Shown: piece after piece, positions 1 through 64,000 of the stretch
Numbering within the stretch: the first letter of the stretch is position 1
Layout of the letters: each line of letters starts with the position of its first letter
Source of the DNA: Sphaerisporangium siamense
GTDB taxonomy: Bacteria; Actinomycetota; Actinomycetes; Streptosporangiales; Streptosporangiaceae
Assembly (NCBI RefSeq): GCF_014205275.1
Contig: NZ_JACHND010000001.1
Coordinates: forward strand, 868,001-932,000
DNA: 64,000 nucleotides
Reading direction: 5' to 3'
Program-made: the position numbers and the translations under genes
Notes under the pieces: generated by a model
Told to the model about the DNA's origin: nothing
Databases searched by the model: none
What the model saw: only the letters and a program-made list of their open reading frames with translations

Positions 1-50
1 CCGAGGAGCGCAACCGGCTGATGTTCGTGCAGTACCAGCTCGACCGCTGA
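1..50 (+). CDS. C-terminal end of an unidentified protein (partial)
   Basis: An open frame enters from the left edge (codons in phase from base 3) and stops at TGA 48-50. Only about 15 residues, ending NRLMFVQYQLDR, are visible. Too little remains to assign a family. A hairpin about 60 bp downstream is a plausible terminator for it. Confidence 0.6.
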   Translation, partial: EERNRLMFVQYQLDR

Positions 51-106
51 ACCACCCCGGCGATGCCGTGTCGTTGTCGGGGTCACTCCCGGGACGGCGG
101 GGCGCA

Positions 107-149
107 GGTGTCCCGGGCGGCCCGCCCGCGCGGCGCCGTCCGGGACACC
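107..149 (+). terminator. Hairpin, probable terminator of the upstream gene
   Basis: GGTGTCCCGG (107-116) pairs perfectly with CCGGGACACC (140-149) around a GC-rich loop. There is no T-tract, which is common for high-GC actinobacterial terminators. It lies shortly after the stop at position 50. Confidence 0.5.
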
Positions 150-397
150 GCTCACGCCGGCGGGCCCGTACGGCGAGTGGCCGGAGTAAGCCGGGTTCGG
201 CTCATAAAAGTGGCGAATCCATCTCGAAGCACGGAGAAACCATCTAAGGTTTCCGAGTTCGGCACCCGCGCTTCGGGCCGGCCCCGCCGACTCGTCGGTG
301 GCAGCCCGGGGGTTCACGGCGATCGTGACGGTTTGCGTAATCTCCGGACATATGGCGTGACATATCAATATTTCACCGGATCCTGGAGAGGGTAACC
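150..397. other. Intergenic region upstream of the DUF1707 gene
   Basis: No convincing coding frame is seen. The AT-richer part at about 320-385 probably holds the promoter of the following gene, and GGAGAGGG just before 398 is its ribosome binding site. I could not pick out clear -35/-10 boxes. Confidence 0.4.
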
Positions 398-1126
398 ATG
401 GTGCACGGCAACCCGAACCTTCGCGCCGACGACGCCGACCGCGACCAGGTCACCGCCCTCCTCAGCGAGGCGTACGGAACCGGCCGGCTCACCCGCGAAG
501 AGCTGGACGACCGCCTCGAACGCACCCAGACCGCCCGCTACCGCGGCGACCTCCAGGACCTCGTCAGAGACCTCCAGGCCACCCCTTACCCGCCGTCCCA
601 CCCCCAGCGACACACCCCCTGGCAGCAGACCCCGCACATGCCGGACCCCCGCTCCCAGGGCGCCTACGCGCCGGGGTCGTATCCACCGGGCTCCCCCTCG
701 CCGGGGCCGTACTCTCAGGGGCCATACGAACCAGGAGGGTACGCACAGACGCCGTACTCCCAGGGGCCGTACGCGCAGGGACCGGTCTCCCCGCAGGGGT
801 CCCACCTACCGCCCGTGGGCGACTCCGGATACCAGGGCGAGCCGCTGCCGCCGTACCAGTTGCAACAGATCCTCGACCAGCAGATCACCCAGCGCCTCGC
901 CATGGGCTGGCGCCTGGAGAGCCGGCACGGCTGGCAGGCCGTCCTGACCTACGGCGAGCCGCTCAACCCCGGAGTCCACGTCGCCCACGCCGCGATCACC
1001 GTCTTGACGTGCCTCGTGTGGGCCATCGTCTGGGCCGTCCACGCCAGTAAGTCGGGCATCCAGCGCCGCGAGCTGATCTCCATAGACGCCTGCGGCAACA
1101 TCCACGTCCAACCCCTCCCCAAGTAA
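398..1126 (+). CDS. DUF1707 domain protein with Pro/Tyr/Gly-rich linker and one membrane segment
   Basis: 242 residues. Residues 6-60 (NLRADDADRDQVTALLSEAY...LTREELDDRLERTQTARYRGDLQDLV) form a DUF1707 (SHOCT-like) domain, common in actinobacterial membrane-associated regulatory proteins. Residues 65-150 are low complexity, rich in P, Y, G, S and Q. The C-terminal part carries one hydrophobic helix (AAITVLTCLVWAIVWAV) and a short basic tail. The start is supported by GGAGAGGG seven bases upstream. It is monocistronic and convergent with the next gene. The molecular function of DUF1707 proteins is not established. Confidence 0.8.
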   Translation: MVHGNPNLRADDADRDQVTALLSEAYGTGRLTREELDDRLERTQTARYRGDLQDLVRDLQATPYPPSHPQRHTPWQQTPHMPDPRSQGAYAPGSYPPGSPSPGPYSQGPYEPGGYAQTPYSQGPYAQGPVSPQGSHLPPVGDSGYQGEPLPPYQLQQILDQQITQRLAMGWRLESRHGWQAVLTYGEPLNPGVHVAHAAITVLTCLVWAIVWAVHASKSGIQRRELISIDACGNIHVQPLPK

Positions 1127-1158
1127 GCGCCAGCGCCCCGGGGTCGTGTGTCGCGAGG

Positions 1159-1872
1159 TCAGTGCCGACCGGAGCGGGCCTCGGCGGCGGTCTTGAGGTC
1201 GGCCAACCACGCGTCCAGACCCGGTGCGAGGTAGCGGATGGCGGTGTCCGGGTCGGCCTCGATCTGGTCGCCGGTCCAGCTCTCCTCGGTGCGGACGACG
1301 ACGCCGCCCGTGACCTTGACGAAGTTCCAGACGTGGACGCCCCGGTCGATCCGCAGCCCCTCGCCGATCGCGGGCCCGGTCCAGCGGACGCACCTGTTCT
1401 GCTTGATCTGCTGGACGGTGGAGGTGATGACCAGGGTGGTGGCGGGCGTCGAGGGCGTGGCGGGCGCCGGAGTGGTCCACCGGAACCGCGACCCGTCCCG
1501 CAGCGGCCCCGGGTCCAGCCGCCTCATGCCGGTGACGGCCCCCTGCCACGAGGGCCAGCCCTCCACGTCGGTGTGCAACTTCCAGACGGTGCTCAGCGGC
1601 GCCTTGATGAAGGTCTCGGTCCGATGGCGCAGCTTCGCGGCCGGATCGATGCCCTCACCCCGACAGGTCAGCGAACCCGGGGCGACATGACCGGCCGTCG
1701 CCCTCTGACCGGCGGCGGCCGCACCGGCCGGTAGGGCGACGGCGCCAAGGAGCCCCGCGGCGACCAGCGGGATCGCGACGAGAGCGGAGCGCCGCGAGCC
1801 CCGGCGGAGGGATCGCGCGACGCCGGCCGGCGTCCGCCGGTTCGGCGCGGTGGAGGGGCTGGTGTCCATCAT
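1159..1872 (-). CDS. Secreted SRPBCC (START-like) domain protein
   Basis: About 237 residues from the ATG at 1872, preferred because AGGAGA lies eight bases upstream; an ATG at 1887 has no spacer to its AAGGA. The N-terminus is basic, then hydrophobic (ALVAIPLVAAGLLGAVALPAGAAAAG), a probable signal peptide. The mature part (KLRHRTETFIKAPLSTVWKLHTDVEGWPSWQGAVTGM...) is a polyketide-cyclase/SRPBCC fold that binds hydrophobic ligands. Export is unusual for this mostly cytoplasmic superfamily. It is divergent from the metallo-hydrolase gene at 2110. The ligand is unknown. Confidence 0.75.
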   Translation of the reverse strand: MMDTSPSTAPNRRTPAGVARSLRRGSRRSALVAIPLVAAGLLGAVALPAGAAAAGQRATAGHVAPGSLTCRGEGIDPAAKLRHRTETFIKAPLSTVWKLHTDVEGWPSWQGAVTGMRRLDPGPLRDGSRFRWTTPAPATPSTPATTLVITSTVQQIKQNRCVRWTGPAIGEGLRIDRGVHVWNFVKVTGGVVVRTEESWTGDQIEADPDTAIRYLAPGLDAWLADLKTAAEARSGRH

Positions 1873-2109
1873 GACCGTTCTCCTCATTCCTTGGCTGACC
1901 CGAGGGGCGAGTTAGCACCACTCGCTTCAGTTAGAAGCTATAACACCCAGACCGCATGAGGCAACAGCGAAAGTGAGATGTTCTAACCGCGCCAGGTATC
2001 CTCCTCAGACACTGTGTCGCATCATCCGGCCCGCGATTAGAACACGGCGGGGGAAGTGCCCCGTGGCCTGGGGGACATAGCGTCGGCGGGCACATAAGGA
2101 AGTGGTCTC

Positions 2110-3291
2110 ATGACGAATACCCCCGTGTCCCCCTGCTGCGCGACGCCCGAATCAGGCAGCTCGCGACGCAGCCTACTCAAGGCCGTCGGCGCGCTCGGCG
2201 GGGCGGGTGTGGCCTCCTTGGCCGGCGCCGCGCTCACCCCCGCCGCGGCGAACGCGGCATCGGCCCAGGCAGGGCCGGGCAAGCAGGACTGGTCCGGTAC
2301 CAACGTGGTGCTGCTGGGCACCGGCGGCGGTCCGATCCCCATGACGGACCGGCAGATGACCTCGCAGGTCGTGGTGGTCGACGGTGCGGCGTACGTGGTC
2401 GACTGCGGGAGCGGCGTGGTCCGGCAGATGTACGCGGCCGGCGTGACCCATGGGATGCTGCGGGCGCTGTTCGTGACCCACTTCCACGCCGACCACTTCA
2501 GCGACTACCTGCCGCTGATGCTGTTCGGACGACCACTGCCCGGACAGCAGTACGGCTATGCCGGTCAGCTCCACGTCTACGGCCCGCCGTCACTGGGCCT
2601 GCCGCCCGGGGTGCCGATGCCGGGGGTGGAGCTGATCCAACCGGACAACCCGCACCCGGGCATGACCGACGTCCACAACGGAGTGCTGGCCGCGTTCGCC
2701 ACCACGACGAACAGCCAGGGCATCAAGGCCGCGTTCGGACCGGATATCCGGGACCTCATCGTGCCCCACGACCTTTCGGTGAACGCGACGGCCGACCTGC
2801 CGTCACCGCCCCGGATGCGTCCCTTCACCGTGTACGAGGACAACCGCGTGCGCGTGAGTGCCACGCTGGTCAACCACTACTGGCCCTTCCCGGCGTTCGG
2901 CTTCCGGTTCGACACCGACCACGGCAGCGTCACGTTCTCGGGCGACACCACGCCGAGCGACAACCTCGTGGAGCTGGCCCGGAACACCGACGTGCTGGTG
3001 CACGAGATCATGGACGGTCAGAGCATGCTGGACCGCGGCATGGCGGAATTCATGGTGAAGGGTCTGCGCGGCTGCCACACCGACATCACGCAGATCGGTG
3101 ATGTCGCCACGCGGGCCGGAGCGCGCACCCTCGCCCTGTCGCACATCGTGCCGCTCACGCTCTCCTCGCCCACGCCGCCGAAGATCCCGGTGGGGCACTG
3201 GCGGTCGACGATCAAGCGGGACTACGACGGCACCCTCGTGATCGGAGAAGACCTGCAGCGCGTGCGCGTGGGCCGGCGACCCGGACGATGA
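2110..3291 (+). CDS. Tat-exported metallo-beta-lactamase-fold hydrolase
   Basis: 393 residues. The N-terminus has a twin-arginine signal (SRRSLLKAVGALGGAG, residues 18-33) followed by an Ala-rich cleavage region. The mature protein shows the MBL metal motif THFHADH at about 123-129, further candidate ligands at NHYWPFPAFG and SGDTTPS, and a late His in ALSHIVPL. The order resembles RNase Z/arylsulfatase-like MBL enzymes, but the export signal argues for an extracytoplasmic substrate that I cannot name. AAGGA precedes the ATG. A strong hairpin follows at 3326-3353. Confidence 0.8.
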   Translation: MTNTPVSPCCATPESGSSRRSLLKAVGALGGAGVASLAGAALTPAAANAASAQAGPGKQDWSGTNVVLLGTGGGPIPMTDRQMTSQVVVVDGAAYVVDCGSGVVRQMYAAGVTHGMLRALFVTHFHADHFSDYLPLMLFGRPLPGQQYGYAGQLHVYGPPSLGLPPGVPMPGVELIQPDNPHPGMTDVHNGVLAAFATTTNSQGIKAAFGPDIRDLIVPHDLSVNATADLPSPPRMRPFTVYEDNRVRVSATLVNHYWPFPAFGFRFDTDHGSVTFSGDTTPSDNLVELARNTDVLVHEIMDGQSMLDRGMAEFMVKGLRGCHTDITQIGDVATRAGARTLALSHIVPLTLSSPTPPKIPVGHWRSTIKRDYDGTLVIGEDLQRVRVGRRPGR

Positions 3292-3325
3292 AGTTCATGG
3301 TCTCCGGCTGAACCAGGCCGGGAAA

Positions 3326-3353
3326 GGCCGGACGGGAGTGATCCCGTCCGGCC
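3326..3353 (+). terminator. Perfect 12-bp hairpin terminator
   Basis: GGCCGGACGGGA and TCCCGTCCGGCC form a perfect stem with loop GTGA, 35 bases after the stop of the MBL-fold gene. Confidence 0.7.
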
Positions 3354-3361
3354 TGCGCGGG

Positions 3362-3511
3362 GCGCGGGGAGCCTCCGCGGCGGCCTGGCGGTACCGGGCG
3401 CGAGACGTCGTCCACGCCCCCGCCGAGGTCGTCGAGGTCACCGGGCCGTCCGAGCTGGTCGACCACATCCGCGCGCTCGCCGGCCGCTACACCCGCGCCG
3501 TGCCCTCGTGA
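3362..3511 (+). pseudogene. C-terminal remnant of a WYL/WCX-type transcriptional regulator
   Basis: The + frame ending at TGA 3509-3511 reads ...WRYRARDVVHAPAEVVE, then VTGPSELVDHIRALAGRY, then TRAVPS. This looks like the last 40-50 residues of HTH-WYL regulators of the YafY type. No start codon or upstream domain is present, and a terminator lies at its 5' edge. I infer a truncated relic. Family assignment rests on recognition of the tail pattern only. Confidence 0.4.
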
Positions 3512-3576
3512 CCGCTGTGAAACGAATCACGGCCGAGGGCGCGAACCGGCGGCCGGGTTGCGCACTCTCACCTGAC

Positions 3577-4125
3577 ATGGAGACTTTCAGGAAACGGACC
3601 GCGTTCGGCGCTCTCGCGCGCGCCGCGGCGGTCACCGCGACGGTGGCCGCCGCGCTCGCCGTGGGGACGGTCACCGCCGACGCCGCCACGATCCCGAAGT
3701 TCACGCCGCCCAAGGTGTTCGGCACGACCTTCCAGCCGGACCCGCACCACGACTTCACCAAGCACATCTCGCCGCGGCACGACGGCGTCCTGCGCGGCTG
3801 GGTCACGCACTACCGCGCCGGGGTGGCGGAGTACAAGCCGATCAAGTGGGTGAAGGACAGGTCCGGCAACACCGAGGGCTGGTTCACCGGCCCGCCGGAG
3901 GGCGACGTCAGGGTGTACGCCTCGCCGGTCTCGTCGAAGGTGGCCTTCTACAGCGCCCTCGGATGCCGGAAGCAGAGCGAGCCGACCGTGAACCGGCAGA
4001 GTGTGGGCGACAAGCGCTGCGCGCGCGACGTGCTCGTGTCGCGCATGAAGGCGTACCCGCGCCCGGCACTGATCACCGTCTACAAGGGCAAGATCGTGAA
4101 GTTCCAGGAGATCTACACCCCCTGA
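3577..4125 (+). CDS. Small secreted protein of unknown function
   Basis: 182 residues from the ATG at 3577 (METFRKRTAFGALARAAAV...), which gives a compact signal peptide; a longer frame from 3508 only adds a non-signal-like extension. Cleavage is likely after ADA in VTADAATIPKF. The mature protein is basic and aromatic, with two Cys (LGCRKQSE, KRCARDV) that could form a disulphide. No family is recognised. Its 3' end overlaps the convergent helR-like gene by 13 bases. Confidence 0.6.
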   Translation: METFRKRTAFGALARAAAVTATVAAALAVGTVTADAATIPKFTPPKVFGTTFQPDPHHDFTKHISPRHDGVLRGWVTHYRAGVAEYKPIKWVKDRSGNTEGWFTGPPEGDVRVYASPVSSKVAFYSALGCRKQSEPTVNRQSVGDKRCARDVLVSRMKAYPRPALITVYKGKIVKFQEIYTP

Positions 4126-6551
4126 CCGGTGTCCCTGGGTTCGGCGCCGCCGGCGTGCGGGCCGTCGTCCGCGGCCTCCCGGAGTTCCGGCACGGCGTCG
4201 GCGATCTCGGCGGGCGGAGGACCCGGGTGCAGGACGCCGAGCCGCCGGGTGGCCCGCGTCATCGCCACGTACAGGTCGTTACGGCCGCGCGGTGACGCGG
4301 CCAGGATCGCGGCCGGGTCGGCGATCAGCACCGCGTCGAACTCCAGCCCCTTGGCCTGCCTGACCCCGAGGACGACGACGGGGGCCGTCAGATCGGGATC
4401 CGCGCCGAAGGCCGCCCCGGGCACCGCGGCGCGGACGGCGGCGACCAGCTCGTCGCGCCGGCCGTCCGGGACGATCACCGCGAGCCGTCCACCGCGCAGC
4501 GCCGCCGCCTCGCGGGCCGCGTGGCGGGCCAGCACCGCGGGCAGGTCGCGGGCGGCTGCGCGCCACGGGAGCACACCCGTCCTGCGCACCGACCGCGGGG
4601 GCGCCGCCTCGACGCCGAGGTCCGCGGCGAGGCCGGCGGCGGCGTCCATGATCTCCGCCGGGGTGCGGTAGTTCACCGACAGCCGGGCCAGGCGCCACCG
4701 GTCGCCCGCGTACGGGCGCAGCACCTCGTCCCACGACGTCGCGCCGGCCGCGTCCGACGTCTGGGCCAGGTCGCCGACCAGCGTCATCGACCTGCCGGGG
4801 CAGCGCCTCATCACCATGCGCCACGCCATCGCCGACAGCTCCTGCGCCTCGTCCACGATCACGTGCCCGAAGGTCCAGGTGCGGTCCACGGCCGCCCGTT
4901 CGGCCACCGTCGCGTCCCCGGACTCCTCGTGCCGGTCGGCGAGCCGCCGGGCGTCCAGCAGGTCCCCGGCCGTGAGGACCTCCCCGTCGTCGTCGGCGGC
5001 GGCGATGTCCAGGACGCCCTGGGCGTAGGCGACCCGCCGGGCACGATCCCGTGCCGCCCGTGCCCGTTCCGCCCGGTCGTCCACGCCGAGCAGTTCGGCC
5101 GCCTCGTCCAGCAGCGGCACGTCCGCCGTGCTCCAGCCGCCCGGCGCCCGGACCAGGGACGCCCGCTCGGCCTCGTCCAGCCCCGGGGCGACGGCGGCGA
5201 GCCGGCGCGGGTCGGAGAACAGGTCCTCCAGCAGGCGCCGTGGCGTCAGCGCGGGCCACAGCGCGTCCAGCGCCCGCCGCACGGCGGGATCCGACGCGAG
5301 GGCGCGGCGCAGGTCGCGGACGTCGTCCTCGCCGCCGATCTCCTGCCGGGGCGTCTCGGGCTCCTCCGGCAGGCCCAGGGCGGCGAGGTCGGCCCGCACG
5401 GCGCGGTCCACGTCCGCCTCGGCGAGGATCCCGGCCACGTCGGCCTCGATGCGGTCGGCCAGCTCACGGGTCCGCTCGGCGAGGCGGCGCGCGAGGTGGC
5501 CGACGAGCGTGGCGACGAACCCCGGGCGCGCCTGGTTGTGCGGCAGGCGGGAGGCACGCGCCCGCGCGGCGGCCCGCGCGATGACCTCGGGCTCCAGGAC
5601 GAGGGTCTCGGTGTCGAACTCGACGCGGACCTCGGCGCCGGGCGGCGCCTGGTATTCGCGCACGGCCGCCGCCAGCACCTCGGCCATCACCGCGCGGCCC
5701 TTGACCTCCGCCGCCGGCTCGGCGCGGTCCGCGCGGACGCCGGGGAACAGGTCGGCGACGGTGGCCGACAGCACGCCGGTCTCCCCCAGGCCGGGCAGCA
5801 CCTGGCCGATGTAGCGGAGGAACGTGGGGTTCGGGCCGATGACCAGCACCCCTTGGGACGCCAGCCGGGGACGGTCGTAGAGCAGGTAGGCGGCGCGGTG
5901 CAGCGCCACCGCCGTCTTGCCGGTGCCGGGGCCGCCCTGCACCACCAGCACCCCGCGATGGTCGGAGCGGATGACCGCGTCCTGCTCCGCCCGCAGGGTC
6001 GCCACGACGTCGGGCATCCGCCCGGTACGCCCGGTGTTCAGCGCGGCCAGCAACGCCGCCTCCCCGGCCAGGGTTTCCGCCGCCGGGGCGTCGCCGTCCT
6101 CGCCGAGGGTCTCGTCGTCCACGCTCACCACGCGGCGTCCCCGGGTGAGGATGTGGCGCCGCCGCCGTACGTCCTTCGGGACGGCCGGGGTGGCCACGTA
6201 GAAGGGGCGGGCGGCGGGGGCGCGCCAGTCCACGAGCAGCGGGTCGCCGTCTCCGGACTCCGGCCACAGCCCGATCCTGCCGATGTAGCGCCGCTCGCCC
6301 CCGCCGAGGTCGAGTCGGCCGAAGCACAGCCGGTTCTCGGCCGCGTCGAGCCGGGCCAGCCTCCGGGTGTGCTCGCCGAACGCGACATCCCGTTCCGTGC
6401 GCGCCTGGGCCGTGCCGCCGGTGTCGTGCGACACCTCGGCCAGCCGGGCGCGTGTCTGGGCGCGCAGCGCGTCAAGCCGCCCGTAGAGCCGCGTCACGTA
6501 CGCCTGCTCGTGCGCGGTCTGGTCGCCGTGTTCCGGGTCTTGTGAAGTCAC
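4113..6551 (-). CDS. helR: HelD/HelR-like RNA polymerase-associated helicase
   Basis: About 812 residues from the GTG at 6551 (VTSQDPEHGDQTAHEQAY...), which follows AAGGCGACAAG and matches where HelR N-termini begin; the frame stays open to 6659. An N-terminal coiled region is followed by an UvrD-like motor with Walker A GGPGTGKTAVALHRA, motif II VIVDEAQELSAMAWR, motif III LVGDLAQTSD and a C-terminal motif VLGVRQAKGLEFDAVLI. HelR ATPases rescue stalled or rifamycin-bound RNA polymerase in actinobacteria. HelR versus a plain HelD paralogue cannot be settled by eye. I saw no rifamycin-associated palindrome upstream. Confidence 0.75.
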   Translation of the reverse strand: MTSQDPEHGDQTAHEQAYVTRLYGRLDALRAQTRARLAEVSHDTGGTAQARTERDVAFGEHTRRLARLDAAENRLCFGRLDLGGGERRYIGRIGLWPESGDGDPLLVDWRAPAARPFYVATPAVPKDVRRRRHILTRGRRVVSVDDETLGEDGDAPAAETLAGEAALLAALNTGRTGRMPDVVATLRAEQDAVIRSDHRGVLVVQGGPGTGKTAVALHRAAYLLYDRPRLASQGVLVIGPNPTFLRYIGQVLPGLGETGVLSATVADLFPGVRADRAEPAAEVKGRAVMAEVLAAAVREYQAPPGAEVRVEFDTETLVLEPEVIARAAARARASRLPHNQARPGFVATLVGHLARRLAERTRELADRIEADVAGILAEADVDRAVRADLAALGLPEEPETPRQEIGGEDDVRDLRRALASDPAVRRALDALWPALTPRRLLEDLFSDPRRLAAVAPGLDEAERASLVRAPGGWSTADVPLLDEAAELLGVDDRAERARAARDRARRVAYAQGVLDIAAADDDGEVLTAGDLLDARRLADRHEESGDATVAERAAVDRTWTFGHVIVDEAQELSAMAWRMVMRRCPGRSMTLVGDLAQTSDAAGATSWDEVLRPYAGDRWRLARLSVNYRTPAEIMDAAAGLAADLGVEAAPPRSVRRTGVLPWRAAARDLPAVLARHAAREAAALRGGRLAVIVPDGRRDELVAAVRAAVPGAAFGADPDLTAPVVVLGVRQAKGLEFDAVLIADPAAILAASPRGRNDLYVAMTRATRRLGVLHPGPPPAEIADAVPELREAADDGPHAGGAEPRDTGQGV

Positions 6552-6700
6552 CGTCTTGTCGCCTTGTCCTGGGAGCGGTTTCCGAAGCCCGTCCAGCGTG
6601 CGGCGGCAATTCAGGAAATAGCAGTCTTGTTCTTGCGACGCGCGTGAGCCGCCCGGCATCGCAGCAGGTCAGAGCGACCCATGCCGAGCGGCCCGCGCGG

Positions 6701-9700
6701 TCACCTGCCGTCGGGCGGCGGCACCTCCAGCGTGCCGAGGCGGCGAGCGGGGTCGGACGCCATCTGGTCCAGCACCGAGCGGAACCCGGCGGCGACCCTT
6801 TCGGCCGTGTCCTGGTCGAGAAGATGCCGCTGGTACTGCAGGATCATGCGGCCCGCCTCGACCACCAGGGTCAGCGGGTAGCTGTTGCCGCCGATCGAGT
6901 CCACCCCGGTCAGCTCGACTCCTCCGGCGCCCGCGTCGTCCTCGCGGTTCCACAGGTAGGACTGGAACGCCACGAGCGTGTCGAAGAGCGTGTCGAAACC
7001 CGCCGCCCGCTGGATCTCGCCCAGGCTGTGGTGGTGATGGTCCAGCAGCGCGATCTGCCGGGCCTGCAAGCCGGTCAGCAACTCGGCCACCGTCGCGTCC
7101 GGCGCGCGGCGGACGCGTACCGGGATGGTGTTGATGAACAGGCCCACCATCCCGTCCACCTCCGCCAGCGTCCCGGGCCTGCCGGAGACGACGGCGCCGA
7201 ACACGACGTCCTCCCGCCCCGTCAGCGCCGAGACCAGCACGGCCCAGGCGCCCTGCACCAGCGTGTTCAGCGTCACGCCCAGCTCGGCGCACCGCCTGCC
7301 GTACGCCCGGGCGTCCGCCACGGACACCGGGAGAACGACCTCTCCGACACCGCCCGGCGCTTCCTCCGCGGCGGCGCGCGGGGCGGCGAGCGCCGGGAGC
7401 ACGGTGGTGGGGCCGTCCACGCCCGCGAGTTCCTCGGCCCACGCCTTGGCGCTCGCCTCACGGTCCTGCCGCGACAGCCAGGCCAGGAAATCACGGTACG
7501 GCCGGGCGGGCGGCAGCGCGGAGGCGTCCCCGTCCGCCGCGTAGAGCTTGACGAGGTCCCGCCCCAGCACGTGCTCCGACCAGCCGTCGATCAGCACGTG
7601 GTGGATCGTGAGCACGAGCGCCGTACGGCCGGGGCCCAGCCGGACCAGCGTCATACGGAGCAGCGGAGCCGTGCCGGGCGCGAACCTGGACACCTCGTCC
7701 TCGGCGAGGAACCGCCGGAACGCCTCGTCCCGCTCGTCCTCGGCGAGTTCTCCCAGGTCCAGGTGCTTCCAGGGCAGTTCGACGCCGTCCACCACGATCT
7801 GCACCGTGTCGCCGAGCTCGTCCTCGACGAACGCGACACGCAGGTTGGGGTGACGCTCCAGGACGGCCTGCGCCGCGGCCCGCATCCTCACCGGGTCCAC
7901 CTCGCCGGACAGGTGGTAGACCGTCTGCAGGTGGTAGGCGTCGTGACCGCTGTCGTTCAGCATCGACTCGAACAGCATGCCCGCCTGCAACGGCGTAACC
8001 GGCCACACATCCGAGATGTGCGGATGGTCCTGGCCCCAGTAGTCCATGTCCTCCTGGCTGACCTCGACCAACGGCCCGGAACCGCGCCCGTCACCGCCCG
8101 GAATGCCGTCACCGCTCAGAACCCCGCCCGGGTCGCCGTCATCCCCGTGCGAGTTCCCGGCCGCTGTGCCGTTGACGGGCGCGTCCCCCACGGTCGCCTT
8201 CCCGACGACCGCGACCGCGCCCCCGATGGCCGCGGGCTCCGTGGCCGTGTCCGTGACGCTCGCGGCCAGGTCGGCCAGAGTGCGCGACTGGAGCACCTGC
8301 TTGGCGGTGATGTGCAGGCCGTAGGCGCGGGCGCGGCTGGTGAGCTGGATCGCGCGGATGCTGTCACCGCCGAGTGCGATGAACTCGTCGTCCAGCCCGA
8401 CCCGTTCCACCTCCAGCACGTGCGCCAGCACCTGGGCCAGGGTCTTCTCCACCGCCGAGCGCGGCGCGCGATACCCCGTACCCGTCCCGCCGAGCCGCGG
8501 GTCGGGTAACCCGCCCCGGTCCAGCTTGCCGTTGGGCGTCAACGGCAGGCGTTCCATCACCACGAACGCCGCGGGCACCATGAACGCCGGCAAGCGTGTG
8601 GCCGCGTAAGCCCGTAAGTTCTCGACATCCACCTCTGTGGACGTGGCGGGGACGATGTAGGCGGCCAGGCGGCCCTGACGGGCCATCACCGCGACCTGAG
8701 CCACCGACTGGTGGGCGCGCAGCACCGCCTCGATCTCGCCCAGCTCCACCCGAAGCCCGTTGATCTTGACCTGGAAATCCGCCCGGCCCAGTAACTCCAC
8801 CAACCCATCGGCCCCGAACCGTGCCACATCGCCGGTCCGGTACAACCGCTCGCCCACCACCGGCCCATACGACCAGTCGTCGATGAAACGCTCGGCGGTC
8901 TGCTCCGGCCGGCCCAGATACCCCCGCGCCAGCCCCACCCCCGCCAGATACAACTCCCCGGCCACGCCTGGGGGCACCGGCCGCAGCGACCCGTCCAGGA
9001 TGTACACCCGCTGATTGGCCATCGGCCGCCCGTAAGGAATACTCCGCCAGCTCGGGTCCACCCGATCCACCTCGAAGATCGTCGAATGGATCGACGCCTC
9101 GGTCGCCCCGCCCATCACCACGAACCGCACCTGCGCCGCCCACACCCGCACCCGCCCCGGCAATGGCACCGGCACCCAATCCCCACCCAGCAACACCAAC
9201 CGCAGTGCCAGGCCCGGCGGCGCGTTCTCCCCAGCGGCCGAGCCGAGACCCGCCTGCTCCAGGTGGTCGATCAGCAGGCCCAGCAGGGCCGGAGCCGAGT
9301 TCCAGATGGTGATGTGCTCGCGGGTCAGCAACTGCGCCCAGTGGGCGGGGTCCTTGGCGTGGGAAGCCTCCGGGATGACGACCCGGCCGCCGGCGATGGT
9401 CAGCCCCAGGAACTCATACACCGACATGTCGAAACTCGGCGAGGACAGGGCCAGCACCGCGTCCCACGGCCCCACCTGGAACCGCGTGTTCAGATCGGCG
9501 AGATTGTTCATCACCCCCCGATGCCGCAACGCGATCGGCTTGGGCTCCCCCGTCGACCCGGAAGTATGAATGATGTAGCACAAATCCTCAGGGCCAGAGG
9601 TGGGCCCCAGGTCGTCATCCGGCTGAGCGGCCAGTAAGGCCGTATCCCGATCGAGCAACAACAGCCGCCCGCCATCACCACCGGCGCCCGCACGGGGCAG

Positions 9701-10858
9701 ACCGGCACCATCCACGACGCCCGCACCGGCCGCTTCAGCGGTCGCACCAGCGCCGAAGCCGGTGTCAGAGCCGTCGCCTGTGTCAGGCAGGTTGGCGGTC
9801 AAGCCTTCGCGGCTGATCATCACGGCGCACGCGGTGCCGGTCACCATCGTGGCGATCCGCTGGGCGGGGTAGTCCGGGTCCAACGGGACATACGCCCCGC
9901 CGGCCTTCAGCACCCCCAGAACCGCGACCAGCAGATCCACCGAACGGTCCAGGCACACCCCCACCCGCACATCCGGCCCCACACCACGCTCACGCAGATA
10001 GCGGGCCACACGGTTGGCGGCGGCGTTCACCTGCCGATAGCTGTACCTGTCCTGGCCCTGCACCACCGCGACCGCGTCAGGGGCACGCCGCACCTGCGCC
10101 TCGAACCCCTCGTGCAGGCACACCTCAGACGGCAGATCACAGGCGGTGGCATTCCACGCGACCAGCATCCGCTCCAGCTCGGCATCCCCCAGCAACCGCA
10201 ACCGCGCCACCGCACGATCGGGAGAACGCCACGCCTCCTCCACCAGAGTCGCCACGTGCCCGAGCAGCCGTGCCGCCGTCCCGGCGTCGAACAACCCCGG
10301 GTCGTACCAGAGCTCCACCGCCACGCCCCCGCGCGCACCGGAACCCGCACGAACCACCAACTCCAGCTCATGCCCCGGCCCCGGGGACGCCGCCCCATCC
10401 CGCCCGGCGAACCGGATGGCCACCGGCCACCCTCCGGACCCGTCATCACCCTCGGCCGAGGCGATGACCTCGCCGCCACGCATCAACTCACGCAGCGACG
10501 GCTCACCGGTGAACACGAACCCCACCCGCGCGACCGACCCCGCGACCACCGGATCGACACGCTCCACCGCCTCAGCGGAATCGGGAACGGCAGGCCCCTC
10601 GTCCCCCGCACCCGCGACGTCATCCCGGCGGTGCAGAGCGACGTGATCCTGACCGGTATAGCGGGACAGCACGGCCGCGAACCCGGCCGTCAGCGCATCA
10701 CGCCAGGACGCTGCTAAAAGCGAGATGTCCACACCTAGTTCGCCGTGCACCACGTCCGAACATCGGGGCGTCACGCCAGGGCGACGCGAGCGGTCGGTGG
10801 GCAACAGCACCAGAGGCCAAGAGAACGGGGTGGTGTCCTGGCGGGGGTCAGTGATCAC
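6701..10858 (-). CDS. Nonribosomal peptide synthetase: truncated C - A - T - C
   Basis: 1385 residues. Residues 1-240 match only the C-terminal lobe of a condensation domain and lack HHxxxDG. Residues 248-790 are an adenylation domain with AYVPLDPDYP, HTSGSTGEPK, LYRTGDVARF, GRADFQVKINGLRVELGEIE and NGKLDR. A thiolation domain follows (LGGDSIRAI, Ser833), then a complete condensation domain with HHVLIDG at 1086-1092. There is no thioesterase. The motifs LGGDWVPVPLPG and GGATEASI resemble the MbtB/AngR class. My manual specificity read is D-M-Y-N-V-L-M-I-H-K, close to Cys codes, with low certainty. The start overlaps the SHMT-like stop by GTGA, so the two are co-translated. Confidence 0.88.
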   Translation of the reverse strand: MITDPRQDTTPFSWPLVLLPTDRSRRPGVTPRCSDVVHGELGVDISLLAASWRDALTAGFAAVLSRYTGQDHVALHRRDDVAGAGDEGPAVPDSAEAVERVDPVVAGSVARVGFVFTGEPSLRELMRGGEVIASAEGDDGSGGWPVAIRFAGRDGAASPGPGHELELVVRAGSGARGGVAVELWYDPGLFDAGTAARLLGHVATLVEEAWRSPDRAVARLRLLGDAELERMLVAWNATACDLPSEVCLHEGFEAQVRRAPDAVAVVQGQDRYSYRQVNAAANRVARYLRERGVGPDVRVGVCLDRSVDLLVAVLGVLKAGGAYVPLDPDYPAQRIATMVTGTACAVMISREGLTANLPDTGDGSDTGFGAGATAEAAGAGVVDGAGLPRAGAGGDGGRLLLLDRDTALLAAQPDDDLGPTSGPEDLCYIIHTSGSTGEPKPIALRHRGVMNNLADLNTRFQVGPWDAVLALSSPSFDMSVYEFLGLTIAGGRVVIPEASHAKDPAHWAQLLTREHITIWNSAPALLGLLIDHLEQAGLGSAAGENAPPGLALRLVLLGGDWVPVPLPGRVRVWAAQVRFVVMGGATEASIHSTIFEVDRVDPSWRSIPYGRPMANQRVYILDGSLRPVPPGVAGELYLAGVGLARGYLGRPEQTAERFIDDWSYGPVVGERLYRTGDVARFGADGLVELLGRADFQVKINGLRVELGEIEAVLRAHQSVAQVAVMARQGRLAAYIVPATSTEVDVENLRAYAATRLPAFMVPAAFVVMERLPLTPNGKLDRGGLPDPRLGGTGTGYRAPRSAVEKTLAQVLAHVLEVERVGLDDEFIALGGDSIRAIQLTSRARAYGLHITAKQVLQSRTLADLAASVTDTATEPAAIGGAVAVVGKATVGDAPVNGTAAGNSHGDDGDPGGVLSGDGIPGGDGRGSGPLVEVSQEDMDYWGQDHPHISDVWPVTPLQAGMLFESMLNDSGHDAYHLQTVYHLSGEVDPVRMRAAAQAVLERHPNLRVAFVEDELGDTVQIVVDGVELPWKHLDLGELAEDERDEAFRRFLAEDEVSRFAPGTAPLLRMTLVRLGPGRTALVLTIHHVLIDGWSEHVLGRDLVKLYAADGDASALPPARPYRDFLAWLSRQDREASAKAWAEELAGVDGPTTVLPALAAPRAAAEEAPGGVGEVVLPVSVADARAYGRRCAELGVTLNTLVQGAWAVLVSALTGREDVVFGAVVSGRPGTLAEVDGMVGLFINTIPVRVRRAPDATVAELLTGLQARQIALLDHHHHSLGEIQRAAGFDTLFDTLVAFQSYLWNREDDAGAGGVELTGVDSIGGNSYPLTLVVEAGRMILQYQRHLLDQDTAERVAAGFRSVLDQMASDPARRLGTLEVPPPDGR

Positions 10859-12318
10859 TGGCCGGCTCCTCGTCCGTAGCGGTCATCGCTCCCATCGAAC
10901 GGCAGCGGATGCCGTACGCACAATCTCCGCACGTCCGCGCGGACCTCGGCCGCCACCGCCGGATCGGTACGGAACTCGGTGTCGGACGACGCGGTGGTGG
11001 CCGTGAGCACGGCGTGCACGAGGCGGGCGCATTCGCGCATCTCCTGTGGGCCCATGCCCCGCTGGGCCAGGATGTTGGTCCCGAGCCGCAGCCCGCTGGT
11101 CACCAGCGGCGGCCGGACGTCCCCGGGGACGCGGTTGCGGTTGGCGAGGATTCCGCACTCCTCCAGCGCACGCTCGGCGACGACCCCCGTCAGCCCGCGC
11201 GCGGCGAGGTCGATCACGACCATGTGGTTGTCCGTGCCGCCGGTCAGGACCTCGTACCCGAGCCCGGACAGCTCCTCGGCGAGCGTCCGCGCGTCCTCCA
11301 CGATCAGCCGTGCCACCCGCCTGAACCCCGGCCCGGACGCGATCGCGAACGCACGGGCCATCGCCGCGACCGTCGCGGGGCTCGGCGTCCCCTGCGACTG
11401 CGGGAAGACGGCCCGCTGCATCAGCCGGGACAGCGGCGTGCGCCCGTCCGGCCCAGGGCTCTCGTGCTCGCGCCCGCTGAGGATGATCCCGCCGCGCGGC
11501 CCGGCGAGCTGCTTGTACGTGCTGGTCGTCGTCACGTGGGCGACGTCGATCGGGCTCGGGTGCTCCCCGGAGACCACCAGCCCGGCGAGATGCGAGATGT
11601 CCGCCAGCAGGTACGCCCCCACCGAGTCGGCGATCTCGCGGAACCGCTCGAACTCGATCACACGCGGATAGGCGCTGGCCCCGGCGATCATCACCTGCGG
11701 CCGATGCTCCAAGGCCAGCTCCGCCGCCTGGCCGTAGTCGATGTATCCGGAGCGATCCAGCCCGTAGTGCACGGCGCGGTAATGACGCCCGGTCACCGAC
11801 GCCCGGGACCCGTGGGTCAGGTGCCCGCCGGCGTCCAGGTCGAGGGCGAGCAGCGTCCCACCCGGCGGGAGCAGCGCCGCCAGCACCGCCAGGTTCGCCG
11901 AGGAGCACGAATGCGGCTGCACGTTGGCGTACCGCGCCCCGAACAGGACCTTGGCCCGCTCGACCGCCAGCGTCTCCACCTGGTCGAACTGCGCGGACCC
12001 GGGGTGGTATCGGGCCCCCGGATATCCCTCCACCGTCAGGTTGGACAGCACGGCCCCGCCCGCCGCCAGCACCGACAGGTCGGCGACGCTGGCCGAGGCG
12101 ATCATCGCCAGCGTCGTGGCCTGCTGGCCCGCCTCGGCGTCCAGCAACCCGGCCAGCTCGGGGTCGTCGCGGTGCAGGGACTCCATGCCGATGCGCAGCA
12201 GCTCCGCCTGCTCGCTCACCGTCCCGATCAGGGCGGCCGGCTCATCCTCCGCGGAACCGGCGTCCATGCGTGCGGTCTCCACCGCCGCGGTGTTCATCCG
12301 ACCGGCCATCTCCGGCAC
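10855..12318 (-). CDS. Divergent serine hydroxymethyltransferase-like PLP enzyme (biosynthetic)
   Basis: 487 residues, a fold-type I PLP enzyme. The PLP lysine motif reads TTTSTYKQLAGPRGG, where canonical SHMT has TTTHK, so the His before the lysine is Tyr. Around the active site, canonical NKYAEGYPGKRYYGG is here NLTVEGYPGARYHPG: the glutamate is kept but two tyrosines are replaced by Thr and His. These changes suggest an altered aldol or transferase reaction, such as alpha-methylserine or beta-hydroxy amino acid formation, rather than housekeeping GlyA. It is first in an operon with the NRPS and probably supplies its substrate. GTG at 12318 is used; ATG at 12297 is an alternative. Confidence 0.75.
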   Translation of the reverse strand: MPEMAGRMNTAAVETARMDAGSAEDEPAALIGTVSEQAELLRIGMESLHRDDPELAGLLDAEAGQQATTLAMIASASVADLSVLAAGGAVLSNLTVEGYPGARYHPGSAQFDQVETLAVERAKVLFGARYANVQPHSCSSANLAVLAALLPPGGTLLALDLDAGGHLTHGSRASVTGRHYRAVHYGLDRSGYIDYGQAAELALEHRPQVMIAGASAYPRVIEFERFREIADSVGAYLLADISHLAGLVVSGEHPSPIDVAHVTTTSTYKQLAGPRGGIILSGREHESPGPDGRTPLSRLMQRAVFPQSQGTPSPATVAAMARAFAIASGPGFRRVARLIVEDARTLAEELSGLGYEVLTGGTDNHMVVIDLAARGLTGVVAERALEECGILANRNRVPGDVRPPLVTSGLRLGTNILAQRGMGPQEMRECARLVHAVLTATTASSDTEFRTDPAVAAEVRADVRRLCVRHPLPFDGSDDRYGRGAGQ

Positions 12319-13048
12319 CCCATCTCACGCATTGAGAACGACATGGAAAGGCGAATAACATTCGGCCCGCCACCGCAGGAGAAGCTTACGTCGGGAGCAT
12401 TGGATCGCACGAGCCCGCCACCGGAAACTTCCGCGAAAATCCGCACCCGCTTTCCGCGACAAGAACGACCGGCATCATCCCAGCTCAGCCCAGGTGACCC
12501 AGCACAACAAAGAACACGAAACCGACGAATGTACAAATAACTTGCAGCCGAACAGGCCACCCCCGAATACGACGATGAGACCCGGGCTCCCTTATGAGCG
12601 ATATCGCGTAACCGGAATCGGGCCCCACCCATGAACCACCACCCCCAAGCCCCCGGGATCCCCCCTCCCTACGGCGACCAGGGGGCCAGAGACCTCGGGC
12701 GAAGGAGCCGCCGCCCGCGTCCGCGGTGACGAGGACCCGCCGAGGGCAGGTTCGGCTGCACGCCGAGATCTCCGCCCCCCGGCCGTCGGCGAGCCGGTCC
12801 AGACGATGCCACCACAGGCGGCGCCGGCGAGCCCCCACCGGCCACTCCCCTGGGATGTCGCCTGTCTTCCTAAAGCGCTGCACGATACGCGAAAGCGGAG
12901 CAATATTCATACATTCGCTCATTGTCGACACACCATTGAAGTTCCAATCGGACACCGACTCCCGGGATCTCCATAGCGCCGAACGAGTCATTAGCCGGTA
13001 TGCGAGAGTTCCTGGAACACAGCCGGGCGACCGAGTACGGTGACTGTC
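12319..13048. other. 730-bp stretch without a confident gene
   Basis: This lies between the divergent SHMT-NRPS operon and the superoxide dismutase-like gene, so it must hold both promoters. A minus-strand frame at 12485-13066 (including MSECMNIAPLSRIVQRFRKTG) has poor codon character after that opening and ends in a hydrophobic tail; it might be a decayed regulator. I do not call a gene here. Confidence 0.4.
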
Positions 13049-13645
13049 ATGCCTGGAAAAGTGCATCTTGCTTTAGTGGCCGCGTTGAGCGTGGGCGCGG
13101 CGGGTCTCGCTTTCGCCGGGACCGCCGAGGCTATGCTGGGTCAACCGGCGGCCGAGGCCATCATCAGGAATGTCGACGGCGCGAGCGTCGGCTCGCTCCG
13201 CATCGAACACAGGGATTCCAGCACGCCCAGGATCACCGTCGCCGTCCGGGGCCTCCCTGCCGGATATCACGGCTTCCACATTCACACGACGGGCGTCTGC
13301 GATCCCCGATCGATCGACCCGAACACCGGCAGCCCGTTCTTCAGCGCGGGCGGCCACTTCAACCTCGGCACCGGCTCACACCCCGACCACTCCGGCGACC
13401 TGCCGCCCCTCCTGGTGGGCGCGGACGGCACCGGCAGCGCGTCCTTCGTCACCGACCGGTTCCGTGCCAAGCAGCTCCTCGACACCGACGGCAGCGCCGT
13501 CATCGTCCACGCCCGCCCCGACAACCAGGCCAACATCCCCGACCGCTACCACAGCGCGGACGACAAGTCCGGCCCCGACGCCGACACCCTGAAAACCGGC
13601 GACGCCGGCGCCCGCCTGGCCTGCGGCGTAATCAAGAACCGCTGA
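13049..13645 (+). CDS. sodC: Exported Cu/Zn superoxide dismutase-like protein
   Basis: About 198 residues from the ATG at 13049 (a GTG nine bases upstream is possible). A signal peptide (LALVAALSVGAAGLAFAGTAEA) precedes a SodC-like fold. Copper-site histidines lie in GFHIHTTGVC, the zinc-site series in GGHFNLGTGSHPDHSGDLPPL, the last copper His in AVIVHARPDN, and the substrate-guiding Arg in ARLACGVI. All key positions look intact, so activity against superoxide outside the membrane is likely. The two Cys (GVC, LAC) fit the family disulphide. No clear Shine-Dalgarno is seen. Confidence 0.85.
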   Translation: MPGKVHLALVAALSVGAAGLAFAGTAEAMLGQPAAEAIIRNVDGASVGSLRIEHRDSSTPRITVAVRGLPAGYHGFHIHTTGVCDPRSIDPNTGSPFFSAGGHFNLGTGSHPDHSGDLPPLLVGADGTGSASFVTDRFRAKQLLDTDGSAVIVHARPDNQANIPDRYHSADDKSGPDADTLKTGDAGARLACGVIKNR

Positions 13646-13701
13646 CGCCACCCATTCGGAACCGCGTTTCGACAGGCCGCGCCGCTCGATTTCCATCACC
13701 G

Positions 13702-13783
13702 CTCTGACCTGTGGAGGCACAAATCCCAGCCTGGGCAGGACTCAAGTCGGCCCAGTCATCAAAAGGATATCCACAGGTCAGAG
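13702..13783. repeat. 14-bp perfect inverted repeat with 54-bp spacer
   Basis: CTCTGACCTGTGGA (13702-13715) is repeated inverted as TCCACAGGTCAGAG (13770-13783). It lies between the sodC-like gene and the LysR gene, which face each other. It could be a large-loop terminator or a small mobile-element remnant. Confidence 0.6.
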
Positions 13784-13931
13784 GGCTGAATGGAACGACA
13801 ATGACGCGCGTCTCCGATATTTCTCCAGTGGTGCACGTCGTAGCGTCGTCTTCACACCCACTCGACACGGAAATCGAATATCAATCTCCACGTCATCTTC
13901 CGCCTCGGCATGGACACCGCCGAGGCGGCGT

Positions 13932-14867
13932 TCAGCGTGGGATGGTCCAGTCCGGCGTCCAGGTTCCGGCGGCGTCATGGTCTGCCGTCGCGGCGGCGAG
14001 GTGGGCGCGGAGGGTGGCCATCGCGGGGTGAGGGTTGTCGCGGTGCCACAGGAGTGAGTGCGGGTAGACCGGCGTGGGGTCGGTCACCGGGATGCGGCGC
14101 AGGCCGTGGCCGGCGGGCCAGACGAGGCGGGTGTGCTCGCCCATGAACGTGGCCAGGGCCGGGGTGTCGGCGATGGTGTCGAGGAGCGCGTCGGAGCCGA
14201 AGTTGGGGCCGGTCGCCTCGATGGTGAGGCCGAACTCGGCGACCAGGTCGTCGTAGTAGGCGGCCCACTCCGTACCGGGGACGATGCCGGGCATCCAGAT
14301 CCGGTGCCCGGCGAGCTGGGCCAGGCGCACCGACCGGGCGGACGCCAGCGCGTGCCCGGGGCCGGTGAGGAGCTGGAGCGGCTCGTCGAGCACCCGCACG
14401 GCCTCGATGTCCTCAGGCAGGGGCCGGCCCGGCACGGCGACGGCGCGGAAGGACGCGTCGATCACGCCGGACCGGATGGCGGCGACGGCCGTCTCGATGT
14501 CGAACAGCATCACCACGTCGAGCTCGATCTCGGGGCGCGCGCGGTGGAAGTCCCGCAGCAGGCCCGACGCCGCGCCGCGTGAGGCGATCATGTCGACGCG
14601 CAGCGGACGGCTGCCGGTGCGGACGGACGCGACCGCGCGCTCGGCGACCCGGAGCAGTTCGCGGGCGTGGGGCAGGAACGCCTGCCCGTCGATGGTGAGC
14701 TCGGCACCGCGCGGGGTGCGGGTGAACAGCCGTACGCCGAGGGTGCGCTCCAGCGCGGCGATGCGTTTCGAGACGGCCTGCTGGGTGACCGCCAGCTCGG
14801 CGGCGGCCTGCTGGAACTGCCCCGCGTCGGCGGCGGCGACGAAGGTCAGGACGGCGTCGAGGTCCAT
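13932..14867 (-). CDS. LysR-family transcriptional regulator
   Basis: 311 residues. The N-terminal winged HTH (LTFVAAADAGQFQQAAAELAVTQQAVSKRIAALERTLGVRLFTR) is typical, followed by a type 2 periplasmic-binding-like effector domain. It is divergent from the MFS/isochorismatase-like pair, the standard LysR arrangement, and a long palindrome sits in the shared intergenic region ten bases from its start. I infer that it controls the transporter operon and itself. The inducer is unknown. Confidence 0.88.
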   Translation of the reverse strand: MDLDAVLTFVAAADAGQFQQAAAELAVTQQAVSKRIAALERTLGVRLFTRTPRGAELTIDGQAFLPHARELLRVAERAVASVRTGSRPLRVDMIASRGAASGLLRDFHRARPEIELDVVMLFDIETAVAAIRSGVIDASFRAVAVPGRPLPEDIEAVRVLDEPLQLLTGPGHALASARSVRLAQLAGHRIWMPGIVPGTEWAAYYDDLVAEFGLTIEATGPNFGSDALLDTIADTPALATFMGEHTRLVWPAGHGLRRIPVTDPTPVYPHSLLWHRDNPHPAMATLRAHLAAATADHDAAGTWTPDWTIPR

Positions 14868-14876
14868 GCGGACACC

Positions 14877-14906
14877 CTAGGCGTACAACCACGGGTTGTG
14901 GCCTAG
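14877..14906. promoter_or_regulatory. Palindromic operator candidate for the LysR regulator
   Basis: Two nested inverted repeats: outer CTAGGC...GCCTAG and inner ACAACC-ACG-GGTTGT, centred between the divergent LysR (start 14867) and MFS (start 15002) genes. Size and position fit a LysR recognition site. Confidence 0.55.
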
Positions 14907-15001
14907 CGTCCTCGCGGTTGTTTGATCCCCTGGTCCGGCACGCGGTTCGATACTCGCGATCGCGGTTCGGTTGTGCGGGCGAGGGGCGAGGAGCGTCGGG
15001 C

Positions 15002-16384
15002 ATGCGGAGCGGGCACCGGTTGGGGCGGCGGTTCGGGTGGCTCTGGGCAGCGTACGGGACCAGCGCCCTCGGCACGTGGCTCGCCTTCGGCGCGTTCCCG
15101 CTGATCGCCATCCAGGTGTTGCACGCCGGGCCGGCGGAGGTCGCGGCGTTGTCCTCCGTGGGGGCTTTGGTGGGCGCGGTCGTGGCGACGCCGCTCGGCC
15201 CGTGGGTGGAGTTCCGCCGCAAGCGGCCGGTGCTGATCGGGATGGACCTGGTACGGTTCGCGGCGCTGCTGACGATCCCCGCCGCGTTCGCGCTCGGCGT
15301 CCTCTCCTTCGTGCAACTCCTGCTGGTCTCGGTCATCGTCGCGGCGGCCGACATCACCTTCCGCGCCGCCTCCGGCGCGTACCTGAAGACGCTCCTCCCG
15401 GCCGAGCACCTGCTCGTCGCCAACGCCCGCTTCGAGTCCACATCCTGGACGACCACCATCATCGGACCACCGCTCGGCGGCGCCGCGATCGGAATCCTCG
15501 GCCCGGTGACCACAGTGCTGGCCGACGCGGTCAGCTACCTACTCTCGGCCCTGAGCATCCGCGCGACACGCGGCCGTGAGCCACGGCCCGAACGCCCGGA
15601 GGCCGCGCCCAAGCGGGCCGGAGGGAAGAGGGTGTCCACTACCCGCGGCACGCCACGGGACGTCTCGCGCGTACGGGCCAGCAGGAAGAAGGCGTCCCCT
15701 ACCCGCGGCGCGCCCCAGGAGGCCCCGCGCATGCGGGCCGGGGACCTGCTCGACGGCTGGCGGTACATCCTCGCCGACGCGACGCTGCGTCCGCTGTTCT
15801 TCAACACCGCCTTGTTCAACGGCCTGGTGATGGCCATCGACGCACTGCTGGCCGTCCTGATGCTCGGCCGCCTCGGGTTCACGCCGTGGCAGTACGGCCT
15901 CGCCTTCGCCGCGCCCGCGCTCGGCGGACTGTTCGGTTCACGACTGGCCCGACCGCTCGCCACCCGCTTCGGACAGCACCGGGTCCTGGTCGTGTCCGGG
16001 ACCCTGCGCGCGCTCTGGCCCATCGGCCTGGCCTTCCTGGGCCCGGGCACCGGAGGTCTGCTGCTGGTGATGGGCGTAGAACTCGGGCTCATCTTCTGCT
16101 GCGCTGTCTTCAACCCCGTCTACGCCACCTACCGCCTGGAGCGCAGCCCGACCGACCGGGTCTCCCGCACACTGTCCGCCTGGGCGGTGACGACGAAGGC
16201 CTCGACCGCACTCCTGACGGCCGTATGGGGCGTGCTGGGCACCCTGCTCGGCCCACGCACGGCCATCGCCCTGGCCGGCGTCCTCCTCCTGGCCACCCCC
16301 CTGCTACTCCCCCGACGCGCCCCGGCACCCCGCACCGAACAGGACCCGGCTCAGCACGCCCTGATCACCCAAGGAGAGAAATGA
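15002..16384 (+). CDS. MFS transporter (efflux-type, 12 TM)
   Basis: 460 residues from the ATG at 15002, with GAGGAG about ten bases upstream. Two halves of about six hydrophobic helices are separated by a central loop of unusual length (about residues 190-250). The first half has a motif A-like EFRRKRPVLIGMD after TM2. The loop is built of 20-residue tandem repeats rich in K, R, S, T and P. It resembles enterobactin/macrolide-type MFS exporters; substrate unknown. Its stop overlaps the next start (ATGA), giving a two-gene operon under the divergent LysR regulator. Confidence 0.85.
   Translation: MRSGHRLGRRFGWLWAAYGTSALGTWLAFGAFPLIAIQVLHAGPAEVAALSSVGALVGAVVATPLGPWVEFRRKRPVLIGMDLVRFAALLTIPAAFALGVLSFVQLLLVSVIVAAADITFRAASGAYLKTLLPAEHLLVANARFESTSWTTTIIGPPLGGAAIGILGPVTTVLADAVSYLLSALSIRATRGREPRPERPEAAPKRAGGKRVSTTRGTPRDVSRVRASRKKASPTRGAPQEAPRMRAGDLLDGWRYILADATLRPLFFNTALFNGLVMAIDALLAVLMLGRLGFTPWQYGLAFAAPALGGLFGSRLARPLATRFGQHRVLVVSGTLRALWPIGLAFLGPGTGGLLLVMGVELGLIFCCAVFNPVYATYRLERSPTDRVSRTLSAWAVTTKASTALLTAVWGVLGTLLGPRTAIALAGVLLLATPLLLPRRAPAPRTEQDPAQHALITQGEK
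15601..15740 (+). repeat. 60-bp tandem repeat, about 2.3 copies, inside the MFS gene
   Basis: The sequence realigns on itself at exactly 60-bp offsets. The translated units begin EAAPKRAGGKRV, DVSRVRASRKKA and EAPRMRAGD. The period is a multiple of three, so the cytoplasmic loop was lengthened in frame. Confidence 0.7.
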
Positions 16385-17037
16385 CCGACACGCCCCCGGC
16401 ACTCGACCCCCGGACGTCCGCACTACTCGTCATGGACTTCCAGCAGGGAATCCTGGCCTCGCTCCCCGGCCTGGCCGCCCCGGAAGCGCTGCTGTCACGA
16501 GTGGCCGGCGCCATCGCCGACATGCGCACACACGGCGCCACCATCGCCTACGTACGAGTCGCATTCACCGAAGCCGACTGGACGGCGATCCCACCGACCA
16601 ACAAAACCTTCTCCTACCTCGGCCAACAGCGCCTCATGCACCACGCCGACCCCGCCACGGACATCCACCACCGCCTCGCCCCCGAGCCCGGCGACATCAC
16701 CGTCCGCAAAACCCGCTACAGCGCACTCTCCACAACAGACCTGGACCGACGACTACGAGACCGCGAAATCACCACCCTGGTAATAGCCGGCATCACCACC
16801 ACCGGTGCCGTCCTATCGACCGTCACCGACGCCGCCGACCGCGACTACCAGATCTACATCCTTTCCGACGCCATCACCGACCCCGACCCGCAGACCCACC
16901 AGACCCTGATGACGGGCATCTTCCCCAGACTGGCCCACATCATCGACACCACCGACCTGCACTCGCTCCTGCATGATGGCCGACCTCGAATTCATCCAGA
17001 AACAGCCGAAGATCCAAAAGGCCCAGCGGGAGCGTGA
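16381..17037 (+). CDS. Isochorismatase-fold protein lacking the catalytic Cys
   Basis: 218 residues. The family Asp is in LLVMDFQQGI and the Lys in VRKTRYSALS. The position normally holding the nucleophilic Cys (GVTTxxCV) reads GITTTGAVLST, so Cys is replaced by Ala. Isochorismatases proper (EntB, PhzD) also lack this Cys and hydrolyse vinyl ethers, so this is either such a hydrolase or a non-catalytic relative, not an amidase. The start ATG overlaps the MFS stop (ATGA). Confidence 0.75.
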   Translation: MTDTPPALDPRTSALLVMDFQQGILASLPGLAAPEALLSRVAGAIADMRTHGATIAYVRVAFTEADWTAIPPTNKTFSYLGQQRLMHHADPATDIHHRLAPEPGDITVRKTRYSALSTTDLDRRLRDREITTLVIAGITTTGAVLSTVTDAADRDYQIYILSDAITDPDPQTHQTLMTGIFPRLAHIIDTTDLHSLLHDGRPRIHPETAEDPKGPAGA

Positions 17038-17074
17038 AAGACGCGCTGACAACGAAGAACCCCAGGCCAGAAGT

Positions 17075-17359
17075 ATGACCCCGCACGTCCTTCACGTCCG
17101 GACATTCCTGCTTCACGACGGCGAGCATGTCGGCGTTGACGCATTCCTTCGGCCGGGACGACATCCCGCCGGCCGCGAGGTCGTCACCGTGGCCGTCCGC
17201 GACCTGGAGGCCATCCGCGCCGAGCTCGAACCGAACGGACGCATCGGCCGGACCCTGCTGTCCGACAGCAACCCGACCCCCGCCAACCTCGCCCGCGACG
17301 AGTGCCTAGACCTGCTGCGCGCGGCGCTCGCCGGGCTCCTCCCTCAGGACGCCTCATGA
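17075..17359 (+). CDS. Hypothetical protein, 94 residues
   Basis: MTPHVLHVRTFLLHDGEHVGVDAFL... with a C-terminal amphipathic helix (DECLDLLRAALAGLLP). Codon use is typical for the region. I see no recognisable family, signal peptide or membrane segment. It starts 37 bases after the isochorismatase-like gene and could be a third operon member. Confidence 0.45.
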   Translation: MTPHVLHVRTFLLHDGEHVGVDAFLRPGRHPAGREVVTVAVRDLEAIRAELEPNGRIGRTLLSDSNPTPANLARDECLDLLRAALAGLLPQDAS

Positions 17360-17907
17360 TCCCCTGGTCGGAGGTCCTCACTCACTCCTGATCCAAGGGC
17401 TCACCAGCCAGTACGCCAGCAGCCAGGAACGCGACCTCATGGGGCGCTTCTGGCACCCACCCCGACCTGTCCTACCTCAACGCCCAGATGGACGGGTAAT
17501 ACGACCCGCCACCACCCCCGAGGAACCGACCGTGATCTTCACCCTCGACGACGCCTACCAACTCGGGGTGCCGTTAAGGAACGTGTCACCAACCACAAAC
17601 GAGAGAGAAGGCACAGCTCAGCGGCCTGCATCGAGGAGTTTCGATGAGGCCGGGAGTCGAAGCCTCTATGAAGGCATACCTTCCTGACCTGCAGCGACGC
17701 TACGGTTGGCGGCTGGTGACACGTTTCTTAACGGCACCCCGTCTTCCACCGCAACGCCAACATCGCACCCAGCCGCTGACCGGCGAAGATGAGCATGACT
17801 CGGTGGACACGCGGGCGACGCCGGACGTTCAACAATTGCCTTGCTCGCCGGGTTTCAAGATCAGTTAGTGTCCGCAGAGGCAAGATCCCTCCGAAAGGAA
17901 AAACCTT
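17360..17907. other. Non-coding stretch with gene fragments and a MITE-like element
   Basis: No complete gene. Short gene-like pieces (THPDLSYLNAQMDG then a stop at about 17490, and VIFTLDDAYQLG up to 17564) suggest a decayed gene interrupted by the inverted-repeat element at 17565-17740. The last part carries the promoter and AAAGGA site of the protease gene. Confidence 0.4.
17565..17740. mobile_element. MITE-like element, 176 bp with 27-bp terminal inverted repeats
   Basis: The left end 17565-17591 begins GGGGTGCCGTTAAG; the right end 17714-17740 is its reverse complement with one mismatch in 27. Similarity continues weakly inwards for about a dozen more bases. The 122-bp core encodes nothing recognisable. 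No clear target duplication is seen at the edges. This is the structure of a non-autonomous IS derivative; the parent IS is not in the window. Confidence 0.7.
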
Positions 17908-19719
17908 TTGCCTCTCGCATGGAAGCGCAGACTGACCCTGGCCTGCGTCGCACTCACGCTGCCCCTGACGGCGACGGCGATTCCCGCCCAGGCGGAGACG
18001 GCGGGTCTGGCACCACTCCTCGAAGCCGGCCCGACGGCCGCCGGAGGCGACCGCTACATCGTGGTCGTCAAGAAGTCGGCGGCCCTGTCCGGGGAGTTAC
18101 GCGCGTCGCTGGAGCGTGACGCGGTCGTCGAAGGCGGCCAGATCACCCGCCGCTACGCCAAGGCCATCGCCGGTTTCGCCGCCGTCCTGCCCGACGACGC
18201 CCTCGACGCGGTCCGCGCCAACCCGGCCGTGGCCTACGTCGAGCCCGACTCGGCGATCAGCGGCCAGACGGTCCAGCCCAACCCGCCGAGCTGGAGCATC
18301 GACCGCGTCGACCAGCACAACCTGCCGCTGGACAACAGCTTCACCTACACCACGACCGGTGCGGGCAGCACGGCGTTCATCGTGGACAGCGGCATCCGCA
18401 CCACGCACACCGAGTTCGGCGGGCGGGCGTCCTTCGGCGCCAACTTCGTCGAGGACGGCAGGACCGACGACTGCCACGGCCACGGCACGCACGTGGCGGG
18501 CACGGTCGGCGGCGCCACCTACGGCATGGCCAAGGCGGTCAACCTGGTGGCCGTGCGCGTGCTCAACTGCAGCAACAGCGGCCTGACCAGCGACCTGGTG
18601 GCGGCCATGGACTGGGTCGCGCTCAACCACCCGGCGCGCTCGGTGGCCAACTTCAGCCTCCAGGGCTACGGCACGGCCACCAACGACGCCGCCGAGGGTC
18701 TGATCGACTCTGGCGTCCAGACGGTGTTCATCGCCAACAACTTCAACACCGACGCCTGCACCAACGCGCCGCGCTCGCCGCGCGGAATCGTGGTCGGGGC
18801 GACGGACATCACCGACCAGAAGGCGACGTTCTCCTCCTACGGCACCTGCGTGGACGTGTTCGCGCCCGGCGTCTCCGTCACCTCCTCGGTCAACACCGAC
18901 GACAACGCCTCGGGCTCCTGGTCCGGCACGTCCATGGCCGCCCCGCACGTGACCGGCTGGGTCGCCCGCTACCTCCAGGACAACCCGACGGCGACGATGG
19001 CCGACACCAAGGCCGCGCTCATCAGCAGTTCCACCAAGAACGTGCTGACCAACATCGGCGACGGCTCGCCCAACCGGCTGCTGTACGCCGCGCCCGGCAC
19101 CGCCCCGGAGGACACGGTCCCGCCGAACACGCCGGGGACCCCGGTGGCGAGCAACCTGACCTCCCGCGCGGTCACGCTCACCTGGACCGCCTCCACCGAC
19201 AACGTCGGTGTCATCGGCTACGACCTGTTCACCGGCTCGGGCCAGCCCGTCGGCACCTACCCTAGCGCCAGCGCGGCGCTCACCGGGCTCAGCCCGAACA
19301 CCACCTACACCTACTACGTGCGGGCCCGTGACGACGCGGGCAACGTCTCGGACCCGTCCGGCACGGTCAGCCTGACCACCCCGGCCGATCCGGGCGTCGG
19401 CGCCTGCAAGGTGACCTACAGCCTGGCCTCGGAGTGGTCAAACGGCTTCAACGCCGACATCACCTACACCAACACCAGCCTGAACACGGTCACCGGCTGG
19501 ACCATCGCCTGGTCCTTCTCGGCCGGCCAGCACGTGAACAGCGGCTGGAACGCCGTCTGGAGCCAGAACGGCGCCAACGTGACGGCCAGCAACCTGATCT
19601 GGAACAAGACCGTGGCTCCCGGCGAGTCCGTCTCGGTCGGGATCAGCGGCAGTCACACCGGCACCAACCCGGCGCCGACCGCCTTCACCGTGAACGGCTC
19701 GGCCTGCACGGTGGGCTGA
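17908..19719 (+). CDS. Secreted subtilisin-like (S8) protease with FN3 and CBM2-type modules
   Basis: 603 residues, probably from a TTG start at 17908 with GAAAGGA eight bases upstream. Signal peptide 1-29, inhibitor I9 prodomain (about 48-115, YIVVVKK...), then an S8 catalytic domain with Asp160 (AFIVDSGI), His192 (HGHGTHVAGT), an oxyanion Asn near 277 (FIANNFN) and Ser342 (GTSMAAPH). A FN3 domain (about 405-492) and a C-terminal cellulose-binding CBM2-like module (CKVTYSLASEWSNGFNADI...) follow. The architecture suggests degradation of protein in plant or fungal cell-wall material. A terminator hairpin follows at 19739. Confidence 0.88.
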   Translation: MPLAWKRRLTLACVALTLPLTATAIPAQAETAGLAPLLEAGPTAAGGDRYIVVVKKSAALSGELRASLERDAVVEGGQITRRYAKAIAGFAAVLPDDALDAVRANPAVAYVEPDSAISGQTVQPNPPSWSIDRVDQHNLPLDNSFTYTTTGAGSTAFIVDSGIRTTHTEFGGRASFGANFVEDGRTDDCHGHGTHVAGTVGGATYGMAKAVNLVAVRVLNCSNSGLTSDLVAAMDWVALNHPARSVANFSLQGYGTATNDAAEGLIDSGVQTVFIANNFNTDACTNAPRSPRGIVVGATDITDQKATFSSYGTCVDVFAPGVSVTSSVNTDDNASGSWSGTSMAAPHVTGWVARYLQDNPTATMADTKAALISSSTKNVLTNIGDGSPNRLLYAAPGTAPEDTVPPNTPGTPVASNLTSRAVTLTWTASTDNVGVIGYDLFTGSGQPVGTYPSASAALTGLSPNTTYTYYVRARDDAGNVSDPSGTVSLTTPADPGVGACKVTYSLASEWSNGFNADITYTNTSLNTVTGWTIAWSFSAGQHVNSGWNAVWSQNGANVTASNLIWNKTVAPGESVSVGISGSHTGTNPAPTAFTVNGSACTVG

Positions 19720-19738
19720 CGGCACGGCAGTGAATGAG

Positions 19739-19770
19739 GGAGGCGGCGGGCCATGGTGCACGCCGCCTCC
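19739..19770 (+). terminator. 10-bp hairpin after the protease gene
   Basis: GGAGGCGGCG and CGCCGCCTCC form a perfect stem with a 12-nt loop, 20 bases after the protease stop. Confidence 0.65.
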
Positions 19771-19774
19771 TACC

Positions 19775-19874
19775 GTGTGCGGGGTCAGGGCGATGACCTG
19801 CCGGGCCGTGGTGTCCGTGGTCGGGGCAGTGACCTGCGGGGCCGTGGTGTGCGGGGTCAGGGCAGCGGCCTGCC
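19775..19874. repeat. 36-bp tandem repeat, 2.8 copies
   Basis: Units at 19775-19810, 19811-19846 and 19847-19874 share the pattern gtgtgcggggtcagggc..gacctgc.gggccgtg. No convincing gene covers them. Confidence 0.65.
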
Positions 19875-19977
19875 CAGCCTCAGCCGCACCCGGCCGCCAC
19901 GCCGCAGGCTCTCGCGCGTCCAGGATCAGGCAGGGGTAGAGGTGCGAGTAGGGGACCTCGATGGCGTGTGCGCTCAC

Positions 19978-20347
19978 ATGATCACCACTACCCGGCGCAC
20001 CGGGCCCGCGGTGCGACCACGCCGACGCGCTCGAGGTCGAGCCTCTCGGCCAGCTCGTCGCCGCGCTGTGCCCATCCTGCGGCGAGCAACTGCCAGCCGA
20101 GTGGCTCACCTGCCCGCATGCTCAAGCCGAGGTCCTGGAGTGGGACAAGGGAGAGAACCTGGGGCCGGGACAAGAACTCCTCGTGACGATGTACCCGGGC
20201 CACAAGCTCTGCCGAGCGTGCGGGGTCACGTGGTGGGGAGCCGGTCGAAGTCATGTGGATGGGCTGGCTGTGACGGGGCCCGTCGCCGGCGGCATCCCGC
20301 TGGGTTGGCTGCGTACCGGGCCTCGCGGGCTCTCTGCGGCCGGCTGA
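19978..20347 (+). pseudogene. Frameshifted zinc-ribbon protein
   Basis: The frame ending at TGA 20345-20347 has a clear gene-like segment (RCDHADALEVEPL..., CPSCGEQLPAEWLTC, GHKLCRACGVTWWG) with two CxxC pairs. There is no start codon after the in-phase stop at 19979. An ATG at 19978 lies in another frame, and a shift near 20010 would join the two. I infer an inactivated copy of a small zinc-binding accessory protein of the type found on actinobacterial integrative elements. Confidence 0.4.
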
Positions 20348-20463
20348 TGGGAACGGTGAAGTCCGCCGCACCTGGCAGGTGGGCGAACGCACAGCACCAG
20401 AAGGCGGCCTACAACGGCCTGACGGCCGCCCGCTATCGCAGGGAAACCCGTCGCAAGCTCTAG
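20347..20463 (+). CDS. Small basic protein, 38 residues
   Basis: MGTVKSAAPGRWANAQHQKA... ending TRRKL. Its ATG overlaps the stop of the zinc-ribbon pseudogene (TGATG), a coupling typical of real operons. Strongly basic; no family recognised. Confidence 0.35.
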   Translation: MGTVKSAAPGRWANAQHQKAAYNGLTAARYRRETRRKL

Positions 20464-20583
20464 CCACAGTCGCCGTAGCCGTAGCCGTAGCCGAGAAGGC
20501 TGTGCGGGACGGGAAATACGCTGCACGTACGGCGGAAGTGCCCCTGCCCCAGCGCGGGCGCGCCTATCTCGTGAGGAGGAGAG

Positions 20584-20967
20584 ATGGATGATCTGGTGGC
20601 GTTTCTCCGTGCCCGCCTTGACGAGGACGAGCAGATGGCGCGCGCGGCCGGTGGGGCGTGGCAATACGTCGCCCTCCCCGATGTCATCAGCCCTGCCGGG
20701 CATTCGCTTCAGCTTGACGACGACCGGGCGCTCGTGGACGTCGGATTCATGGAGGACGACGCCCTACGTCCGGCCGAAGCTCAGCACATCGCCCACCACG
20801 ACCCAGCCCGGGTGCTCCGCGAAGTCGAGGCCAAGCGGCGACTGATCGAGGCACACGTCGACCACTACGGGCTCGTCTTTGACCACTTCTGGCCCGTGCC
20901 AGTTCTGAGCCTGCTCGCTCTGCCGTATGCCGACCACGCCGACTACCGCGAGGAATGGCGGCCATGA
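20584..20967 (+). CDS. DUF6221-like hypothetical protein
   Basis: 127 residues, MDDLVAFLRARLDEDEQMARAAGG..., the pattern of DUF6221 proteins that are frequent on actinobacterial mobile elements and phages. The middle (HHDPARVLREVEAKRRLIEAHVDHY) is a charged helix. A strong AGGAGGAG site lies just before the ATG. Function unknown; the family supports a mobile origin for this island. Confidence 0.65.
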   Translation: MDDLVAFLRARLDEDEQMARAAGGAWQYVALPDVISPAGHSLQLDDDRALVDVGFMEDDALRPAEAQHIAHHDPARVLREVEAKRRLIEAHVDHYGLVFDHFWPVPVLSLLALPYADHADYREEWRP

Positions 20968-21035
20968 CGGAACCCAGCAATCGCGTCGTCTGGACGCGGC
21001 TACCCAACACCAAAACGTGATGGAACAGGTCTACT

Positions 21036-22040
21036 GTGGGCCACTTCGCACCACGGCACCACAGGACCACCCTGTACGACGATGCAGCCTGATACCTCAG
21101 AAACCGCATCGAGCAAGCAAAACGCGACGGCACGATCCCACCCGACACCATCGCCACCTACAACGCGGCGATCGACGGCCACTGGCGCGACGCAGGCCTC
21201 GCCGAGTGCGCCCGCGGCAACCAGTGCACCGACCCCCGCATTCTGCCCGCCGCCGACGGCACCATGCGCCGGGCGCCCGCGCTCACCCCACGAGCCTTCT
21301 TCAGCGGTGACGAAGCCATCATCGCTCAGGTCCTGGCGCTACTCCCCGCGCGCTGGCACGACGTCTACGGCGAGCTCGGTACCAAGGGCCAGGCCGACGG
21401 TCCCAAGGTCGCCAGCTCCAAGACGGCGCCCCTGCCCGTCTCGGAGCACGCCGACGAGTTGCTCGGCGACATCGTCGCCATCCTCACCTCCTGGGAGGAG
21501 CGCGTCGCCGCCGTGGCGCGGCTGCACATCGACACCGACGCCTGGCGCCGGCGCCGGGCGCACGTCGCCGCCGCCACTCTCACCAGGCACCTCGCTGTGC
21601 TCCTGGCGCTGCCGGCCGAGCCGACGATGCGGGCCGTGTCGCTCACCACCGCGGCGACCCTCCCGCGCGGCGCCCGCGGCCTTGTGCACGAGGCGGCCGG
21701 GTACGCAGAGGTCTTCCTCGACCTGTCCGGCGCCGACGCCGGCCTCGAGGTTCTGTCGCTGCTCCGCCGCTGCCGCCGCCTGCTCGGCGAGACCCCGCCC
21801 ACCGCGCGCCGTCTCGACGGCGTCGCCTGCGGCGGATGCGACTTCGCCGAGCTGCGCGAGCTTCTGGACGATGACGGCGCGTTCGTCGGCGCCCGCTGCT
21901 ACGAGTGCGGCACCGAGTACACCACCACGACGTACGCCGAGCTCGTCGACGAGCGCAAGCGCGCCGCTATCCAGGCCGGATACCGCCGCCGGACCGTCCC
22001 GCGCGCCGCCGATGGCGACCAGGTCGCCCGTCGGGTCTGA
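21036..22040 (+). pseudogene. Accessory gene interrupted by an in-frame TGA
   Basis: From GTG 21036 the frame reads VGHFAPRHHRTTLYDDAA, then TGA at 21090-21092, then continues gene-like as YLRNRIEQAKRDGTIPPDTIA through to 22040. The TGA probably replaces a Trp codon. Downstream, the first ATG is at 21264, which would give a 258-residue product with a CxxC...CxxC region (CGGCDF, CYECGTEY). The family is not recognised; the style is that of phage or ICE accessory proteins. Whether the truncated form is expressed is unknown. Confidence 0.55.
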
Positions 22041-22063
22041 CCCGCAAGTTCGCCGCCACCGAC

Positions 22064-22189
22064 ATGAACCATCACACCGGCCAGCTGACGGTCACCAAAG
22101 GCACCGACCCGATCGTCGAACTCGCGATGATCGACGCCGACGGGCCGACTGGAATCTTCATCGATCGCCTCGGACCCATCGGCTGGTGA
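22064..22189 (+). CDS. Possible small protein, 41 residues
   Basis: MNHHTGQLTVTKGTDPIVEL... ending DRLGPIGW. The composition looks coding, and the frame is open upstream into the 3' end of the preceding gene, but no ribosome binding site is visible. It may be the tail of a longer damaged gene. Confidence 0.3.
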   Translation: MNHHTGQLTVTKGTDPIVELAMIDADGPTGIFIDRLGPIGW

Positions 22190-22275
22190 TGTCACCTCAC
22201 CTTTTCGGCGGCTGCGTCGTCGGACCAGTAGCACCGAGTCACAAGACCTGATGCCATGACCACCATGGAGGACTC

Positions 22276-22629
22276 ATGTTCGCCGCCTACGCGACGATCA
22301 CCATCTTCGCCTCGCTGCTGTTCGGCAGCGCGGCAGTCATCTACCTGATCGGACACGAATTCCCGAAGGCCCAACTGGACATGAAGAGCCTGCCGCGCTC
22401 ATGGGGACCCGTCCTGGGCGCGATGCTGGCGCTGGGCGCGTTGGGATTGCTGGGCGGATTCGCCATCCCTCTGCTGGGGACTCTGGCCGCCTACAGCCTC
22501 GTGCTGTACTTCACCGGCGCGCTCCTCGCGCACCTGCGAGTAGGGTCACGCAAGCTTGGAAACTGGGCCTTCTTCTTCGCCACCGCGGTGGCCGCACTGG
22601 GCGCGAGCCTGCTCTACCACTGGTGGTGA
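22276..22629 (+). CDS. DoxX-like small integral membrane protein
   Basis: 117 residues with four hydrophobic helices (FAAYATITIFASLLFGSAAVIYLIG; VLGAMLALGALGLLGGFAI; LGTLAAYSLVLYFTGALLAHL; FFFATAVAALGASLLYHWW). The spacing and the HLRVGSRKLGNW motif after TM3 fit DoxX-family proteins. GGAGGACTC precedes the ATG. It is the best-preserved gene of the island. Confidence 0.65.
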   Translation: MFAAYATITIFASLLFGSAAVIYLIGHEFPKAQLDMKSLPRSWGPVLGAMLALGALGLLGGFAIPLLGTLAAYSLVLYFTGALLAHLRVGSRKLGNWAFFFATAVAALGASLLYHWW

Positions 22630-22746
22630 TCCCTGGCGAGGGGGAGTGAGATTCTCCCGCCACCACCGGGCTCCCGGCGGGTGGCCCCCACCGCACGTAG
22701 GAGGCACACCTCATGCCGAAGCAGGTAGCGCCCAAGCTGCTGTTCT

Positions 22747-23031
22747 GGGCACTCGCTCGTACATTGTCCGCAGCCGCGAGAACCCCGCCTCGTACAACTC
22801 CTGCTCGCACGGCGCGGGCCGGCGCATGGCCCGCGGGCAGGCCGCCGGGACCTGTCGGCCGAGTCGCTCACCGCGGCCATGGAGGGGCGGACCTGGAACG
22901 CCGACCGCGCCGGCGCCCTGGTCGACGAGCACCCCGAGGCATACAAGGACATCGACGAGGTCACGGCCGACCAGCGCGACCTCGTGGCAGTGCAGCACAC
23001 GCTGCGCCAGGTGTTCAACTACAAGGGCTGA
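22747..23031 (+). pseudogene. rtcB: 3' remnant of rtcB (RNA ligase), frameshifted
   Basis: One frame reads GTRSYIVRSRENPASYNSCSHGAGRRMARGQA, in pieces no longer than GTRSYIVRSRENPASYNS, up to about 22837. A second frame continues DLSAESLTAAMEGRTWNADR, then DIDEVTADQRDLVAVQHTLR and QVFNYKG to TGA 23029-23031. This is the C-terminus of RtcB, including SCSHGAGR and the terminal FNYKG. A one-base slip separates the halves, and everything upstream of GTRSY is missing. Clearly a pseudogene. Confidence 0.75.
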
Positions 23032-23207
23032 TGTCGCCGCCGTACCGTCCCGCGTGCTACCGACGACGCCCCGGACTCCCATGGCGCCTGATCCCGTTGC
23101 CTGCCGTATCGTGGGGGGCGTTCATCAACGGCGTACGCGCGGGGAGCGCGTGACGTGAACTAGGGATCTTGCACCCTGTCGCCTGTCAACCGTCCCTGTC
23201 ACAAGAA

Positions 23208-23236
23208 GACCCCCCGGAATACGGTTCCGGGGGGTC
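23208..23236 (-). terminator. 12-bp hairpin downstream of the tRNA-Thr 3' end
   Basis: GACCCCCCGGAA and TTCCGGGGGGTC form a perfect stem with a 5-nt loop. Read on the - strand it follows the tRNA 3' half by about 20 bases, so it is probably the original tRNA terminator. Confidence 0.7.
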
Positions 23237-23255
23237 CTCGCTCTTCAGAGCGCTG

Positions 23256-23298
23256 AGCCGCCTAAGGGAATCGAACCCTTGACCTACGCATTACGAGT
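23256..23298 (-). other. attachment site: displaced 3' half of tRNA-Thr(CGT)
   Basis: The - strand reads ACTCGTAATGCGTAGGTC, then AAGGGTTCGATTCCCTT and AGGCGGC: anticodon loop with CGT, 3' anticodon stem, variable loop, T arm and acceptor 3' strand. The bases upstream (CGGAA) do not pair with the TGCGT stem strand, and no D arm or 5' acceptor strand is present, so it is not a full tRNA. This is the scar left when an element integrates into a tRNA 3' end and supplies a new one at its other boundary. Confidence 0.8.
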
Positions 23299-23393
23299 TC
23301 CGAGTAGGCCCGTTTCTCGATGTCTCCCGGAGTCTCGCTATCGCCTCTGACCAGTGCTTTCTCTCCTCGAAAGACACCCAGAGATGCCGAGAG

Positions 23394-23414
23394 ACTGAGA
23401 CGAAAACTGAGACG
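23394..23414 (+). repeat. Two direct ACTGAGACG repeats next to the att site
   Basis: ACTGAGACG occurs at 23394-23402 and 23406-23414, 12 bp apart, about 100 bp inside the att remnant. The position and spacing suggest arm-type integrase or excisionase sites. Confidence 0.35.
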
Positions 23415-23513
23415 GAACCCCGGGGCCCTACTACTCGACCTCGATCACAGAGAGTGAACCACGTCGGCCGCACTCCCCCGGCCGCACAGATTCCGCCGTT
23501 CCCCCTCACTGGA

Positions 23514-23756
23514 TCACTTCTTCCGCTTCGGCCCACGCGCGGCCGGCTCGACTCCTCGTTCGCGCACAACCCGGCGGACGTAGGCGGCGGAGAATCCGCA
23601 GTTCTGGGCGATCTCCTCGGGGCTGTAGCCGGCCATGGCTGCGGCGGCCCAGACGTCGAACATGGACTCTCGCGCGGCCTCGATCTGGGCCTCGCTCTCA
23701 GCCTTCTTCGCCTCATATTGGCGACTGGCTCGCGCGACGGACTGAAGATCACTCAT
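23514..23756 (-). CDS. Small HTH DNA-binding protein, probable repressor of the transfer operon
   Basis: 80 residues. An N-terminal charged helix (SRQYEAKKAESEAQIEAARE) is followed by an HTH-like segment (AGYSPEEIAQNCGFSAAYVRRVVRERG) and a basic tail (ARGPKRKK). It is divergent from the + strand operon that begins at 23898. Two near-identical palindromes lie between the two genes, the nearer one 13 bases from its start. By position it is the likely autorepressor controlling the module, as KorA/TraR-type proteins do on conjugative plasmids. Confidence 0.6.
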   Translation of the reverse strand: MSDLQSVARASRQYEAKKAESEAQIEAARESMFDVWAAAAMAGYSPEEIAQNCGFSAAYVRRVVRERGVEPAARGPKRKK

Positions 23757-23768
23757 GCCGAAAGCATA

Positions 23769-23822
23769 TCGCAACTGCTGTTGCGAATCACTCCCCCAGA
23801 TAGTTACGCTACTGCTGTAGCG
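23769..23822. promoter_or_regulatory. Twin palindromic operators between divergent genes
   Basis: TCGCAACTGCTGTTGCGA (23769-23786) and CGCTACTGCTGTAGCG (23807-23822) are perfect inverted repeats with the same TGCT centre, both followed by AATCA. Consensus CGCWAC-TGCT-GTWGCG. The centres are 37 bp apart. They lie in the only divergent intergenic region of this part and fit a dimeric HTH repressor. Confidence 0.75.
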
Positions 23823-23897
23823 AATCAGCAAGACGGCCCCCGCCTGACGATTCCGCCGCCGGACGAGGGCCTTGCACAGGAAGTGAGCTCCTGCACC

Positions 23898-24719
23898 ATG
23901 ACCACCGTACCGACCCCCGCCGAAGAGGCCACCACGCCGACCCCCCTCGACCTCAGCGCGCTCAAGCAGAGCCTCACCGCCGGGCAGCGCAACGGCCGCT
24001 CCTGCTACCGCTGCGGCTCCACCGAGCGCCCCCTCGTACCCGCCGGAAAGCTCCTCGACGTGGACGTGGTGGAGTGCGACGTCCACCGCTGGGAGCGCGA
24101 CAACCAGGCCAGCCCGCCCCTGTGGCTGACCGGGCCCTGCCCGGCGTGGTGCGAGGAGAAGCACCGCGGCAGCGACCACCCCGACGACCGCAAGCACCAC
24201 GGCGGCACGCTGTCCGTGCCGCTCCTCACCATCGCCTTCGAGAACTTCGGGACGCGGGACGAGCCGCGTCTCGCGCCGGTCGAGCTCCTGGCCGACCTCA
24301 TGCAGCACCACCGTGAGGCCGAGCCGCGGGTCGTGCTCGGCGACACCAGCGACACGTTCTCGCGGTACCTGTCCCTCGGCGAGGCGCAGCGGTTCGCCTT
24401 CGACCTCGTGGAGCTGGTGGCCGCCGGCCGCACCGGCACCGACGTGCAGACGCTTCCGGCGCCCGGGGGGGCCGCCGGATGTCAGCCGTGGTGCGCCAAG
24501 GAGCACGACCCCGGGTGCCCGGAGCTGTGCCTGGCCGAGAACGAGCCCGTGCCGGTCAGCGGGTCGCCCGCCGACGCGTTCGTGGGGCTGTCCCACCACC
24601 CCGACGACGGGACGGTCATCGACGTCGACAGCGCGCTGCACCTGACCGTGGACGAGGCCGAGGTGCTCGTCCTGGCGCTGCTGCGGCAGATCCGCCGGGC
24701 CCACCTGAAGGCCGCCTAG
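23898..24719 (+). CDS. DUF6907-like zinc-motif protein
   Basis: 273 residues. CYRCGSTERPLVPAG comes first, then two copies of a C-P/Q-x-W-C-x3-H motif: CPAWCEEKHRGSDHPDDRKH and CQPWCAKEHDPGCPELC. The C-terminus has a hydrophobic helix (EAEVLVLALLRQIRRAHL). This is the DUF6907 pattern, common on actinobacterial integrative elements; function unknown. It is the first gene of the + operon facing the twin operators. A GTG at 23883 is in frame but abuts AGGAA. Confidence 0.6.
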   Translation: MTTVPTPAEEATTPTPLDLSALKQSLTAGQRNGRSCYRCGSTERPLVPAGKLLDVDVVECDVHRWERDNQASPPLWLTGPCPAWCEEKHRGSDHPDDRKHHGGTLSVPLLTIAFENFGTRDEPRLAPVELLADLMQHHREAEPRVVLGDTSDTFSRYLSLGEAQRFAFDLVELVAAGRTGTDVQTLPAPGGAAGCQPWCAKEHDPGCPELCLAENEPVPVSGSPADAFVGLSHHPDDGTVIDVDSALHLTVDEAEVLVLALLRQIRRAHLKAA

Positions 24720-24725
24720 CAAGAC

Positions 24726-24761
24726 GGCCCCGGGCCGGTGCTCGAACACCTGCCCGGGGCC
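24726..24761 (+). terminator. Long hairpin after the DUF6907-like gene
   Basis: GGCCCCGGGC and GCCCGGGGCC enclose a second pairing GGTG/CACC. It follows the stop by six bases. It may attenuate rather than end transcription, since the operon continues. Confidence 0.6.
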
Positions 24762-24796
24762 TGAACCCAATCCCTGCACGAACAGGAAGAGGATCT

Positions 24797-24913
24797 ATGG
24801 GCAACATATCGCCCCCGCAGTGCGCCGTCCCCTGCCGCGCCGCCGTCCACGACCGGCCCGGCGCCGCCCGCGCGCCCCGCCTCGCCCTCCGGCTGACCGG
24901 GGGTGGCCGGTGA
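24797..24913 (+). CDS. Small protein, 38 residues
   Basis: MGNISPPQCAVPCRAAVHDR... with a CxxxxC pair. AGGAAGAGGA precedes the ATG, and its TGA overlaps the next start (GTGA), so it is likely translated. No family recognised. Confidence 0.45.
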   Translation: MGNISPPQCAVPCRAAVHDRPGAARAPRLALRLTGGGR

Positions 24914-25050
24914 AGCGCGCCGAGCAGTGGCCCAGCGCCCTCGACGACCAGCCCGGGACGCCGCTGCGGTCGTGCGCCTGCGGCGCCTTGCAGGTGAGCC
25001 CTGGGCACGTCTGCCCGCGCACCGCCCCGGAAGCGAAGGACAAGCGATGA
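24910..25050 (+). CDS. Small cysteine-containing protein, 46 residues
   Basis: VKRAEQWPSALDDQPGTPLR, then SCACGALQVSPGHVC. The C-x-C and later C resemble a small zinc-knuckle. GTGA overlap at the start and ATGA overlap at the end place it within a translationally coupled operon. Confidence 0.5.
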   Translation: MKRAEQWPSALDDQPGTPLRSCACGALQVSPGHVCPRTAPEAKDKR

Positions 25051-25199
25051 CCGGCGAGAAGATCGAGGCGTTCCTGGACACGCTGACCGCCCGGCAGCTG
25101 CGGCTGGCCGCGGTGTGGCTGCTCGGCTATGACCGGGAGGCGTTCGCCCGCGCGACCGGCCTGGCCGTCGAGGACGTGCCGGATGTGGTGGCCCGATGA
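25047..25199 (+). CDS. Small helical protein, 50 residues
   Basis: MTGEKIEAFLDTLTARQLRL... a short amphipathic helical protein with an HTH-like second half (YDREAFARATGLAVEDVPDVV). Coupled by 4-bp overlaps to both neighbours. Function unknown. Confidence 0.5.
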   Translation: MTGEKIEAFLDTLTARQLRLAAVWLLGYDREAFARATGLAVEDVPDVVAR

Positions 25200-26452
25200 A
25201 CCTCCGCTGGCCCTTCCAGGACTTCCTCACGACCGTCCCCACGCAGGTGTGGCAGACCCTCCTTGCCGTCGCCACAGTGACCGCCACGGTGCTCGTCCTG
25301 AGGCAGCTGCTGCGCGGCGTCAAGCTGCTCGCCGGGCGGGTCGCCGCGGCCGGCCGCCCCGGCGAGGACATCCTCACGATCGCGGTCGCCTGCATCGCCA
25401 CCGGCGTGTCCGCCCAGGGCATGTGGCGCTTCACCGGGGACGTGCTCGGCTTCGACGGGCCGCTGCGCCTGCTGCTGTTCGCGTTCATCGAGCTGGCCGT
25501 CCTCGCCAGCGCCGTGCGCGCCCGCCGCAACATGCGGGAGAACCATTCGGCCGGCATCGACGGCATCGCGGTGTGGGTGCTGGCCGCGCTCACCGCCGTC
25601 TTCTCGGCCCTGGACGCCCGCAGCGCGGCGGAGGCCATCTTCCGGCTCGCCGCCCCTCTGGTGGCCGCGTGGCTGTGGGAGCGTGGCATGGCCATCGAGC
25701 GGCACCGCATCAGCGGGCGTTCGCGCATCAAGTGGCGTTTCACCCGGGAGCGCGCGATGGTCCGCCTCGGCCTGGCCGAGTTGAGCGACCGCACCGTGAC
25801 CGAGGTGGACGCGCACCGCAGGCTGACCCGCGTGGCCCTGGCCGCCAAGCGCGCCCGCGCGCTGCGGGAGGCGGGCGCTTCCCACCGCAAGATGCGCGCC
25901 GCGCTTCACCGGCTGGACCGCCGGCTCGACCAGGCCGTCGAGCACACCGGCCTCGCCCGCGACGAGGCCGCGCAGCGGGCGCTGCTGGACCAGGTGACCG
26001 CGCTCTACGGCGGCACGTCCCTGCTGGACCTGCCGGACGTGGCGCCGTGGACCCGCGTCGACCACCCGGCCGTCTCCCGGCCGGAGGTACAGGCCGAGCC
26101 TGTCGCTGAGCTGGTGGAGTACGTACCCGACCGGCCGGCGGTGCCGCCGAGCCGCGAAGTGTACGACTGGGCTCGCGAGCGCGACCTGTTCGACCCGCCA
26201 CCCCCGGGCGACGCCCCGCCTCCCCCGCCGGACGGCGACGAGCGGCCCGTCGAGGAGGAGGCCGAGGACCGGACCGAGTACGTACCTGAGCGCGTACCCG
26301 AGGAGCTGCTGCAGAAGGCGACGAGCCGGTTCCTGCCCAACGTGGTGGCCGGCGACATCCCCGGCGTCCGGACGCTCAAGGACGAACTCAACATCGGCCA
26401 ACCGAAGGCGCAGCTGGTCAGGGCGTACCTGTCCCGGCTGGCCGCGCTGTGA
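25196..26452 (+). CDS. DUF2637 / SpdB-like membrane protein with C-terminal winged-helix-like tail
   Basis: 418 residues. Four hydrophobic helices in residues 15-165 (including TLLAVATVTATVLVLRQLL and LTIAVACIATGVSAQGMW), then a basic coiled region, an acidic Pro-rich linker (PPPPGDAPPPPPDGDE) and a conserved-looking tail (TLKDELNIGQPKAQLVRAYL). DUF2637/SpdB-type proteins accompany the TraB translocase on actinomycete plasmids and ICEs and take part in intramycelial spread. Its position three genes before an FtsK/TraB-like gene supports this. GTGATG-type coupling joins it to the upstream gene. Confidence 0.7.
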   Translation: MNLRWPFQDFLTTVPTQVWQTLLAVATVTATVLVLRQLLRGVKLLAGRVAAAGRPGEDILTIAVACIATGVSAQGMWRFTGDVLGFDGPLRLLLFAFIELAVLASAVRARRNMRENHSAGIDGIAVWVLAALTAVFSALDARSAAEAIFRLAAPLVAAWLWERGMAIERHRISGRSRIKWRFTRERAMVRLGLAELSDRTVTEVDAHRRLTRVALAAKRARALREAGASHRKMRAALHRLDRRLDQAVEHTGLARDEAAQRALLDQVTALYGGTSLLDLPDVAPWTRVDHPAVSRPEVQAEPVAELVEYVPDRPAVPPSREVYDWARERDLFDPPPPGDAPPPPPDGDERPVEEEAEDRTEYVPERVPEELLQKATSRFLPNVVAGDIPGVRTLKDELNIGQPKAQLVRAYLSRLAAL

Positions 26453-26499
26453 CGCCGTACCCGGAGATCAGCTCTGGGTCCAACTCGAAAGGATCTTTC

Positions 26500-26874
26500 A
26501 TGGAGCACGAACCATACATCCGGGCCGTCGCCGAGGCTCTGCGCGCCGCGGACGTCCCCGTAGCGAGCTGGCACGGCAACCCCGACGACCCGCGCAACGG
26601 CGCCATCATCCTGCACCTCGACGACACCAGCGAGACCGCGCTGGTCTGGGATGAGGAACGCGGCTGGGCGCACGGCACCGGCCGCGGGGACGGGAGGCTG
26701 AACCACCTGGAGTGGATCTGCGACGACGTCTTGCCCGAGCCCGCCGAGGTGGTCCACGCCGTGCGCCGCGAGGAGGGCCACGTGCGCGGCTACGACCTGC
26801 CCTGGTATCGGGACTCCGAGGACGGCGACGACTTCCACGAGCGGCTCGCCGCCTACCGTCCGGCCGGGTCGTAG
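26500..26874 (+). CDS. DUF6292-like protein
   Basis: 124 residues. YIRAVAEALRAADVPVASWH, DPRNGAIILHLDD and ALVWDEERGWAHGTG match the pattern I associate with DUF6292, small proteins frequent on actinobacterial mobile elements. AAAGGA lies before the ATG. Soluble and acidic; function unknown. Confidence 0.55.
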   Translation: MEHEPYIRAVAEALRAADVPVASWHGNPDDPRNGAIILHLDDTSETALVWDEERGWAHGTGRGDGRLNHLEWICDDVLPEPAEVVHAVRREEGHVRGYDLPWYRDSEDGDDFHERLAAYRPAGS

Positions 26875-26900
26875 CCGACAGCGCTCACGTCCACGTTTCT

Positions 26901-26944
26901 CCCGCCCCCGGGTCAGAGCTTGACCGGTCCTACCCGGGGGCGGG
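26901..26944 (+). terminator. 12-bp perfect hairpin inside the transfer operon
   Basis: CCCGCCCCCGGG and CCCGGGGGCGGG with a 20-nt loop. It sits 26 bases after the DUF6292-like gene and 22 before the next start, so the distal genes may be controlled separately. Confidence 0.6.
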
Positions 26945-26966
26945 CTCCCCTATGAGAGGAGAGTCC

Positions 26967-27242
26967 ATGCTCCAGCACCCGCCGCGGTCCGGCAAGCGCC
27001 GTGACTGGTACGCCATCGGATCGGCGATCCGGGCTCTGCTGCTGTTGGCGCTCACCGCGGTCGACGACTGGGTGAGTGCCGTCACCGGTATCCGCCCGAT
27101 CCGCTGGCACGCCCGGCGAGCCGCCGACGTCGCCCGCCAAGCGTGGTGGCTCGCCCTGTACGGGCCGCCGGCCGAACCCGGGCCGGACGGGATCTACGAC
27201 GCCGAGGTGGTCGACGACGAGAAGAAGGAGGGTGGGCGGTGA
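26967..27242 (+). CDS. Small membrane-anchored protein, 91 residues
   Basis: MLQHPPRSGKRRDWYAIGSA then one hydrophobic helix (IRALLLLALTAVDDWVSAV) and an amphipathic Arg/Trp segment (WHARRAADVARQAWWLALYG). GAGGAGA precedes the ATG. It overlaps the next gene by GTGA. A small membrane partner of the translocase is plausible but not shown. Confidence 0.5.
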   Translation: MLQHPPRSGKRRDWYAIGSAIRALLLLALTAVDDWVSAVTGIRPIRWHARRAADVARQAWWLALYGPPAEPGPDGIYDAEVVDDEKKEGGR

Positions 27243-27616
27243 AGGCGGGCCGGGACCGGATTCCGGAGCTGTCGAGCATCCCATTCGGCGGGCCGAGCGC
27301 GATCACCGAGTATTCGCGGGCCGGGCGCGACCTGTGCCGCGACCTCAGCGAAGAACTCAACATCGGCGCCGACGAGCTGTACCAGGTCCTCATCCGCTCG
27401 TTTCGCGGGCATCCGGTGCTGGCGCTGCTGGGCGCCCCGGACGTGCGGATGCGGGCCAAGAGGGTGGTCAAGCGGCTGCGCCGCGCGGCCGAGCTGCAGA
27501 AGGGCGCCGGGACCGAGCTGGTGAAGTTCTACGCCCAGTTCCGCAAGGAGTTCGTCAGCGTCCTGCCGCAGGCCAAGCCCGAGCGGCGCCGCGTCGCGTT
27601 CGACTGGGACGACTGA
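27239..27616 (+). CDS. Hypothetical protein preceding the translocase, 125 residues
   Basis: VKAGRDRIPELSSIPFGGPS... a largely helical basic protein (VRMRAKRVVKRLRRAAELQK). No domain recognised. It is coupled to both neighbours by 1-4 bp overlaps (GTGA, TGATG), directly before the FtsK/TraB-like gene, so a joint role in DNA transfer is likely. Confidence 0.55.
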   Translation: MKAGRDRIPELSSIPFGGPSAITEYSRAGRDLCRDLSEELNIGADELYQVLIRSFRGHPVLALLGAPDVRMRAKRVVKRLRRAAELQKGAGTELVKFYAQFRKEFVSVLPQAKPERRRVAFDWDD

Positions 27617-29613
27617 TGGCCGGCCACTCCAAGGACGTCGCCGTCGTCGAGGAGTCCTCGATGGCCAAGGTCGCCGCGCGGGAGGTGTCGCGCCTGGCGC
27701 GCATGGCCACCCCGTGGGTGGTCGGCGTGTTCGGCTACGGCCTGGCCGCGGCGCTGCACTTCGTGCTGTACGACCCCGGCACGATCGCGGCGTGGTCGAG
27801 CATCGCGACGATCTGCGTGGTCGTGCTGACCGGGGTCACCTACGGCCAGTCCCACGCCCGCGGCCCGTGGGGCAAGACCCACACCACCGCCACCACGTTC
27901 CTGGTCGGCATGTGGACCGTGGCGACCATCATCGCCGGTCCCGGGCACCCGGCGATCTGGCGCATCGGCGTGCTCGGCGGGTTCACCACGGCGCTGACGT
28001 GGAACATCCGCACCGTCATCCGCGCCAAGGGATGGGACGAACAGGGCGCCATCACCGACCCGCTGTCGTTCTTGTTCGACCGCAACAAGCGGCAGGCCGG
28101 CCTCGGCGGCGCGACCATCCACACCGTCGAGGAAGGCGAGTCAAAGATCGCCGCCCGGCTGCAACTACCGCCCGGCGAGAAGACCGCCGAGGACGCCCAG
28201 AAACGGGCCGCGAACATGGAATCGGGGATGCAGCTCCCGCCTGGGACGGTCACGGTCACGGTGAACCGGGATGACGCCTCGGTCGCCGACGTGGTGCTCT
28301 CAGACCCGCGGGTCATGGAAAACCCGATCTACTGGCCGGGCCCGTCGCTGCCGGGCGGCACCGCGGCCGACCCGGTGCGAAACGGCGTCTGGCAGGACCT
28401 GGAGCCGGTTTCCTACGTCATCACCGGCCACCACCTGCAGATCATGGGCATGACCGGGTCCGGCAAGAGCTTCGGCGGGTGCTGGTCGCTGCTGGGCGAG
28501 CTCATCACCCGCGACGGCAGCGAGCACGCCGAACAGACCGGCGAAAGCGCTGATGCGGTCGTGGTGTTCGCCATCGACATCACCAAGGGCGAGCAGACCC
28601 TCGGCCCGCTCCGTCCCGCGCTGCACCGGCTGGAGACCACCGAGGAGGGCGCCAAGAGGCTCATCAACGACCTGGAGGCCATCCTGAAGAAGCGCACAGA
28701 CGACCTGTCGGCGCGCGGCTATCTGAAGTGGGCGCCCGGGTGCGGCCTGTCCTACATCGTGCTGTGGATCGAAGAGGCCGCGGACGTGTTCGAGGTCATC
28801 GACATGGACAAGTTCAACCGGCTGATGAAGGCGCTGCGGTCGGGCGGCGGCGGCGTGGTCTACAGCCTCCAGCGGGCCGACTCCAGCCAGCTCCCCACGC
28901 TGACCAAGGGCCAGGCCGGGAACATGTGCTTCGGCGTGGCCAACTCCCATGACGCGGGCTGGGGCCTGTCGGAGGCCCAGCAGGACGCCGGCGCCTCCCC
29001 GGAGCTGTGGGAGAACCGCCAGCCCGGCATGGCCTACCTGGGCGCCCCGACGATCCCGCGGGCGCGGATCGCGATGCCGCTGCGCGCGTACGACTGGGGC
29101 CGCACCGACGCCGAGCGCAACCGCACCATGCGCCAGCACGCCGAAGCCTGGCCCGCCTCGGCCCGCGTCCCCGACCCCATCACCGCGACGATCTGCGCGC
29201 CCTCGACGGGCCCCGCCGGCGGCCCCGACGGCGCCGAGGCGGAGGAGGACGTGTCCGGCGTGGTGGAGGAGTACCTCGAAAGCGACGACCCCGACCCGGA
29301 GGTGCAGGGCGACATCGACGACGAGATCCCCGACCTGCCCGAGGGCGACCCGCCGTGGACGTTCGCCGGGCCCGCCCGGCGAATGAGCGCCGAAGAACGC
29401 GGCCAGGCGCTCCTGGGCCGTCTCCAGGAGTTGTGGGACGGCGGCGCGCGGGACTTCTCCACCGGGGACTTCAAGCCGCTGTGGGAGAGCACCGACATGT
29501 CGCGGTCGTGGGTACAGAAGACCCTCAAGAAGCTGGTGGCCGCAGGCGTGCTAGCCGGGTACGACGAGGACCGGCAGCGGTACCTGATGCCCGACCGTCC
29601 CAAGGTCGACTGA
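27616..29613 (+). CDS. FtsK/SpoIIIE-family DNA translocase, TraB-like
   Basis: 665 residues. Two or more N-terminal membrane helices lie at about 30-125 (TPWVVGVFGYGLAAALHFVL; IATICVVVLTGVTYG). The motor follows with Walker A GMTGSGKSFGG, Walker B IVLWIEEAADVF and a sensor-like VVYSLQRAD. An acidic linker leads to a C-terminal winged helix (TGDFKPLWESTDMSRSWVQK, TLKKLVAAGVLAGY). This is the layout of TraB, which moves double-stranded plasmid DNA between actinomycete hyphae as a hexamer. A block of GTGGCAC repeats begins six bases after the stop, where TraB recognition sites sit on known plasmids. A phage-specific role is the alternative. Confidence 0.8.
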   Translation: MAGHSKDVAVVEESSMAKVAAREVSRLARMATPWVVGVFGYGLAAALHFVLYDPGTIAAWSSIATICVVVLTGVTYGQSHARGPWGKTHTTATTFLVGMWTVATIIAGPGHPAIWRIGVLGGFTTALTWNIRTVIRAKGWDEQGAITDPLSFLFDRNKRQAGLGGATIHTVEEGESKIAARLQLPPGEKTAEDAQKRAANMESGMQLPPGTVTVTVNRDDASVADVVLSDPRVMENPIYWPGPSLPGGTAADPVRNGVWQDLEPVSYVITGHHLQIMGMTGSGKSFGGCWSLLGELITRDGSEHAEQTGESADAVVVFAIDITKGEQTLGPLRPALHRLETTEEGAKRLINDLEAILKKRTDDLSARGYLKWAPGCGLSYIVLWIEEAADVFEVIDMDKFNRLMKALRSGGGGVVYSLQRADSSQLPTLTKGQAGNMCFGVANSHDAGWGLSEAQQDAGASPELWENRQPGMAYLGAPTIPRARIAMPLRAYDWGRTDAERNRTMRQHAEAWPASARVPDPITATICAPSTGPAGGPDGAEAEEDVSGVVEEYLESDDPDPEVQGDIDDEIPDLPEGDPPWTFAGPARRMSAEERGQALLGRLQELWDGGARDFSTGDFKPLWESTDMSRSWVQKTLKKLVAAGVLAGYDEDRQRYLMPDRPKVD

Positions 29614-29619
29614 CCGCCT

Positions 29620-29743
29620 GTGGCACCGTGGCACCCGCAGGCGGGGGTCTGGGGGAGGGATTACAGGTGAAAGGGGTGCCACCATCCGTGGCACCCCTGC
29701 GTGGCACCCTCCGTGGCAGGGAGGCGGCGGCCCTCCGTGGCAC
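29620..29743 (+). repeat. GTGGCAC heptamer cluster, candidate TraB recognition (clt-like) locus
   Basis: GTGGCAC occurs at 29620-29626, 29628-29634, 29688-29694, 29701-29707 and 29737-29743, inverted at 29676-29682, and once as GTGGCAG at 29713-29719. Most copies are within CCGTGGCACC. It lies directly after the TraB-like stop. Plasmid clt loci of the pSVH1 type consist of short repeats next to traB bound by its C-terminal winged helix. Confidence 0.7.
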
Positions 29744-29766
29744 CGCGGCAGGAAGATCAACTTCTG

Positions 29767-29784
29767 GTGGATCGCGCGATCCAC
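29767..29784. promoter_or_regulatory. 18-bp perfect palindrome beside the heptamer cluster
   Basis: GTGGATCGCGCGATCCAC is a perfect palindrome 24 bases after the last GTGGCAC repeat. Possibly part of the same cis-acting locus or an operator. The remaining sequence to 29970 shows no gene. Confidence 0.5.
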
Positions 29785-29970
29785 GCGCGCAGCCGTACGC
29801 GCGGGCGGGTTGCGAACAGCCCGCCGAATATTCCTTGATCTATTCCACCGGTAGGACGACCGCGTGGAAGCGCGGCGGCGCACCCCGACACCCGGCGAGG
29901 GAGAGGTGTACGCCGCCGCACGCCAGACCCGCCCGGCCGCCCCTCCCACGGCGAGGCCGGGCGGGAGCCT

Positions 29971-30297
29971 CTACCGGGCCCGGCCCAGCAGCAGCTGTTG
30001 CCACAGCGCCGCGGCGTCCCGGTGCCGCAGATGATCGGTCTCGACGATCTCCGGCTGCTGATCTGCCACGTTGCGCTTCTTCACCCGGCGGATCCATGCC
30101 CGGCCGGCCCCAACGACGAGGACGTACACGGTCAGCCGGCACTGGCATGTCCAGCGCTGCTCTCGCGGCCGGTCGACATGCGGGGCCGCCTTGTACCAGG
30201 TGATGCGCTGCCCCGGCTCGCCCGGCAGTTCCTCCACGTGCGGGCCGTGGCCTGCGTGCCCCTGGGAGGCGCCGAGCATACCCTCGATGTGGCTCAC
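29971..30297 (-). CDS. Hypothetical protein, 108 residues
   Basis: VSHIEGMLGASQGHAGHGPH... with CQCRLTVYVLVVG and a basic stretch (WIRRVKKRN). It starts at the GTG at 30297, overlapping the upstream stop by GTGA. Last gene of a three-gene - strand operon convergent with the TraB-like gene. No family recognised. Confidence 0.5.
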   Translation of the reverse strand: MSHIEGMLGASQGHAGHGPHVEELPGEPGQRITWYKAAPHVDRPREQRWTCQCRLTVYVLVVGAGRAWIRRVKKRNVADQQPEIVETDHLRHRDAAALWQQLLLGRAR

Positions 30298-30476
30298 GAC
30301 CACGCCCGCTTCAGAGCCTCGCTGATCCGGATTACCAGGGCGTCGAGGCGGATCGCCTCCCAATTCTCTCCGCACGCCTCGCGCCTGCTGGCGATGTGGG
30401 TCGCGCGCAGCAGGCCGTCCTCATCCTGCCGCAGGTCTTCGAACTCGGCGAGCCCGTGCTCGGCCGCGGCGTTCAC
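30294..30476 (-). CDS. Small hypothetical protein, 60 residues
   Basis: MNAAAEHGLAEFEDLRQDED..., charged and helical, ending with an amphipathic segment (ALVIRISEALKRAW). It overlaps both neighbours by 4 bp, which supports translation. Function unknown. Confidence 0.5.
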   Translation of the reverse strand: MNAAAEHGLAEFEDLRQDEDGLLRATHIASRREACGENWEAIRLDALVIRISEALKRAWS

Positions 30477-30688
30477 TGCTCACCGGCCAGGGCCGCACGG
30501 GACTCCTGCTCGGCGATCACCCGGGCAAGGCCCACCACGTCGTCGGCGTCGACCATGGGCTCGACGCCGAACTTCCACTTCGAGGCCGGGAACGGCGGTA
30601 CTCGTTTCGCCCACAGGCGCCCGGTGTCGCTGCGGAAGACGCGCCATGTGGGCGCGGTGTCTCCGGGGGCGGTCGTAGGGTGTGGCAT
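30473..30688 (-). CDS. Small hypothetical protein, 71 residues
   Basis: MPHPTTAPGDTAPTWRVFRS.... The ATG at 30688 is chosen because GGAGGT lies seven bases upstream; the ATG at 30703 contains that site. WRVFRSDTGRLWAKRV resembles a short beta-sheet segment. First gene of the three-gene operon. Confidence 0.5.
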   Translation of the reverse strand: MPHPTTAPGDTAPTWRVFRSDTGRLWAKRVPPFPASKWKFGVEPMVDADDVVGLARVIAEQESRAALAGEQ

Positions 30689-30862
30689 GGATCGGACCTC
30701 CATCCGATCAAGGCCCTGTCGTAGCGCTTACCTCGCTGCGGCGGGGCCGCCTCATCCGTCGAGTTGGACCGTAAAACCGCGACGGCGCCACGGTGAAGCA
30801 TGATGCGCCAAGGTGCGTGGCGGGTTGGTGCCGGATCGCACTGGAGCATCTCCGCGCATCTT

Positions 30863-31723
30863 CTAAGGCTCGGGGTCGGGGAGCTCGGCCAGAACGCGGG
30901 TGATGACGGCGCGGGCCTCGGCGCCGTACCGGGCGGCGTCGGCGAGCCGCGCGAAGGTATCCAGGTAGGCGCGGACGTCGGTCTCCTCGGTGAGCGTGAG
31001 CGCGGCCGTCACCGTCTCGACGGAGACATGCCGGTCATCGAAGATCCAAAAACCGTGGATCGGTGCCGCGGGATACGGGACGTCGAACGGGATCACGCCG
31101 ACGCGGATGGTGCGCATGGTGGAGGCGACGGCGAGCCGTTCGAGCTGGGCCGTCATGACCTCGACGGGGCACAGCCGGAATCTGAGGACCGACTCGGCGA
31201 GCACGAAGTGAAACCGCTTGCCCGTCGCGTACAGGACCTGTTGCCGCTGCATGCGCGCTGCGACAGCCTCGTCGAGGTCGTCGGGGGCCGCGTGCGCTGA
31301 GATCCCTTCGGCCAGGCGGAAGCGCGCGTACTCGGGGGTCTGCAGGAGGCCCGGCACGAAGCACGTCTCGAAGTTGCGCACGATGAGGCTCTCGGCTTCG
31401 AACTCGGCGAAGGTCCGCTGGCGAGCGGATGCGCCCGAGCGGAACATGCGCCGGTACTGGACGTATCGGCCTTCCAGGGAGCGCAGGGCCGCGATGAGCT
31501 CGGGGGCGCGTTCGGGCGCGCCGCAGGCGGCCGCCCATGCCTCCAGGTCGGCATCCGACGGGGTCTGCTTGCCGCCCTCGATCTTGCTGATCTTTGTCGG
31601 GTGCCAGCCGTGGGACTCCGCGAGCTGGCGGCCGGTCAGGCGGGCGTCCCGGCGCAACTCGCGGAGCCGCGACCCTAGTTCTTCACGGGCCTTCTGGAAG
31701 CTCGACACGGCCTCGGTACTCAT
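30863..31723 (-). CDS. XRE-family HTH regulator with DUF5753 (Scr1/WhiJ-like)
   Basis: 286 residues. An N-terminal HTH (LGSRLRELRRDARLTGRQLA, ESHGWHPTKISKIEGGKQTPS) is followed by a long DUF5753 domain (VQYRRMFRSGASARQRTFAE, FETCFVPGLLQTPEYARFRL, VEVMTAQLERLA). Actinomycetes carry many such regulators paired with small acidic DUF397/DUF6879-type partners that modulate development. Its start overlaps the DUF6879 gene by 41 bases. Inside an integrated element it may act in lysogeny or transfer control. Confidence 0.85.
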   Translation of the reverse strand: MSTEAVSSFQKAREELGSRLRELRRDARLTGRQLAESHGWHPTKISKIEGGKQTPSDADLEAWAAACGAPERAPELIAALRSLEGRYVQYRRMFRSGASARQRTFAEFEAESLIVRNFETCFVPGLLQTPEYARFRLAEGISAHAAPDDLDEAVAARMQRQQVLYATGKRFHFVLAESVLRFRLCPVEVMTAQLERLAVASTMRTIRVGVIPFDVPYPAAPIHGFWIFDDRHVSVETVTAALTLTEETDVRAYLDTFARLADAARYGAEARAVITRVLAELPDPEP

Positions 31724-32228
31724 TCCAGGGCACGGCGTAGTGCCGTGCCACGTCCCGGTAGTAACAGTGCTTGACCACCGTGGTGGGGTCGGTGGTGTAG
31801 TCGGCGCCGAGCAGGACATCGTCGTCGCCGAACCGCAAAATCAGAAGCGATGCGGAGTCGATCAGCCAGAAGTCGTGATCGGGCAGGTCGAGGCCAGCCG
31901 CCTGCCCGCGCGGCAGGTACCGGATGTCCTCGCCGGCCTGAACGTTCTGCGCGGCCACGGCGAGCCCGAACCGGGTGTAGTCGCTGTGCGGCTCGCTCAC
32001 CACGCGCACCCGCTCCATGCGCTGGCCATGCGCCGTCCGGGCGCCGATCTGCGTAACCCAGCCGGCGAGCATGTCGTGGTCCACGTGGCCGGTCCGGAGG
32101 AACTCGCCGACCGCGCCGGCCTCAGACGGCTCGTTGTACCGGTCGCGCGTCTCCAGCCGGAAGGCGGTGTGCTGGAACGACAGGACCAGGTTGGTGAACT
32201 CCGGGCGGACGACGAACCGGCTACTCAC
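31683..32228 (-). CDS. DUF6879 family protein
   Basis: About 181 residues from the GTG at 32228, which overlaps the upstream stop by eight bases (GTGAGTAG). Motifs FQHTAFRLETRDRYNEPSEA, RVVSEPHSDYTRFGLAVAAQ and DDVLLGADYTTDP fit DUF6879, a family coupled to XRE/DUF5753 regulators in actinomycetes. Probably a protein partner of the HTH regulator encoded downstream. Confidence 0.75.
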   Translation of the reverse strand: MSSRFVVRPEFTNLVLSFQHTAFRLETRDRYNEPSEAGAVGEFLRTGHVDHDMLAGWVTQIGARTAHGQRMERVRVVSEPHSDYTRFGLAVAAQNVQAGEDIRYLPRGQAAGLDLPDHDFWLIDSASLLILRFGDDDVLLGADYTTDPTTVVKHCYYRDVARHYAVPWNEYRGRVELPEGP

Positions 32229-32418
32229 CGCGGGCGAAGCCGAGCAGGTTCGCCGGGATCTCGACGACGAGCTCGTCGTCGCGGAGGTCCACCACGCCGG
32301 CGAGCGCCTCGGGGTCATGGATCTTCTTTCCTTGGACGACGTACGTTCCGCGGTCGGTGGCGTACAGCGCAGGGCAGCCGTCGGCGCCGCTGGAGGTACC
32401 GAGCAGAGTGAGCCTCAT
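32221..32418 (-). CDS. Small partner protein of the HTH/DUF6879 triad, 65 residues
   Basis: MRLTLLGTSSGADGCPALYA then TDRGTYVVQGKKIHDPEALA. Small proteins of this form often precede DUF6879 genes and are sometimes annotated as hypothetical triad members. It overlaps the next gene by 8 bp and is probably the promoter-proximal gene of the triad. Function unknown. Confidence 0.6.
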   Translation of the reverse strand: MRLTLLGTSSGADGCPALYATDRGTYVVQGKKIHDPEALAGVVDLRDDELVVEIPANLLGFARGE

Positions 32419-32591
32419 TGTGTGCCTCTCGTCTGGGAATCGTCCAGCATGATGCTCCGACGTGCCTGAGGTGGCGTCAAGGTGCTCAACAGGGGCAGGC
32501 CACAAAGAAGTAACGCTCCCGCCCACCCTCCGAAGAGGGCGAGCGGGGGCATTCACATGCGGGGAGACAGGCCTAAACGGCCTGGTCAGGA

Positions 32592-32634
32592 CATGTGTGA
32601 TCAAGACGAATATTATTTCCCTTGATCACACATG
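32592..32634 (-). terminator. 14-bp perfect inverted repeat at the end of the late operon
   Basis: CATGTGTGATCAAG and CTTGATCACACATG with a 15-nt AT-rich loop, six bases after the holin stop. The likely terminator of the whole late transcript. A second imperfect hairpin at 32518-32546 (CCCGC..CCCTC-CGAA-GAGGG..GCGGG) follows. Confidence 0.65.
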
Positions 32635-32639
32635 GATGG

Positions 32640-33002
32640 TCAGGCGGCGAGGCCGTAGGCACTCTTCGGTCTGCTGGTCTGCCGGATGAACACCGACACC
32701 GCCAGGCCGATGAATGTCATCAGCGTGGCGGTCTTCTCCGGGGTGACTTCCCATCCGAACGTGACCGCGAGGGAGACACCGGCCTGGACAAGGCCGAGAA
32801 TCGCGGCCTTGATGGATCCGCCGTTGTCGGTGGCCTTGGTGGTGAACGCGACCCAGATGCCGGCGGCAGCGAGCACGACGGCGTTGATGCCTGCGACCTG
32901 GGCGTCGGCCAAGGGCAACCAGAACGCGGCGATGAGCTGGACAGCGGAAGCGACGAGGCCGGCCCAAAGTGCGGGCTCGCCGGTGAGTTCGTTGTTGGGC
33001 AT
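32640..33002 (-). CDS. Holin-like membrane protein
   Basis: 120 residues from the ATG at 33002. Three hydrophobic segments (LWAGLVASAVQLIAAFWLPL; AGINAVVLAAAGIWVAF; AILGLVQAGVSLAVTFGW plus ATLMTFIGLAVSVFI) and a charged tail. Directly follows the endolysin gene and is last in the late operon, the usual holin place in actinophages. No sequence motif proves lysis function. Confidence 0.65.
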   Translation of the reverse strand: MPNNELTGEPALWAGLVASAVQLIAAFWLPLADAQVAGINAVVLAAAGIWVAFTTKATDNGGSIKAAILGLVQAGVSLAVTFGWEVTPEKTATLMTFIGLAVSVFIRQTSRPKSAYGLAA

Positions 33003-33125
33003 GGTTCCTCCGTGGAGGACGGGGCCGCCGCTCGGCGGCCGGGACTCGGGGGGCTCCACCGCCTCGGCGGCGTGGAGCGCGCGGCGCAGCGCAGGGAGCT
33101 GCGCGCCGGAGATGAGCGGATCCAC

Positions 33126-33899
33126 TCAGGCCAGGCGGAGCAGCTTGGCCCAGGTCTTCGGGCCGACGACCGCGTCCGGGGCGAGGTGCTCGGCGACCTG
33201 GAAGTTCCTCACCTCGGCCTTCAGCTCCTCGTCGTAGACCTTGGACAGCAGGTCCGCGGGTGGGTAGCCGCGGGCGCCCAGCAGCGCGCGCACGGTCTTG
33301 ACGTCCCAGCTCTCGACGCCGGGGCGCAGGGTGGGCAGGTCCTTCATGAGTTCCTCCGTCCACGACGCGGCCGCGGCGGCCGGCATCTGGTCAGCGCCCT
33401 GTACGAGCGCCATGAACTGCGTCCAGGGGAAGCCGTACCCGGGGTCGGAGTGGTCGGTCTGGCCGAACGCCCTGGAGACGTCGACGTGTCCGCAGATGCC
33501 ATGCCGCCCGGCGCGCAGGTCGGCGACCGTCAGGCGGCGAAGCGGGACATCCCAGCGCGCGGCCACCCGGCGCACTAGATCCGCGGCGAGGCGGAGCATC
33601 TCCTGGTGGTCGGCGTCCTCCCAGCGCGACGCCGGCCCCCTCTGCGGGTCGCACAGCTCGATGCCGATCGAGCCGGTGTTCGGCGGCGCGTGGTAGGCGA
33701 CGACGTCCTCCTTGAGGCAGCACACGATCTCGCCGGGGTCGACGACGTAGTGCGCGCTGCCGCCCGCTCCGCGGCTCTGGAAGTAGCGGGCCACCGAGGT
33801 CGCGCCGCCGCGCACGCATGGGGAGACCGTGGCGTGGATGACGATCCGCGACACCGAGGTCTGGGTACCACCGTGCTTGCCGGCCTGGACGTATTTCAC
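33126..33899 (-). CDS. Endolysin: N-acetylmuramoyl-L-alanine amidase with peptidoglycan-binding domain
   Basis: 257 residues from the GTG at 33899, with AAGGAGG upstream and a GTGA overlap with the preceding gene. The amidase-2 domain starts at VSRIVIHATVSPCVRGGA, with GSAHYVVDPGEIVCCL in the middle and the late metal motif GHVDVSRAFGQTDHSDPG. The C-terminal 70 residues (VRNFQVAEHLAPDAVVGPKT) form a PG_binding_1 module. It cleaves the stem peptide from the glycan at lysis. Confidence 0.88.
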   Translation of the reverse strand: MKYVQAGKHGGTQTSVSRIVIHATVSPCVRGGATSVARYFQSRGAGGSAHYVVDPGEIVCCLKEDVVAYHAPPNTGSIGIELCDPQRGPASRWEDADHQEMLRLAADLVRRVAARWDVPLRRLTVADLRAGRHGICGHVDVSRAFGQTDHSDPGYGFPWTQFMALVQGADQMPAAAAASWTEELMKDLPTLRPGVESWDVKTVRALLGARGYPPADLLSKVYDEELKAEVRNFQVAEHLAPDAVVGPKTWAKLLRLA

Positions 33900-34228
33900 T
33901 GGGCGTCCTCCTTGCCTCGGCGCCGCTCGGCGCGTTTGCCCTTGGCCAGCAGGCGCAGCCTGTCGCCGAGGATCCAGGCGATCGCGGCGAAGGTGAGCGT
34001 TCTGGCCCACTCCCGGGGGCCTGCGGGGGTGGGTGTCCACGCGGTCCCGCCGGCGACCAGCAGGACCGTCCACAGGGTCATCGCCGCGGCGACCACGCCC
34101 ATGAAGGTGAACAGGTGGCGGCCTTCGTCGCTGGTCCACCAGCGGAAGAACAGTCCGTAGAACACTGCGCAGGTGAGCGCCTCGGTCGTGGCCAGGACGA
34201 CCAGGACGCTACCCAGCTGATGGATCAC
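33896..34228 (-). CDS. Phage membrane protein upstream of endolysin
   Basis: 110 residues with three hydrophobic segments (LGSVLVVLATTEALTCAVFYG; FMGVVAAAMTLWTVLLVAGG; LTFAAIAWILGDRLRLL) and a very basic tail (KGKRAERRRGKED). It may be a second holin or antiholin. Overlaps both neighbours. Confidence 0.55.
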   Translation of the reverse strand: MIHQLGSVLVVLATTEALTCAVFYGLFFRWWTSDEGRHLFTFMGVVAAAMTLWTVLLVAGGTAWTPTPAGPREWARTLTFAAIAWILGDRLRLLAKGKRAERRRGKEDAQ

Positions 34229-34466
34229 CAGGGGTTCCTCTCAAGGCGTTGGCGAAAATCTCGGCGAACCCGTTGCGTTCGCGGACCCGGCGCAGCGAGG
34301 AGGCGATCTGCTCGACCTCCGGCCGCCGGGCCCGGGCCAGCTCCAGCTGCCGCTCGGCCTGGCGGCGCGCGGCGCGCGCGGCCGCCAGGCGCTGAGACTC
34401 GTCGGCGGTGATCTGCGGGTCGGGCGCGGGGTCCGGCGCGGGCCGGCGTCTACGGGGCCACCACAT
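34209..34466 (-). CDS. Small phage protein with basic N-terminus and coiled coil
   Basis: 85 residues, MWWPRRRRPAPDPAPDPQIT then a helical stretch (RLAAARAARRQAERQLELAR). GGAGAGG precedes the ATG. Similar small proteins lie between tail and lysis genes in actinophages; function unknown. Confidence 0.55.
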   Translation of the reverse strand: MWWPRRRRPAPDPAPDPQITADESQRLAAARAARRQAERQLELARARRPEVEQIASSLRRVRERNGFAEIFANALRGTPGDPSAG

Positions 34467-34812
34467 CGCGGGCCTCTCCGGGGGGTACGGGGGCGATGGA
34501 CCGCAGGATCGCGACCGTGGTGCGGCTGGACTCCATCAGCTCGCCGATCTGCACGTCCTGCTCATGCCGCGCCTTCTCGGAGGCCAGCCACGCCGCCTTG
34601 TACTCGGCGGCCTCGGCGGCCTTCTGCTCGGCGTACTCCTTGGCGGCCTTGACGCGCTGCTCGGCGGAGTCGGTGAGCGCATCGACCGTGGACCTCGGGA
34701 CCAGTCGGCCGACGTAGACCAGTCGGAAGCCGTACACGACGGTTCCGACCAGCGCGGCGAAGACGCTGCCGAGCACACCTGCCTGTGCCGCCGTGATCGA
34801 CAGCAGTTCCAC
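34450..34812 (-). CDS. Small membrane-anchored coiled-coil phage protein
   Basis: 120 residues from a GTG at 34812 with GGAGG six bases upstream. One N-terminal transmembrane helix (AAQAGVLGSVFAALVGTVVYG) then a long coiled coil (DSAEQRVKAAKEYAEQKAAE). Resembles small spanin-like or holin-associated proteins by layout only. Confidence 0.55.
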   Translation of the reverse strand: MELLSITAAQAGVLGSVFAALVGTVVYGFRLVYVGRLVPRSTVDALTDSAEQRVKAAKEYAEQKAAEAAEYKAAWLASEKARHEQDVQIGELMESSRTTVAILRSIAPVPPGEARDVVAP

Positions 34813-35013
34813 TCGGGCCTCCGGTCTCGGGATGGGTGGGGTGCCGCCCGTGCCCGAGCCGTCACGGGCGGCACGTCAGGGGTAGGGGAAGGAGTGCCGC
34901 CCGCCGCAGGTGAGGCCACGGGCGGCACGATCGGGTGTCCGGATCCGGACAGCGGGTCAACCGGGCGGCCGGGCGGAGCGACTCATGGTCATTCCCCGCC
35001 GCTTGGAGAGCGC

Positions 35014-35457
35014 ATGTCGTATCCGGACCCGAATCAGCAGTACGGACAGCAGCCGTATGGGCAGCAGTCGTACGGCGGGCAGCAGTCGTACGGGCAGCAG
35101 CCGCCGCAGTACGACGCCGCGGCCTACGGGCAGTACCCGCCGCAGGGCTATCCGGGCCAGCCGGGGCCCTACGGCTACTACGCCCCGCAACCGCGGCGCA
35201 CGAACGGCCTGGCCATCGCTGCCGTCGTTCTGGGGGTCACGGCGGTGTGCTGCGGTATCACGTCCATACTCGCCGTGGTGTTCGGTCATGTCGCCCTCGG
35301 CCAGATCGCGCGAGACGGAACCGACGGGCGTGGGATGGCGCTGGCCGGGGCGATTCTGGGGTGGGTCGGCGTCGGCGTGTGGGTGCTGTACTGGGTGCTG
35401 GTGTGGACGGGGGTTCTCACCGGGGCGTGGGATCCGAGGAATGGACCTAGCTGGTGA
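35014..35457 (+). CDS. DUF4190 membrane protein, moron-like cargo
   Basis: 147 residues on the opposite strand to all surrounding phage genes. The N-terminal 60 residues are a Tyr/Gln/Pro-rich repeat tail (QQYGQQPYGQQSYGGQQSYG). Then NGLAIAAVVLGVTAVCCGIT starts a DUF4190 domain with two transmembrane helices and a conserved GMALAGAILGW motif. GGAGAG precedes the ATG. DUF4190 proteins are normal actinobacterial membrane proteins, so this looks like a lysogeny-expressed gene carried between tail and lysis modules. It overlaps the opposing gene by 11 bp. Confidence 0.8.
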   Translation: MSYPDPNQQYGQQPYGQQSYGGQQSYGQQPPQYDAAAYGQYPPQGYPGQPGPYGYYAPQPRRTNGLAIAAVVLGVTAVCCGITSILAVVFGHVALGQIARDGTDGRGMALAGAILGWVGVGVWVLYWVLVWTGVLTGAWDPRNGPSW

Positions 35458-35692
35458 GCTGGTGGATGGACCCGTCGGCCTCGCGGACGAAGAAGTGCCC
35501 CGCCTTGGCGTACAGGACGACGCCGCTGGCAGGGGCGGGCGGGTCTGAGGCCATGTTGGGCAGGATCAGCCCCTGGGAGGCGCTGGTGTAGGCGACCCGG
35601 GACTGGCCGGCGGTCTGGGCGGCGGTGCGGGAGGCGCGCAGGTCGCGCACCTCGTCGGTGAAGTCGCGCGGGTAGTTCGGGGTGCCGGCCAT
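35447..35692 (-). CDS. Small phage tail-region protein, 81 residues
   Basis: MAGTPNYPRDFTDEVRDLRA..., with a C-terminal segment (GVVLYAKAGHFFVREADGSI) typical of small actinophage tail-tip proteins. Its ATG overlaps the upstream stop (TGATG). Confidence 0.6.
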   Translation of the reverse strand: MAGTPNYPRDFTDEVRDLRASRTAAQTAGQSRVAYTSASQGLILPNMASDPPAPASGVVLYAKAGHFFVREADGSIHQLTS

Positions 35693-36804
35693 CACGCCTC
35701 CTCGAAGATGAGCTCGGCGGCTTCCTCGCCGTCGTCGGAGGTGGGCGTCTTCAGGTCCATGCCGACGATCCGCCAGGACTTGCTGAACGTCGGTCCCTGG
35801 TCGCCGAGTGGGAAGTAGTCGTTGACGAGCGTGAAGCGCGCGGTGTCGCCCAGGTAGTTGGGGTCGATGGAGAACGCGTCGTCGAAGTGCACGACGATCC
35901 GCGGCACCGACACCGCGCCAGAGCGGGTGGCGGCGAGCTGCTGGGCGTAGGCGTTGAGCGTGGCGACGTCCTTCACCGAGGAGTAGTCCTCGGTGCGGTC
36001 CAGCAGCGGCCACCCCGCGCCGAGCCTGGCGGCGTCCTCATAGACCTGCGACATCAGCGGCTGGCTGGTGGCGGACAGGTCGGTTTGGATGGTGTCGCCG
36101 CGGGCCTGCCAGGCGGTGGCGGCCTGGGTGGCGTCGCTGGGGTAGGACCAGGCTTTGATCTTCCCCGGTTGGGTGATGTCGCGGGTGACGCCGGGCGTGC
36201 CGAGGGTGGTGGCCCACACCCAGGAGCGGGTGCGCTGCCCGGTGGTCGGGTCGACGGCGACGCGAATCATGTACTCGAAGCCGCCTGCCACGTTGGCCAG
36301 CTGCTCCAGGCGCTCGCCGTAGGAGGCGTTCTCCGAGGCCAGGTAGGTGCGGTCACGCAGCACCCCGCTGGTCCCGGACGCCAGCACCAGCCCGATGTTG
36401 CCTTCGGGGCGGGCGGACATGTGGGTGAGCAGCGCCCGGGCGATGGCGATCTGGTCCTGCCCGGTGTAGGTGAGGTCGCTTCTGATCTTGCGCCGGTAGG
36501 CGTAGGACTCCAAGGAGGAGCCTTGCAGCTGCAGGGTCTGGTTGCTGGCCTCGTCCATGGCGGGTTCGGCGTACCAGATGACGTAGCTGCCCCAGATGTC
36601 GGCGCCGCGGTACAGGTGCACGACGGTCCGCCCGGCGACGATCGCCCGGCCCCGCTCGGCCTCGCGCGGGTTGGGCATCGGGTAGGTGGCGCGGAAGGCG
36701 CCCGGGACGATGATGCGGCGCTGGGCGGTGTCGACGGGCAGGTCGAGTTCGGTGAGGGTCTGGTCGGTGAGCAGGTCGGCGACCACGCAGTGGTAGACGG
36801 TCAT
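35692..36804 (-). CDS. Phage minor tail protein
   Basis: 370 residues from the ATG at 36804 (MTVYHCVVADLLTDQTLTEL). It matches the style of the baseplate/minor tail proteins that follow the distal tail gene in siphoviruses of actinobacteria (FRATYPMPNPREAERGRAIV, HLYRGADIWGSYVIWYAEPA). C-terminal region with DTARFTLVNDYFPL. Overlaps the next two genes by 1-4 bp. Confidence 0.7.
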   Translation of the reverse strand: MTVYHCVVADLLTDQTLTELDLPVDTAQRRIIVPGAFRATYPMPNPREAERGRAIVAGRTVVHLYRGADIWGSYVIWYAEPAMDEASNQTLQLQGSSLESYAYRRKIRSDLTYTGQDQIAIARALLTHMSARPEGNIGLVLASGTSGVLRDRTYLASENASYGERLEQLANVAGGFEYMIRVAVDPTTGQRTRSWVWATTLGTPGVTRDITQPGKIKAWSYPSDATQAATAWQARGDTIQTDLSATSQPLMSQVYEDAARLGAGWPLLDRTEDYSSVKDVATLNAYAQQLAATRSGAVSVPRIVVHFDDAFSIDPNYLGDTARFTLVNDYFPLGDQGPTFSKSWRIVGMDLKTPTSDDGEEAAELIFEEA

Positions 36805-37556
36805 AGCAGTGGGAGGCCCCAGCCGGTGAACGGGTAGGTGGTCAGGCGGGGTTTCACTTCGCAGAGCCCGACGCTCCAGTAGTGGTTGACGCTGCCGCCG
36901 CTGTACCCCTGGTGGGAGACCTGCCAGCTGATTCCCGACCCCGCGGTGTTGGTCCCGGCTTTGACGAAGGAGCCACCGCCGGCGCCGAGGGAGGTGAATT
37001 GGGTGTCTGTCCACAGGTTGGCGGGAGTGGCCAGGCTGGGTGAGGGCACGGTGGCGGTGCTGGAGCCCATCTGGTCGCCTCTGGGCCCGGTGAAGATGAA
37101 CTGGCCCAGCATCATCGATCCGGTCGTGTTGGGCGTGAAAGTGCCCCCTTGTGCGGTCGAGGTGGTGGAGGTCGCGTTACTGAAGGTGTTGCCGAGGAAC
37201 GGCGGCATTTCCGCGCCGCTCAGCACGAACAGGGTGCCGGTTACGGCATAGGGGCTCAGTGTCCCGGTGGTCCAGTCCGGCACGGCGGTCAACGAGAAGC
37301 GGGGAAACAGGTACCACCATGCCCAATACGAGGCCGCGCTCCCGGCCTCCGCGCGCTCGCTGAGCAGAGCCCAAGGAGTCCCGCTGAAGTTCAACGGCTT
37401 CAGCTGCCCGACCGCGTCAGGCCCGAACGACAAAAAGCACTGCAGTGCCATGATCGCTACAGAGTTCGCGGGGATGGTGACGGCCGACGGGGCGCTCTGA
37501 GGGTTTCGACTTGACGTGCTGCGCAGCTTGGTCTGCGAGACAAGCGCTATGGCCAT
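36801..37556 (-). CDS. Phage tail-tip protein, possible receptor-binding component
   Basis: 251 residues, beta-rich and Ser/Thr/Gly-rich (SNATSTTSTAQGGTFTPNTT, GSGISWQVSHQGYSGGSVNH). GGGAG precedes the ATG. Its sequence style resembles the N-terminal lectin-like region of the 20-repeat protein at 47350-49302. No family is assigned; the position among tail-tip genes suggests a host-contact role. Confidence 0.55.
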   Translation of the reverse strand: MAIALVSQTKLRSTSSRNPQSAPSAVTIPANSVAIMALQCFLSFGPDAVGQLKPLNFSGTPWALLSERAEAGSAASYWAWWYLFPRFSLTAVPDWTTGTLSPYAVTGTLFVLSGAEMPPFLGNTFSNATSTTSTAQGGTFTPNTTGSMMLGQFIFTGPRGDQMGSSTATVPSPSLATPANLWTDTQFTSLGAGGGSFVKAGTNTAGSGISWQVSHQGYSGGSVNHYWSVGLCEVKPRLTTYPFTGWGLPLL

Positions 37557-37571
37557 TGGATGCTCCCCTGC

Positions 37572-38564
37572 TCAGACGATGACCTGGACCACCAGATCGG
37601 CACCCGCGATCGTTGACCCGACTTGGTCGATGTCGATGGTCAGATAGCCACCGTCAGGCCAGGCGGTGACGTTCATGTTGGTGACTTTGCCCGAGGTGTT
37701 GGAGCTGGCGGCGATGGCGGGCCGGTTCGCCTGTGTGGTGAATATCGTGGTTCCGCCCAGGTTCACATCGACCAGGATCGAGGCCCCGGTTGGCGCCGTT
37801 CCTACCGACGCTCGAACGCCCTTGATGACCAGCGGCTGACCCGAGTCGTTGTAGAACCTCGCCGTCCCGGTGCCCGTGGCGATCGTCCCGGCCAGCGTGA
37901 AGGTCGGCGTCCCCAGACCGCCACCGCCGCCTGAGCTGCGCCATGCCCCTGACCAGTACTGTTCCACGTTCCCGGTGTCCAGGCGGGTCACCTCAAGCCC
38001 CGGGATCGCGGGCAGCGCGTCCCGCTCGGTGGAGGAGTTCACCGGCACCCGCAGCGGGGTTGCCATCCACTGGCGTTTGTCGGTGCGCGCCGAGGCGAAG
38101 GTGATGCTGGAGGCCCCAGACGGGACGGTCACCTCCCACAGCAGCAGCGAGGAGGCCGGCATCGTGGTGGCGGCGCCGGTGGAGGTGTTGCCTTTCAGCA
38201 CCAGGACCTGGGCGTCGGTGAACCCCGAGGCGTCGTAGACGTTGTCGCGGACCTGGAGGATGACACGGTCGGTGCGGGCCACCGACGGCTCCCCGGCCGA
38301 GAAGGTCAAGGTCACGTTGGCGTCCACCACCACCAGGACCTGCCCCTGCAACGCGTTGCTGGTGCCGTCGATCACCGCCACGAAGGGGGTGACATTGGCC
38401 TGCAGCGCGGCCGCGCTCACCAGGTCGGCCGCGCCCGGGTAGTAGTACAGCCCGGGCCGCCGCTCCAGCACGCTCGCGCCGGGTGCCATGAACGCCCCCA
38501 GCGCCAGCCGGTGGTCCTGAATGGAGGTGACGCCGGAGGCGAGCGCCAGGGTACGGATCGTCAC
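37572..38564 (-). CDS. Phage minor tail protein / tail fibre-like
   Basis: 330 residues from a GTG at 38564 with GGGAGG upstream. MTIRTLALASGVTSIQDHRL, PGLYYYPGAADLVSAAALQA and DRVILQVRDNVYDASGFTDA resemble actinophage minor tail proteins. A Gly-rich hinge (SSGGGGGLGTPTF) leads to a C-terminal beta domain. Confidence 0.65.
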   Translation of the reverse strand: MTIRTLALASGVTSIQDHRLALGAFMAPGASVLERRPGLYYYPGAADLVSAAALQANVTPFVAVIDGTSNALQGQVLVVVDANVTLTFSAGEPSVARTDRVILQVRDNVYDASGFTDAQVLVLKGNTSTGAATTMPASSLLLWEVTVPSGASSITFASARTDKRQWMATPLRVPVNSSTERDALPAIPGLEVTRLDTGNVEQYWSGAWRSSGGGGGLGTPTFTLAGTIATGTGTARFYNDSGQPLVIKGVRASVGTAPTGASILVDVNLGGTTIFTTQANRPAIAASSNTSGKVTNMNVTAWPDGGYLTIDIDQVGSTIAGADLVVQVIV

Positions 38565-38592
38565 GGACGCCTCCCAGAGGTGTTGAGGATCA

Positions 38593-39468
38593 TCACAGGT
38601 AGGCCGATCGCCAGGTCACCTGGACCTGCGCGCCGACGCCGAGCGCCGCCCCGAACAGGGTCAGGTTGTTGGGGCCGGGGGCGAGCTCGAAGTACTCCAC
38701 CGGGACGCTGGTGCCGGTGCGTTTGTACAGCCGGTCGGTAGTGCCGTTCAGCAGCACCGTGCCGGCGTCGGTGTCGACCGTGAGCGTCTGCCCGGCGGGC
38801 AGGTCCAGGTCGAACTCCAGCGACCTGCCCAGCGTGCTGTTGACCATCCGCGGGGTGGTGATCGGCCCGGTGAACACCAGGACCGGGTTGGTGGCCTCGT
38901 TGCCAGTGTTGACGCAGGTGGCGGTGGCCGGCCCGGCCGGGGTGCCGTAGGACAGCGGGTAGGTGAGCGGGTAGGTCAGCCCGCCCGACCCGCCGGTGGG
39001 CGCGCCGATCGTCGCCGACTGCTCGGCGAGCTCGTACAGCCGCGGGTCGGCGCAGCGCCACTGCAGCGGCACGGCCAGCGCGACGCCTGCGGCGAACAGC
39101 TGGTCGACCGACAGCAGACGATTGGCGAACTTCCCGAACGCCACCAGGGTCTGTCCCAGGGCGCGGATGGCCAGCGGCGCCTCGGTGGCGTCCCTGGCCA
39201 CGCCGGTGGCGGCGCGCAGCGCGTGCACCGCATCCCCCATCGCCGACCGCTCGGCGACGATCCGCACGATCGCGGTCACCGTGCGGGCCTGCGCGCGCGG
39301 CCGTCCCGCCCACGAGCCGTGCCGGGACGGCCGCGGCACCGACCGGTCCACCAGCGGCGGGCTGTCCAGCCACCCGTCCAGCTGCACGACGGTGTAGGGG
39401 GTGCCGGTGCCGATCAGGAAACCGTCCCAGTCGATGTCCCAGTCGCCTGCGATCAGTTCGCCCGCCAT
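38593..39468 (-). CDS. Distal tail (Dit-like) protein
   Basis: 291 residues, directly downstream of the tape measure gene. The N-terminal part (DWDIDWDGFLIGTGTPYTVV, ...ARTVTAIVRIVAERSAMGD) and C-terminal part (ELAPGPNNLTLFG...VQVTWRSAYL) fit siphovirus Dit proteins, which link the tail tube to the tip. Overlap with the tape measure stop is TGATG. Confidence 0.7.
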   Translation of the reverse strand: MAGELIAGDWDIDWDGFLIGTGTPYTVVQLDGWLDSPPLVDRSVPRPSRHGSWAGRPRAQARTVTAIVRIVAERSAMGDAVHALRAATGVARDATEAPLAIRALGQTLVAFGKFANRLLSVDQLFAAGVALAVPLQWRCADPRLYELAEQSATIGAPTGGSGGLTYPLTYPLSYGTPAGPATATCVNTGNEATNPVLVFTGPITTPRMVNSTLGRSLEFDLDLPAGQTLTVDTDAGTVLLNGTTDRLYKRTGTSVPVEYFELAPGPNNLTLFGAALGVGAQVQVTWRSAYL

Positions 39469-42400
39469 CAGTACCCCCGCGCGATGGAGAGCAGGTAGAA
39501 CTGCTCGGCGATGTCCCGGGGGTCCTGGGCGGGGCTGGCGTAGTACCGCTCGATGGTGACACCTCCCCGGACCGGGACCGCCGTCTCCGCGCCGCGGGGC
39601 GCCGCCGCAGGCGCGGGCATGGGCATCATCGACAGCGCGCCCTGCGGCTTGAGGAACACCCCGCCGAAGTCGTCGGCGATCTGCGAGACGAGGGACTCGG
39701 CCCTGTCCCGGTAGGCCAGATCATACGGAACGAAAGCTTCGTCACCTCTGCCCTCCCCGTACAGGATCGTGGGCCGGGAGGCGATCATCGGGGCGGCCGG
39801 GCGGCGTATCCCACCGGCGGCGTACCGGTCGATGCCGCCGATCTCGCGGTTGGCCGGGTGGTTGCGCATCTCCTCCCGCTCGCGGATCAGCTCATCCAGC
39901 GCCCCGAACTCGATCTTGACGATGCGAATCCGGCCCAGATCCAGGCCCCTGTCGACCTGGAGGCCGAGTTCCCACGCCGCGGCGTACACATCGGTGCGCC
40001 TGTCCAGCATGGTCTGGCGCAGCTGGTCGGCCACGCCCTGGCCGTGGGTCCTGGCCACCTCCCTGAGCACCCGCAGCGTCTCATCCAGGTTGCCGGCGAA
40101 CTGGTTACCGGCCTCCTTGCCGCGCGAGCCCATCAGCCCGACGAACTGGCGCAGCTGCCCGTCGGTCATGTTCGCCATCTGCTCGACCAGGCCGGCGCCG
40201 CGCGGGCCGAGCGTCCGCAGCTGCTCCATGATCTCGTCGGGCACCCGCCCGCCCAGCGTGATCATGTTTGCGGCCCACCGCTCCTGGGCCCCCACCTGCT
40301 CGGCCAGCGACGCCAGCAGCGCCTGAGTGGTCACACCCGAATCGCCGCGCAGATCCGCCCACGCCTGACGGACCGCTTCGCCGGCGGCGATCGCCTCCCG
40401 GGCGGCGTCCTGGCGGGTCTGGCGGACCCGGTCCTCGGCCTCGGCGACCTCGCGCGCGCTGTCCTTGGCGGCTTTTGCGACCTCGGCCTGCGCGGCGGCG
40501 ATCTCCCGCGCCGAGTCGCGGGCCGCGGTAGCCGCCTCGCGTGTGGCCGCGGCGACGTCGTCCTGGGCGCGCTGGACGTCGGCGGCGTTCTGCCGGCGGG
40601 TCTGGTCCAGCTCGGCCTCGGCGCGAGCCAGGGCACGCTCGGATTCCTCCCGGTCGCGGTCGGCCCGCGCCCGGGTGTCGGCCAGCGCACGCTCGGCATC
40701 GGCGATGGTGCGGGCGTTTTCGGCGCGCTGGGCGGCCAGCGCCGCCTCGGCCTCCTGCTCGGCCTGCTGGGCCTCGGCGATACGGCCCTTGGCCGCGACG
40801 ACCTCGGCGCTGCCCTCGATGCCATCCCGGTTGGCCTGCTCGATCTCGGCGGCGAGTTCGGTGTTGCGTTTCTGCACCCGGCGTAGGCCCTGCTCGGCCC
40901 GCTCCAGGGAGTTCTCCGCCTCGCGCAGATCCAGATCCGAGACCTCGATGTCCCCGGCCTTGCGCCGAGCCAGCAGCTCATCGCGGCGCTCCAGGGCCCG
41001 CGCCAGGGCGATCTGCGCCGACTCCTCATCGGTCGCGCCTTCGGCCTGGGCGTCAGACAGCTCTTCCACCCGGCGGCGCGCGCTGGCGTAGGCGGCCTCC
41101 AGATCCTTGACCGCCTCGACCGTGCGGGCGTGGCTGTCCTGTACCCGCCGGCTGGCGGCGACTTCGCGGGCAGCCGCTTCGGCCTGGGTGTCGGCGACCC
41201 GGCGTGCCGAGTCTTCGATGGAGCGGGCCGAGTCGGCGGCGACCTCATCGGCGCGGCGCCGCGCCTCCTCGACCCCCTCCCGGGCGGCCTGCTCGCGCTG
41301 GGCGCTCTGCTCGACCGCCGCGGCGAGGGCCTCCTCGGCCGCGCGGATCCGGGCCTGGGAGCGTTCGGCCTGCTCGGCGGCCCGCTCACGGGCGGCGCTC
41401 TCGCGAGCCTGCGCGGCGGTGACCCGCTCGGCGGCCTGCTCGTGCGCCAGGGCCAGATCGGCCTGCGCCCGGCGGATCTTGTCGGCTCCACTCCGCTGGA
41501 CCTCGGCCAGCCGCTGGGACGCCTCGACGAGCTTCTCCTGGGCGGCCGCCTTGGCCTTGGCCTGCTCGACCGCCTGGCCGATGTCGATGAAGCTGGTGTA
41601 GGCCTGCGCCCAGGCCTCCCGCGTCGCCTGGGCGGCAGCCTCCTGAATCGTGGTGGCCTCCCGGGCCGCGTCGGCCGCGCTGCGCGTAGCGGCGCCCAGG
41701 CCCCGCACGTCCCTGCTGGACTCGGCCGCAGCCATGCCCGCAAATGCCACTACGGCCCCGGCCGGGGCCATCGCGGCGACGAAGGCGGCCGCGGCCTTGG
41801 CGTTGTCGTGCAGCCAGTCGGCGAACTTCGTCAGCTCGCCGATGGCCCGGCCGGCCCAGTCCACCAGCGTGGCCAGCCCGACCATCATGCGCTTGACGAC
41901 CTGCGGGTTCTCCTCGACGGCGTCGGTGATCGCGGTGATCGCGTTCGCGAAGTGGCCCATGATCTCCGGCATCGCGGGGCCCAGCTCGCGCAGCACCGCC
42001 GAGAAGGCGCGCTGGATGCCGTCCAGGGCCGGTGTCAGCTGCTCCAGGCTGGCCCCGGCCTGGTCGACGAAGTTCTCCACGTCGGGGGCCAGGGCCTCAA
42101 GGTTGCGGCGTACCGCCGGTGACAGCGACGACAGTTCCCGCTCGGCCACCTGGACGATCTTGACCCAGACCTGCTCGAACGGCTCGCCCATCCGCGCGGC
42201 CTCTGCCTTGGCGTACGCCTGCAGCTTGCCGAGCGCTTCCTGCGCCTTGTCGCTGCCCTTGGCCGCCGCCAGCCCCAGGGCGGCCAGCGCGCCACCCAGG
42301 ACCACGGTGATGCCGTTGGCGGCCACGAGCGCCGCGCCGGGCAGCGCGCCGAGCGCCACCGCGACCGCGGCCGGGCCGCCGCGCGTGGCGGTCGCTCCCA

Positions 42401-43088
42401 GCTCGGTCAGCGCCTGCCCGATCCCGCTGATCGCCGACTGGGCCGCCCGGCCACCGTCCACGTCCACCCGGATCCGGGAGACCCTCCCGTCGACCTTGCG
42501 CGCCTCCCGCTCCACGCGCTCCAGGCCGGCGATCGCGCGCTCGACGTCGACGCCGACCAGCACCTCGGGATGCTGATCCGCCAGGACCATCAACTCCCGG
42601 CGGACCTGGGCGATCTTCTCCTGGGCGTCGCGCGCGCTGATGTCGATGCCCAGCCGCATGCCCGACAGCTCCCGCAGCCGGCCGGTGAGCTCGGCGAGCT
42701 GCCGCTCAGGCTGGGACAGGTCGGCCTCGACGTCGAGCTTGGGCAGCCGCCGGGTGGCCTCCTCCAGCAGCCGGCGCGTGCGCGCCGCCGAGCTGCCGAT
42801 CGCGTCCATCTGGGCGGCGCTGCGCTTGAGCTGGGCCTCGTGGGCGCGCAACGCCTTCTCGCTGCGCTGGGCCGCGTCCTCTTGGCCCTTGAGGGCCTTG
42901 CTGTAGCTTTCGGCGCGCTGCCCGGTCTGCTGCAGGGCCCGCTCGGCGCGCTGGGCCGCGTCCTCCTGGCCGCGCAGCGCCCGCTCGAACCTGGCGGACC
43001 GCTGCTCGGCGGCCTGGAAGCCTCGTTCGAGCTGGGAGACGTCCGCGCTGACGCTGAGGCGTAGGTCACGGAACTTGGTCGCGGCCAC
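39468..43088 (-). CDS. Tape measure protein
   Basis: 1206 residues, the longest phage gene in the window. The N-terminus has repeated coiled segments (ALRGQEDAAQRAERALQQTG then ALKGQEDAAQRSEKALRAHE). A hydrophobic stretch lies near 240-280 (VAVALGALPGAALVAANGIT) and another near 430. An extremely long Ala/Glu/Arg coiled coil covers about 500-950. Length and position (after the chaperones, before Dit) define it. It sets tail length, at about 1.5 angstrom per residue by the usual rule. Start GTG with GGGAGGTGA. Confidence 0.9.
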   Translation of the reverse strand: MAATKFRDLRLSVSADVSQLERGFQAAEQRSARFERALRGQEDAAQRAERALQQTGQRAESYSKALKGQEDAAQRSEKALRAHEAQLKRSAAQMDAIGSSAARTRRLLEEATRRLPKLDVEADLSQPERQLAELTGRLRELSGMRLGIDISARDAQEKIAQVRRELMVLADQHPEVLVGVDVERAIAGLERVEREARKVDGRVSRIRVDVDGGRAAQSAISGIGQALTELGATATRGGPAAVAVALGALPGAALVAANGITVVLGGALAALGLAAAKGSDKAQEALGKLQAYAKAEAARMGEPFEQVWVKIVQVAERELSSLSPAVRRNLEALAPDVENFVDQAGASLEQLTPALDGIQRAFSAVLRELGPAMPEIMGHFANAITAITDAVEENPQVVKRMMVGLATLVDWAGRAIGELTKFADWLHDNAKAAAAFVAAMAPAGAVVAFAGMAAAESSRDVRGLGAATRSAADAAREATTIQEAAAQATREAWAQAYTSFIDIGQAVEQAKAKAAAQEKLVEASQRLAEVQRSGADKIRRAQADLALAHEQAAERVTAAQARESAARERAAEQAERSQARIRAAEEALAAAVEQSAQREQAAREGVEEARRRADEVAADSARSIEDSARRVADTQAEAAAREVAASRRVQDSHARTVEAVKDLEAAYASARRRVEELSDAQAEGATDEESAQIALARALERRDELLARRKAGDIEVSDLDLREAENSLERAEQGLRRVQKRNTELAAEIEQANRDGIEGSAEVVAAKGRIAEAQQAEQEAEAALAAQRAENARTIADAERALADTRARADRDREESERALARAEAELDQTRRQNAADVQRAQDDVAAATREAATAARDSAREIAAAQAEVAKAAKDSAREVAEAEDRVRQTRQDAAREAIAAGEAVRQAWADLRGDSGVTTQALLASLAEQVGAQERWAANMITLGGRVPDEIMEQLRTLGPRGAGLVEQMANMTDGQLRQFVGLMGSRGKEAGNQFAGNLDETLRVLREVARTHGQGVADQLRQTMLDRRTDVYAAAWELGLQVDRGLDLGRIRIVKIEFGALDELIREREEMRNHPANREIGGIDRYAAGGIRRPAAPMIASRPTILYGEGRGDEAFVPYDLAYRDRAESLVSQIADDFGGVFLKPQGALSMMPMPAPAAAPRGAETAVPVRGGVTIERYYASPAQDPRDIAEQFYLLSIARGY

Positions 43089-43886
43089 CGGTCACCTCCC
43101 GGTTGCGGACCAAGACGGCGCGTACGCCGCCGCCGTCCTCGCTGGTGATGCTCTGCTGGGTGCTGTCGAGCAGCTCACACCCGCGGCAGTGCTCCTTGTC
43201 AGGGATGTAGGCGTGCCGGTGCCCGCCTCGGGACGTATCCCACTCCTCCGGCCGCGTCCCGCAGCGGGGGCAGGTGCGTCGCTGGCGCAGGTACTGGTGG
43301 ATCGCCTTGTCACGGTCGTCGGCGGAGCGCGACAGGAACTCCGAATGGAAGATCCGGTAGTGGTGGCAGACCGCCAGCTCGATCGCTAGCTGCGGGTCTG
43401 CATCCAGTCTTTTGGGAGCGTGGCGACCGGGAGCCGGGCATTGACCCGAATCGCCTCGGTGTACAGGTCGGCCCGCTCGACGTCGGAGACGTTGCCGGCG
43501 AGGAACTGCTCCCAGTCGGCCGCGCTCATCTCGCCCTCGGCGCAGGCCAAGAAACACGCCTCGGGGAAGGTGGCGACGTTCCAGGCCTTGTCCTCGGTGC
43601 CCTCGCGCGCCGGGTGCTCGGCGATCAGCGTCTCGAAGTCGCGGGGGCGCATGGCGCGCAGCACGATGTGCTCATAGCACGCTTCCAGTTCCTCCTCGGC
43701 CTGGTCGAGCTCCTCGCGGGCCGCGGTGAGCGCACCCTGGTCAGCCTCGTCGCCCTGGGCCTGCAGGAGGTGCAGCACCCTGCGCGCATCCTCCAGGCGC
43801 CTGCGCTGCTCGGTGTCGTCCTCGACGCGCAGCGTGTAGGTGGTCGACGGCCGCGGCCGGGCCAGCAGCCGGTCGCGCTGGCTCAC
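43066..43886 (-). CDS. Tail assembly chaperone GT, -1 frameshift fusion
   Basis: Reading starts at 43886, slips back one base at CCCAAAA (43410-43416) and continues in the frame that ends at 43066, giving about 273 residues. The frameshifted part reads ...PKRLDADPQLAIELAVCHHY and then CPRCGTRPEEWDTSR and CRGCELLD, two CxxC pairs that look like a zinc ribbon. Siphoviruses make this longer form to hold the tape measure protein during tail assembly. The downstream frame has no convincing start or Shine-Dalgarno of its own. Confidence 0.75.
43386..43886 (-). CDS. Tail assembly chaperone G
   Basis: 166 residues, acidic and helical (DDTEQRRRLEDARRVLHLLQ; DQAEEELEACYEHIVLRAMR; DWEQFLAGNVSDVERADLYT), located between tail tube and tape measure genes. 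The stop TAG is at 43386-43388, just after a slippery site. This is the unshifted product of the G/GT pair. Confidence 0.8.
   Translation of the reverse strand: MSQRDRLLARPRPSTTYTLRVEDDTEQRRRLEDARRVLHLLQAQGDEADQGALTAAREELDQAEEELEACYEHIVLRAMRPRDFETLIAEHPAREGTEDKAWNVATFPEACFLACAEGEMSAADWEQFLAGNVSDVERADLYTEAIRVNARLPVATLPKDWMQTRS
43410..43416 (-). promoter_or_regulatory. Programmed -1 ribosomal frameshift site CCCAAAA
   Basis: The - strand reads C CCA AAA G in frame 0, 22 bases before the TAG. It fits the X-XXY-YYZ rule, and a -1 slip exactly joins the downstream open frame. Confidence 0.8.
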
Positions 43887-44365
43887 GGAATCACCACGTT
43901 CTCGGCGGGCTCTGCGGTGATCGCGTACTGGATCGGCAGACGGGCGGGCTCGGCGCCGATCTGGCGCTGCTTGCCGACCGACAGCACCTTCACCGGAAAC
44001 ACGTCCATCAGCCGCCCGGTCACGTCCCCGCCGTCCAGCCAGACGATGTTCCCGGCGGTGCCGCGGGCCATCAAGGCGCGCACGTCCACGCCGTCCTCAC
44101 CGGCGTAGTAGGTGATGCTGCTCTCGTCGGCGGAGGTCAGACCGGGGATGTTGCCGACGAAAGTGGTCTTGAGGTTGGGGGTGTCGACCTTCTGCCCGCT
44201 CACCAGCCAGCCGCTGATGTCGGCGATGTCTTCCGAGAGGTCCTTGCCGAGGTTCAGCTCGGTGCGGGTCGGCGCGAGGATGTTGGAGATGCTGACGACC
44301 CAGTAGCACTTGGTGACACCGGGCCGGATGAAACGCTTGGCCGGGGTGATCGGCGTGGCGGCCAT
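43883..44365 (-). CDS. Major tail protein (tail tube)
   Basis: 160 residues, MAATPITPAKRFIRPGVTKC..., with a beta-rich body (RTELNLGKDLSEDIADISGW) and a GNIPGLTSADESSITYYAG segment as in tail tube proteins. It lies immediately before the chaperone pair, the conserved siphovirus position. Starts by a TAATG overlap. Confidence 0.75.
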   Translation of the reverse strand: MAATPITPAKRFIRPGVTKCYWVVSISNILAPTRTELNLGKDLSEDIADISGWLVSGQKVDTPNLKTTFVGNIPGLTSADESSITYYAGEDGVDVRALMARGTAGNIVWLDGGDVTGRLMDVFPVKVLSVGKQRQIGAEPARLPIQYAITAEPAENVVIP

Positions 44366-44619
44366 TACTCGTCCTCCTTGGTGGTGCGCCGACGCCTCGG
44401 CGGCTCGTCCGGCGAAACAGAAGCCCCGGCGTCTGCCGGGGCCGGGGCGGTGGGCTGTTCGGATTGCGGTGGGACGTCCGGGGTGGGTTCCGGCTCGGGC
44501 GGGGGCGGCGGGTCGGTCTGCTCCCACCCCGACATCTGCAGCACGGGCAGCGCCGAGGCGGGCTGCTCGACCGGCGGGTTGCCGGGCAGCTTGGGGTGCT
44601 TGATCCACACGGTGTCCAC
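44365..44619 (-). CDS. Small Pro-rich phage protein, 84 residues
   Basis: VDTVWIKHPKLPGNPPVEQP then an acidic, Pro-rich tail ending RRRRTTKEDE. AGGAGG precedes the GTG. Small proteins of this form lie before tail tube genes in actinophages; function unknown. Confidence 0.55.
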   Translation of the reverse strand: MDTVWIKHPKLPGNPPVEQPASALPVLQMSGWEQTDPPPPPEPEPTPDVPPQSEQPTAPAPADAGASVSPDEPPRRRRTTKEDE

Positions 44620-44628
44620 GGACGCCTC

Positions 44629-45162
44629 CTACGAGCTCGCGCCGATAGCGCCCTCTGCCAGCACGTCCATGTGCTGAAGCAGATATGCGACGAGCGCCAT
44701 CAATCGCTCTGGACTGTCGTTCAAAAGACCCAGCGCTAAGTTGCAGGCAGCGCAGAGCAGGCCCCGGATCTCTCCGGTCTGGTGGTCGTGATCGACAGCG
44801 AAGACGTCGTATCTTCGATCCCCGCTGCTGGTACCACCGCAGCCAGCGCACTTGCCGCCTTGATCCGCCAGCATCGCGCCGTAGTCCTCGATGCTGATTC
44901 CGTACATCCGGCGCAGTCGGCTCCGGCGGCGAATGGCGGCTTGGCGCTCAGGGTTGGCCGCGCGCCACGCCTTGTTCCTGGCGTGCACGCGCTCCTTGTT
45001 CGCCTTGTACTGGTTGCTGATTCTTGTTGACCAGCAGCTCTTACATTCAGCGCGTAATCCGAGCGTGCCGGTCTTCTCCGCGTAGTACTCCGCCAAAGGC
45101 AGATCCCGTTCGCACCGAGTGCAGATCTTGCCGATCGCGGTGATGACGATCTTTGATTTCAC
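44629..45162 (-). CDS. HNH (endonuclease VII-type) homing endonuclease
   Basis: 177 residues. A zinc pair CTRCERDLP...CKSC at the N-terminus, a basic helix, then CAGCGGTSSGDRRYDVFAVD, HDHQTGEIRGLLCAACNLAL, the recombination endonuclease VII signature. It is wedged between structural tail genes and overlaps the upstream gene by GTGA, as for a mobile free-standing homing endonuclease. Confidence 0.8.
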   Translation of the reverse strand: MKSKIVITAIGKICTRCERDLPLAEYYAEKTGTLGLRAECKSCWSTRISNQYKANKERVHARNKAWRAANPERQAAIRRRSRLRRMYGISIEDYGAMLADQGGKCAGCGGTSSGDRRYDVFAVDHDHQTGEIRGLLCAACNLALGLLNDSPERLMALVAYLLQHMDVLAEGAIGASS

Positions 45163-45662
45163 GTGGAGGCCCCGACGAGGTGGATGTCGTAGGTGACCGG
45201 GGTGCCGGCGCCGGCGTTGATGACGTTGAGCAGGTCACCGGTGCCCGCGGTGACGGCCACCCCGGTGGCGGAGGGGTCGAACCAGAAGAACATGCCGCCC
45301 GGGCGGATGCCGATGCCGTCGCCGGCCGCCAGGAACAGCGGGGCGCCGTTGGAGGCGGGCATGACCAAGTTGACGTTGTTGGTGTTTCCGGCCGCGGCGA
45401 TGAGCACGATCGCCTTGATGCGGGCGAAGGTCAGGTTGCCGCCGAACGGGCCGGGCAGCGCGCCCGCCAGGTCCAGGGCGTCGGTGCCAGAGGCGGTGAT
45501 GGTGCGCTGGTCGGACCACATCATGTCCGCCTGCCCGGCTCCCGCGCCCTGGGCCAGCGCCATCTGCTTTCTCACTTCGAGCGGGTTGGAGACCGTCGAC
45601 AAGTCGAGCGGCGAGGTGACCTCGGCCAGCAGCTCGAAGTACGACGTCAGCCTGAAGGCCAT
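45159..45662 (-). CDS. Phage structural protein of unknown role, 167 residues
   Basis: MAFRLTSYFELLAEVTSPLD..., a beta-rich protein with KAIVLIAAAGNTNNVNLVMP and a Gly-rich ending. AAAGGA precedes the ATG. It sits between the tail-completion genes and the tail tube gene; a decoration or minor tail role is possible. Confidence 0.5.
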   Translation of the reverse strand: MAFRLTSYFELLAEVTSPLDLSTVSNPLEVRKQMALAQGAGAGQADMMWSDQRTITASGTDALDLAGALPGPFGGNLTFARIKAIVLIAAAGNTNNVNLVMPASNGAPLFLAAGDGIGIRPGGMFFWFDPSATGVAVTAGTGDLLNVINAGAGTPVTYDIHLVGAST

Positions 45663-45684
45663 GGCCTTGTCCTTTCAATCGTGA

Positions 45685-46113
45685 TCATCGGAACCCGTGC
45701 CGGCGGGCAACCTCGTCCACGGCCTGGCCGATCTGCTCGTCGACCCGCTCGAAATGCGGGCGCGCCGCCGGCCACAGGAACGGCCGCGCCGCCTGGGACA
45801 CCCACCGGTCGCGGTTGCCGAACACCGGATGCCGGAAGGTGCCGGGCTGGCCGGCGTTCTCATACGGGCGGGCGTGCGGCGCCTTGGTCTTGTTCACCAC
45901 GATGGACACCCCGGGCCGGGTCTTGGACAGGCTCACCGACAGCCGGGTCGCGGCGGGGATCCGCCTGGACCAGGAGGCGCGCGCCCGCACCGCCGCCAGC
46001 GCGCTCTGCCCGATGGTCCGCAGCCGGGGCCGCAGTTCCTGGCGGATCGCCGGCGGCAGCTTGCCCAGGTCGCGGATGAACAGTCGCAGCTCTTGGCTGC
46101 CGGACCTGCTCAC
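45685..46113 (-). CDS. HK97 gp10-like tail completion protein
   Basis: 142 residues from the GTG at 46113. SQELRLFIRDLGKLPPAIRQ, VSIVVNKTKAPHARPYENAG and RPFLWPAARPHFERVDEQIG match the HK97 gp10 family, which joins neck and tail. GTGA overlap with the upstream gene. Confidence 0.75.
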   Translation of the reverse strand: MSRSGSQELRLFIRDLGKLPPAIRQELRPRLRTIGQSALAAVRARASWSRRIPAATRLSVSLSKTRPGVSIVVNKTKAPHARPYENAGQPGTFRHPVFGNRDRWVSQAARPFLWPAARPHFERVDEQIGQAVDEVARRHGFR

Positions 46114-46550
46114 CGGGTGAACGCCTCGACGGCGACCAGGAACCGGACGGTGGCCTCGGCCCCGTTCTGGGTCTGCTGCTGGGTCAGCGACTCGGTGGCC
46201 AGCCGCGTGTACGTGACCGCCCCGTCGAGCCGAGGGTCGGCGGCGATGGCCGAGGCGATGGTGTCGACCAGGCCGTAGGCGCGGTCGCGCGAGGCCTTGG
46301 CGTCGGCGTCGCCGCGCAGGCTGGAGGCCAGGCAGGTGATGGTGTAGGACTCGCGGTCCGGCTCCAGCGCCAGCTGCTCCACAGCGCGGGTGGACTCCAC
46401 CGCCGCCTCGCCCGGCTCGCCGGTGAAGGCGATGCACACGATGTCGCGGTCGCTGGACATCGGCTGCCCGTCGACCACCTGCACGCCGGGCAGCGCGGCC
46501 CGCACGAGGGCGACCAGGGCGTCGATGACCGCGGGGATGGTGGAGATCAC
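46110..46550 (-). CDS. Neck/tail terminator-like protein
   Basis: 146 residues, MISTIPAVIDALVALVRAAL..., with a CIAFTGEPGEAAVES segment typical of actinophage proteins next to gp10-like genes. Position suggests the tail terminator. GGAGGA precedes the GTG. Confidence 0.6.
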   Translation of the reverse strand: MISTIPAVIDALVALVRAALPGVQVVDGQPMSSDRDIVCIAFTGEPGEAAVESTRAVEQLALEPDRESYTITCLASSLRGDADAKASRDRAYGLVDTIASAIAADPRLDGAVTYTRLATESLTQQQTQNGAEATVRFLVAVEAFTR

Positions 46551-47353
46551 GCGATTCCTCCTACTCGCTCGCCGAGCAGCTCCAGCGCCCGGCGGGGGAT
46601 GGCGAACCCGAAGCGCGGGTCCCAGGTGTCATCGGCGCCGAACCGGGGCGCGACCTGGCCGCGCTGGGTCTCCCACAGGTGCTGCAGGATGATCAGCGCC
46701 GCCAGGCGCACGTTGGGCGGGATGGCGGGGCGGCCGGCCAGGTAGGTGACGATCAGCGGCCCGCACATCCGGCCGCCGTCCTTGCGTTGGATGACCCCGG
46801 TCGTCTCATCGACGTCCAGGTCGGCCAGCGCGGGCGGCACGTGCCCCGGCCACACCGCGGTGATCGAGGTGACCGACAGGATCGGGAAGTGGTTGAGCGC
46901 GATCCCGCGGCCGCCCTCGACCCGCTGGGTATGCACAGTGCGGGCCAGCGCGCCCGCGTACCGCTCGCACACCTCGGTCACCGCGCGGACGAACCCTTGG
47001 AGTTCCTCGTCCTGGTCACGTCCGGTGATGTTCAGCTGGGCCTTGGCCTCGCCCAGGGAGATGACCCCGGCCTCGGCCCACATGGCGGCCACATCGAAGG
47101 ACTCTTCGTCCACCCCGGTCGGCGTGGTGGACACCCAGCGGGCGATGTGCCGGCCGGGCACGGTCGTGGCGAAGTCGTAGTGGTAGGCGCCCGCGCTGTC
47201 GCGCACCACCTGCGGCGCGGTGAACGGCCCCGCCGTGGTGCCGTCCGGCAGCAGCACCGTCAGCGTGATGGCCGCCGGGTCGACGAGCTGGTCGGCGAAG
47301 TCGCGGACCTCGGTGGTGAGCGTGACGACCGCTCCCACTCCGTGCGTGCTCAC
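46547..47353 (-). CDS. Head-tail connector protein (gp6-like) with an extra N-terminal domain
   Basis: 268 residues. The C-terminal half (ISLGEAKAQLNITGRDQDEE; LAALIILQHLWETQRGQVAP) is the gp6/gp15-type head-tail connector. The N-terminal about 95 residues (TEVRDFADQLVDPAAITLTV) form a separate beta domain. GTGA overlaps on both sides. Confidence 0.75.
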   Translation of the reverse strand: MSTHGVGAVVTLTTEVRDFADQLVDPAAITLTVLLPDGTTAGPFTAPQVVRDSAGAYHYDFATTVPGRHIARWVSTTPTGVDEESFDVAAMWAEAGVISLGEAKAQLNITGRDQDEELQGFVRAVTEVCERYAGALARTVHTQRVEGGRGIALNHFPILSVTSITAVWPGHVPPALADLDVDETTGVIQRKDGGRMCGPLIVTYLAGRPAIPPNVRLAALIILQHLWETQRGQVAPRFGADDTWDPRFGFAIPRRALELLGERVGGIA

Positions 47354-49302
47354 CTGTCGCCTCCTCGGAGCCGGGCCGCGGCCGCGGCGGTGGATGAGAT
47401 ACGCCCTGTCGACTGGTCGGTGCCGGTCAGCCGGGCCGAGCTGGGGGCCATGCCCTGCAGCAGTACCTGCACCGCATCGACCAGGCCCGCGGTGTCGCTC
47501 CAGGCGTGCCGCCGGTCCAGGGCCAGCAGGTCGGCGAGGCCGGCTGCATCGGTGACCGGCAGGCCGGTGGTGGTCAGCGCGACCGCCACGGTGTCGGACA
47601 GCCCCGCCTGGTCGTCCAGAGTCAGCGTCCGGGTCAGCGTCAGGACGGCGGCATCGACCAGGCCCGCGCCGTCGGTGGCGCTCTGGCCGAGCATGGCCGT
47701 GGTGGCCAGCCCGTCGGACAGTCCCGCCGGGTCGGTGACGGTGAACGCGCGCAGCACACCCGCGGCGAGGTCGTCGGCGAGCCCAGCGGTCTCGGTGACG
47801 ACGAGCGTCCGGGTGAAAGCGACCGCATCCGACAGCCCGGCCGGGTCGTCAAGCTGCGGGGTCAGCGACCCGGCGGTGGCCAGCTGGTCGGTCAGGGCAG
47901 CGACGTCGCTGAAGGTGCGGACGTGCGTCTGCGCAGGGGCCGCGGCGTCGCCCAGACCCGCGCTGTCGTCGGCCAGCAGCGCGCGGGTCAGCGCCAGCGT
48001 GACCGCGTCGGCCAGCCCGGCCGGGTCGTCGGCCTGCGCCGCGCGCGCCAGCGTCGTCACCGTGGCGTCGGTGAGTCCGGCAGCGTCGGTGGCGGTGGTG
48101 GCGAACACCGCGCCGAGCAGCGCCGCATCAGCCGTGCCCGCCGAGTCGGTGACCGCCAGGGCGATCTGCCGGGCCAACACCAGGGTGTCGGTGAGCCCTG
48201 CGGGGTCGTCGGCGTTGACGTTCGGAGTCCCCGCGGTGGCAAGGCTGTCGGTGAGACCGCCCACGTCGTCGATGGCCCGGACGATCGTCGCCGCCGCGGT
48301 AGCGGCGTCGGTGAGTCCGGTGGCGTCGTCGGCTGTGACCATCCGGGTGATCTGCACGACGGCCTGATCGGCCAGCCCCGCGGAGTCGTCGCCGGGGACG
48401 GCGCGGGTGAGCGTCGTCGACAGGCTGTCGGCCAGACCGGCCGGGTCGTCGGCGGTGACCGGACGAGCCACCGCGAGGTCGGCCGCGTCGGTGAGTCCGG
48501 CGCCGTCGTCGACCTGGACCGGCCGCGTGGCCGCGAGCGTCACGGCGTCGGACAGGCTCGCGCCGTCGGTGGTGACGGTGGTGCGCGACAGCGCCAGGGT
48601 GTCGGTCAGCCCGACACTGTCGGTGGGGGTCTGGTTGTAGGTCGTCCCTGACGCCGAGCCGAGGACCTCGACGGCGACGATCGCGTACTTCTGCCCGGAC
48701 GGCGCGCTCAGCCCGACCGTCTTCGCGCCCGCCGATCCGGCGTCCAACCAGTACGCGGCGTAGGCGGTATAGGCGGAGGAGTTGCGGAAGTACACCCGCT
48801 CCATGCCGTTGGCCAGCGTCGGGGTAACCGTGTTGACCGTCCGCCAGGTCCTGGAGGTGCCGTCGGCGGCGTTCCAGTCCCCGACGAACGCCACGATCGC
48901 CGAGTTCGCCCCGGTCGTGGTGATCCCGAGCGACGGGGCGCCCGTAGCGTTGGTCTTGGCCGAGATGCCGACCCCGCCAGAACCGGTGAACCGCAGCAGC
49001 GAGTAACCCCACCGGCCGGTCATGTTCGACGCGCTGACCGTGACGGTCATCGACTTGTCGGCGTCGACCACAGCCGTCCACAGGTAGGCGGTGGCGTTGG
49101 AGGCGACCACGACCGACTGCTGGAGCGTCCAGGTCAGCGACCCACCGGACACGCCGGTGAGGGTGGTGTTGGCGTCCTCCGACCCGGCCACGATGACCAG
49201 GACGTCGTTCGCGGTGACGCTGAAGGACGGCGAGGTCTCGCTGTTCTTGGCGGTGTCCCAGGAGGTGACCTCGACCTCGGCGGCGAAGGTGGGCGCGGCC
49301 AC
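47350..49302 (-). CDS. Large repetitive structural protein: lectin-like head plus 20 DD.AGL.D repeats
   Basis: 650 residues. Residues 1-225 are a beta-sandwich-like domain (ANDVLVIVAGSEDANTTLTG; GYSLLRFTGSGGVGISAKTN; KYAIVAVEVLGSA). Residues 227-616 consist of about 20 units of about 20 residues with consensus [DT]D.AGL.D. A short tail follows. Gene position is between capsid and connector genes, unusual for a fibre. A capsid or neck fibre that displays the N-terminal domain is plausible. I recognise no named family. Confidence 0.65.
   Translation of the reverse strand: MAAPTFAAEVEVTSWDTAKNSETSPSFSVTANDVLVIVAGSEDANTTLTGVSGGSLTWTLQQSVVVASNATAYLWTAVVDADKSMTVTVSASNMTGRWGYSLLRFTGSGGVGISAKTNATGAPSLGITTTGANSAIVAFVGDWNAADGTSRTWRTVNTVTPTLANGMERVYFRNSSAYTAYAAYWLDAGSAGAKTVGLSAPSGQKYAIVAVEVLGSASGTTYNQTPTDSVGLTDTLALSRTTVTTDGASLSDAVTLAATRPVQVDDGAGLTDAADLAVARPVTADDPAGLADSLSTTLTRAVPGDDSAGLADQAVVQITRMVTADDATGLTDAATAAATIVRAIDDVGGLTDSLATAGTPNVNADDPAGLTDTLVLARQIALAVTDSAGTADAALLGAVFATTATDAAGLTDATVTTLARAAQADDPAGLADAVTLALTRALLADDSAGLGDAAAPAQTHVRTFSDVAALTDQLATAGSLTPQLDDPAGLSDAVAFTRTLVVTETAGLADDLAAGVLRAFTVTDPAGLSDGLATTAMLGQSATDGAGLVDAAVLTLTRTLTLDDQAGLSDTVAVALTTTGLPVTDAAGLADLLALDRRHAWSDTAGLVDAVQVLLQGMAPSSARLTGTDQSTGRISSTAAAAARLRGGDR
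47455..48624 (-). repeat. Twenty tandem about 60-bp coding repeats
   Basis: Each unit encodes about 20 residues beginning DDPAGLADA or a variant (TDAAGLTDA, DDSAGLGDA, SDVAALTDQ). The spacing is regular, with a few units of 18-21 residues. Confidence 0.8.
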
Positions 49303-49306
49303 CGGG

Positions 49307-49612
49307 TCAGTCCGTTCCGGTTACACCAGCGATGTCGGACCACATGCTGTTGACGGTGAACTGGATGTCGGAGTCCAGCGACGCCGCGGTGATCGCCGCG
49401 TTGGAGGTCACCGCCCACGCGAACGACTCCACCCACTTGGCCGGCTGGCGCAGCACGTCAGCGGCCAGCGCCTGCCGCTTGGCGTACACCGCGTCCGACA
49501 TCTGTGCCTTGGCCTCGCCGGCGATCTGCGTGGCCGCTGTCGCCATGGCCACCTTCAGCCGGAGCTGGAAGGTGGCATCCGCGGCGAGGTTGGCCTGGTC
49601 GATGTAGGCCAC
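49307..49612 (-). CDS. Phage structural-region protein, 101 residues
   Basis: MAYIDQANLAADATFQLRLK..., helical, containing Ala/Gln-rich segments and an acidic end (SLDSDIQFTVNSMWSDIAGV). GAGG precedes the GTG start. Such proteins lie downstream of the capsid gene in actinophages; role unknown. Confidence 0.55.
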   Translation of the reverse strand: MAYIDQANLAADATFQLRLKVAMATAATQIAGEAKAQMSDAVYAKRQALAADVLRQPAKWVESFAWAVTSNAAITAASLDSDIQFTVNSMWSDIAGVTGTD

Positions 49613-49640
49613 CGGGGGCCTCCTCTCAGATCAGGGCCGG

Positions 49641-50177
49641 TCAGGCGCCCAGGAACTTGTGGTTCCAGGTGGCCACGAGGATGTCGGAGGCGCCCTTGTT
49701 GATCGCAGAGAACACGACCCGCGAGATGCTGTTGGCCGCGCTGCTGGTGGCGTTGGTGGCGGCGTCGTTGACGATGACCAGCTCGGTCAGCGCCGTGTCG
49801 GTGGCCACCCCGGCGCCCCACGTCACCCGGTAGACCGCGTTCACACCGAGCCCGGCGCCCAGGTTGGCCACCTGCGGGCAGGAGGCGTCGAACACCAGGT
49901 TCGAGGCGGTCTTGTAGGTCACCAGCGCCGCGCCCGCGCCGGACTTCGCCGCCGCGGTGGTGCCGGTGCCCAGCTTCATGCCGGTCACCTTCGTGGCGTC
50001 GGCGGTGTTGGACGGCGACACCGCGGCGATGCCCCGCGTGGCGTAGTACAGGTCACCAGCGTCGGTGATCAGGTTCTTGGCGACGCGCTCCTCGATGAGC
50101 TCGCCCTCGCGGTTGTACAGGGACAGCGTGACGATCCCCGACAGGCCCGCCTCGCTCGTCTCCGGTCGGATGGTCAT
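49641..50177 (-). CDS. Phage structural protein, 178 residues
   Basis: MTIRPETSEAGLSGIVTLSL then beta-rich (EGELIEERVAKNLITDAGDL), with VTGMKLGTGTTAAAKSGAGA. The opening resembles tail-fibre or head-fibre N-termini that bear a beta hairpin. Start at the ATG at 50177. Confidence 0.55.
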   Translation of the reverse strand: MTIRPETSEAGLSGIVTLSLYNREGELIEERVAKNLITDAGDLYYATRGIAAVSPSNTADATKVTGMKLGTGTTAAAKSGAGAALVTYKTASNLVFDASCPQVANLGAGLGVNAVYRVTWGAGVATDTALTELVIVNDAATNATSSAANSISRVVFSAINKGASDILVATWNHKFLGA

Positions 50178-50261
50178 CACTGCTCCAGTCCGTTCGTGGT
50201 CGATCAGTACAGGACGGGGCCCGCCGCGCATCCCCGCGGGCGGCGGGCCACCGGGCTCGCG

Positions 50262-50528
50262 TCAGGACTTGCCGGAGGACTTGTCGTCGCCCTTGCCCTC
50301 GGCGCGCGAGGCGGTCTGCCGCCCGGCCGAGGCGGTGCGGCCCTTCGGGCCGCCCGGGGCCGGCGGCGCGTACGGCGTGGCCGCATTCGGGTCGGCGTCC
50401 TGGGTCTGCTCGTAGCCGTGCTTCTTCAGCTGCTCGTCGACCTCCGCGACGCGGTCGGTCTCCCCGCGGGCGACGTAGCCGGCGCGTTCGCGCTTCAGCG
50501 CGGCGATCATCTGCTCGTCGCGTGCCAT
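50262..50528 (-). CDS. Small phage protein, 88 residues
   Basis: MARDEQMIAALKRERAGYVA..., a charged helical N-terminus (VAEVDEQLKKHGY) and a low-complexity tail. AGGAGG lies upstream of the ATG. Common just after capsid genes in actinophages; function unknown. Confidence 0.6.
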   Translation of the reverse strand: MARDEQMIAALKRERAGYVARGETDRVAEVDEQLKKHGYEQTQDADPNAATPYAPPAPGGPKGRTASAGRQTASRAEGKGDDKSSGKS

Positions 50529-50538
50529 CGCTTCCTCC

Positions 50539-50889
50539 TTACTCCGGGACGACCAGCAGGACGGCCCGGTAGGTCACGCTGGGCGTGGTGCCGGCCACCG
50601 TGCTGGTGACCCGCACGTAGTTCTTGGTGATGGTCGCCCCGGCCAGGGCGTTGCCTGCGGCGGTCAGCTGCGCCGTGGAGCTGCCGGGCACCGCGGTCCA
50701 GGAGGTGCCGTCGGCCGACTCCTCCAGCGAGCAGTTCAGCGTCGGTGACCCGGACGCCGCGGAGACGTGCACCATGAGCAGCACGTCCGCGGCGAGCCCG
50801 GCGTTGGCGGCCGGGCCGCTGGTGTAGGTGCCGGCGCCGCGGGCCGCAGAGGGCAGCACCGCGTCGCCGAACACCGGTCGAAGCCCCAT
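50539..50889 (-). CDS. Capsid-region protein, possible head decoration, 116 residues
   Basis: MGLRPVFGDAVLPSAARGAG... with LEESADGTSWTAVPGSS and NYVRVTSTVAGTTPSVTYRA, a small beta-sandwich pattern as seen in decoration proteins. It directly follows the major capsid gene. Confidence 0.6.
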   Translation of the reverse strand: MGLRPVFGDAVLPSAARGAGTYTSGPAANAGLAADVLLMVHVSAASGSPTLNCSLEESADGTSWTAVPGSSTAQLTAAGNALAGATITKNYVRVTSTVAGTTPSVTYRAVLLVVPE

Positions 50890-50898
50890 GCCCGTCTC

Positions 50899-52314
50899 CT
50901 AGAAGACCGGGGCGATCATGCCGGTGCCGCCGACCTTCTGCATGGCGTTGGCGTACCGGCCGAAGGTATAGGCGAAGTAGGAGTACGCGACGAGCAGGAC
51001 GCCGAGGCTCGCGGCGGCGGGCTGCTCGGCGCGGATGAACAAGGGCGCCGCCGGGTCCTCCCACAGGTGGCATTCGGTGTTGGGGACGACGTACAGCTCG
51101 TCCTCGGTGCCGCCACCCAGGGTCGTCGAGATGTTGTTGTCGACGATGACCTGCAGTCCGGACGGCAGCACGCCCCGCACCCCGGAGGCGTAGGAGGAGT
51201 TCGCGTTGGCCTGCCCGCCGGCCTGGACCGGGATGCCGGTCCAGTTGATGAGCGGCCAGGTGGCCGACATCTGCGAGGACAGCCAGTACCAACGGCGCGA
51301 GTGCATGACCGCGTGGCTAGGGGCGCCCATGGCGAGCAGCGCCGCCTCGACGCCCGCGGCCGCGCCCACGATCTTGGGGTACAGCTCGGCGCCGGTCGGG
51401 GTGCCGTCGGTGTAGGTGTTGGCCACCGCCACCGCGCTCAGCCCGGTCGTCACCTGGTTGATCAGCGTGGAGTCCAGGACGGTCGCGACCCGGTTGAACA
51501 GGTCCTGCATCGTGACGTCCTCGATGCCGGTGCCCCGGTCGATCGCCTGCCGGGAAACGGTCTGCTGCCCGGCCGCGGTCTGCACCGGCACCGTCAGCAG
51601 CGTGTCGTCCATGTTGGTCTCGGAGACCGCGCTGTTCTCCGAGGCCTGCAGCGCCGCCGAGCTGGCGGTGGTGACCCGGGAGATGTTCACGCTCATGCCG
51701 TGCTCGGGCAGCGGGTGCCGGTTGCAGATGTCGGCGAACGGCCGCAGCGCCGCGGTCGCCGGCGCGTACAGGTCGGTCAGGTACTGCGGCACCGTCAGCC
51801 CCGCCCACGCGCCGGTGCCGACGGCGCGGGTCAGGTACTCGGCCCGCTCGACGCGCTCCTCGGCCATGTGCCGGGCGAGGTTAGTCGCGGCCTCGACGTC
51901 CTGGAACATGAACTGCCGGCAGACGTCCATCAGGAAGGCCTTGCCGTAAGGATCGGTGTCCTTGCGGTAGGTCCGCTCCTCGGCGCCGATGCGCACCGTC
52001 CGGTCCCCGCCGGTGCGGCGGGTGTCCACGGGCTTGTGCTCGCGCTGCTTGGCCTCGTGGTCACGCTCCTCGGCCTTGACCTCGCGGGCGTTGTCCAGCT
52101 TGCGCTCGATGCCCTCGATGTCGGCCTTGGCCTGGTCGCGCTTGACGGTGAGCTCGGCGATCCGCTCGTCCTCCTCGGCGGTGAGGTTGGAACGGCCCTC
52201 CTGCTGCGCGGTGGAGAGGATCAGCTCCATCTCCTTGCGGTACTTGGCGCGCCGCTTGTGCGCGGCCTCCAGTTCGACCTCGATCGAGGCGATCAGGTCG
52301 TCGATTCCAGCCAT
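50899..52314 (-). CDS. Major capsid protein (HK97 fold) with N-terminal delta domain
   Basis: 471 residues. The first about 95 residues are a charged coiled coil (EVELEAAHKRRAKYRKEMEL; RIAELTVKRDQAKADIEGIE), the delta/scaffold segment removed by the prohead protease. The rest has HK97-type features (AGLTVPQYLTDLYAPATAAL; FADICNRHPLPEHGMSVNIS; GVLPSGLQVIVDNNISTTLG). It follows the protease gene. GGAAGGG precedes the ATG. It builds the icosahedral shell. Confidence 0.9.
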   Translation of the reverse strand: MAGIDDLIASIEVELEAAHKRRAKYRKEMELILSTAQQEGRSNLTAEEDERIAELTVKRDQAKADIEGIERKLDNAREVKAEERDHEAKQREHKPVDTRRTGGDRTVRIGAEERTYRKDTDPYGKAFLMDVCRQFMFQDVEAATNLARHMAEERVERAEYLTRAVGTGAWAGLTVPQYLTDLYAPATAALRPFADICNRHPLPEHGMSVNISRVTTASSAALQASENSAVSETNMDDTLLTVPVQTAAGQQTVSRQAIDRGTGIEDVTMQDLFNRVATVLDSTLINQVTTGLSAVAVANTYTDGTPTGAELYPKIVGAAAGVEAALLAMGAPSHAVMHSRRWYWLSSQMSATWPLINWTGIPVQAGGQANANSSYASGVRGVLPSGLQVIVDNNISTTLGGGTEDELYVVPNTECHLWEDPAAPLFIRAEQPAAASLGVLLVAYSYFAYTFGRYANAMQKVGGTGMIAPVF

Positions 52315-52375
52315 GGTTGATTCGCCCTTCCGGCGGATGGGTCACAGGGTGGTGGGATGCGTGACGGCGCGAGTC

Positions 52376-52472
52376 CCGGGCGATCTGCCGGGCGTGCGGC
52401 GTCGCGCCTTCCGGGCGATCTGCCGGACGGCGTGCGGGATGGAACTGCGAGGCGGCCCGGGCGATCTGCCGG
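52376..52472 (-). repeat. Three 16-bp direct repeats between protease and capsid genes
   Basis: CCGGGCGATCTGCCGG occurs at 52376-52391, 52411-52426 and 52457-52472. The 175-bp gap is long for this tightly packed operon. A regulatory role on capsid expression or mRNA structure is possible. Confidence 0.65.
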
Positions 52473-52489
52473 GCGCCCGCGGGGGGTGG

Positions 52490-53290
52490 CTAGTCGTCCT
52501 CGTCCTCGACGAGGAGCTGGGTGCGGATCATCGCGATCGACCGGCCCGTGGCCGCCGGCGCGCTCGGCGCGGCGGGCGCCGGGGCCGGTGCGGGGCGCGA
52601 GGGGGCGGCCAGGTCGGCGCGCTGGGACAGCAGGGTGTAGGCCTCGCGGGCGACCAGCGGCGGCAGGTTCGGGATCTCGGCCAGCAGCTCCCCGCTGCGG
52701 GCCGAGATGGAGGTGTGTGGGTTGGCGCCGTAGGTCACCGGCCCGACGTCGCCGCGGTCCAGATCGAAGGCGTCGATGCGGTACTCGGTGTAGTCCGGCG
52801 ACCAGTGCCCTGAGGTGATGCGGAACATGAACGACTGCTCGCGCACGTCGTCGTCCTCGATCGCTTGCACCAGCAGCTGCACGTCGGATCGCTTGGGGTT
52901 CAGCCAGGCGCGCTGGCCCAGGCCGGTGTCGTCGGCCCACAGTTCCAGGCGGCCGTTCTTCGTCCCGGCCATCGGGGTGCCCGCGTGGTTGAAGCGGAAG
53001 ACGACCTCGGGGCTGGCCTCCAGCGTCTTGTCGGCCGCGCCGACGCTGACGATCTCGGTGTACGGGCCGTACCAGTCGTACATCTCGTAGCCGCGCTCGA
53101 ACGCGCTGGCGTACCCCTCGACCTCGAACCACTGCTGGCCGTCGCGCTCCACCTTCTTGGCGCGCAGATGCGAGGCGAACCGCACCTCCGGCGCCTCGGG
53201 CCGGTCACGGGGCAGGGTCATGGTGGCGGAGCGGGCGGCGGCCGCGCGCTCGGCCGCGGCGGCCGCGCGAAGCCCGGACAGGTCGGTCAT
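52490..53290 (-). CDS. Prohead protease (U35/S78-like)
   Basis: 266 residues from the ATG at 53290. The catalytic His is in FRFNHAGTPMAGT and the Ser in REQSFMFRITSG, with the following YRIDAFDLDRGDVGPVTYGA matching HK97-type proteases. A Pro/Ala-rich C-terminal linker leads to an acidic tail (LLVEDEDD). It matures the capsid by cutting the delta domains. ATGA-type overlap with the portal gene. Confidence 0.85.
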   Translation of the reverse strand: MTDLSGLRAAAAAERAAAARSATMTLPRDRPEAPEVRFASHLRAKKVERDGQQWFEVEGYASAFERGYEMYDWYGPYTEIVSVGAADKTLEASPEVVFRFNHAGTPMAGTKNGRLELWADDTGLGQRAWLNPKRSDVQLLVQAIEDDDVREQSFMFRITSGHWSPDYTEYRIDAFDLDRGDVGPVTYGANPHTSISARSGELLAEIPNLPPLVAREAYTLLSQRADLAAPSRPAPAPAPAAPSAPAATGRSIAMIRTQLLVEDEDD

Positions 53291-54465
53291 AACGATCCTC
53301 CCGAAGGGGTCGCGGTGGTCGCGGCGGGCTGCTTGTTGGGCTGGCCGAACAGCCGGTCGAACTCGGCCAGCTGGGCCTCGGTGAACGGCGGGCGGTTCTC
53401 CAGCTCGCGCGCCTCGCTGGGCGCGAGCGTGCGGGACTCGATCTGCGTGCGCAGCACGGCCGCGCGCGTCTGCGGGTCCATCCGCAGCAGCGCGTCCGTG
53501 TTCAACTTCACGTACCGCGGCCGCGGAGTGAGCCGGTTCAGCGCATCCTCGCGGCGGGTCACGGTCGGTCCTAGGTGCATGACCAAGAAGTCCAGGTGCC
53601 TCTGGGTGATGCTGGCGTAGGTGATGGATTTCGACGACACCACGGCGTCGATCAGGTCCCCGGGGCAGTCGAAGAACCGGGCGACGTCGGCGACGCCGAA
53701 CTGCTTGGCCTCGATCCACGCCGAGCCGGCCGTCTCGGCCTGGAGCATCTGGTACTCCCAGTCCGACCCGGTCACGAAGACGTCCCCGTTGGCCACCGAG
53801 GCCTTGAATCGCTTTTTGATCGCGTCGGACTTCTCGGGAGTGAGGATCTGCTCGGTGTTCTTCAGGTGCGCCGCAGGGATCGCACCACCGCCGAACCAAT
53901 CCAGCGCGAACTCCTGGATGCTGAGGTACTCCCCGATCGCCCAAGCGGCGTACGCGACGGGCGACAGGCCGACGTGCAGCCCGGCGACGGTGTACTGCCG
54001 CTCGTGCCAGACCTCTCCCGGGTCGTACTCGGTCCCGGCGATCCGGTACGCGGCGAGCTCCCCCTTACGGATGATCACCGACACCTCAGCCAACGGCACC
54101 AGATCGATCCGGGAGGGCAGGCCGAGGCCATCGCGGGCGGTGATCAGCCCGAAGGTGTTGCCCGCTCGGTCCAGGTCGAACTGGGTGCTGTACATCCACT
54201 CCAACATCCCGACACGCTCACCGCCCGGGCTGACCAGCACCGGCGGCTTGGGCACCTCGATCTGCGCGCCGAGCACTCGCCGGTAGACGTCGATCGGAAG
54301 CGTGCTGACGAGGTTGGCGCGCAGCCGCAGGCACGCCCACACCGCGCTGTGGCGCAGCGCCGTCTCGTTGGTCACCGACACGGTGCCGGTCCGGGTCTCC
54401 GGGCGGCGCGGGATGAGCTCGGCTGCGGTCTGCCCGGGGTAGGCGCGGCGGTGGAACAGGCTCAC
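53287..54465 (-). CDS. Portal protein (HK97 family)
   Basis: 392 residues. ALRHSAVWACLRLRANLVST, LPIDVYRR, LDRAGNTFGLITARDGLGLP and GVADVARFFDCPGDLIDAVV are characteristic of HK97-type portals. It forms the dodecameric DNA entry ring. It sits between large terminase and protease as usual. Confidence 0.9.
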   Translation of the reverse strand: MSLFHRRAYPGQTAAELIPRRPETRTGTVSVTNETALRHSAVWACLRLRANLVSTLPIDVYRRVLGAQIEVPKPPVLVSPGGERVGMLEWMYSTQFDLDRAGNTFGLITARDGLGLPSRIDLVPLAEVSVIIRKGELAAYRIAGTEYDPGEVWHERQYTVAGLHVGLSPVAYAAWAIGEYLSIQEFALDWFGGGAIPAAHLKNTEQILTPEKSDAIKKRFKASVANGDVFVTGSDWEYQMLQAETAGSAWIEAKQFGVADVARFFDCPGDLIDAVVSSKSITYASITQRHLDFLVMHLGPTVTRREDALNRLTPRPRYVKLNTDALLRMDPQTRAAVLRTQIESRTLAPSEARELENRPPFTEAQLAEFDRLFGQPNKQPAATTATPSGGSL

Positions 54466-54656
54466 AGCTCACCGGTCCGACCCGCGGGCGCGCGCGGCGC
54501 GCTTCGCCGTACGGCCAGCCACGATCCCGTCAGCACCACCAGGCCGGCGCCCGCCAGCGCGCCCCAGCCGATTAACGGCAGCAGCGCCGCGCACGCCCCG
54601 GCCGCGACCAGCAGCAGCCCCAGCACGTCCAGCAGGGTGGTCACCAGCTCACGCAT
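54462..54656 (-). CDS. Small two-helix membrane protein
   Basis: 64 residues, MRELVTTLLDVLGLLLVAAG, then a second hydrophobic stretch (GWGALAGAGLVVLTGSWLAV) and a basic tail. It overlaps the portal start by 4 bp. Small membrane proteins here are frequent in actinophages, role unknown. Confidence 0.6.
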   Translation of the reverse strand: MRELVTTLLDVLGLLLVAAGACAALLPLIGWGALAGAGLVVLTGSWLAVRRSAPRAPAGRTGEL

Positions 54657-54670
54657 GCCGACCCCCTCTC

Positions 54671-56212
54671 TTAGTACACCGAATCCAGCGGGTCATACGG
54701 CGCGCGAACCTTCGGGCCGACGATCAGCAGCGCCCACCGGGCGAGCGTCGCCCCCATGAACGGTGAGACGTCGGTGAGCGACCGGCGGCGGTCCAGGACC
54801 CACGCGTCCCCCGACGGCCTGGTCATCGCGCCGGTCACCGCCGAGGTCATGTCGACCTGGTCGGTATGGACGATCGTGGCCTGCGTCATCGCATCAGCCA
54901 TCTGGCCGCACGCCTCGACGATGTCGTTGGTCCGCATGATGATCAGGTCGCCGCGTTTCGGTTTGTCCTTGTCCTCGGGGGCCTTCACGCCGGCGGCGTC
55001 CAGGTCGTCGATGAGGCTGCCTGCAGGCGACCCGGTCGAGGCGATCGCGATGGCCACCGGGTCCCACAACCGCCGCAGCCGCACGATCGCCGCCACCACC
55101 CAGGCCGTCCCCGGGCGCCGGTCGACCAGCTCGACGTGCACCCGGCCGTCCGGCCGCAGCGCCGCCACCACCAGCGACGACCACGCCCGGTCGTGGCTGA
55201 CCTCGATCGCGAGGGCCAGCTGTACGCCGGGCTGTGACTGGCGGTCGGCCAGCCCCGGCCACTTGCCCTTGGGCACGTTCGGGTCGCTCGGCGGCGCCTT
55301 CTTGCGGGTCCGGTTCAGATACGCCCGGTCGAACTCGGCCGGGTCCATCCGGTCCAGGTCTCCGCGAATCGTCGCTTCCGAAACCGTATGGCCTAGAGCT
55401 GGCATGCATGCTCGCCACGTCGCCGGCTTGTCACGTGGCATGTCGTCGGGGGCGTACCACTCGAAGTGCGCCACTGCGGGATGTCGACCCTCGGTCCAGA
55501 GTGCCTCCATCAGCTCTCGCCCACGGTCGCGTTTCCGGTTCAGGTAGACGCTTTTGTCAGTGCCGCCCGCGCTCGCCCACCACAGCTGCGCCATGTCCCG
55601 TGTTGACTGCGCTGGCACAAACGCCTGCTCCAGCCGGTCATCCTCGTGGGCGAACGCCTCGTCGATCACCCCGAGGTCAAGCGTGGCGCCGTGCGCCGCC
55701 TTCTCAGTGTTGGAGGTGATGCCCATCCGGGACCGGGTGTCTTGCCAGATGATCTGCTCCTGGCCTGTGGTGCGCCGCACCCGGAAGCGACCCGCCAACC
55801 GCGACCCGTCCAGGACCTCAACGAACTCCTCGTCGAAGCGGCGGAATGCCTCTGTGCGGTTCTGGGCTGCATAGATGACGCGTTGCCGATGCCAGGCCAT
55901 CAACCGGTGAACGACGACGCCCAAAACGATCGTGGTCTTGCCCTGCTGTCGCGGAATCGACAGTCCGACCTCGCGGTATGCGAACAGGCCCGTGTCTGGG
56001 TCCAGCTCGAACGCCACATCCAAGACGTATTGTTGCCACGGCATGACCTTGTAGCCGAGGCGATCCATGACCGTCGCGACCCGCGGCCCCATGGTCTGAA
56101 ACTGGGGGCGACGAGGCGGCCCCCAGCGCGGCGGGCACGTCAGCCCGTACAGCTCGGCGCACTGCTCTCGCAGTTCAAACGGGGTCTGCCAGATCGTCGA
56201 GCTCATCGTCAT
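54671..56212 (-). CDS. Terminase large subunit
   Basis: 513 residues. ATPase: VGLSIPRQQGKTTIVLGVVV (Walker A-like) and LDLGVIDEAFAHEDDRLEQA (Walker B). Nuclease: the first acidic residue region IEVSHDRAWSSLVV, and ASTGSPAGSLIDDLDAAGVK further on. It packages DNA into the prohead with the small subunit and portal. Overlaps the small-subunit gene by 38 bp. Confidence 0.9.
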   Translation of the reverse strand: MTMSSTIWQTPFELREQCAELYGLTCPPRWGPPRRPQFQTMGPRVATVMDRLGYKVMPWQQYVLDVAFELDPDTGLFAYREVGLSIPRQQGKTTIVLGVVVHRLMAWHRQRVIYAAQNRTEAFRRFDEEFVEVLDGSRLAGRFRVRRTTGQEQIIWQDTRSRMGITSNTEKAAHGATLDLGVIDEAFAHEDDRLEQAFVPAQSTRDMAQLWWASAGGTDKSVYLNRKRDRGRELMEALWTEGRHPAVAHFEWYAPDDMPRDKPATWRACMPALGHTVSEATIRGDLDRMDPAEFDRAYLNRTRKKAPPSDPNVPKGKWPGLADRQSQPGVQLALAIEVSHDRAWSSLVVAALRPDGRVHVELVDRRPGTAWVVAAIVRLRRLWDPVAIAIASTGSPAGSLIDDLDAAGVKAPEDKDKPKRGDLIIMRTNDIVEACGQMADAMTQATIVHTDQVDMTSAVTGAMTRPSGDAWVLDRRRSLTDVSPFMGATLARWALLIVGPKVRAPYDPLDSVY

Positions 56213-56684
56213 CAGACTTCTCCGGCCGCCCCTCCAATAACTGCGCCAGCGTCGCGCGGAGCTCCCGATTCAGCTGAGAGAGGAGCCTGTGATCTTCACC
56301 TCCGCCGGCATCGATCTCCATCGCGAGTCGGCACGCCATCTGTGCGAGTGACGGCTCCACGCCGACCAGGTCACCCAGGGCCTCGATATCGGCGCGCACG
56401 GCATCGGCCACAGGGCCGTACACGAGGCCCGGCTCGTTGTCAGTACTGGTGAGCAGCAGCGCCGGACTGGCCCCCAGCGCGTTAGCGATGGCCGCCAGGT
56501 CGTCGACGTCGATCCGCCGCGAACCCGACTCGATCTTGCTCAGGACCGAGGCGGTCAGCGGTCGCCCGGCCGTGCTGACCCGCTCGGCCAGGTCCCGCTG
56601 CTCCAAGCCGCGATCATGCCGGAGCCGGGTGATGGCCCCGGCCACGTGCTGGCCGACCACTCCGATCTGAGGCCTGCTTGCCAT
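56175..56684 (-). CDS. XRE HTH protein with terminase-small-subunit-like C-terminus
   Basis: 169 residues from the ATG at 56684, preferred because GGAGGT lies just upstream. Residues 15-75 form an XRE-type HTH (GAITRLRHDRGLEQRDLAER; SVLSKIESGSRRIDVDDLAA). The C-terminal part (SLAQMACRLAMEIDAGGGED, RLLSQLNRELRATLAQLLEG) resembles actinophage small terminases. Its place right before the large terminase supports DNA recognition for packaging, perhaps combined with transcription control. Confidence 0.7.
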   Translation of the reverse strand: MASRPQIGVVGQHVAGAITRLRHDRGLEQRDLAERVSTAGRPLTASVLSKIESGSRRIDVDDLAAIANALGASPALLLTSTDNEPGLVYGPVADAVRADIEALGDLVGVEPSLAQMACRLAMEIDAGGGEDHRLLSQLNRELRATLAQLLEGRPEKSDDDELDDLADPV

Positions 56685-57627
56685 GGCCACCTCCGTAGTG
56701 CACGGCTTGTTCGACCGCCCCGTGCTCATATCGCTGCGGCCAGCGTGCCATCACGTCCGGATCGCCGTACATGCGCGCCGCGGCGTACGCAGCCCCCGGA
56801 TTCCCCAATCCCAGCTCGTCCGCAATGTCCTGCCACTTCATCCGTGCCGCCCGCAGCTCTGCGGCACGCCTCCCAGCTTCTAGCCGGATGTGATGACGCG
56901 AAGGCTCACATGTCCAGCAACGCCCTTTTCGCAGTTCTGTGCCACACGCGCAACGTGGGACCACAGGCCGGACTGGCATTGGAATGAACGCTGAATCCTG
57001 AGCCCACAAGGTGAGTTGATAGCCGTCGAGGTCCGAACCGTCGTACGGACGGCTCAGGTTGCACGTACGGCAGATGATCCGCACGTTCCCGATCGAGTGC
57101 GTACCGCCGGCGGCGATCGGGAGTATGTGATCAAGATGCTTGCTGTTCGGGCGATCCGCCTTGCTTGTCAGCCGAACGGAACACAGAGGGCACTTGCGCG
57201 CCCGCGCCCTCAAGCCGCGCTCATAGGCGGGCGTGACATCCGACAGCCGCCCAACGGTGCGACGTCGATGGTTCTTCGCGATCCACCGCGCCCGCGCCCG
57301 CGCCGTCGCACAACTCTCGCATAACCGGCCGACAGAGGTACGCCTGCGCGTCGTCGATTTGCCGCAGTCATCGCACGCGCCCGGCGACATGCGGAGGCGG
57401 CGAGCGCAACTCACAGAACACGCGCGCTGCTCGGAACTGGCGCGCACCTCGAACGTGGCCTCACATACGGCGCAACTCCGGGTCTCATACGCGACCCGCC
57501 GGCCGTACGGCTGGCTCTCCTTGCGACGGCAGGGATGGCAAACCGCCTGTCCTTGTGGGAGGGTACCGCGCCCTCTCCACAGCAGCGTTCCGCAGCGAGC
57601 ACATGGCACGTCAGGACGATGAGGCAT
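56614..57627 (-). CDS. Multi-zinc-finger HNH endonuclease
   Basis: 337 residues from the ATG at 57627 (GGAGAC upstream); an earlier ATG at 57645 abuts a hairpin. Several zinc pairs occur: CARC/CHPC, CAVC/CSVSC, CDDC/CESC and CACG/CWTC. The HNH core is CPLCSVRLTSK, HLDHILPIAAGGTHSIGNVR and CRTCN. The C-terminus has a helix-turn-helix-like segment (MKWQDIADELGLGNPGAAYA). HNH proteins next to terminase genes can assist cos cleavage. Overlaps the HTH-TerS gene by 71 bp. Confidence 0.8.
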   Translation of the reverse strand: MPHRPDVPCARCGTLLWRGRGTLPQGQAVCHPCRRKESQPYGRRVAYETRSCAVCEATFEVRASSEQRACSVSCARRLRMSPGACDDCGKSTTRRRTSVGRLCESCATARARARWIAKNHRRRTVGRLSDVTPAYERGLRARARKCPLCSVRLTSKADRPNSKHLDHILPIAAGGTHSIGNVRIICRTCNLSRPYDGSDLDGYQLTLWAQDSAFIPMPVRPVVPRCACGTELRKGRCWTCEPSRHHIRLEAGRRAAELRAARMKWQDIADELGLGNPGAAYAAARMYGDPDVMARWPQRYEHGAVEQAVHYGGGHGKQASDRSGRPARGRGHHPAPA

Positions 57628-57647
57628 GTTGGTGTCTCCAGGCATAC

Positions 57648-57681
57648 GGAAGCCCCGGTGCCTGGAGACACCGGGGCTTCC
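57648..57681 (-). terminator. 13-bp perfect hairpin between two HNH genes
   Basis: GGAAGCCCCGGTG and CACCGGGGCTTCC with an 8-nt loop, just upstream of the 337-residue HNH gene and downstream of the small HNH gene. It can end the early transcript before the late genes. Confidence 0.65.
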
Positions 57682-57832
57682 TTCCTGCCGTGATCAGCGG
57701 CAGGCGTCAGTGATGATCATCTTCGTGAGATTCCCCCACGCACAAAAAACGCTCAGCTGCGAGCGGGGTCGCGACCTATCCGATCTTGGAAAAGCTTCCG
57801 CAGGTCAGCGGCTTGCACGGCGTTTGTGCAGG

Positions 57833-58135
57833 TCAGAGGCGTGACGGCCCGGCGTACCAGTCTCTGCTGGTGACCAGGCGGCGCACTTCGGCGAGCGGCT
57901 TGTCGCCCTTCTCGTTGTTGCATTTGCGCAGGCAGACGGGGCAACCGTCGACGCCGTGGATGGGTGCCATGTTCTGCGGGTCGAGCCGGGCGCCGCCGCG
58001 CTTGACGGCCACGATGTGGTCGACGGCGTCGGATCCGCCGTGCCCGCACACGATGCACACGGTCGACGTGGCGAGGATCCGGGCCCTGGTCTTGCGGTAC
58101 TCGTACGTTGCGAGTTCGGCCCGCCCAGCGGCCAC
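57833..58135 (-). CDS. Small HNH endonuclease
   Basis: 100 residues from the GTG at 58135 with GGGGGTGAG upstream. CIVCGHGGSDAVDHIVAVKR, GGARLDPQNMAPIHGVDGCP and CLRKCNNEKGDKPL form a complete HNH with zinc pairs. Size and place before terminase match HK97 gp74-like nucleases that help packaging. Confidence 0.8.
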   Translation of the reverse strand: MAAGRAELATYEYRKTRARILATSTVCIVCGHGGSDAVDHIVAVKRGGARLDPQNMAPIHGVDGCPVCLRKCNNEKGDKPLAEVRRLVTSRDWYAGPSRL

Positions 58136-58306
58136 GCGCTCACCCCCTGCGCTTTCGTGGCAGGCGGGGCGTCTGCCCCTTCTTGACCTCGACCTTGGTG
58201 CGGAGGCACCTGGTGCACCGGTACGTGCAAGGCCACCTCCTGGGCTGGCCGCAAGAAATCCGCGACCTACCGGCGAGTAGCTCGGCGACCTAGGTAGGTT
58301 GCCGAA

Positions 58307-58570
58307 ATGACCAATATGGGGGAATTTCGGTGGAACTTCGATGACCTCGGTGACCTGGACCCGCACCGGGTTCAAGATTTCGTGCAGACGCTGAAGGCTG
58401 TCACGGAGAACGCCTACCTGCAGGTCTCCGGAAGGCCAAAAGAGGAGGTGGTACAGACCCTTCGGCGTGAGTGGAACAGGCAGTCTTTCGACCGCTTCCC
58501 CACCCGAATCATGGAACGTCTTGCTGAGCCGATCAGTCAGGGCGTCAAGCCGGTGTTCAAGCGCGAGTGA
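58307..58570 (+). CDS. Small + strand phage protein, 87 residues
   Basis: MTNMGEFRWNFDDLGDLDPH..., acidic then basic, AT-richer than its neighbours. It is opposite to the surrounding - strand operon and followed by a bidirectional hairpin at 58617-58638, which supports an independent transcript. Weak ribosome site. Possible lysogeny-expressed cargo. Confidence 0.55.
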   Translation: MTNMGEFRWNFDDLGDLDPHRVQDFVQTLKAVTENAYLQVSGRPKEEVVQTLRREWNRQSFDRFPTRIMERLAEPISQGVKPVFKRE

Positions 58571-58616
58571 ACGCCAGATTCACCGAGATCGGGAACTGGC
58601 TCTCCTCAGACACGAA

Positions 58617-58638
58617 AGCCCGGCGCTGTGGCCGGGCT
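58617..58638. terminator. 8-bp hairpin between convergent genes
   Basis: AGCCCGGC-GCTGTG-GCCGGGCT lies between the stop of the + gene (58570) and the stop of the - gene (58696); flanking GAAA/TTTC can extend pairing. Confidence 0.6.
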
Positions 58639-58695
58639 GGTTTCGGAGATGGCTACCGCACACCCCTGACTTCCGTCAGATCCGACGATACACGA

Positions 58696-58890
58696 TCATG
58701 TGCGGCGGCGGTGCTTGTGCTTGCGCTGCTTTTCGACCTCGAAGACGTCGCTGAGCCGGTAGACGTTGGACCGGCCTCGGCGGCCGGCCGGGGCGAGGTA
58801 GCCCCGGCGGACCCAGTTGTCGATGGCGGCGATGCTGAAGCCGACCTCGGCGGCGGCCTCGGCCGTGGTGAACAGGTCCTCCTCGGTCAC
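58696..58890 (-). CDS. AlpA/MerR-type small HTH protein
   Basis: 64 residues from the GTG at 58890. LFTTAEAAAEVGFSIAAIDN then WVRRGYLAPAGRRGRSNVYR is a helix-turn-helix of the excisionase/AlpA type with a basic tail (KQRKHKHRRR). It could control directionality or early/late switching. GTGA overlap with the upstream gene. Confidence 0.7.
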   Translation of the reverse strand: MTEEDLFTTAEAAAEVGFSIAAIDNWVRRGYLAPAGRRGRSNVYRLSDVFEVEKQRKHKHRRRT

Positions 58891-59204
58891 GTGTGCGACT
58901 TCCCTGTCGGCAGGTCGTCGAGGCATTCGCCGATGGGTGTCCAGATCGTGCCGCACCGGCAGCGGTGTTCGGACCCGTCGTGAGGACCGAGGACGCAGCG
59001 GTAGCGCCTGGGGACGCGGGACAGGTGGGTCTCGGTGGTTTCCGGGCAGGCGGCGGGGACCACGGCGAAGCCCTGCCGGGCGAGTCCGGCGAGCAGGTCT
59101 TGGCCGAGGGCGACCGCGGCGCCGCCCTGGGCGTAGCCGGAGCCGATGAGGTGTTCGGCGAGGGCTTCGACTGCGGCGCGCGGCATCGGCTGGTCCGTGT
59201 TCAC
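58887..59204 (-). CDS. Hypothetical phage protein with C-x-C motif, 105 residues
   Basis: VNTDQPMPRAAVEALAEHLI..., with RCVLGPHDGSEHRCRCGTIW near the end, a zinc-binding-like pattern often seen in actinophage early proteins. Starts by GTGA overlap. Function unknown. Confidence 0.55.
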   Translation of the reverse strand: MNTDQPMPRAAVEALAEHLIGSGYAQGGAAVALGQDLLAGLARQGFAVVPAACPETTETHLSRVPRRYRCVLGPHDGSEHRCRCGTIWTPIGECLDDLPTGKSHT

Positions 59205-59515
59205 GGCGCCGGCTCCTCGCCCTCGCCCCGGAACTGGGCGAGGGCCCCCTTGACCTGGTCCTCGGTCCAATCGCAGGAGTCCCACCATTCGATGGCCTTC
59301 CACACCGCGGCTAGACGCCTGGCCCGGACCTCGGCGCGGATTCGCGACTGGCGCAGGATGACAAGGAGTTCCTCGGTCTCTGCTGCGGCGTCTGCGGCGT
59401 AGCCGAGCCCCGCGAGCCGGTCAGCCATGGATCGCAGATCCTCCATGCGGCTGTACCGGGCGAGCTCATGCAATTCGTCGTCTTGGTACAGGTAGTTGTA
59501 CGAGCCTCCGGACAT
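59201..59515 (-). CDS. Hypothetical early phage protein, 104 residues
   Basis: MSGGSYNYLYQDDELHELAR..., a helical protein with WEWWDSCDW-like aromatic cluster (AIEWWDSCDWTEDQVKGAL). Small proteins opening with MSGGSYNY are widespread in phages and bacteria without known function. Confidence 0.6.
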   Translation of the reverse strand: MSGGSYNYLYQDDELHELARYSRMEDLRSMADRLAGLGYAADAAAETEELLVILRQSRIRAEVRARRLAAVWKAIEWWDSCDWTEDQVKGALAQFRGEGEEPAP

Positions 59516-59519
59516 CGGG

Positions 59520-59756
59520 CTACCCCTCCTGCGAAGTGGTTGGTTCGTGGGACTGGTCAAGGGCGGGCGGTGCGGGTTCGCGGATGACGAGCGCCCGGCC
59601 CCACGGCGTGGACTCCTCGGGTGCGTCGGCCATGGTGAGCACCTGGCCGTGCTGCTCCTCCCAGACGCCAGCGAGCGCGCCGAGGACGGCGGCCGTCACC
59701 TCCAGGCGCGCCGGGAGCGGGATCACGGCGAGGACTGGGCGGTCGCGGGTGGTCAT
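59520..59756 (-). CDS. Hypothetical phage protein, 78 residues
   Basis: MTTRDRPVLAVIPLPARLEV then AAVLGALAGVWEEQHGQVLT; a compact acidic protein. Overlaps the upstream stop by 4 bp. No family recognised. Confidence 0.5.
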   Translation of the reverse strand: MTTRDRPVLAVIPLPARLEVTAAVLGALAGVWEEQHGQVLTMADAPEESTPWGRALVIREPAPPALDQSHEPTTSQEG

Positions 59757-60427
59757 GCTGTCTTCCTCGCTTCGATGGTGCCGGCGAGCTCGGGCCACTC
59801 GGAGAACGCCCAACGGTGCCGGCGGGGCCGTTCGGCGTGACAGGCGCAGGTCTCGTCGTCACACCGGCAGGCCGCGTTGACACAGACGAACGCCAAGCTG
59901 TCGAGGAGGCCGCGGATGGACAGGGCCCCGCAGGTGGGGCAGCGGACGCCGTGGAGCCGGTGGACGGGTTCGTGTTCGCCGAGGGCGCGGCGCACCTGGC
60001 GGTGCATGCGGTGGACCTCGTCTTCGACGTGCTCGGCGAGGTCTTCGTCGTCGGCCACGCGGCCGAGGAGGAGGCCGAGGTCTTCGAGCCGCTGATCGGT
60101 GGTGGCGCTGGCGCGAACGTCGAGGCCGAGGCGTTCGCAGACGGCGGCTTCGAGGTCGGCGATGGAGGCGTCCAGGTCGGCGAGCAGGTCCAGGACGTCG
60201 AGGCTGAGCGGCGCTTGCGCGTTGCCGAGCGACTTCAACCCCATGGCCATGTTGAGGCGCTTGGCTTCGCGTTCGGCGCGGGCGAGCTGGTCCATCCTCG
60301 CCTCCTGTTCAGGGGTCATCTCGTGCTGGTTCCACCGCCGGGGAGTCCCGGGGGCGAGCAGGGCGGGCAGGAGGCGCAGGCCGGCGCGGATGCCGTCGAT
60401 GGCGGTCGCGGTGCGGTCGATGTTCAA
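59753..60427 (-). CDS. Early phage protein with C-terminal Cys cluster, 224 residues
   Basis: MNIDRTATAIDGIRAGLRLL..., central helices (DLLADLDASIADLEAAVCER) and a C-terminal zinc-like region (CPTCGALSIRG...CVNAACRCDDETCACHAERP). The pattern is common in actinophage early regions, with no known activity. An array of four hairpins lies just upstream. Confidence 0.6.
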   Translation of the reverse strand: MNIDRTATAIDGIRAGLRLLPALLAPGTPRRWNQHEMTPEQEARMDQLARAEREAKRLNMAMGLKSLGNAQAPLSLDVLDLLADLDASIADLEAAVCERLGLDVRASATTDQRLEDLGLLLGRVADDEDLAEHVEDEVHRMHRQVRRALGEHEPVHRLHGVRCPTCGALSIRGLLDSLAFVCVNAACRCDDETCACHAERPRRHRWAFSEWPELAGTIEARKTA

Positions 60428-60462
60428 GAGACTCCCCGAAGGTGGCGCGGACCGACGTGAGT

Positions 60463-60580
60463 GAGGTCCCAGCGGGACCTCTGCGGGCGGAGGGCCGGGA
60501 TGACCCTCCGCCTGGGGGACAGTCCCTCTCGGGAGGGGCTGTCCCCGAGGTGCTGGGGCAACCGTTGGGGTCTGCCCAAC
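60463..60580. promoter_or_regulatory. Array of four consecutive hairpins
   Basis: Perfect stems at 60463-60481 (GAGGTCCC/GGGACCTC), 60487-60511 (GCGGAGGG/CCCTCCGC), 60515-60546 (GGGGACAG plus inner CCCT/AGGG) and 60564-60580 (GTTGGG/CCCAAC). They fill the 161-bp gap between two - strand genes. Possible attenuator or terminator cluster. Confidence 0.7.
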
Positions 60581-60588
60581 AGCTGGAA

Positions 60589-60969
60589 TCAGGGAAGCGG
60601 GTCAGGCGGGAAGACGCCGTACTCGCGGTGCAGGCCGCGCAGCACCTCGAACCCGGCTTCGGTGTTGTAGCGGGCCATCAGTTCGTTGGAGCGGCGCCGG
60701 GCGCCGGCCTGCCACTCGCGGGGCAGGGTGTAGCGGGCGAGCTGGCCGAGGGCGATGAGTCCGGTCTGGCGGGCCCATTCGGTGTGGAAGACCTCCACCG
60801 AGGGGGCGATCATCAGGGACAGGGTCCGCACCGGGATGATCTGCTCGCCGTGGTCGGGGGCGCCGGGCTTGTCGAGTACGGCGATGTGCGGCCACAGGTC
60901 TTCGTACCCGGGGACCGGCTTGACGTCGCGGCGCCCGCGGTTGGTGCCGTCCGGCCTGTTGGCGGTCAT
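60589..60969 (-). CDS. Hypothetical early phage protein, 126 residues
   Basis: MTANRPDGTNRGRRDVKPVP..., with IIPVRTLSLMIAPSVEVFHT and LREYGVFPPDPLP-like end (HREYGVFPPDP). Soluble; no family recognised. ATGA overlap with the upstream antirepressor-like gene suggests joint expression. Confidence 0.55.
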   Translation of the reverse strand: MTANRPDGTNRGRRDVKPVPGYEDLWPHIAVLDKPGAPDHGEQIIPVRTLSLMIAPSVEVFHTEWARQTGLIALGQLARYTLPREWQAGARRRSNELMARYNTEAGFEVLRGLHREYGVFPPDPLP

Positions 60970-61703
60970 TCGCCCTCCTCCAGGTTGATGTTCGGGCCGC
61001 GGAGGGCCTTGGCGCGGGCTTGTTCTTCGGTGAGGTCGGTGTGGAACAGCTCGTCGACGGAGGCGGGGATCACGGTGCCGTCGCCGTTCATGCGGACCAC
61101 GGGGACGTCGTTCAACGTGCCGCTCATGAACTTCTTCATCCCGTGGGCGAACAGGTCGGACATGTTCGACATGAGCTCCTTGCCCCATGGGCTGGCGGCG
61201 ATGAAGGCGAGGAGCCGGTCGCGGGAGAGCAGGTAGTCGCCGTAGTCAATGTGCCTGGGCTGGCCGGTAGCGGGGTTGATCTCGGATTTCTCAGCGACGC
61301 ACCACAAGCGGAGGTCGAGGTAATCGCGTAGGCAGGCATAGCCGAGGAGCCCGTCGCCGCGTTCCTCGTCCATCTCCCGCTGGTCTTCCAGGGCGTGCAG
61401 GTGCTGCTGTCGAGCCCATTTGCACGCCTCCCAGATCGGCATGCCAAGGGCTTGGGCAACCTCGCTGAGCAGGCAGTACTTGCCTTCGGGGCCGTAGAAG
61501 TAGACGGGCGCCTGCCCGAACCCGGCCAGGTCGACCATCTCGCCGGGAAGGGCGGGGGTGATCGGGGTGTGGGTGTTGAACTTCGTCAGGGCTTCGACGA
61601 CTCGGGCGGCCTGCTCGTCGGGGCCGTAGTCGCAGAGGTCCTCTTCGACGCGGGCGACGATGGTCTTGGCGAACTGCTCGAAGGCGGGATTTGAGGGGGT
61701 CAC
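60966..61703 (-). CDS. Antirepressor-like phage protein
   Basis: 245 residues from the GTG at 61703. The central part (VYFYGPEGKYCLLSEVAQAL, GMPIWEACKWARQQHLHALE) resembles the N-terminal DNA/protein-binding region of BRO/Ant-type antirepressors, followed by RDYLDLRLWCVAEKSEI and RDRLLAFIAASPWGKEL. Antirepressors help a prophage leave lysogeny. Assignment is tentative. Confidence 0.5.
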   Translation of the reverse strand: MTPSNPAFEQFAKTIVARVEEDLCDYGPDEQAARVVEALTKFNTHTPITPALPGEMVDLAGFGQAPVYFYGPEGKYCLLSEVAQALGMPIWEACKWARQQHLHALEDQREMDEERGDGLLGYACLRDYLDLRLWCVAEKSEINPATGQPRHIDYGDYLLSRDRLLAFIAASPWGKELMSNMSDLFAHGMKKFMSGTLNDVPVVRMNGDGTVIPASVDELFHTDLTEEQARAKALRGPNINLEEGE

Positions 61704-61738
61704 GGTTCCCCTTTCGATGGTCGTGGGATCCTGTTGGC

Positions 61739-61767
61739 GGCCGGGCCCGTCTCCACCGGGCCCGGCC
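61739..61767 (-). terminator. 11-bp perfect hairpin
   Basis: GGCCGGGCCCG and CGGGCCCGGCC with a 7-nt loop, between the 106-residue gene and the antirepressor-like gene. Possible attenuator or terminator. Confidence 0.6.
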
Positions 61768-61777
61768 TCGTGGTTGG

Positions 61778-62098
61778 TCACGCGTGGATCGGCGCGACCG
61801 GGATGGGGTTGGGGTAGCCGGCGAGCAGCACACCCCAGAGCGCGCGGGACGGGTCGTCGTGAGGCACCTGCTGGGCGTTGTGCTCGGCGTGCTCGCGCTG
61901 GGCGATCGGCTCGCCCGCGAGGTGCTCGGAGCACATGAAAGCCACCGAGGCAGCGGGAGCACCGTCGGCCCACGTGTCCGGAACTGTGGCGGAGATCACG
62001 GCCGCGACGGCCAGCTCGTCGCAGTCGAAAGAGTGCTCCCCCTCGTGGTCGCACCGCCCACCGTGGCGGTAGTCCTTCGGGTTGATCGTGGTGGTCAT
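61778..62098 (-). CDS. Hypothetical phage protein, 106 residues
   Basis: MTTTINPKDYRHGGRCDHEG..., with GGRCDHEGEHSFDCDE and CSEHLAGEPIAQREHAEHNA, a Cys/His-rich pattern that may bind zinc. No family recognised. Confidence 0.5.
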   Translation of the reverse strand: MTTTINPKDYRHGGRCDHEGEHSFDCDELAVAAVISATVPDTWADGAPAASVAFMCSEHLAGEPIAQREHAEHNAQQVPHDDPSRALWGVLLAGYPNPIPVAPIHA

Positions 62099-62343
62099 CA
62101 CGGCTTCCTTCCGTTGATCGTTCGGACTCGGTCGGTGATGTGAGTGAGCTGTTCGGCTCGGCGGAGCGTCTCGGCGGTGATCTCCGAGCGCAGGGCGTGG
62201 TTGCGTTCGACCTCGGCGCGGCGTTCGGCGTGCGCCTCGGTGACCATGAGGGTCAGCGCCTTGGCGTGGCTCCTGTAGGCGCCGGCCAGGCATAGCACGC
62301 CGACGAGGGCGACGGCCAAGGCGGTGACGACGGTTTCCATCAC
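62098..62343 (-). CDS. Small membrane-anchored phage protein, 81 residues
   Basis: One N-terminal transmembrane helix (VVTALAVALVGVLCLAGAY) followed by a charged coiled coil (EAHAERRAEVERNHALRSEI). GTG at 62343 (GTGA overlap) or ATG at 62340. Function unknown. Confidence 0.55.
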   Translation of the reverse strand: MMETVVTALAVALVGVLCLAGAYRSHAKALTLMVTEAHAERRAEVERNHALRSEITAETLRRAEQLTHITDRVRTINGRKP

Positions 62344-62543
62344 GCTCTCCGCCGGCCGAGACGGGCAGCCTTCTGCTCGGCCACGAGCTGCATGACCTTC
62401 GCGGCGTGAGCGACGCAGATGAGGATCAGCGCGTCCGGGGACTGGTCGAGGCTCGGGTTGCTACACATTTCGTCGTTGCGCCGCCGGTACCGACAGCGCA
62501 GTTCCCGCCCAGGTGCGGCAGGGGGCCCCTGGATAGTGGTCAT
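62340..62543 (-). CDS. Small basic phage protein, 67 residues
   Basis: MTTIQGPPAAPGRELRCRYR, with C-x10-C-x13-C spacing and a basic end (KAARLGRRRA). AAGGGA precedes the ATG. Possibly nucleic-acid binding; function unknown. Confidence 0.5.
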   Translation of the reverse strand: MTTIQGPPAAPGRELRCRYRRRNDEMCSNPSLDQSPDALILICVAHAAKVMQLVAEQKAARLGRRRA

Positions 62544-62556
62544 GGTTGTTCCCTTC

Positions 62557-62988
62557 TCAGCGCTCAAACCGGACCAAGCCGGTGGCGCGGTCGATCTCGG
62601 TGAGCCGGAGGCCCTGATCACGCCAGCCGTCGAGCTCGGTCCTCATGGCGCGGAGCTCCGCCAGCTTCTCGGGGGCGAGCGGCTCGGTGCGGGCGACCTC
62701 CTGGGCAAGGGTGGTGAACCACCGCTCGAAGGACCAGGACTCGCGCATGGCCTCGGCCAGGCATTCAGCGAGGTGGGTCCCCAACCACACGTAGCCACCG
62801 GCGTCGGTGATGCCCTCGAAGGCCGTCAGGCGGGTGTCGCCGGACTGGACCCGGTCAGTGAGCCGCTTCGCCATCGTGTGGATGTGGTGGCCCAGCATGG
62901 GATTCGGCTCTCCGCCGACTTCGGTGATGAATCCGCTGCCGAGGTCGACGAGGGACTCGGCGAGCGCGCGTGGCGTCGGAACGGTCAT
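62557..62988 (-). CDS. Hypothetical early phage protein, 143 residues
   Basis: MTVPTPRALAESLVDLGSGF..., mostly helical (LGHHIHTMAKRLTDRVQSGD; ELRAMRTELDGWRDQGLRLT). GGAGAGGA precedes the ATG. No family recognised. Confidence 0.55.
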   Translation of the reverse strand: MTVPTPRALAESLVDLGSGFITEVGGEPNPMLGHHIHTMAKRLTDRVQSGDTRLTAFEGITDAGGYVWLGTHLAECLAEAMRESWSFERWFTTLAQEVARTEPLAPEKLAELRAMRTELDGWRDQGLRLTEIDRATGLVRFER

Positions 62989-63002
62989 GTCCTCTCCTAG
63001 GG

Positions 63003-63521
63003 TCAGGCAGCCACGGGCTTGACCGTGGGCACGCTTGTGAAGCCCCGGCCGAGGTATCCGGGGAGGTTTGCAAGTCGCCATTCGTGGGCGACCCAGGCGG
63101 CTTCCTGCACGGTGTCGTAGGTGCCGAGATGGACAGCGCGGCCACGCACCTTGCCTTGTGCAGCCCACCGGCCGTGCCGCTTGCACACTCCCCGAAAGCC
63201 GGAGGCGGCCGTGGTCCTCCGGTTCGCAGAGTTCTCAGCGGCGGTCACGAATCTCAGGTTCGAGCGGCGGCAGTCGTAGGGGTCACCATTGATGTGATCG
63301 ACGATGCGACCGTCGCCTCGCTGGGCACCGAGCACCCAGCGGTGGACCGGGAGCCTCTCGCCGCCGTCGCGGAGCTGGGCATATCCGTGACTCCCGAGGG
63401 AGAGCCGCCGGCCGTCGAGGCGCTCGGCGTCAGCGAGGTCAAGAAGAATCGGCACTGGTCCACGGCGGCTGGACGCGAGCACTGTTACGGCCTCGAAGTC
63501 CAGGACGGTCTGAACGTTCAT
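63003..63521 (-). CDS. HNH homing endonuclease with AP2 DNA-binding domain
   Basis: 172 residues from the ATG at 63521 with GGAGG upstream. HRWVLGAQRGDGRIVDHING, DPYDCRRSNLRFVTAAENSA is a HNH_3-type nuclease, and GFRGVCKRHGRWAAQGKVRG, HLGTYDTVQEAAWVAHEWRL is an AP2 DNA-binding domain. A classic free-standing homing endonuclease beside a replication gene. Confidence 0.88.
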   Translation of the reverse strand: MNVQTVLDFEAVTVLASSRRGPVPILLDLADAERLDGRRLSLGSHGYAQLRDGGERLPVHRWVLGAQRGDGRIVDHINGDPYDCRRSNLRFVTAAENSANRRTTAASGFRGVCKRHGRWAAQGKVRGRAVHLGTYDTVQEAAWVAHEWRLANLPGYLGRGFTSVPTVKPVAA

Positions 63522-63586
63522 CAGGGTCGCCTCCGTGTCGGATGGCTGAGGTATGGCTAGCCATGTCTTGGCTGGTGGGACCGGCT

Positions 63587-63674
63587 GTGCCAGACCTGAC
63601 AGACCCCTTGGAATCTTTTGCACGCCCCACGTGGGATGGGGAAAAGTTATGGGAGGGTCTGTCAGGTCTGGCAC
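63587..63674. repeat. 20-bp perfect inverted repeat between primase and homing endonuclease genes
   Basis: GTGCCAGACCTGACAGACCC (63587-63606) and its exact complement (63655-63674) flank a 48-bp AT-richer spacer that itself contains CCCCA...TGGGG. Candidate terminator, origin or cis site. Confidence 0.75.
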
Positions 63675-63678
63675 GGCG

Positions 63679-64000
63679 CTATTCGTCCTGGTCAGGCTCG
63701 TCGTCGGTGCGGTACCGAACGCCGACGTACACGACGGGGCGTTTGGGGATCGGCGCGGTGTTGAATCTGTCGAGCCCGTGCCTCACCAGGCCGACAGGGC
63801 TCGTCGTTCGCTTCTCCTCGACCCCGTGGCGGTTCGTCTCCGTGTGGCTCTTGAACCGGGGGTGGAACAACTCCTTGGGCCAGGCGTTGTGGCCGTTGCT
63901 GGAGAGCCACTCGTTGAACACGGCGAGCAGGTCCGTGCTGAGCACGCACGCGCCGGGGTCGGGGACGAGGCAGTTGTCCCAGAACCCCAGGATCCTGTCC
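63679..64000 (-). CDS. C-terminal end of a P4-family phage/plasmid primase-helicase (partial)
   Basis: The visible 106 residues begin off the right edge: DRILGFWDNCLVPDPGACVL, STDLLAVFNEWLSSNGHNAW, PKELFHPRFKSHTETNRHGV. This spacing (acidic segment, 'L...F.EW....G', then 'F...L/K') fits the C-terminal winged domain of P4-type replicative primases found in actinophages. The catalytic domains are outside the window, so the call rests on the tail and the phage context. Confidence 0.6.
   Translation of the reverse strand, partial: DRILGFWDNCLVPDPGACVLSTDLLAVFNEWLSSNGHNAWPKELFHPRFKSHTETNRHGVEEKRTTSPVGLVRHGLDRFNTAPIPKRPVVYVGVRYRTDDEPDQDE

What the first reader, a model, noticed from the sequence alone, without database searches (positions are those of the whole stretch)
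23514..29784. Temperate siphovirus carrying a TraB/SpdB-type conjugation module
The left 6 kb of an element bounded by a tRNA-Thr scar holds a small HTH regulator, a DUF2637/SpdB-like membrane protein, small coupled genes and a TraB-like FtsK translocase with C-terminal winged helix. The rest, from 32.6 kb on, is a HK97-type phage. No integrase, att copy or host gene separates them. On actinomycete plasmids TraB plus SpdB is enough to move double-stranded DNA between hyphae. One element could thus spread by virions and by mycelial transfer, or the translocase could move the prophage between compartments. Tandem insertion of an ICE and a phage, or a phage-specific FtsK role, are the alternatives.
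Basis: partly seen in the sequence, partly recalled or inferred. Interest (0 to 1): 0.85.

Follow-up and report, generated by a model that had tools for sequence, protein, structure and literature searches.

The report
Prophage carrying a plasmid-type conjugation module
This is a bacterial virus, integrated in a soil actinomycete's chromosome, that also carries what looks like the set of parts by which Streptomyces plasmids pass double-stranded DNA between filaments, so it may spread both as virus particles and by mating.

Summary
The tRNA-Thr scar at 23255-23298 is one att end; the other is an intact tRNA-Thr 47.3 kb away, beside a tyrosine integrase, with no third copy between. Inside lie the left module and an HK97-type siphovirus late region. 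The same test recovers the published clt repeats of pWTY27 and pJV1. Stacking of two elements is very unlikely: eleven other phage or prophage loci have TraB beside late genes, one bounded by a different tRNA with a different integrase, one in a contig whose ends overlap. A conserved clt core points the same way as traB in 11 of 12 phage-borne loci (absent in one) and the opposite way in most others. Streptomyces plasmid-phages that conjugate and make virions are in print, so this is an integrating, AICE-like variant of a known kind. Excision, transfer and virions are untested.

The parts
23255..23298 (-). att scar: 3' part of a tRNA-Thr gene; partner is the intact tRNA-Thr(CGT) at G000:C1:938548-938622 (window coordinate 70548-70622, outside the window)
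   Evidence: 42 of 44 identical; no other copy found in the element
23514..23756 (-). small basic HTH-like protein (80 aa); proteins of like size and position follow att in G188 and precede the module in G223 (likeness to the window's judged by eye)
   Evidence: no Pfam match (given as 23514-23752)
23898..24719 (+). DUF6907 protein, first gene of the transfer module
   Evidence: 8.4e-10; homologues in G188 and G223 at the same place
25196..26452 (+). SpdB-like protein: long N-terminal helices of membrane type (by eye), small C-terminal helical domain
   Evidence: no Pfam hit; homologues named DUF2637; AlphaFold pLDDT 70; relatives beside TraB in other phages
26500..26874 (+). DUF6292 protein
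   Evidence: 5.2e-14
26967..27242 (+). small protein directly before traA; relatives at the same place in G371/G214 and G311
27239..27616 (+). TraA
   Evidence: NCBIfam plasmid_TraA 1.3e-10, below cut-off; 72% identical in G188
27616..29613 (+). TraB, FtsK-type double-stranded DNA translocase with C-terminal winged-helix-like domain
   Evidence: NCBIfam plasmid_TraB 7.6e-112, below cut-off; tblastn to 51 plasmid records incl. pJV1, pSN22, pWTY27; Foldseek to FtsK motor domains 5e-10 (TM 0.35 by query, 0.55 by target) and TcpA
29620..29744 (+). clt-like array: six GTGGCACC/GGTGCCAC octamers (29620, 29628, 29675, 29688, 29701, 29737)
   Evidence: highest octamer count in 500 Markov shuffles was 4; the whole window holds 7, six of them here
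29661..29796 (+). conserved clt core: TTACAGGTGA at 29661, AAGATCAA at 29753, CGCGCAGCCGT at 29786; same orientation as traB
30863..32228 (-). HTH/DUF5753 regulator (30863-31723) and DUF6879 protein (31683-32228)
33126..34228 (-). lysis: amidase with peptidoglycan-binding domain (33126-33899) and holin (33896-34228)
39468..43088 (-). tape measure protein
   Evidence: phrog_6090, 1.3e-15
46547..47353 (-). head-tail adaptor
   Evidence: phrog_442, 4.9e-24
50899..52314 (-). HK97-type major capsid protein
   Evidence: phrog_2263, 9.8e-44
52490..53290 (-). head maturation protease
   Evidence: phrog_7053, 6e-25
53287..54465 (-). portal
   Evidence: phrog_12, 4.8e-53
54671..56660 (-). terminase large subunit (54671-56212) and the overlapping HTH protein in small-subunit position (56175-56660)
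57833..58135 (-). HNH endonuclease
   Evidence: PF01844, 2.1e-4, just over its cut-off
63679..64000 (-). 3' end of the D5-type primase/helicase gene; outside the window follow its rest, an IS transposase gene (65239-65982), Prim-Pol (66122-67294) and the tyrosine integrase (69353-70480, window coordinates)

Best explanation
A 47.3-kb temperate siphovirus of an actinomycete (family Streptosporangiaceae, inferred), integrated at tRNA-Thr by its own tyrosine integrase. Next to attP it carries a plasmid-type transfer module (SpdB-like protein, TraA, TraB, clt). Inferred cycle: after excision the circle replicates with Prim-Pol/D5 proteins. It can then be packaged into HK97-type virions, or TraB hexamers can assemble on the GTGGCACC repeats and pump the double-stranded circle into a neighbouring hypha, the SpdB-like protein helping spread across septa; it then re-integrates. 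Shown: one att-bounded element, gene content, TraA/TraB homology, repeats, recurrence in other phages. Inferred: excision, DNA transfer, virion formation.
For: Two att copies 47,337 bp apart, integrase beside the intact tRNA, none found between. TraB and TraA profiles; TraB matches plasmid TraBs, 26 of 51 records over at least 80% of its length, and FtsK motors by fold. Six octamers right after traB; the same test recovers pWTY27's published TGACACC and pJV1's CCGCACA (PMC3583192 passages). Octamers in 5 or more copies lie after traB in 23 of 34 distinct loci against 1 of 224 other genes. Same layout, other tRNA (Arg, 46 of 46) and other integrase in G188. Contig with a 126-bp end overlap holding tail genes, TraB, TraA, SpdB-like protein, integrase, terminase, portal and capsid (G374). 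Portal 19-31 kb from TraB, always convergent, in 8 of 74 TraB-positive genomes.
Against: No experiment shows transfer, excision or virions. TraB and TraA lie below NCBI's equivalog cut-offs, and PF01580 gives no match. No relative of TraB or TraA in 50,697 phage records. The SpdB-like gene fails the DUF2637 Pfam test. The repeat test is weak or negative at some TraB loci, among them the phage G007 and the plasmid-phage pFP3. An IS transposase gene lies between the two replication genes, so this copy may be impaired. Most virus records with this capsid showed no TraB (25 of 28, some may be fragments).
Confidence: 0.75

Rival explanations
1. Two stacked elements: an AICE and a prophage inserted at the same tRNA-Thr, with the inner att copy and one integrase lost.
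For: Tandem insertion may occur: G188 has another integrase-like stretch just outside its left att. TraB modules also exist without recognised phage genes, e.g. G266 and G267 (20 kb behind traB) and N. gerenzanensis plasmid p1 (annotated genes).
Against: No third att copy found. The same arrangement recurs with a different tRNA and integrase, within a contig whose ends overlap, and convergent with late genes in 8 genomes. It would have to arise each time with the same loss.
Confidence: 0.04
2. TraB is a phage-specific DNA pump, not a conjugation machine: it moves the prophage or phage DNA across septa within one mycelium or into spores.
For: TraB belongs to the FtsK family. The clt core is oriented alike in phages and opposite in most other TraB loci that have it, which suggests a phage-tuned polarity.
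Against: TraA, an SpdB-like protein and clt-like repeats come along as on plasmids; phage TraBs do not form one clade but mix with those of plasmids and other elements.
Confidence: 0.15
3. A decayed or captured AICE cargo (moron) without function in the phage.
For: An IS transposase gene between the replication genes; most relatives of the capsid show no TraB.
Against: No stop codons lie inside the TraB matches of the phage loci, and clt-like repeats persist behind TraB in diverged phages, which suggests selection.
Confidence: 0.06

Closest known systems
Streptomyces plasmid-phages pZL12 (Zhong 2010) and pFP4 (Chen 2012); neither paper is held here, known from passages and reference titles in PMC4170104, PMC3583192 and PMC4487206
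   Different: Those are described as plasmids; this one sits in a tRNA gene with its own integrase. Their sequences were not compared here, and partition genes were not searched for systematically in this element.
pFP3 of Streptomyces sp. F2 (NC_023067)
   Same: HK97 genes (capsid 49.6% identical over 95%), integrase, DUF2637 protein and a TraB relative (30.7% over 65%) on one 34-kb record
   Different: Plasmid record with ParA and DnaB; no clt repeats found by the same test
PhiNon1 of Nonomuraea gerenzanensis (NZ_LT559120; PMC5431353 section 5 read)
   Same: HK97 phage genes, DUF2637, an FtsK-like protein (PF01580 0.0066, below cut-off); circular and also integrated at the 3' end of tRNA-Val
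   Different: Its FtsK-like protein is not detected by my TraB profile, and no repeats follow it (50,000 of 59,257 bases fetched)
AICEs (PMC3218068, passages) and small conjugative plasmids pJV1, pSN22, pWTY27
   Same: Integrase at a tRNA, Prim-Pol replication, Tra; gene order DUF2637 - small gene - traA - traB - clt as on pWTY27
   Different: The AICE definition there asks for no virion genes; this element has a late region
Thermobispora bispora ZC4 plasmid (NZ_CP039125)
   Same: TraB 37% identical, phage capsid and HK97 protease on one 145-kb record, GTGACACC repeats after traB
   Different: Large plasmid; clt core not found

Membership tests
Streptomyces-type TraB transfer module | TraB: FtsK-type ATPase with N-terminal membrane helices and C-terminal winged helix | tested here: met
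   NF041214 7.6e-112, full length but below the 800-bit equivalog cut-off; FtsK fold; helices and C-terminal domain in a model of pLDDT 69
Streptomyces-type TraB transfer module | clt: short repeats beside traB | tested here: met
   GTGGCACC x6; the method recovers known clt repeats; binding untested
Streptomyces-type TraB transfer module | traA upstream | tested here: met
   NF041213 1.3e-10, below its 80-bit cut-off
Streptomyces-type TraB transfer module | SpdB/DUF2637 spread protein | tested here: inconclusive
   no Pfam match; position and names of homologues agree
Streptomyces-type TraB transfer module | double-stranded DNA transfer between mycelia | not testable with these tools
   needs mating experiments
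AICE | tyrosine integrase next to att in a tRNA 3' end | tested here: met
AICE | Rep or Prim-Pol replication protein | tested here: met
   PF09250 3.9e-26
AICE | FtsK/SpoIIIE Tra by PF01580 (survey criterion) | tested here: not met
   no PF01580 match at E 0.1; the NCBIfam TraB profile matches instead. Hence 'AICE-like', not an AICE by that criterion
HK97-type tailed temperate phage | terminase, portal, protease, capsid, tape measure, lysis genes, integrase | tested here: met
HK97-type tailed temperate phage | infective virions | not testable with these tools
   needs induction and microscopy
Plasmid-phage (pZL12 kind) | lysogenic state as an autonomous plasmid | tested here: inconclusive
   in this assembly it is integrated in the 8.49-Mb contig at tRNA-Thr; a free form could not be looked for in reads

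The most novel reading that the evidence does not exclude
A widespread class of integrative conjugative phages in Streptosporangiaceae: diverse siphoviruses share one TraA-TraB-clt module next to attP, and the polarity of clt is fixed one way in full phages and the other way in ICE- or satellite-like elements, so that TraB pumping direction is tuned to life style, for example to avoid or to cooperate with packaging.
Probability: 0.3. Interest if true: 0.85.

Novelty: new variant of a known kind. Interest (0 to 1): 0.66.

Why it matters
Phages are normally thought to leave a host only as particles. A tRNA-integrating phage that also has the plasmid mating machine could cross a mycelium without lysis or receptors and might carry chromosomal DNA with it. 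The predicted clt octamers make binding and transfer directly testable. The pattern also suggests that surveys based on PF01580 can miss this TraB clade (no match for the window's or G351's protein), and that phages, ICE-like and satellite-like elements trade one transfer module.

Tried and rejected
Stacked ICE plus prophage: rejected on the att search, on G188, on the G374 contig and on the convergent layout in 8 genomes.

PhiNon1 as a direct homologue: its FtsK-like protein is not found by the TraB profile and has no repeats behind it. P0002 against pFP3's DUF2637 protein by BLASTP: no similarity.

My first reading that the clt core is phage-specific (note) was wrong: I had searched one orientation only. 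Searched both ways, it is also next to many other TraBs, but inverted. My follow-up prediction (note) that forward-oriented partial cores (L117, L118) mark phages was not borne out: G004 has no recognised phage genes in 40 kb on the 3' side, and the G168 contig ends after 3.3 kb.

My first count of repeats read some loci on the wrong strand; it was redone. One search missed loci through too strict a Walker A pattern. That the octamer tracks the recognition helix looked plausible by eye but is not clean (G351 shares a helix sequence type with the GTGGCCCC loci yet has GTGGCACC), so I do not claim it. The structure models of TraB and the SpdB-like protein are of modest confidence (pLDDT 69-70). 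In the tree (44 sequences) pFP3 entered twice (as pFP3 and L149); left out were L090, L005 and G300 as duplicates, L104 (stop codon) and, without good reason, L118.

Full report
Setting. The window is G000:C1:868001-932000 of an 8.5-Mb genome in two contigs. The element reaches beyond the window, so I fetched C1:930001-945000 (L004). Window coordinates are continued into it below.

One element. The scar at 23255-23298 matches the 3' 44 bases of an intact tRNA-Thr(CGT) at 70548-70622 (42 of 44). A tyrosine integrase (69353-70480, PF00589 1.9e-24) ends 67 bases before it. A search with the tRNA over 20-76 kb gave no other match better than E 0.18, and the 31-base core occurs once in the window with up to 3 mismatches. 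The element is 47,337 bp from att to att. The two differences between the att copies form a G-C to A-U exchange in what should be the T stem, so both copies look like parts of functional tRNAs (sequence; inference).

The phage half. PHROGs gives tape measure, head-tail adaptor, major head protein (9.8e-44), head maturation protease, portal (4.8e-53) and terminase (3.2e-64); Pfam gives amidase and holin. Early genes include a P4-family/D5 primase-helicase and a Prim-Pol protein (PF09250 3.9e-26), with an IS transposase gene between them. Most small early genes (58.7-63 kb) were not scanned.

The transfer half. The 27616-29613 product matches NCBIfam plasmid_TraB from residue 25 to 659 (7.6e-112, 375 bits, cut-off 800), and the gene before it plasmid_TraA (1.3e-10, 41.6 bits, cut-off 80). 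Pfam has no match at E 0.1. tblastn finds relatives in 51 of 72,556 plasmid records, 26 over at least 80% of the protein, including pSN22, pJV1 and pWTY27, and none in 50,697 phage records at E 1e-5 (for TraA none even at E 1). The PHROGs family matched has no function. The AlphaFold model (pLDDT 69) is closest to FtsK motor domains and the conjugation protein TcpA. The gene order SpdB-like - small genes - traA - traB - repeats equals that of pWTY27, annotated DUF2637 - small gene - traA - traB. The SpdB-like protein has no Pfam match; its homologues are often called DUF2637 proteins, though none of the 120 listed has a precomputed Pfam domain.

The clt-like array. Directly after traB, 29620-29744 holds GTGGCACC or its complement six times; in 500 first-order Markov shuffles of 29614-29970 no octamer exceeded four. 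The whole window has seven copies. In PMC3583192 (passages read) the clt of pWTY27, shown by transfer tests, gel shift and footprint, has four TGACACC repeats at the 3' end of its tra gene, and pJV1's has nine CCGCACA[C/G][C/G]. My test recovers GGTGTCA x5 and, in the 62 bases available, CCGCACA x4 there. It is negative or weak behind traB of pCQ4, pFP3 and the phage G007. Over 36 TraB loci 24 have an octamer in at least five copies behind traB; without two duplicates 23 of 34, against 1 of 224 other genes after removing the five of 229 that border a traB. Of 2716 sliding 450-base windows 38 reach five copies, including those at traB. The octamer differs between loci (GTGGCACC, GTGGCCCC, GTTGCACC, GTGACACC, GCGACACC).

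Recurrence. TraB is in 74 of 341 family genomes at E 1e-20. A PF04860 portal lies 19-31 kb from TraB on the same contig in 8 of these 74 (G000, G188, G012, G007, G042, G300, G223, G214, the last below the Pfam cut-off), and all eight pairs are convergent. A further pair in G146, about 47 kb apart, is not convergent and is not counted. G164, without a PF04860 hit, has a major head protein 1.5e-99 behind TraB. In G188 the element is bounded by 46 of 46 identical bases of a tRNA-Arg 3' end and contains TraA, TraB, late genes, Prim-Pol, helicase and an integrase 27% identical to the window's. Of 15 IMG/VR records with TraB (16 loci), 7 have a PF04860 match (one below cut-off, one about 60 kb from TraB); with two plasmid records it is 9 of 17, and for PF05065 capsid 6 of 17. 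G351 shares capsid (77%), portal (74%) and terminase (70%) with the window and has TraA-TraB at its left end. G374 (36,747 bp) has a 126-bp overlap between its ends (positions 19-144 equal the last 126), so it would close to about 36.6 kb; it carries tail genes, TraB, TraA, a 48% SpdB-like protein, integrase, terminase, portal, protease and capsid, with integrase and transfer module adjacent as expected across attP. An assembler could produce such an overlap from a linear molecule with repeated ends, but both halves are on it either way. G375 has TraB 38% and a capsid 78% identical to that of G188. Counting the window there are twelve phage-borne loci: G000, G188, G214 (= G371), G223, G012, G007, G042, G300, G164, G351, G374, G375. 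Two plasmid records add pFP3 and Thermobispora ZC4.

Against a fixed association: of 80 virus loci with this capsid I tested the records of 28, mostly the longer ones; 3 had TraB, one being the window's own record and one weak. In the family nine genomes have a capsid at 52% identity or more; only the window and G188 have TraB in the same stretch; G322, G326 and G154 show none in 60 kb; G293, G145 and G004 are cut by contig ends; G212 was not fetched. So TraB is a minority trait of that capsid lineage. In the TraB tree the phage-borne proteins do not form a clade.

The clt core. A composite TTACWGGTSA - 105 to 135 bases - CGCGCAGCCGT occurs once each in 14 of 341 family genomes and never in the backward control; 13 of the 14 lie within about 0.8 kb of a TraB match, and G316 has no TraB match. 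Both motifs point the same way as traB in 10 phage-borne loci (G012 has one further, inverted copy of the second motif); G375 has the first motif only, also forward; G188 has neither. They point the other way in 11 other loci, of which nine showed no head genes in the 10-20 kb behind traB, by tblastn with my own set of phage proteins, which could miss diverged heads, and two (G145:C210, G161) end at a contig edge too early to tell. Nine further distinct loci have only the second motif, inverted. Two have only the second motif, forward: G168 (contig end) and G004, which has no recognised phage genes in 40 kb and is an exception. Neither motif was found at L092, L120, L006, L007, L008, pFP3, PhiNon1 or the four Streptomyces plasmids tested. 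The motif was first noticed by eye in phage loci, so part of this table is not independent; Fisher's test on 10/0 against 0/11 (p 2.8e-6) ignores kinship and the two unresolved loci.

Mechanism. From established knowledge (PMC4170104 and PMC3218068 passages) TraB assembles as a hexamer on 8-bp repeats at clt and moves unprocessed double-stranded DNA, and Spd proteins help spread within the recipient. The element has the sequence parts expected for this. That it excises, transfers and makes particles is inferred.

Known or new. [quoted passage not shown] PhiNon1 integrates at tRNA-Val and circularises (PMC5431353, passages and section 5). Searches over the held library listed no paper that I could recognise as describing a tRNA-integrated phage with TraB and clt; titles, abstract starts and some passages were seen, and most subscription papers, including the pZL12 and pFP4 reports, are not held. 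I therefore call it a new variant of a known kind.

Noticed in passing
window 23255-23298 against G000:C1:938548-938591: The two att copies differ at two bases that would pair in the tRNA T stem (A-U in the scar, G-C in the intact gene), as if the element brought its tRNA end from a host with another tRNA-Thr allele.
   Followed up: partly
L004 3239-3982 (window coordinate 65239-65982): An IS4/5-like transposase gene lies between the Prim-Pol and the D5 helicase genes of the prophage.
   Followed up: partly
L198 (G149:C368), L196 (G311:C1), L195 (G166:C1), L223 (G160:C21), L205 (G150:C42): TraB elements that carry single phage-like genes but no recognised head genes: a tape-measure-like protein (strong PHROGs match in L196, weak in L195, tblastn only in L198) or a terminase (PHROGs 5.6e-56 in G160, tblastn in G150). 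They may be phage satellites with a conjugation module.
   Followed up: partly
G000:C2:19697-21613: The 25-kb second contig of the same genome has another TraB, 44% identical to the prophage's.
   Followed up: no
window 22879-23031: Just outside the att scar lies a short reading frame whose sequence recalls the C-terminus of the RNA ligase RtcB (recalled, no call).
   Followed up: no
L129 (G188:C2:603-2168) and G188:C2:64737-65582: An integrase-like stretch directly outside the left att and a second portal gene about 25 kb beyond the right att suggest several elements near this tRNA-Arg.
   Followed up: no
L217 4166-4785 (pWTY27): The small conjugative plasmid pWTY27 has a gene annotated as phage major capsid protein just beyond its clt.
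   Followed up: no
L132 18000-18900 (G293:C31 near 178.0-178.9 kb) and L146 600-1350 (G154:C1 near 9935.6-9936.4 kb): Dense arrays of AAACCCCG (up to 12 and 9 copies per 450 bp) beside the early genes of two phages related to the window's; perhaps replication origins.
   Followed up: no
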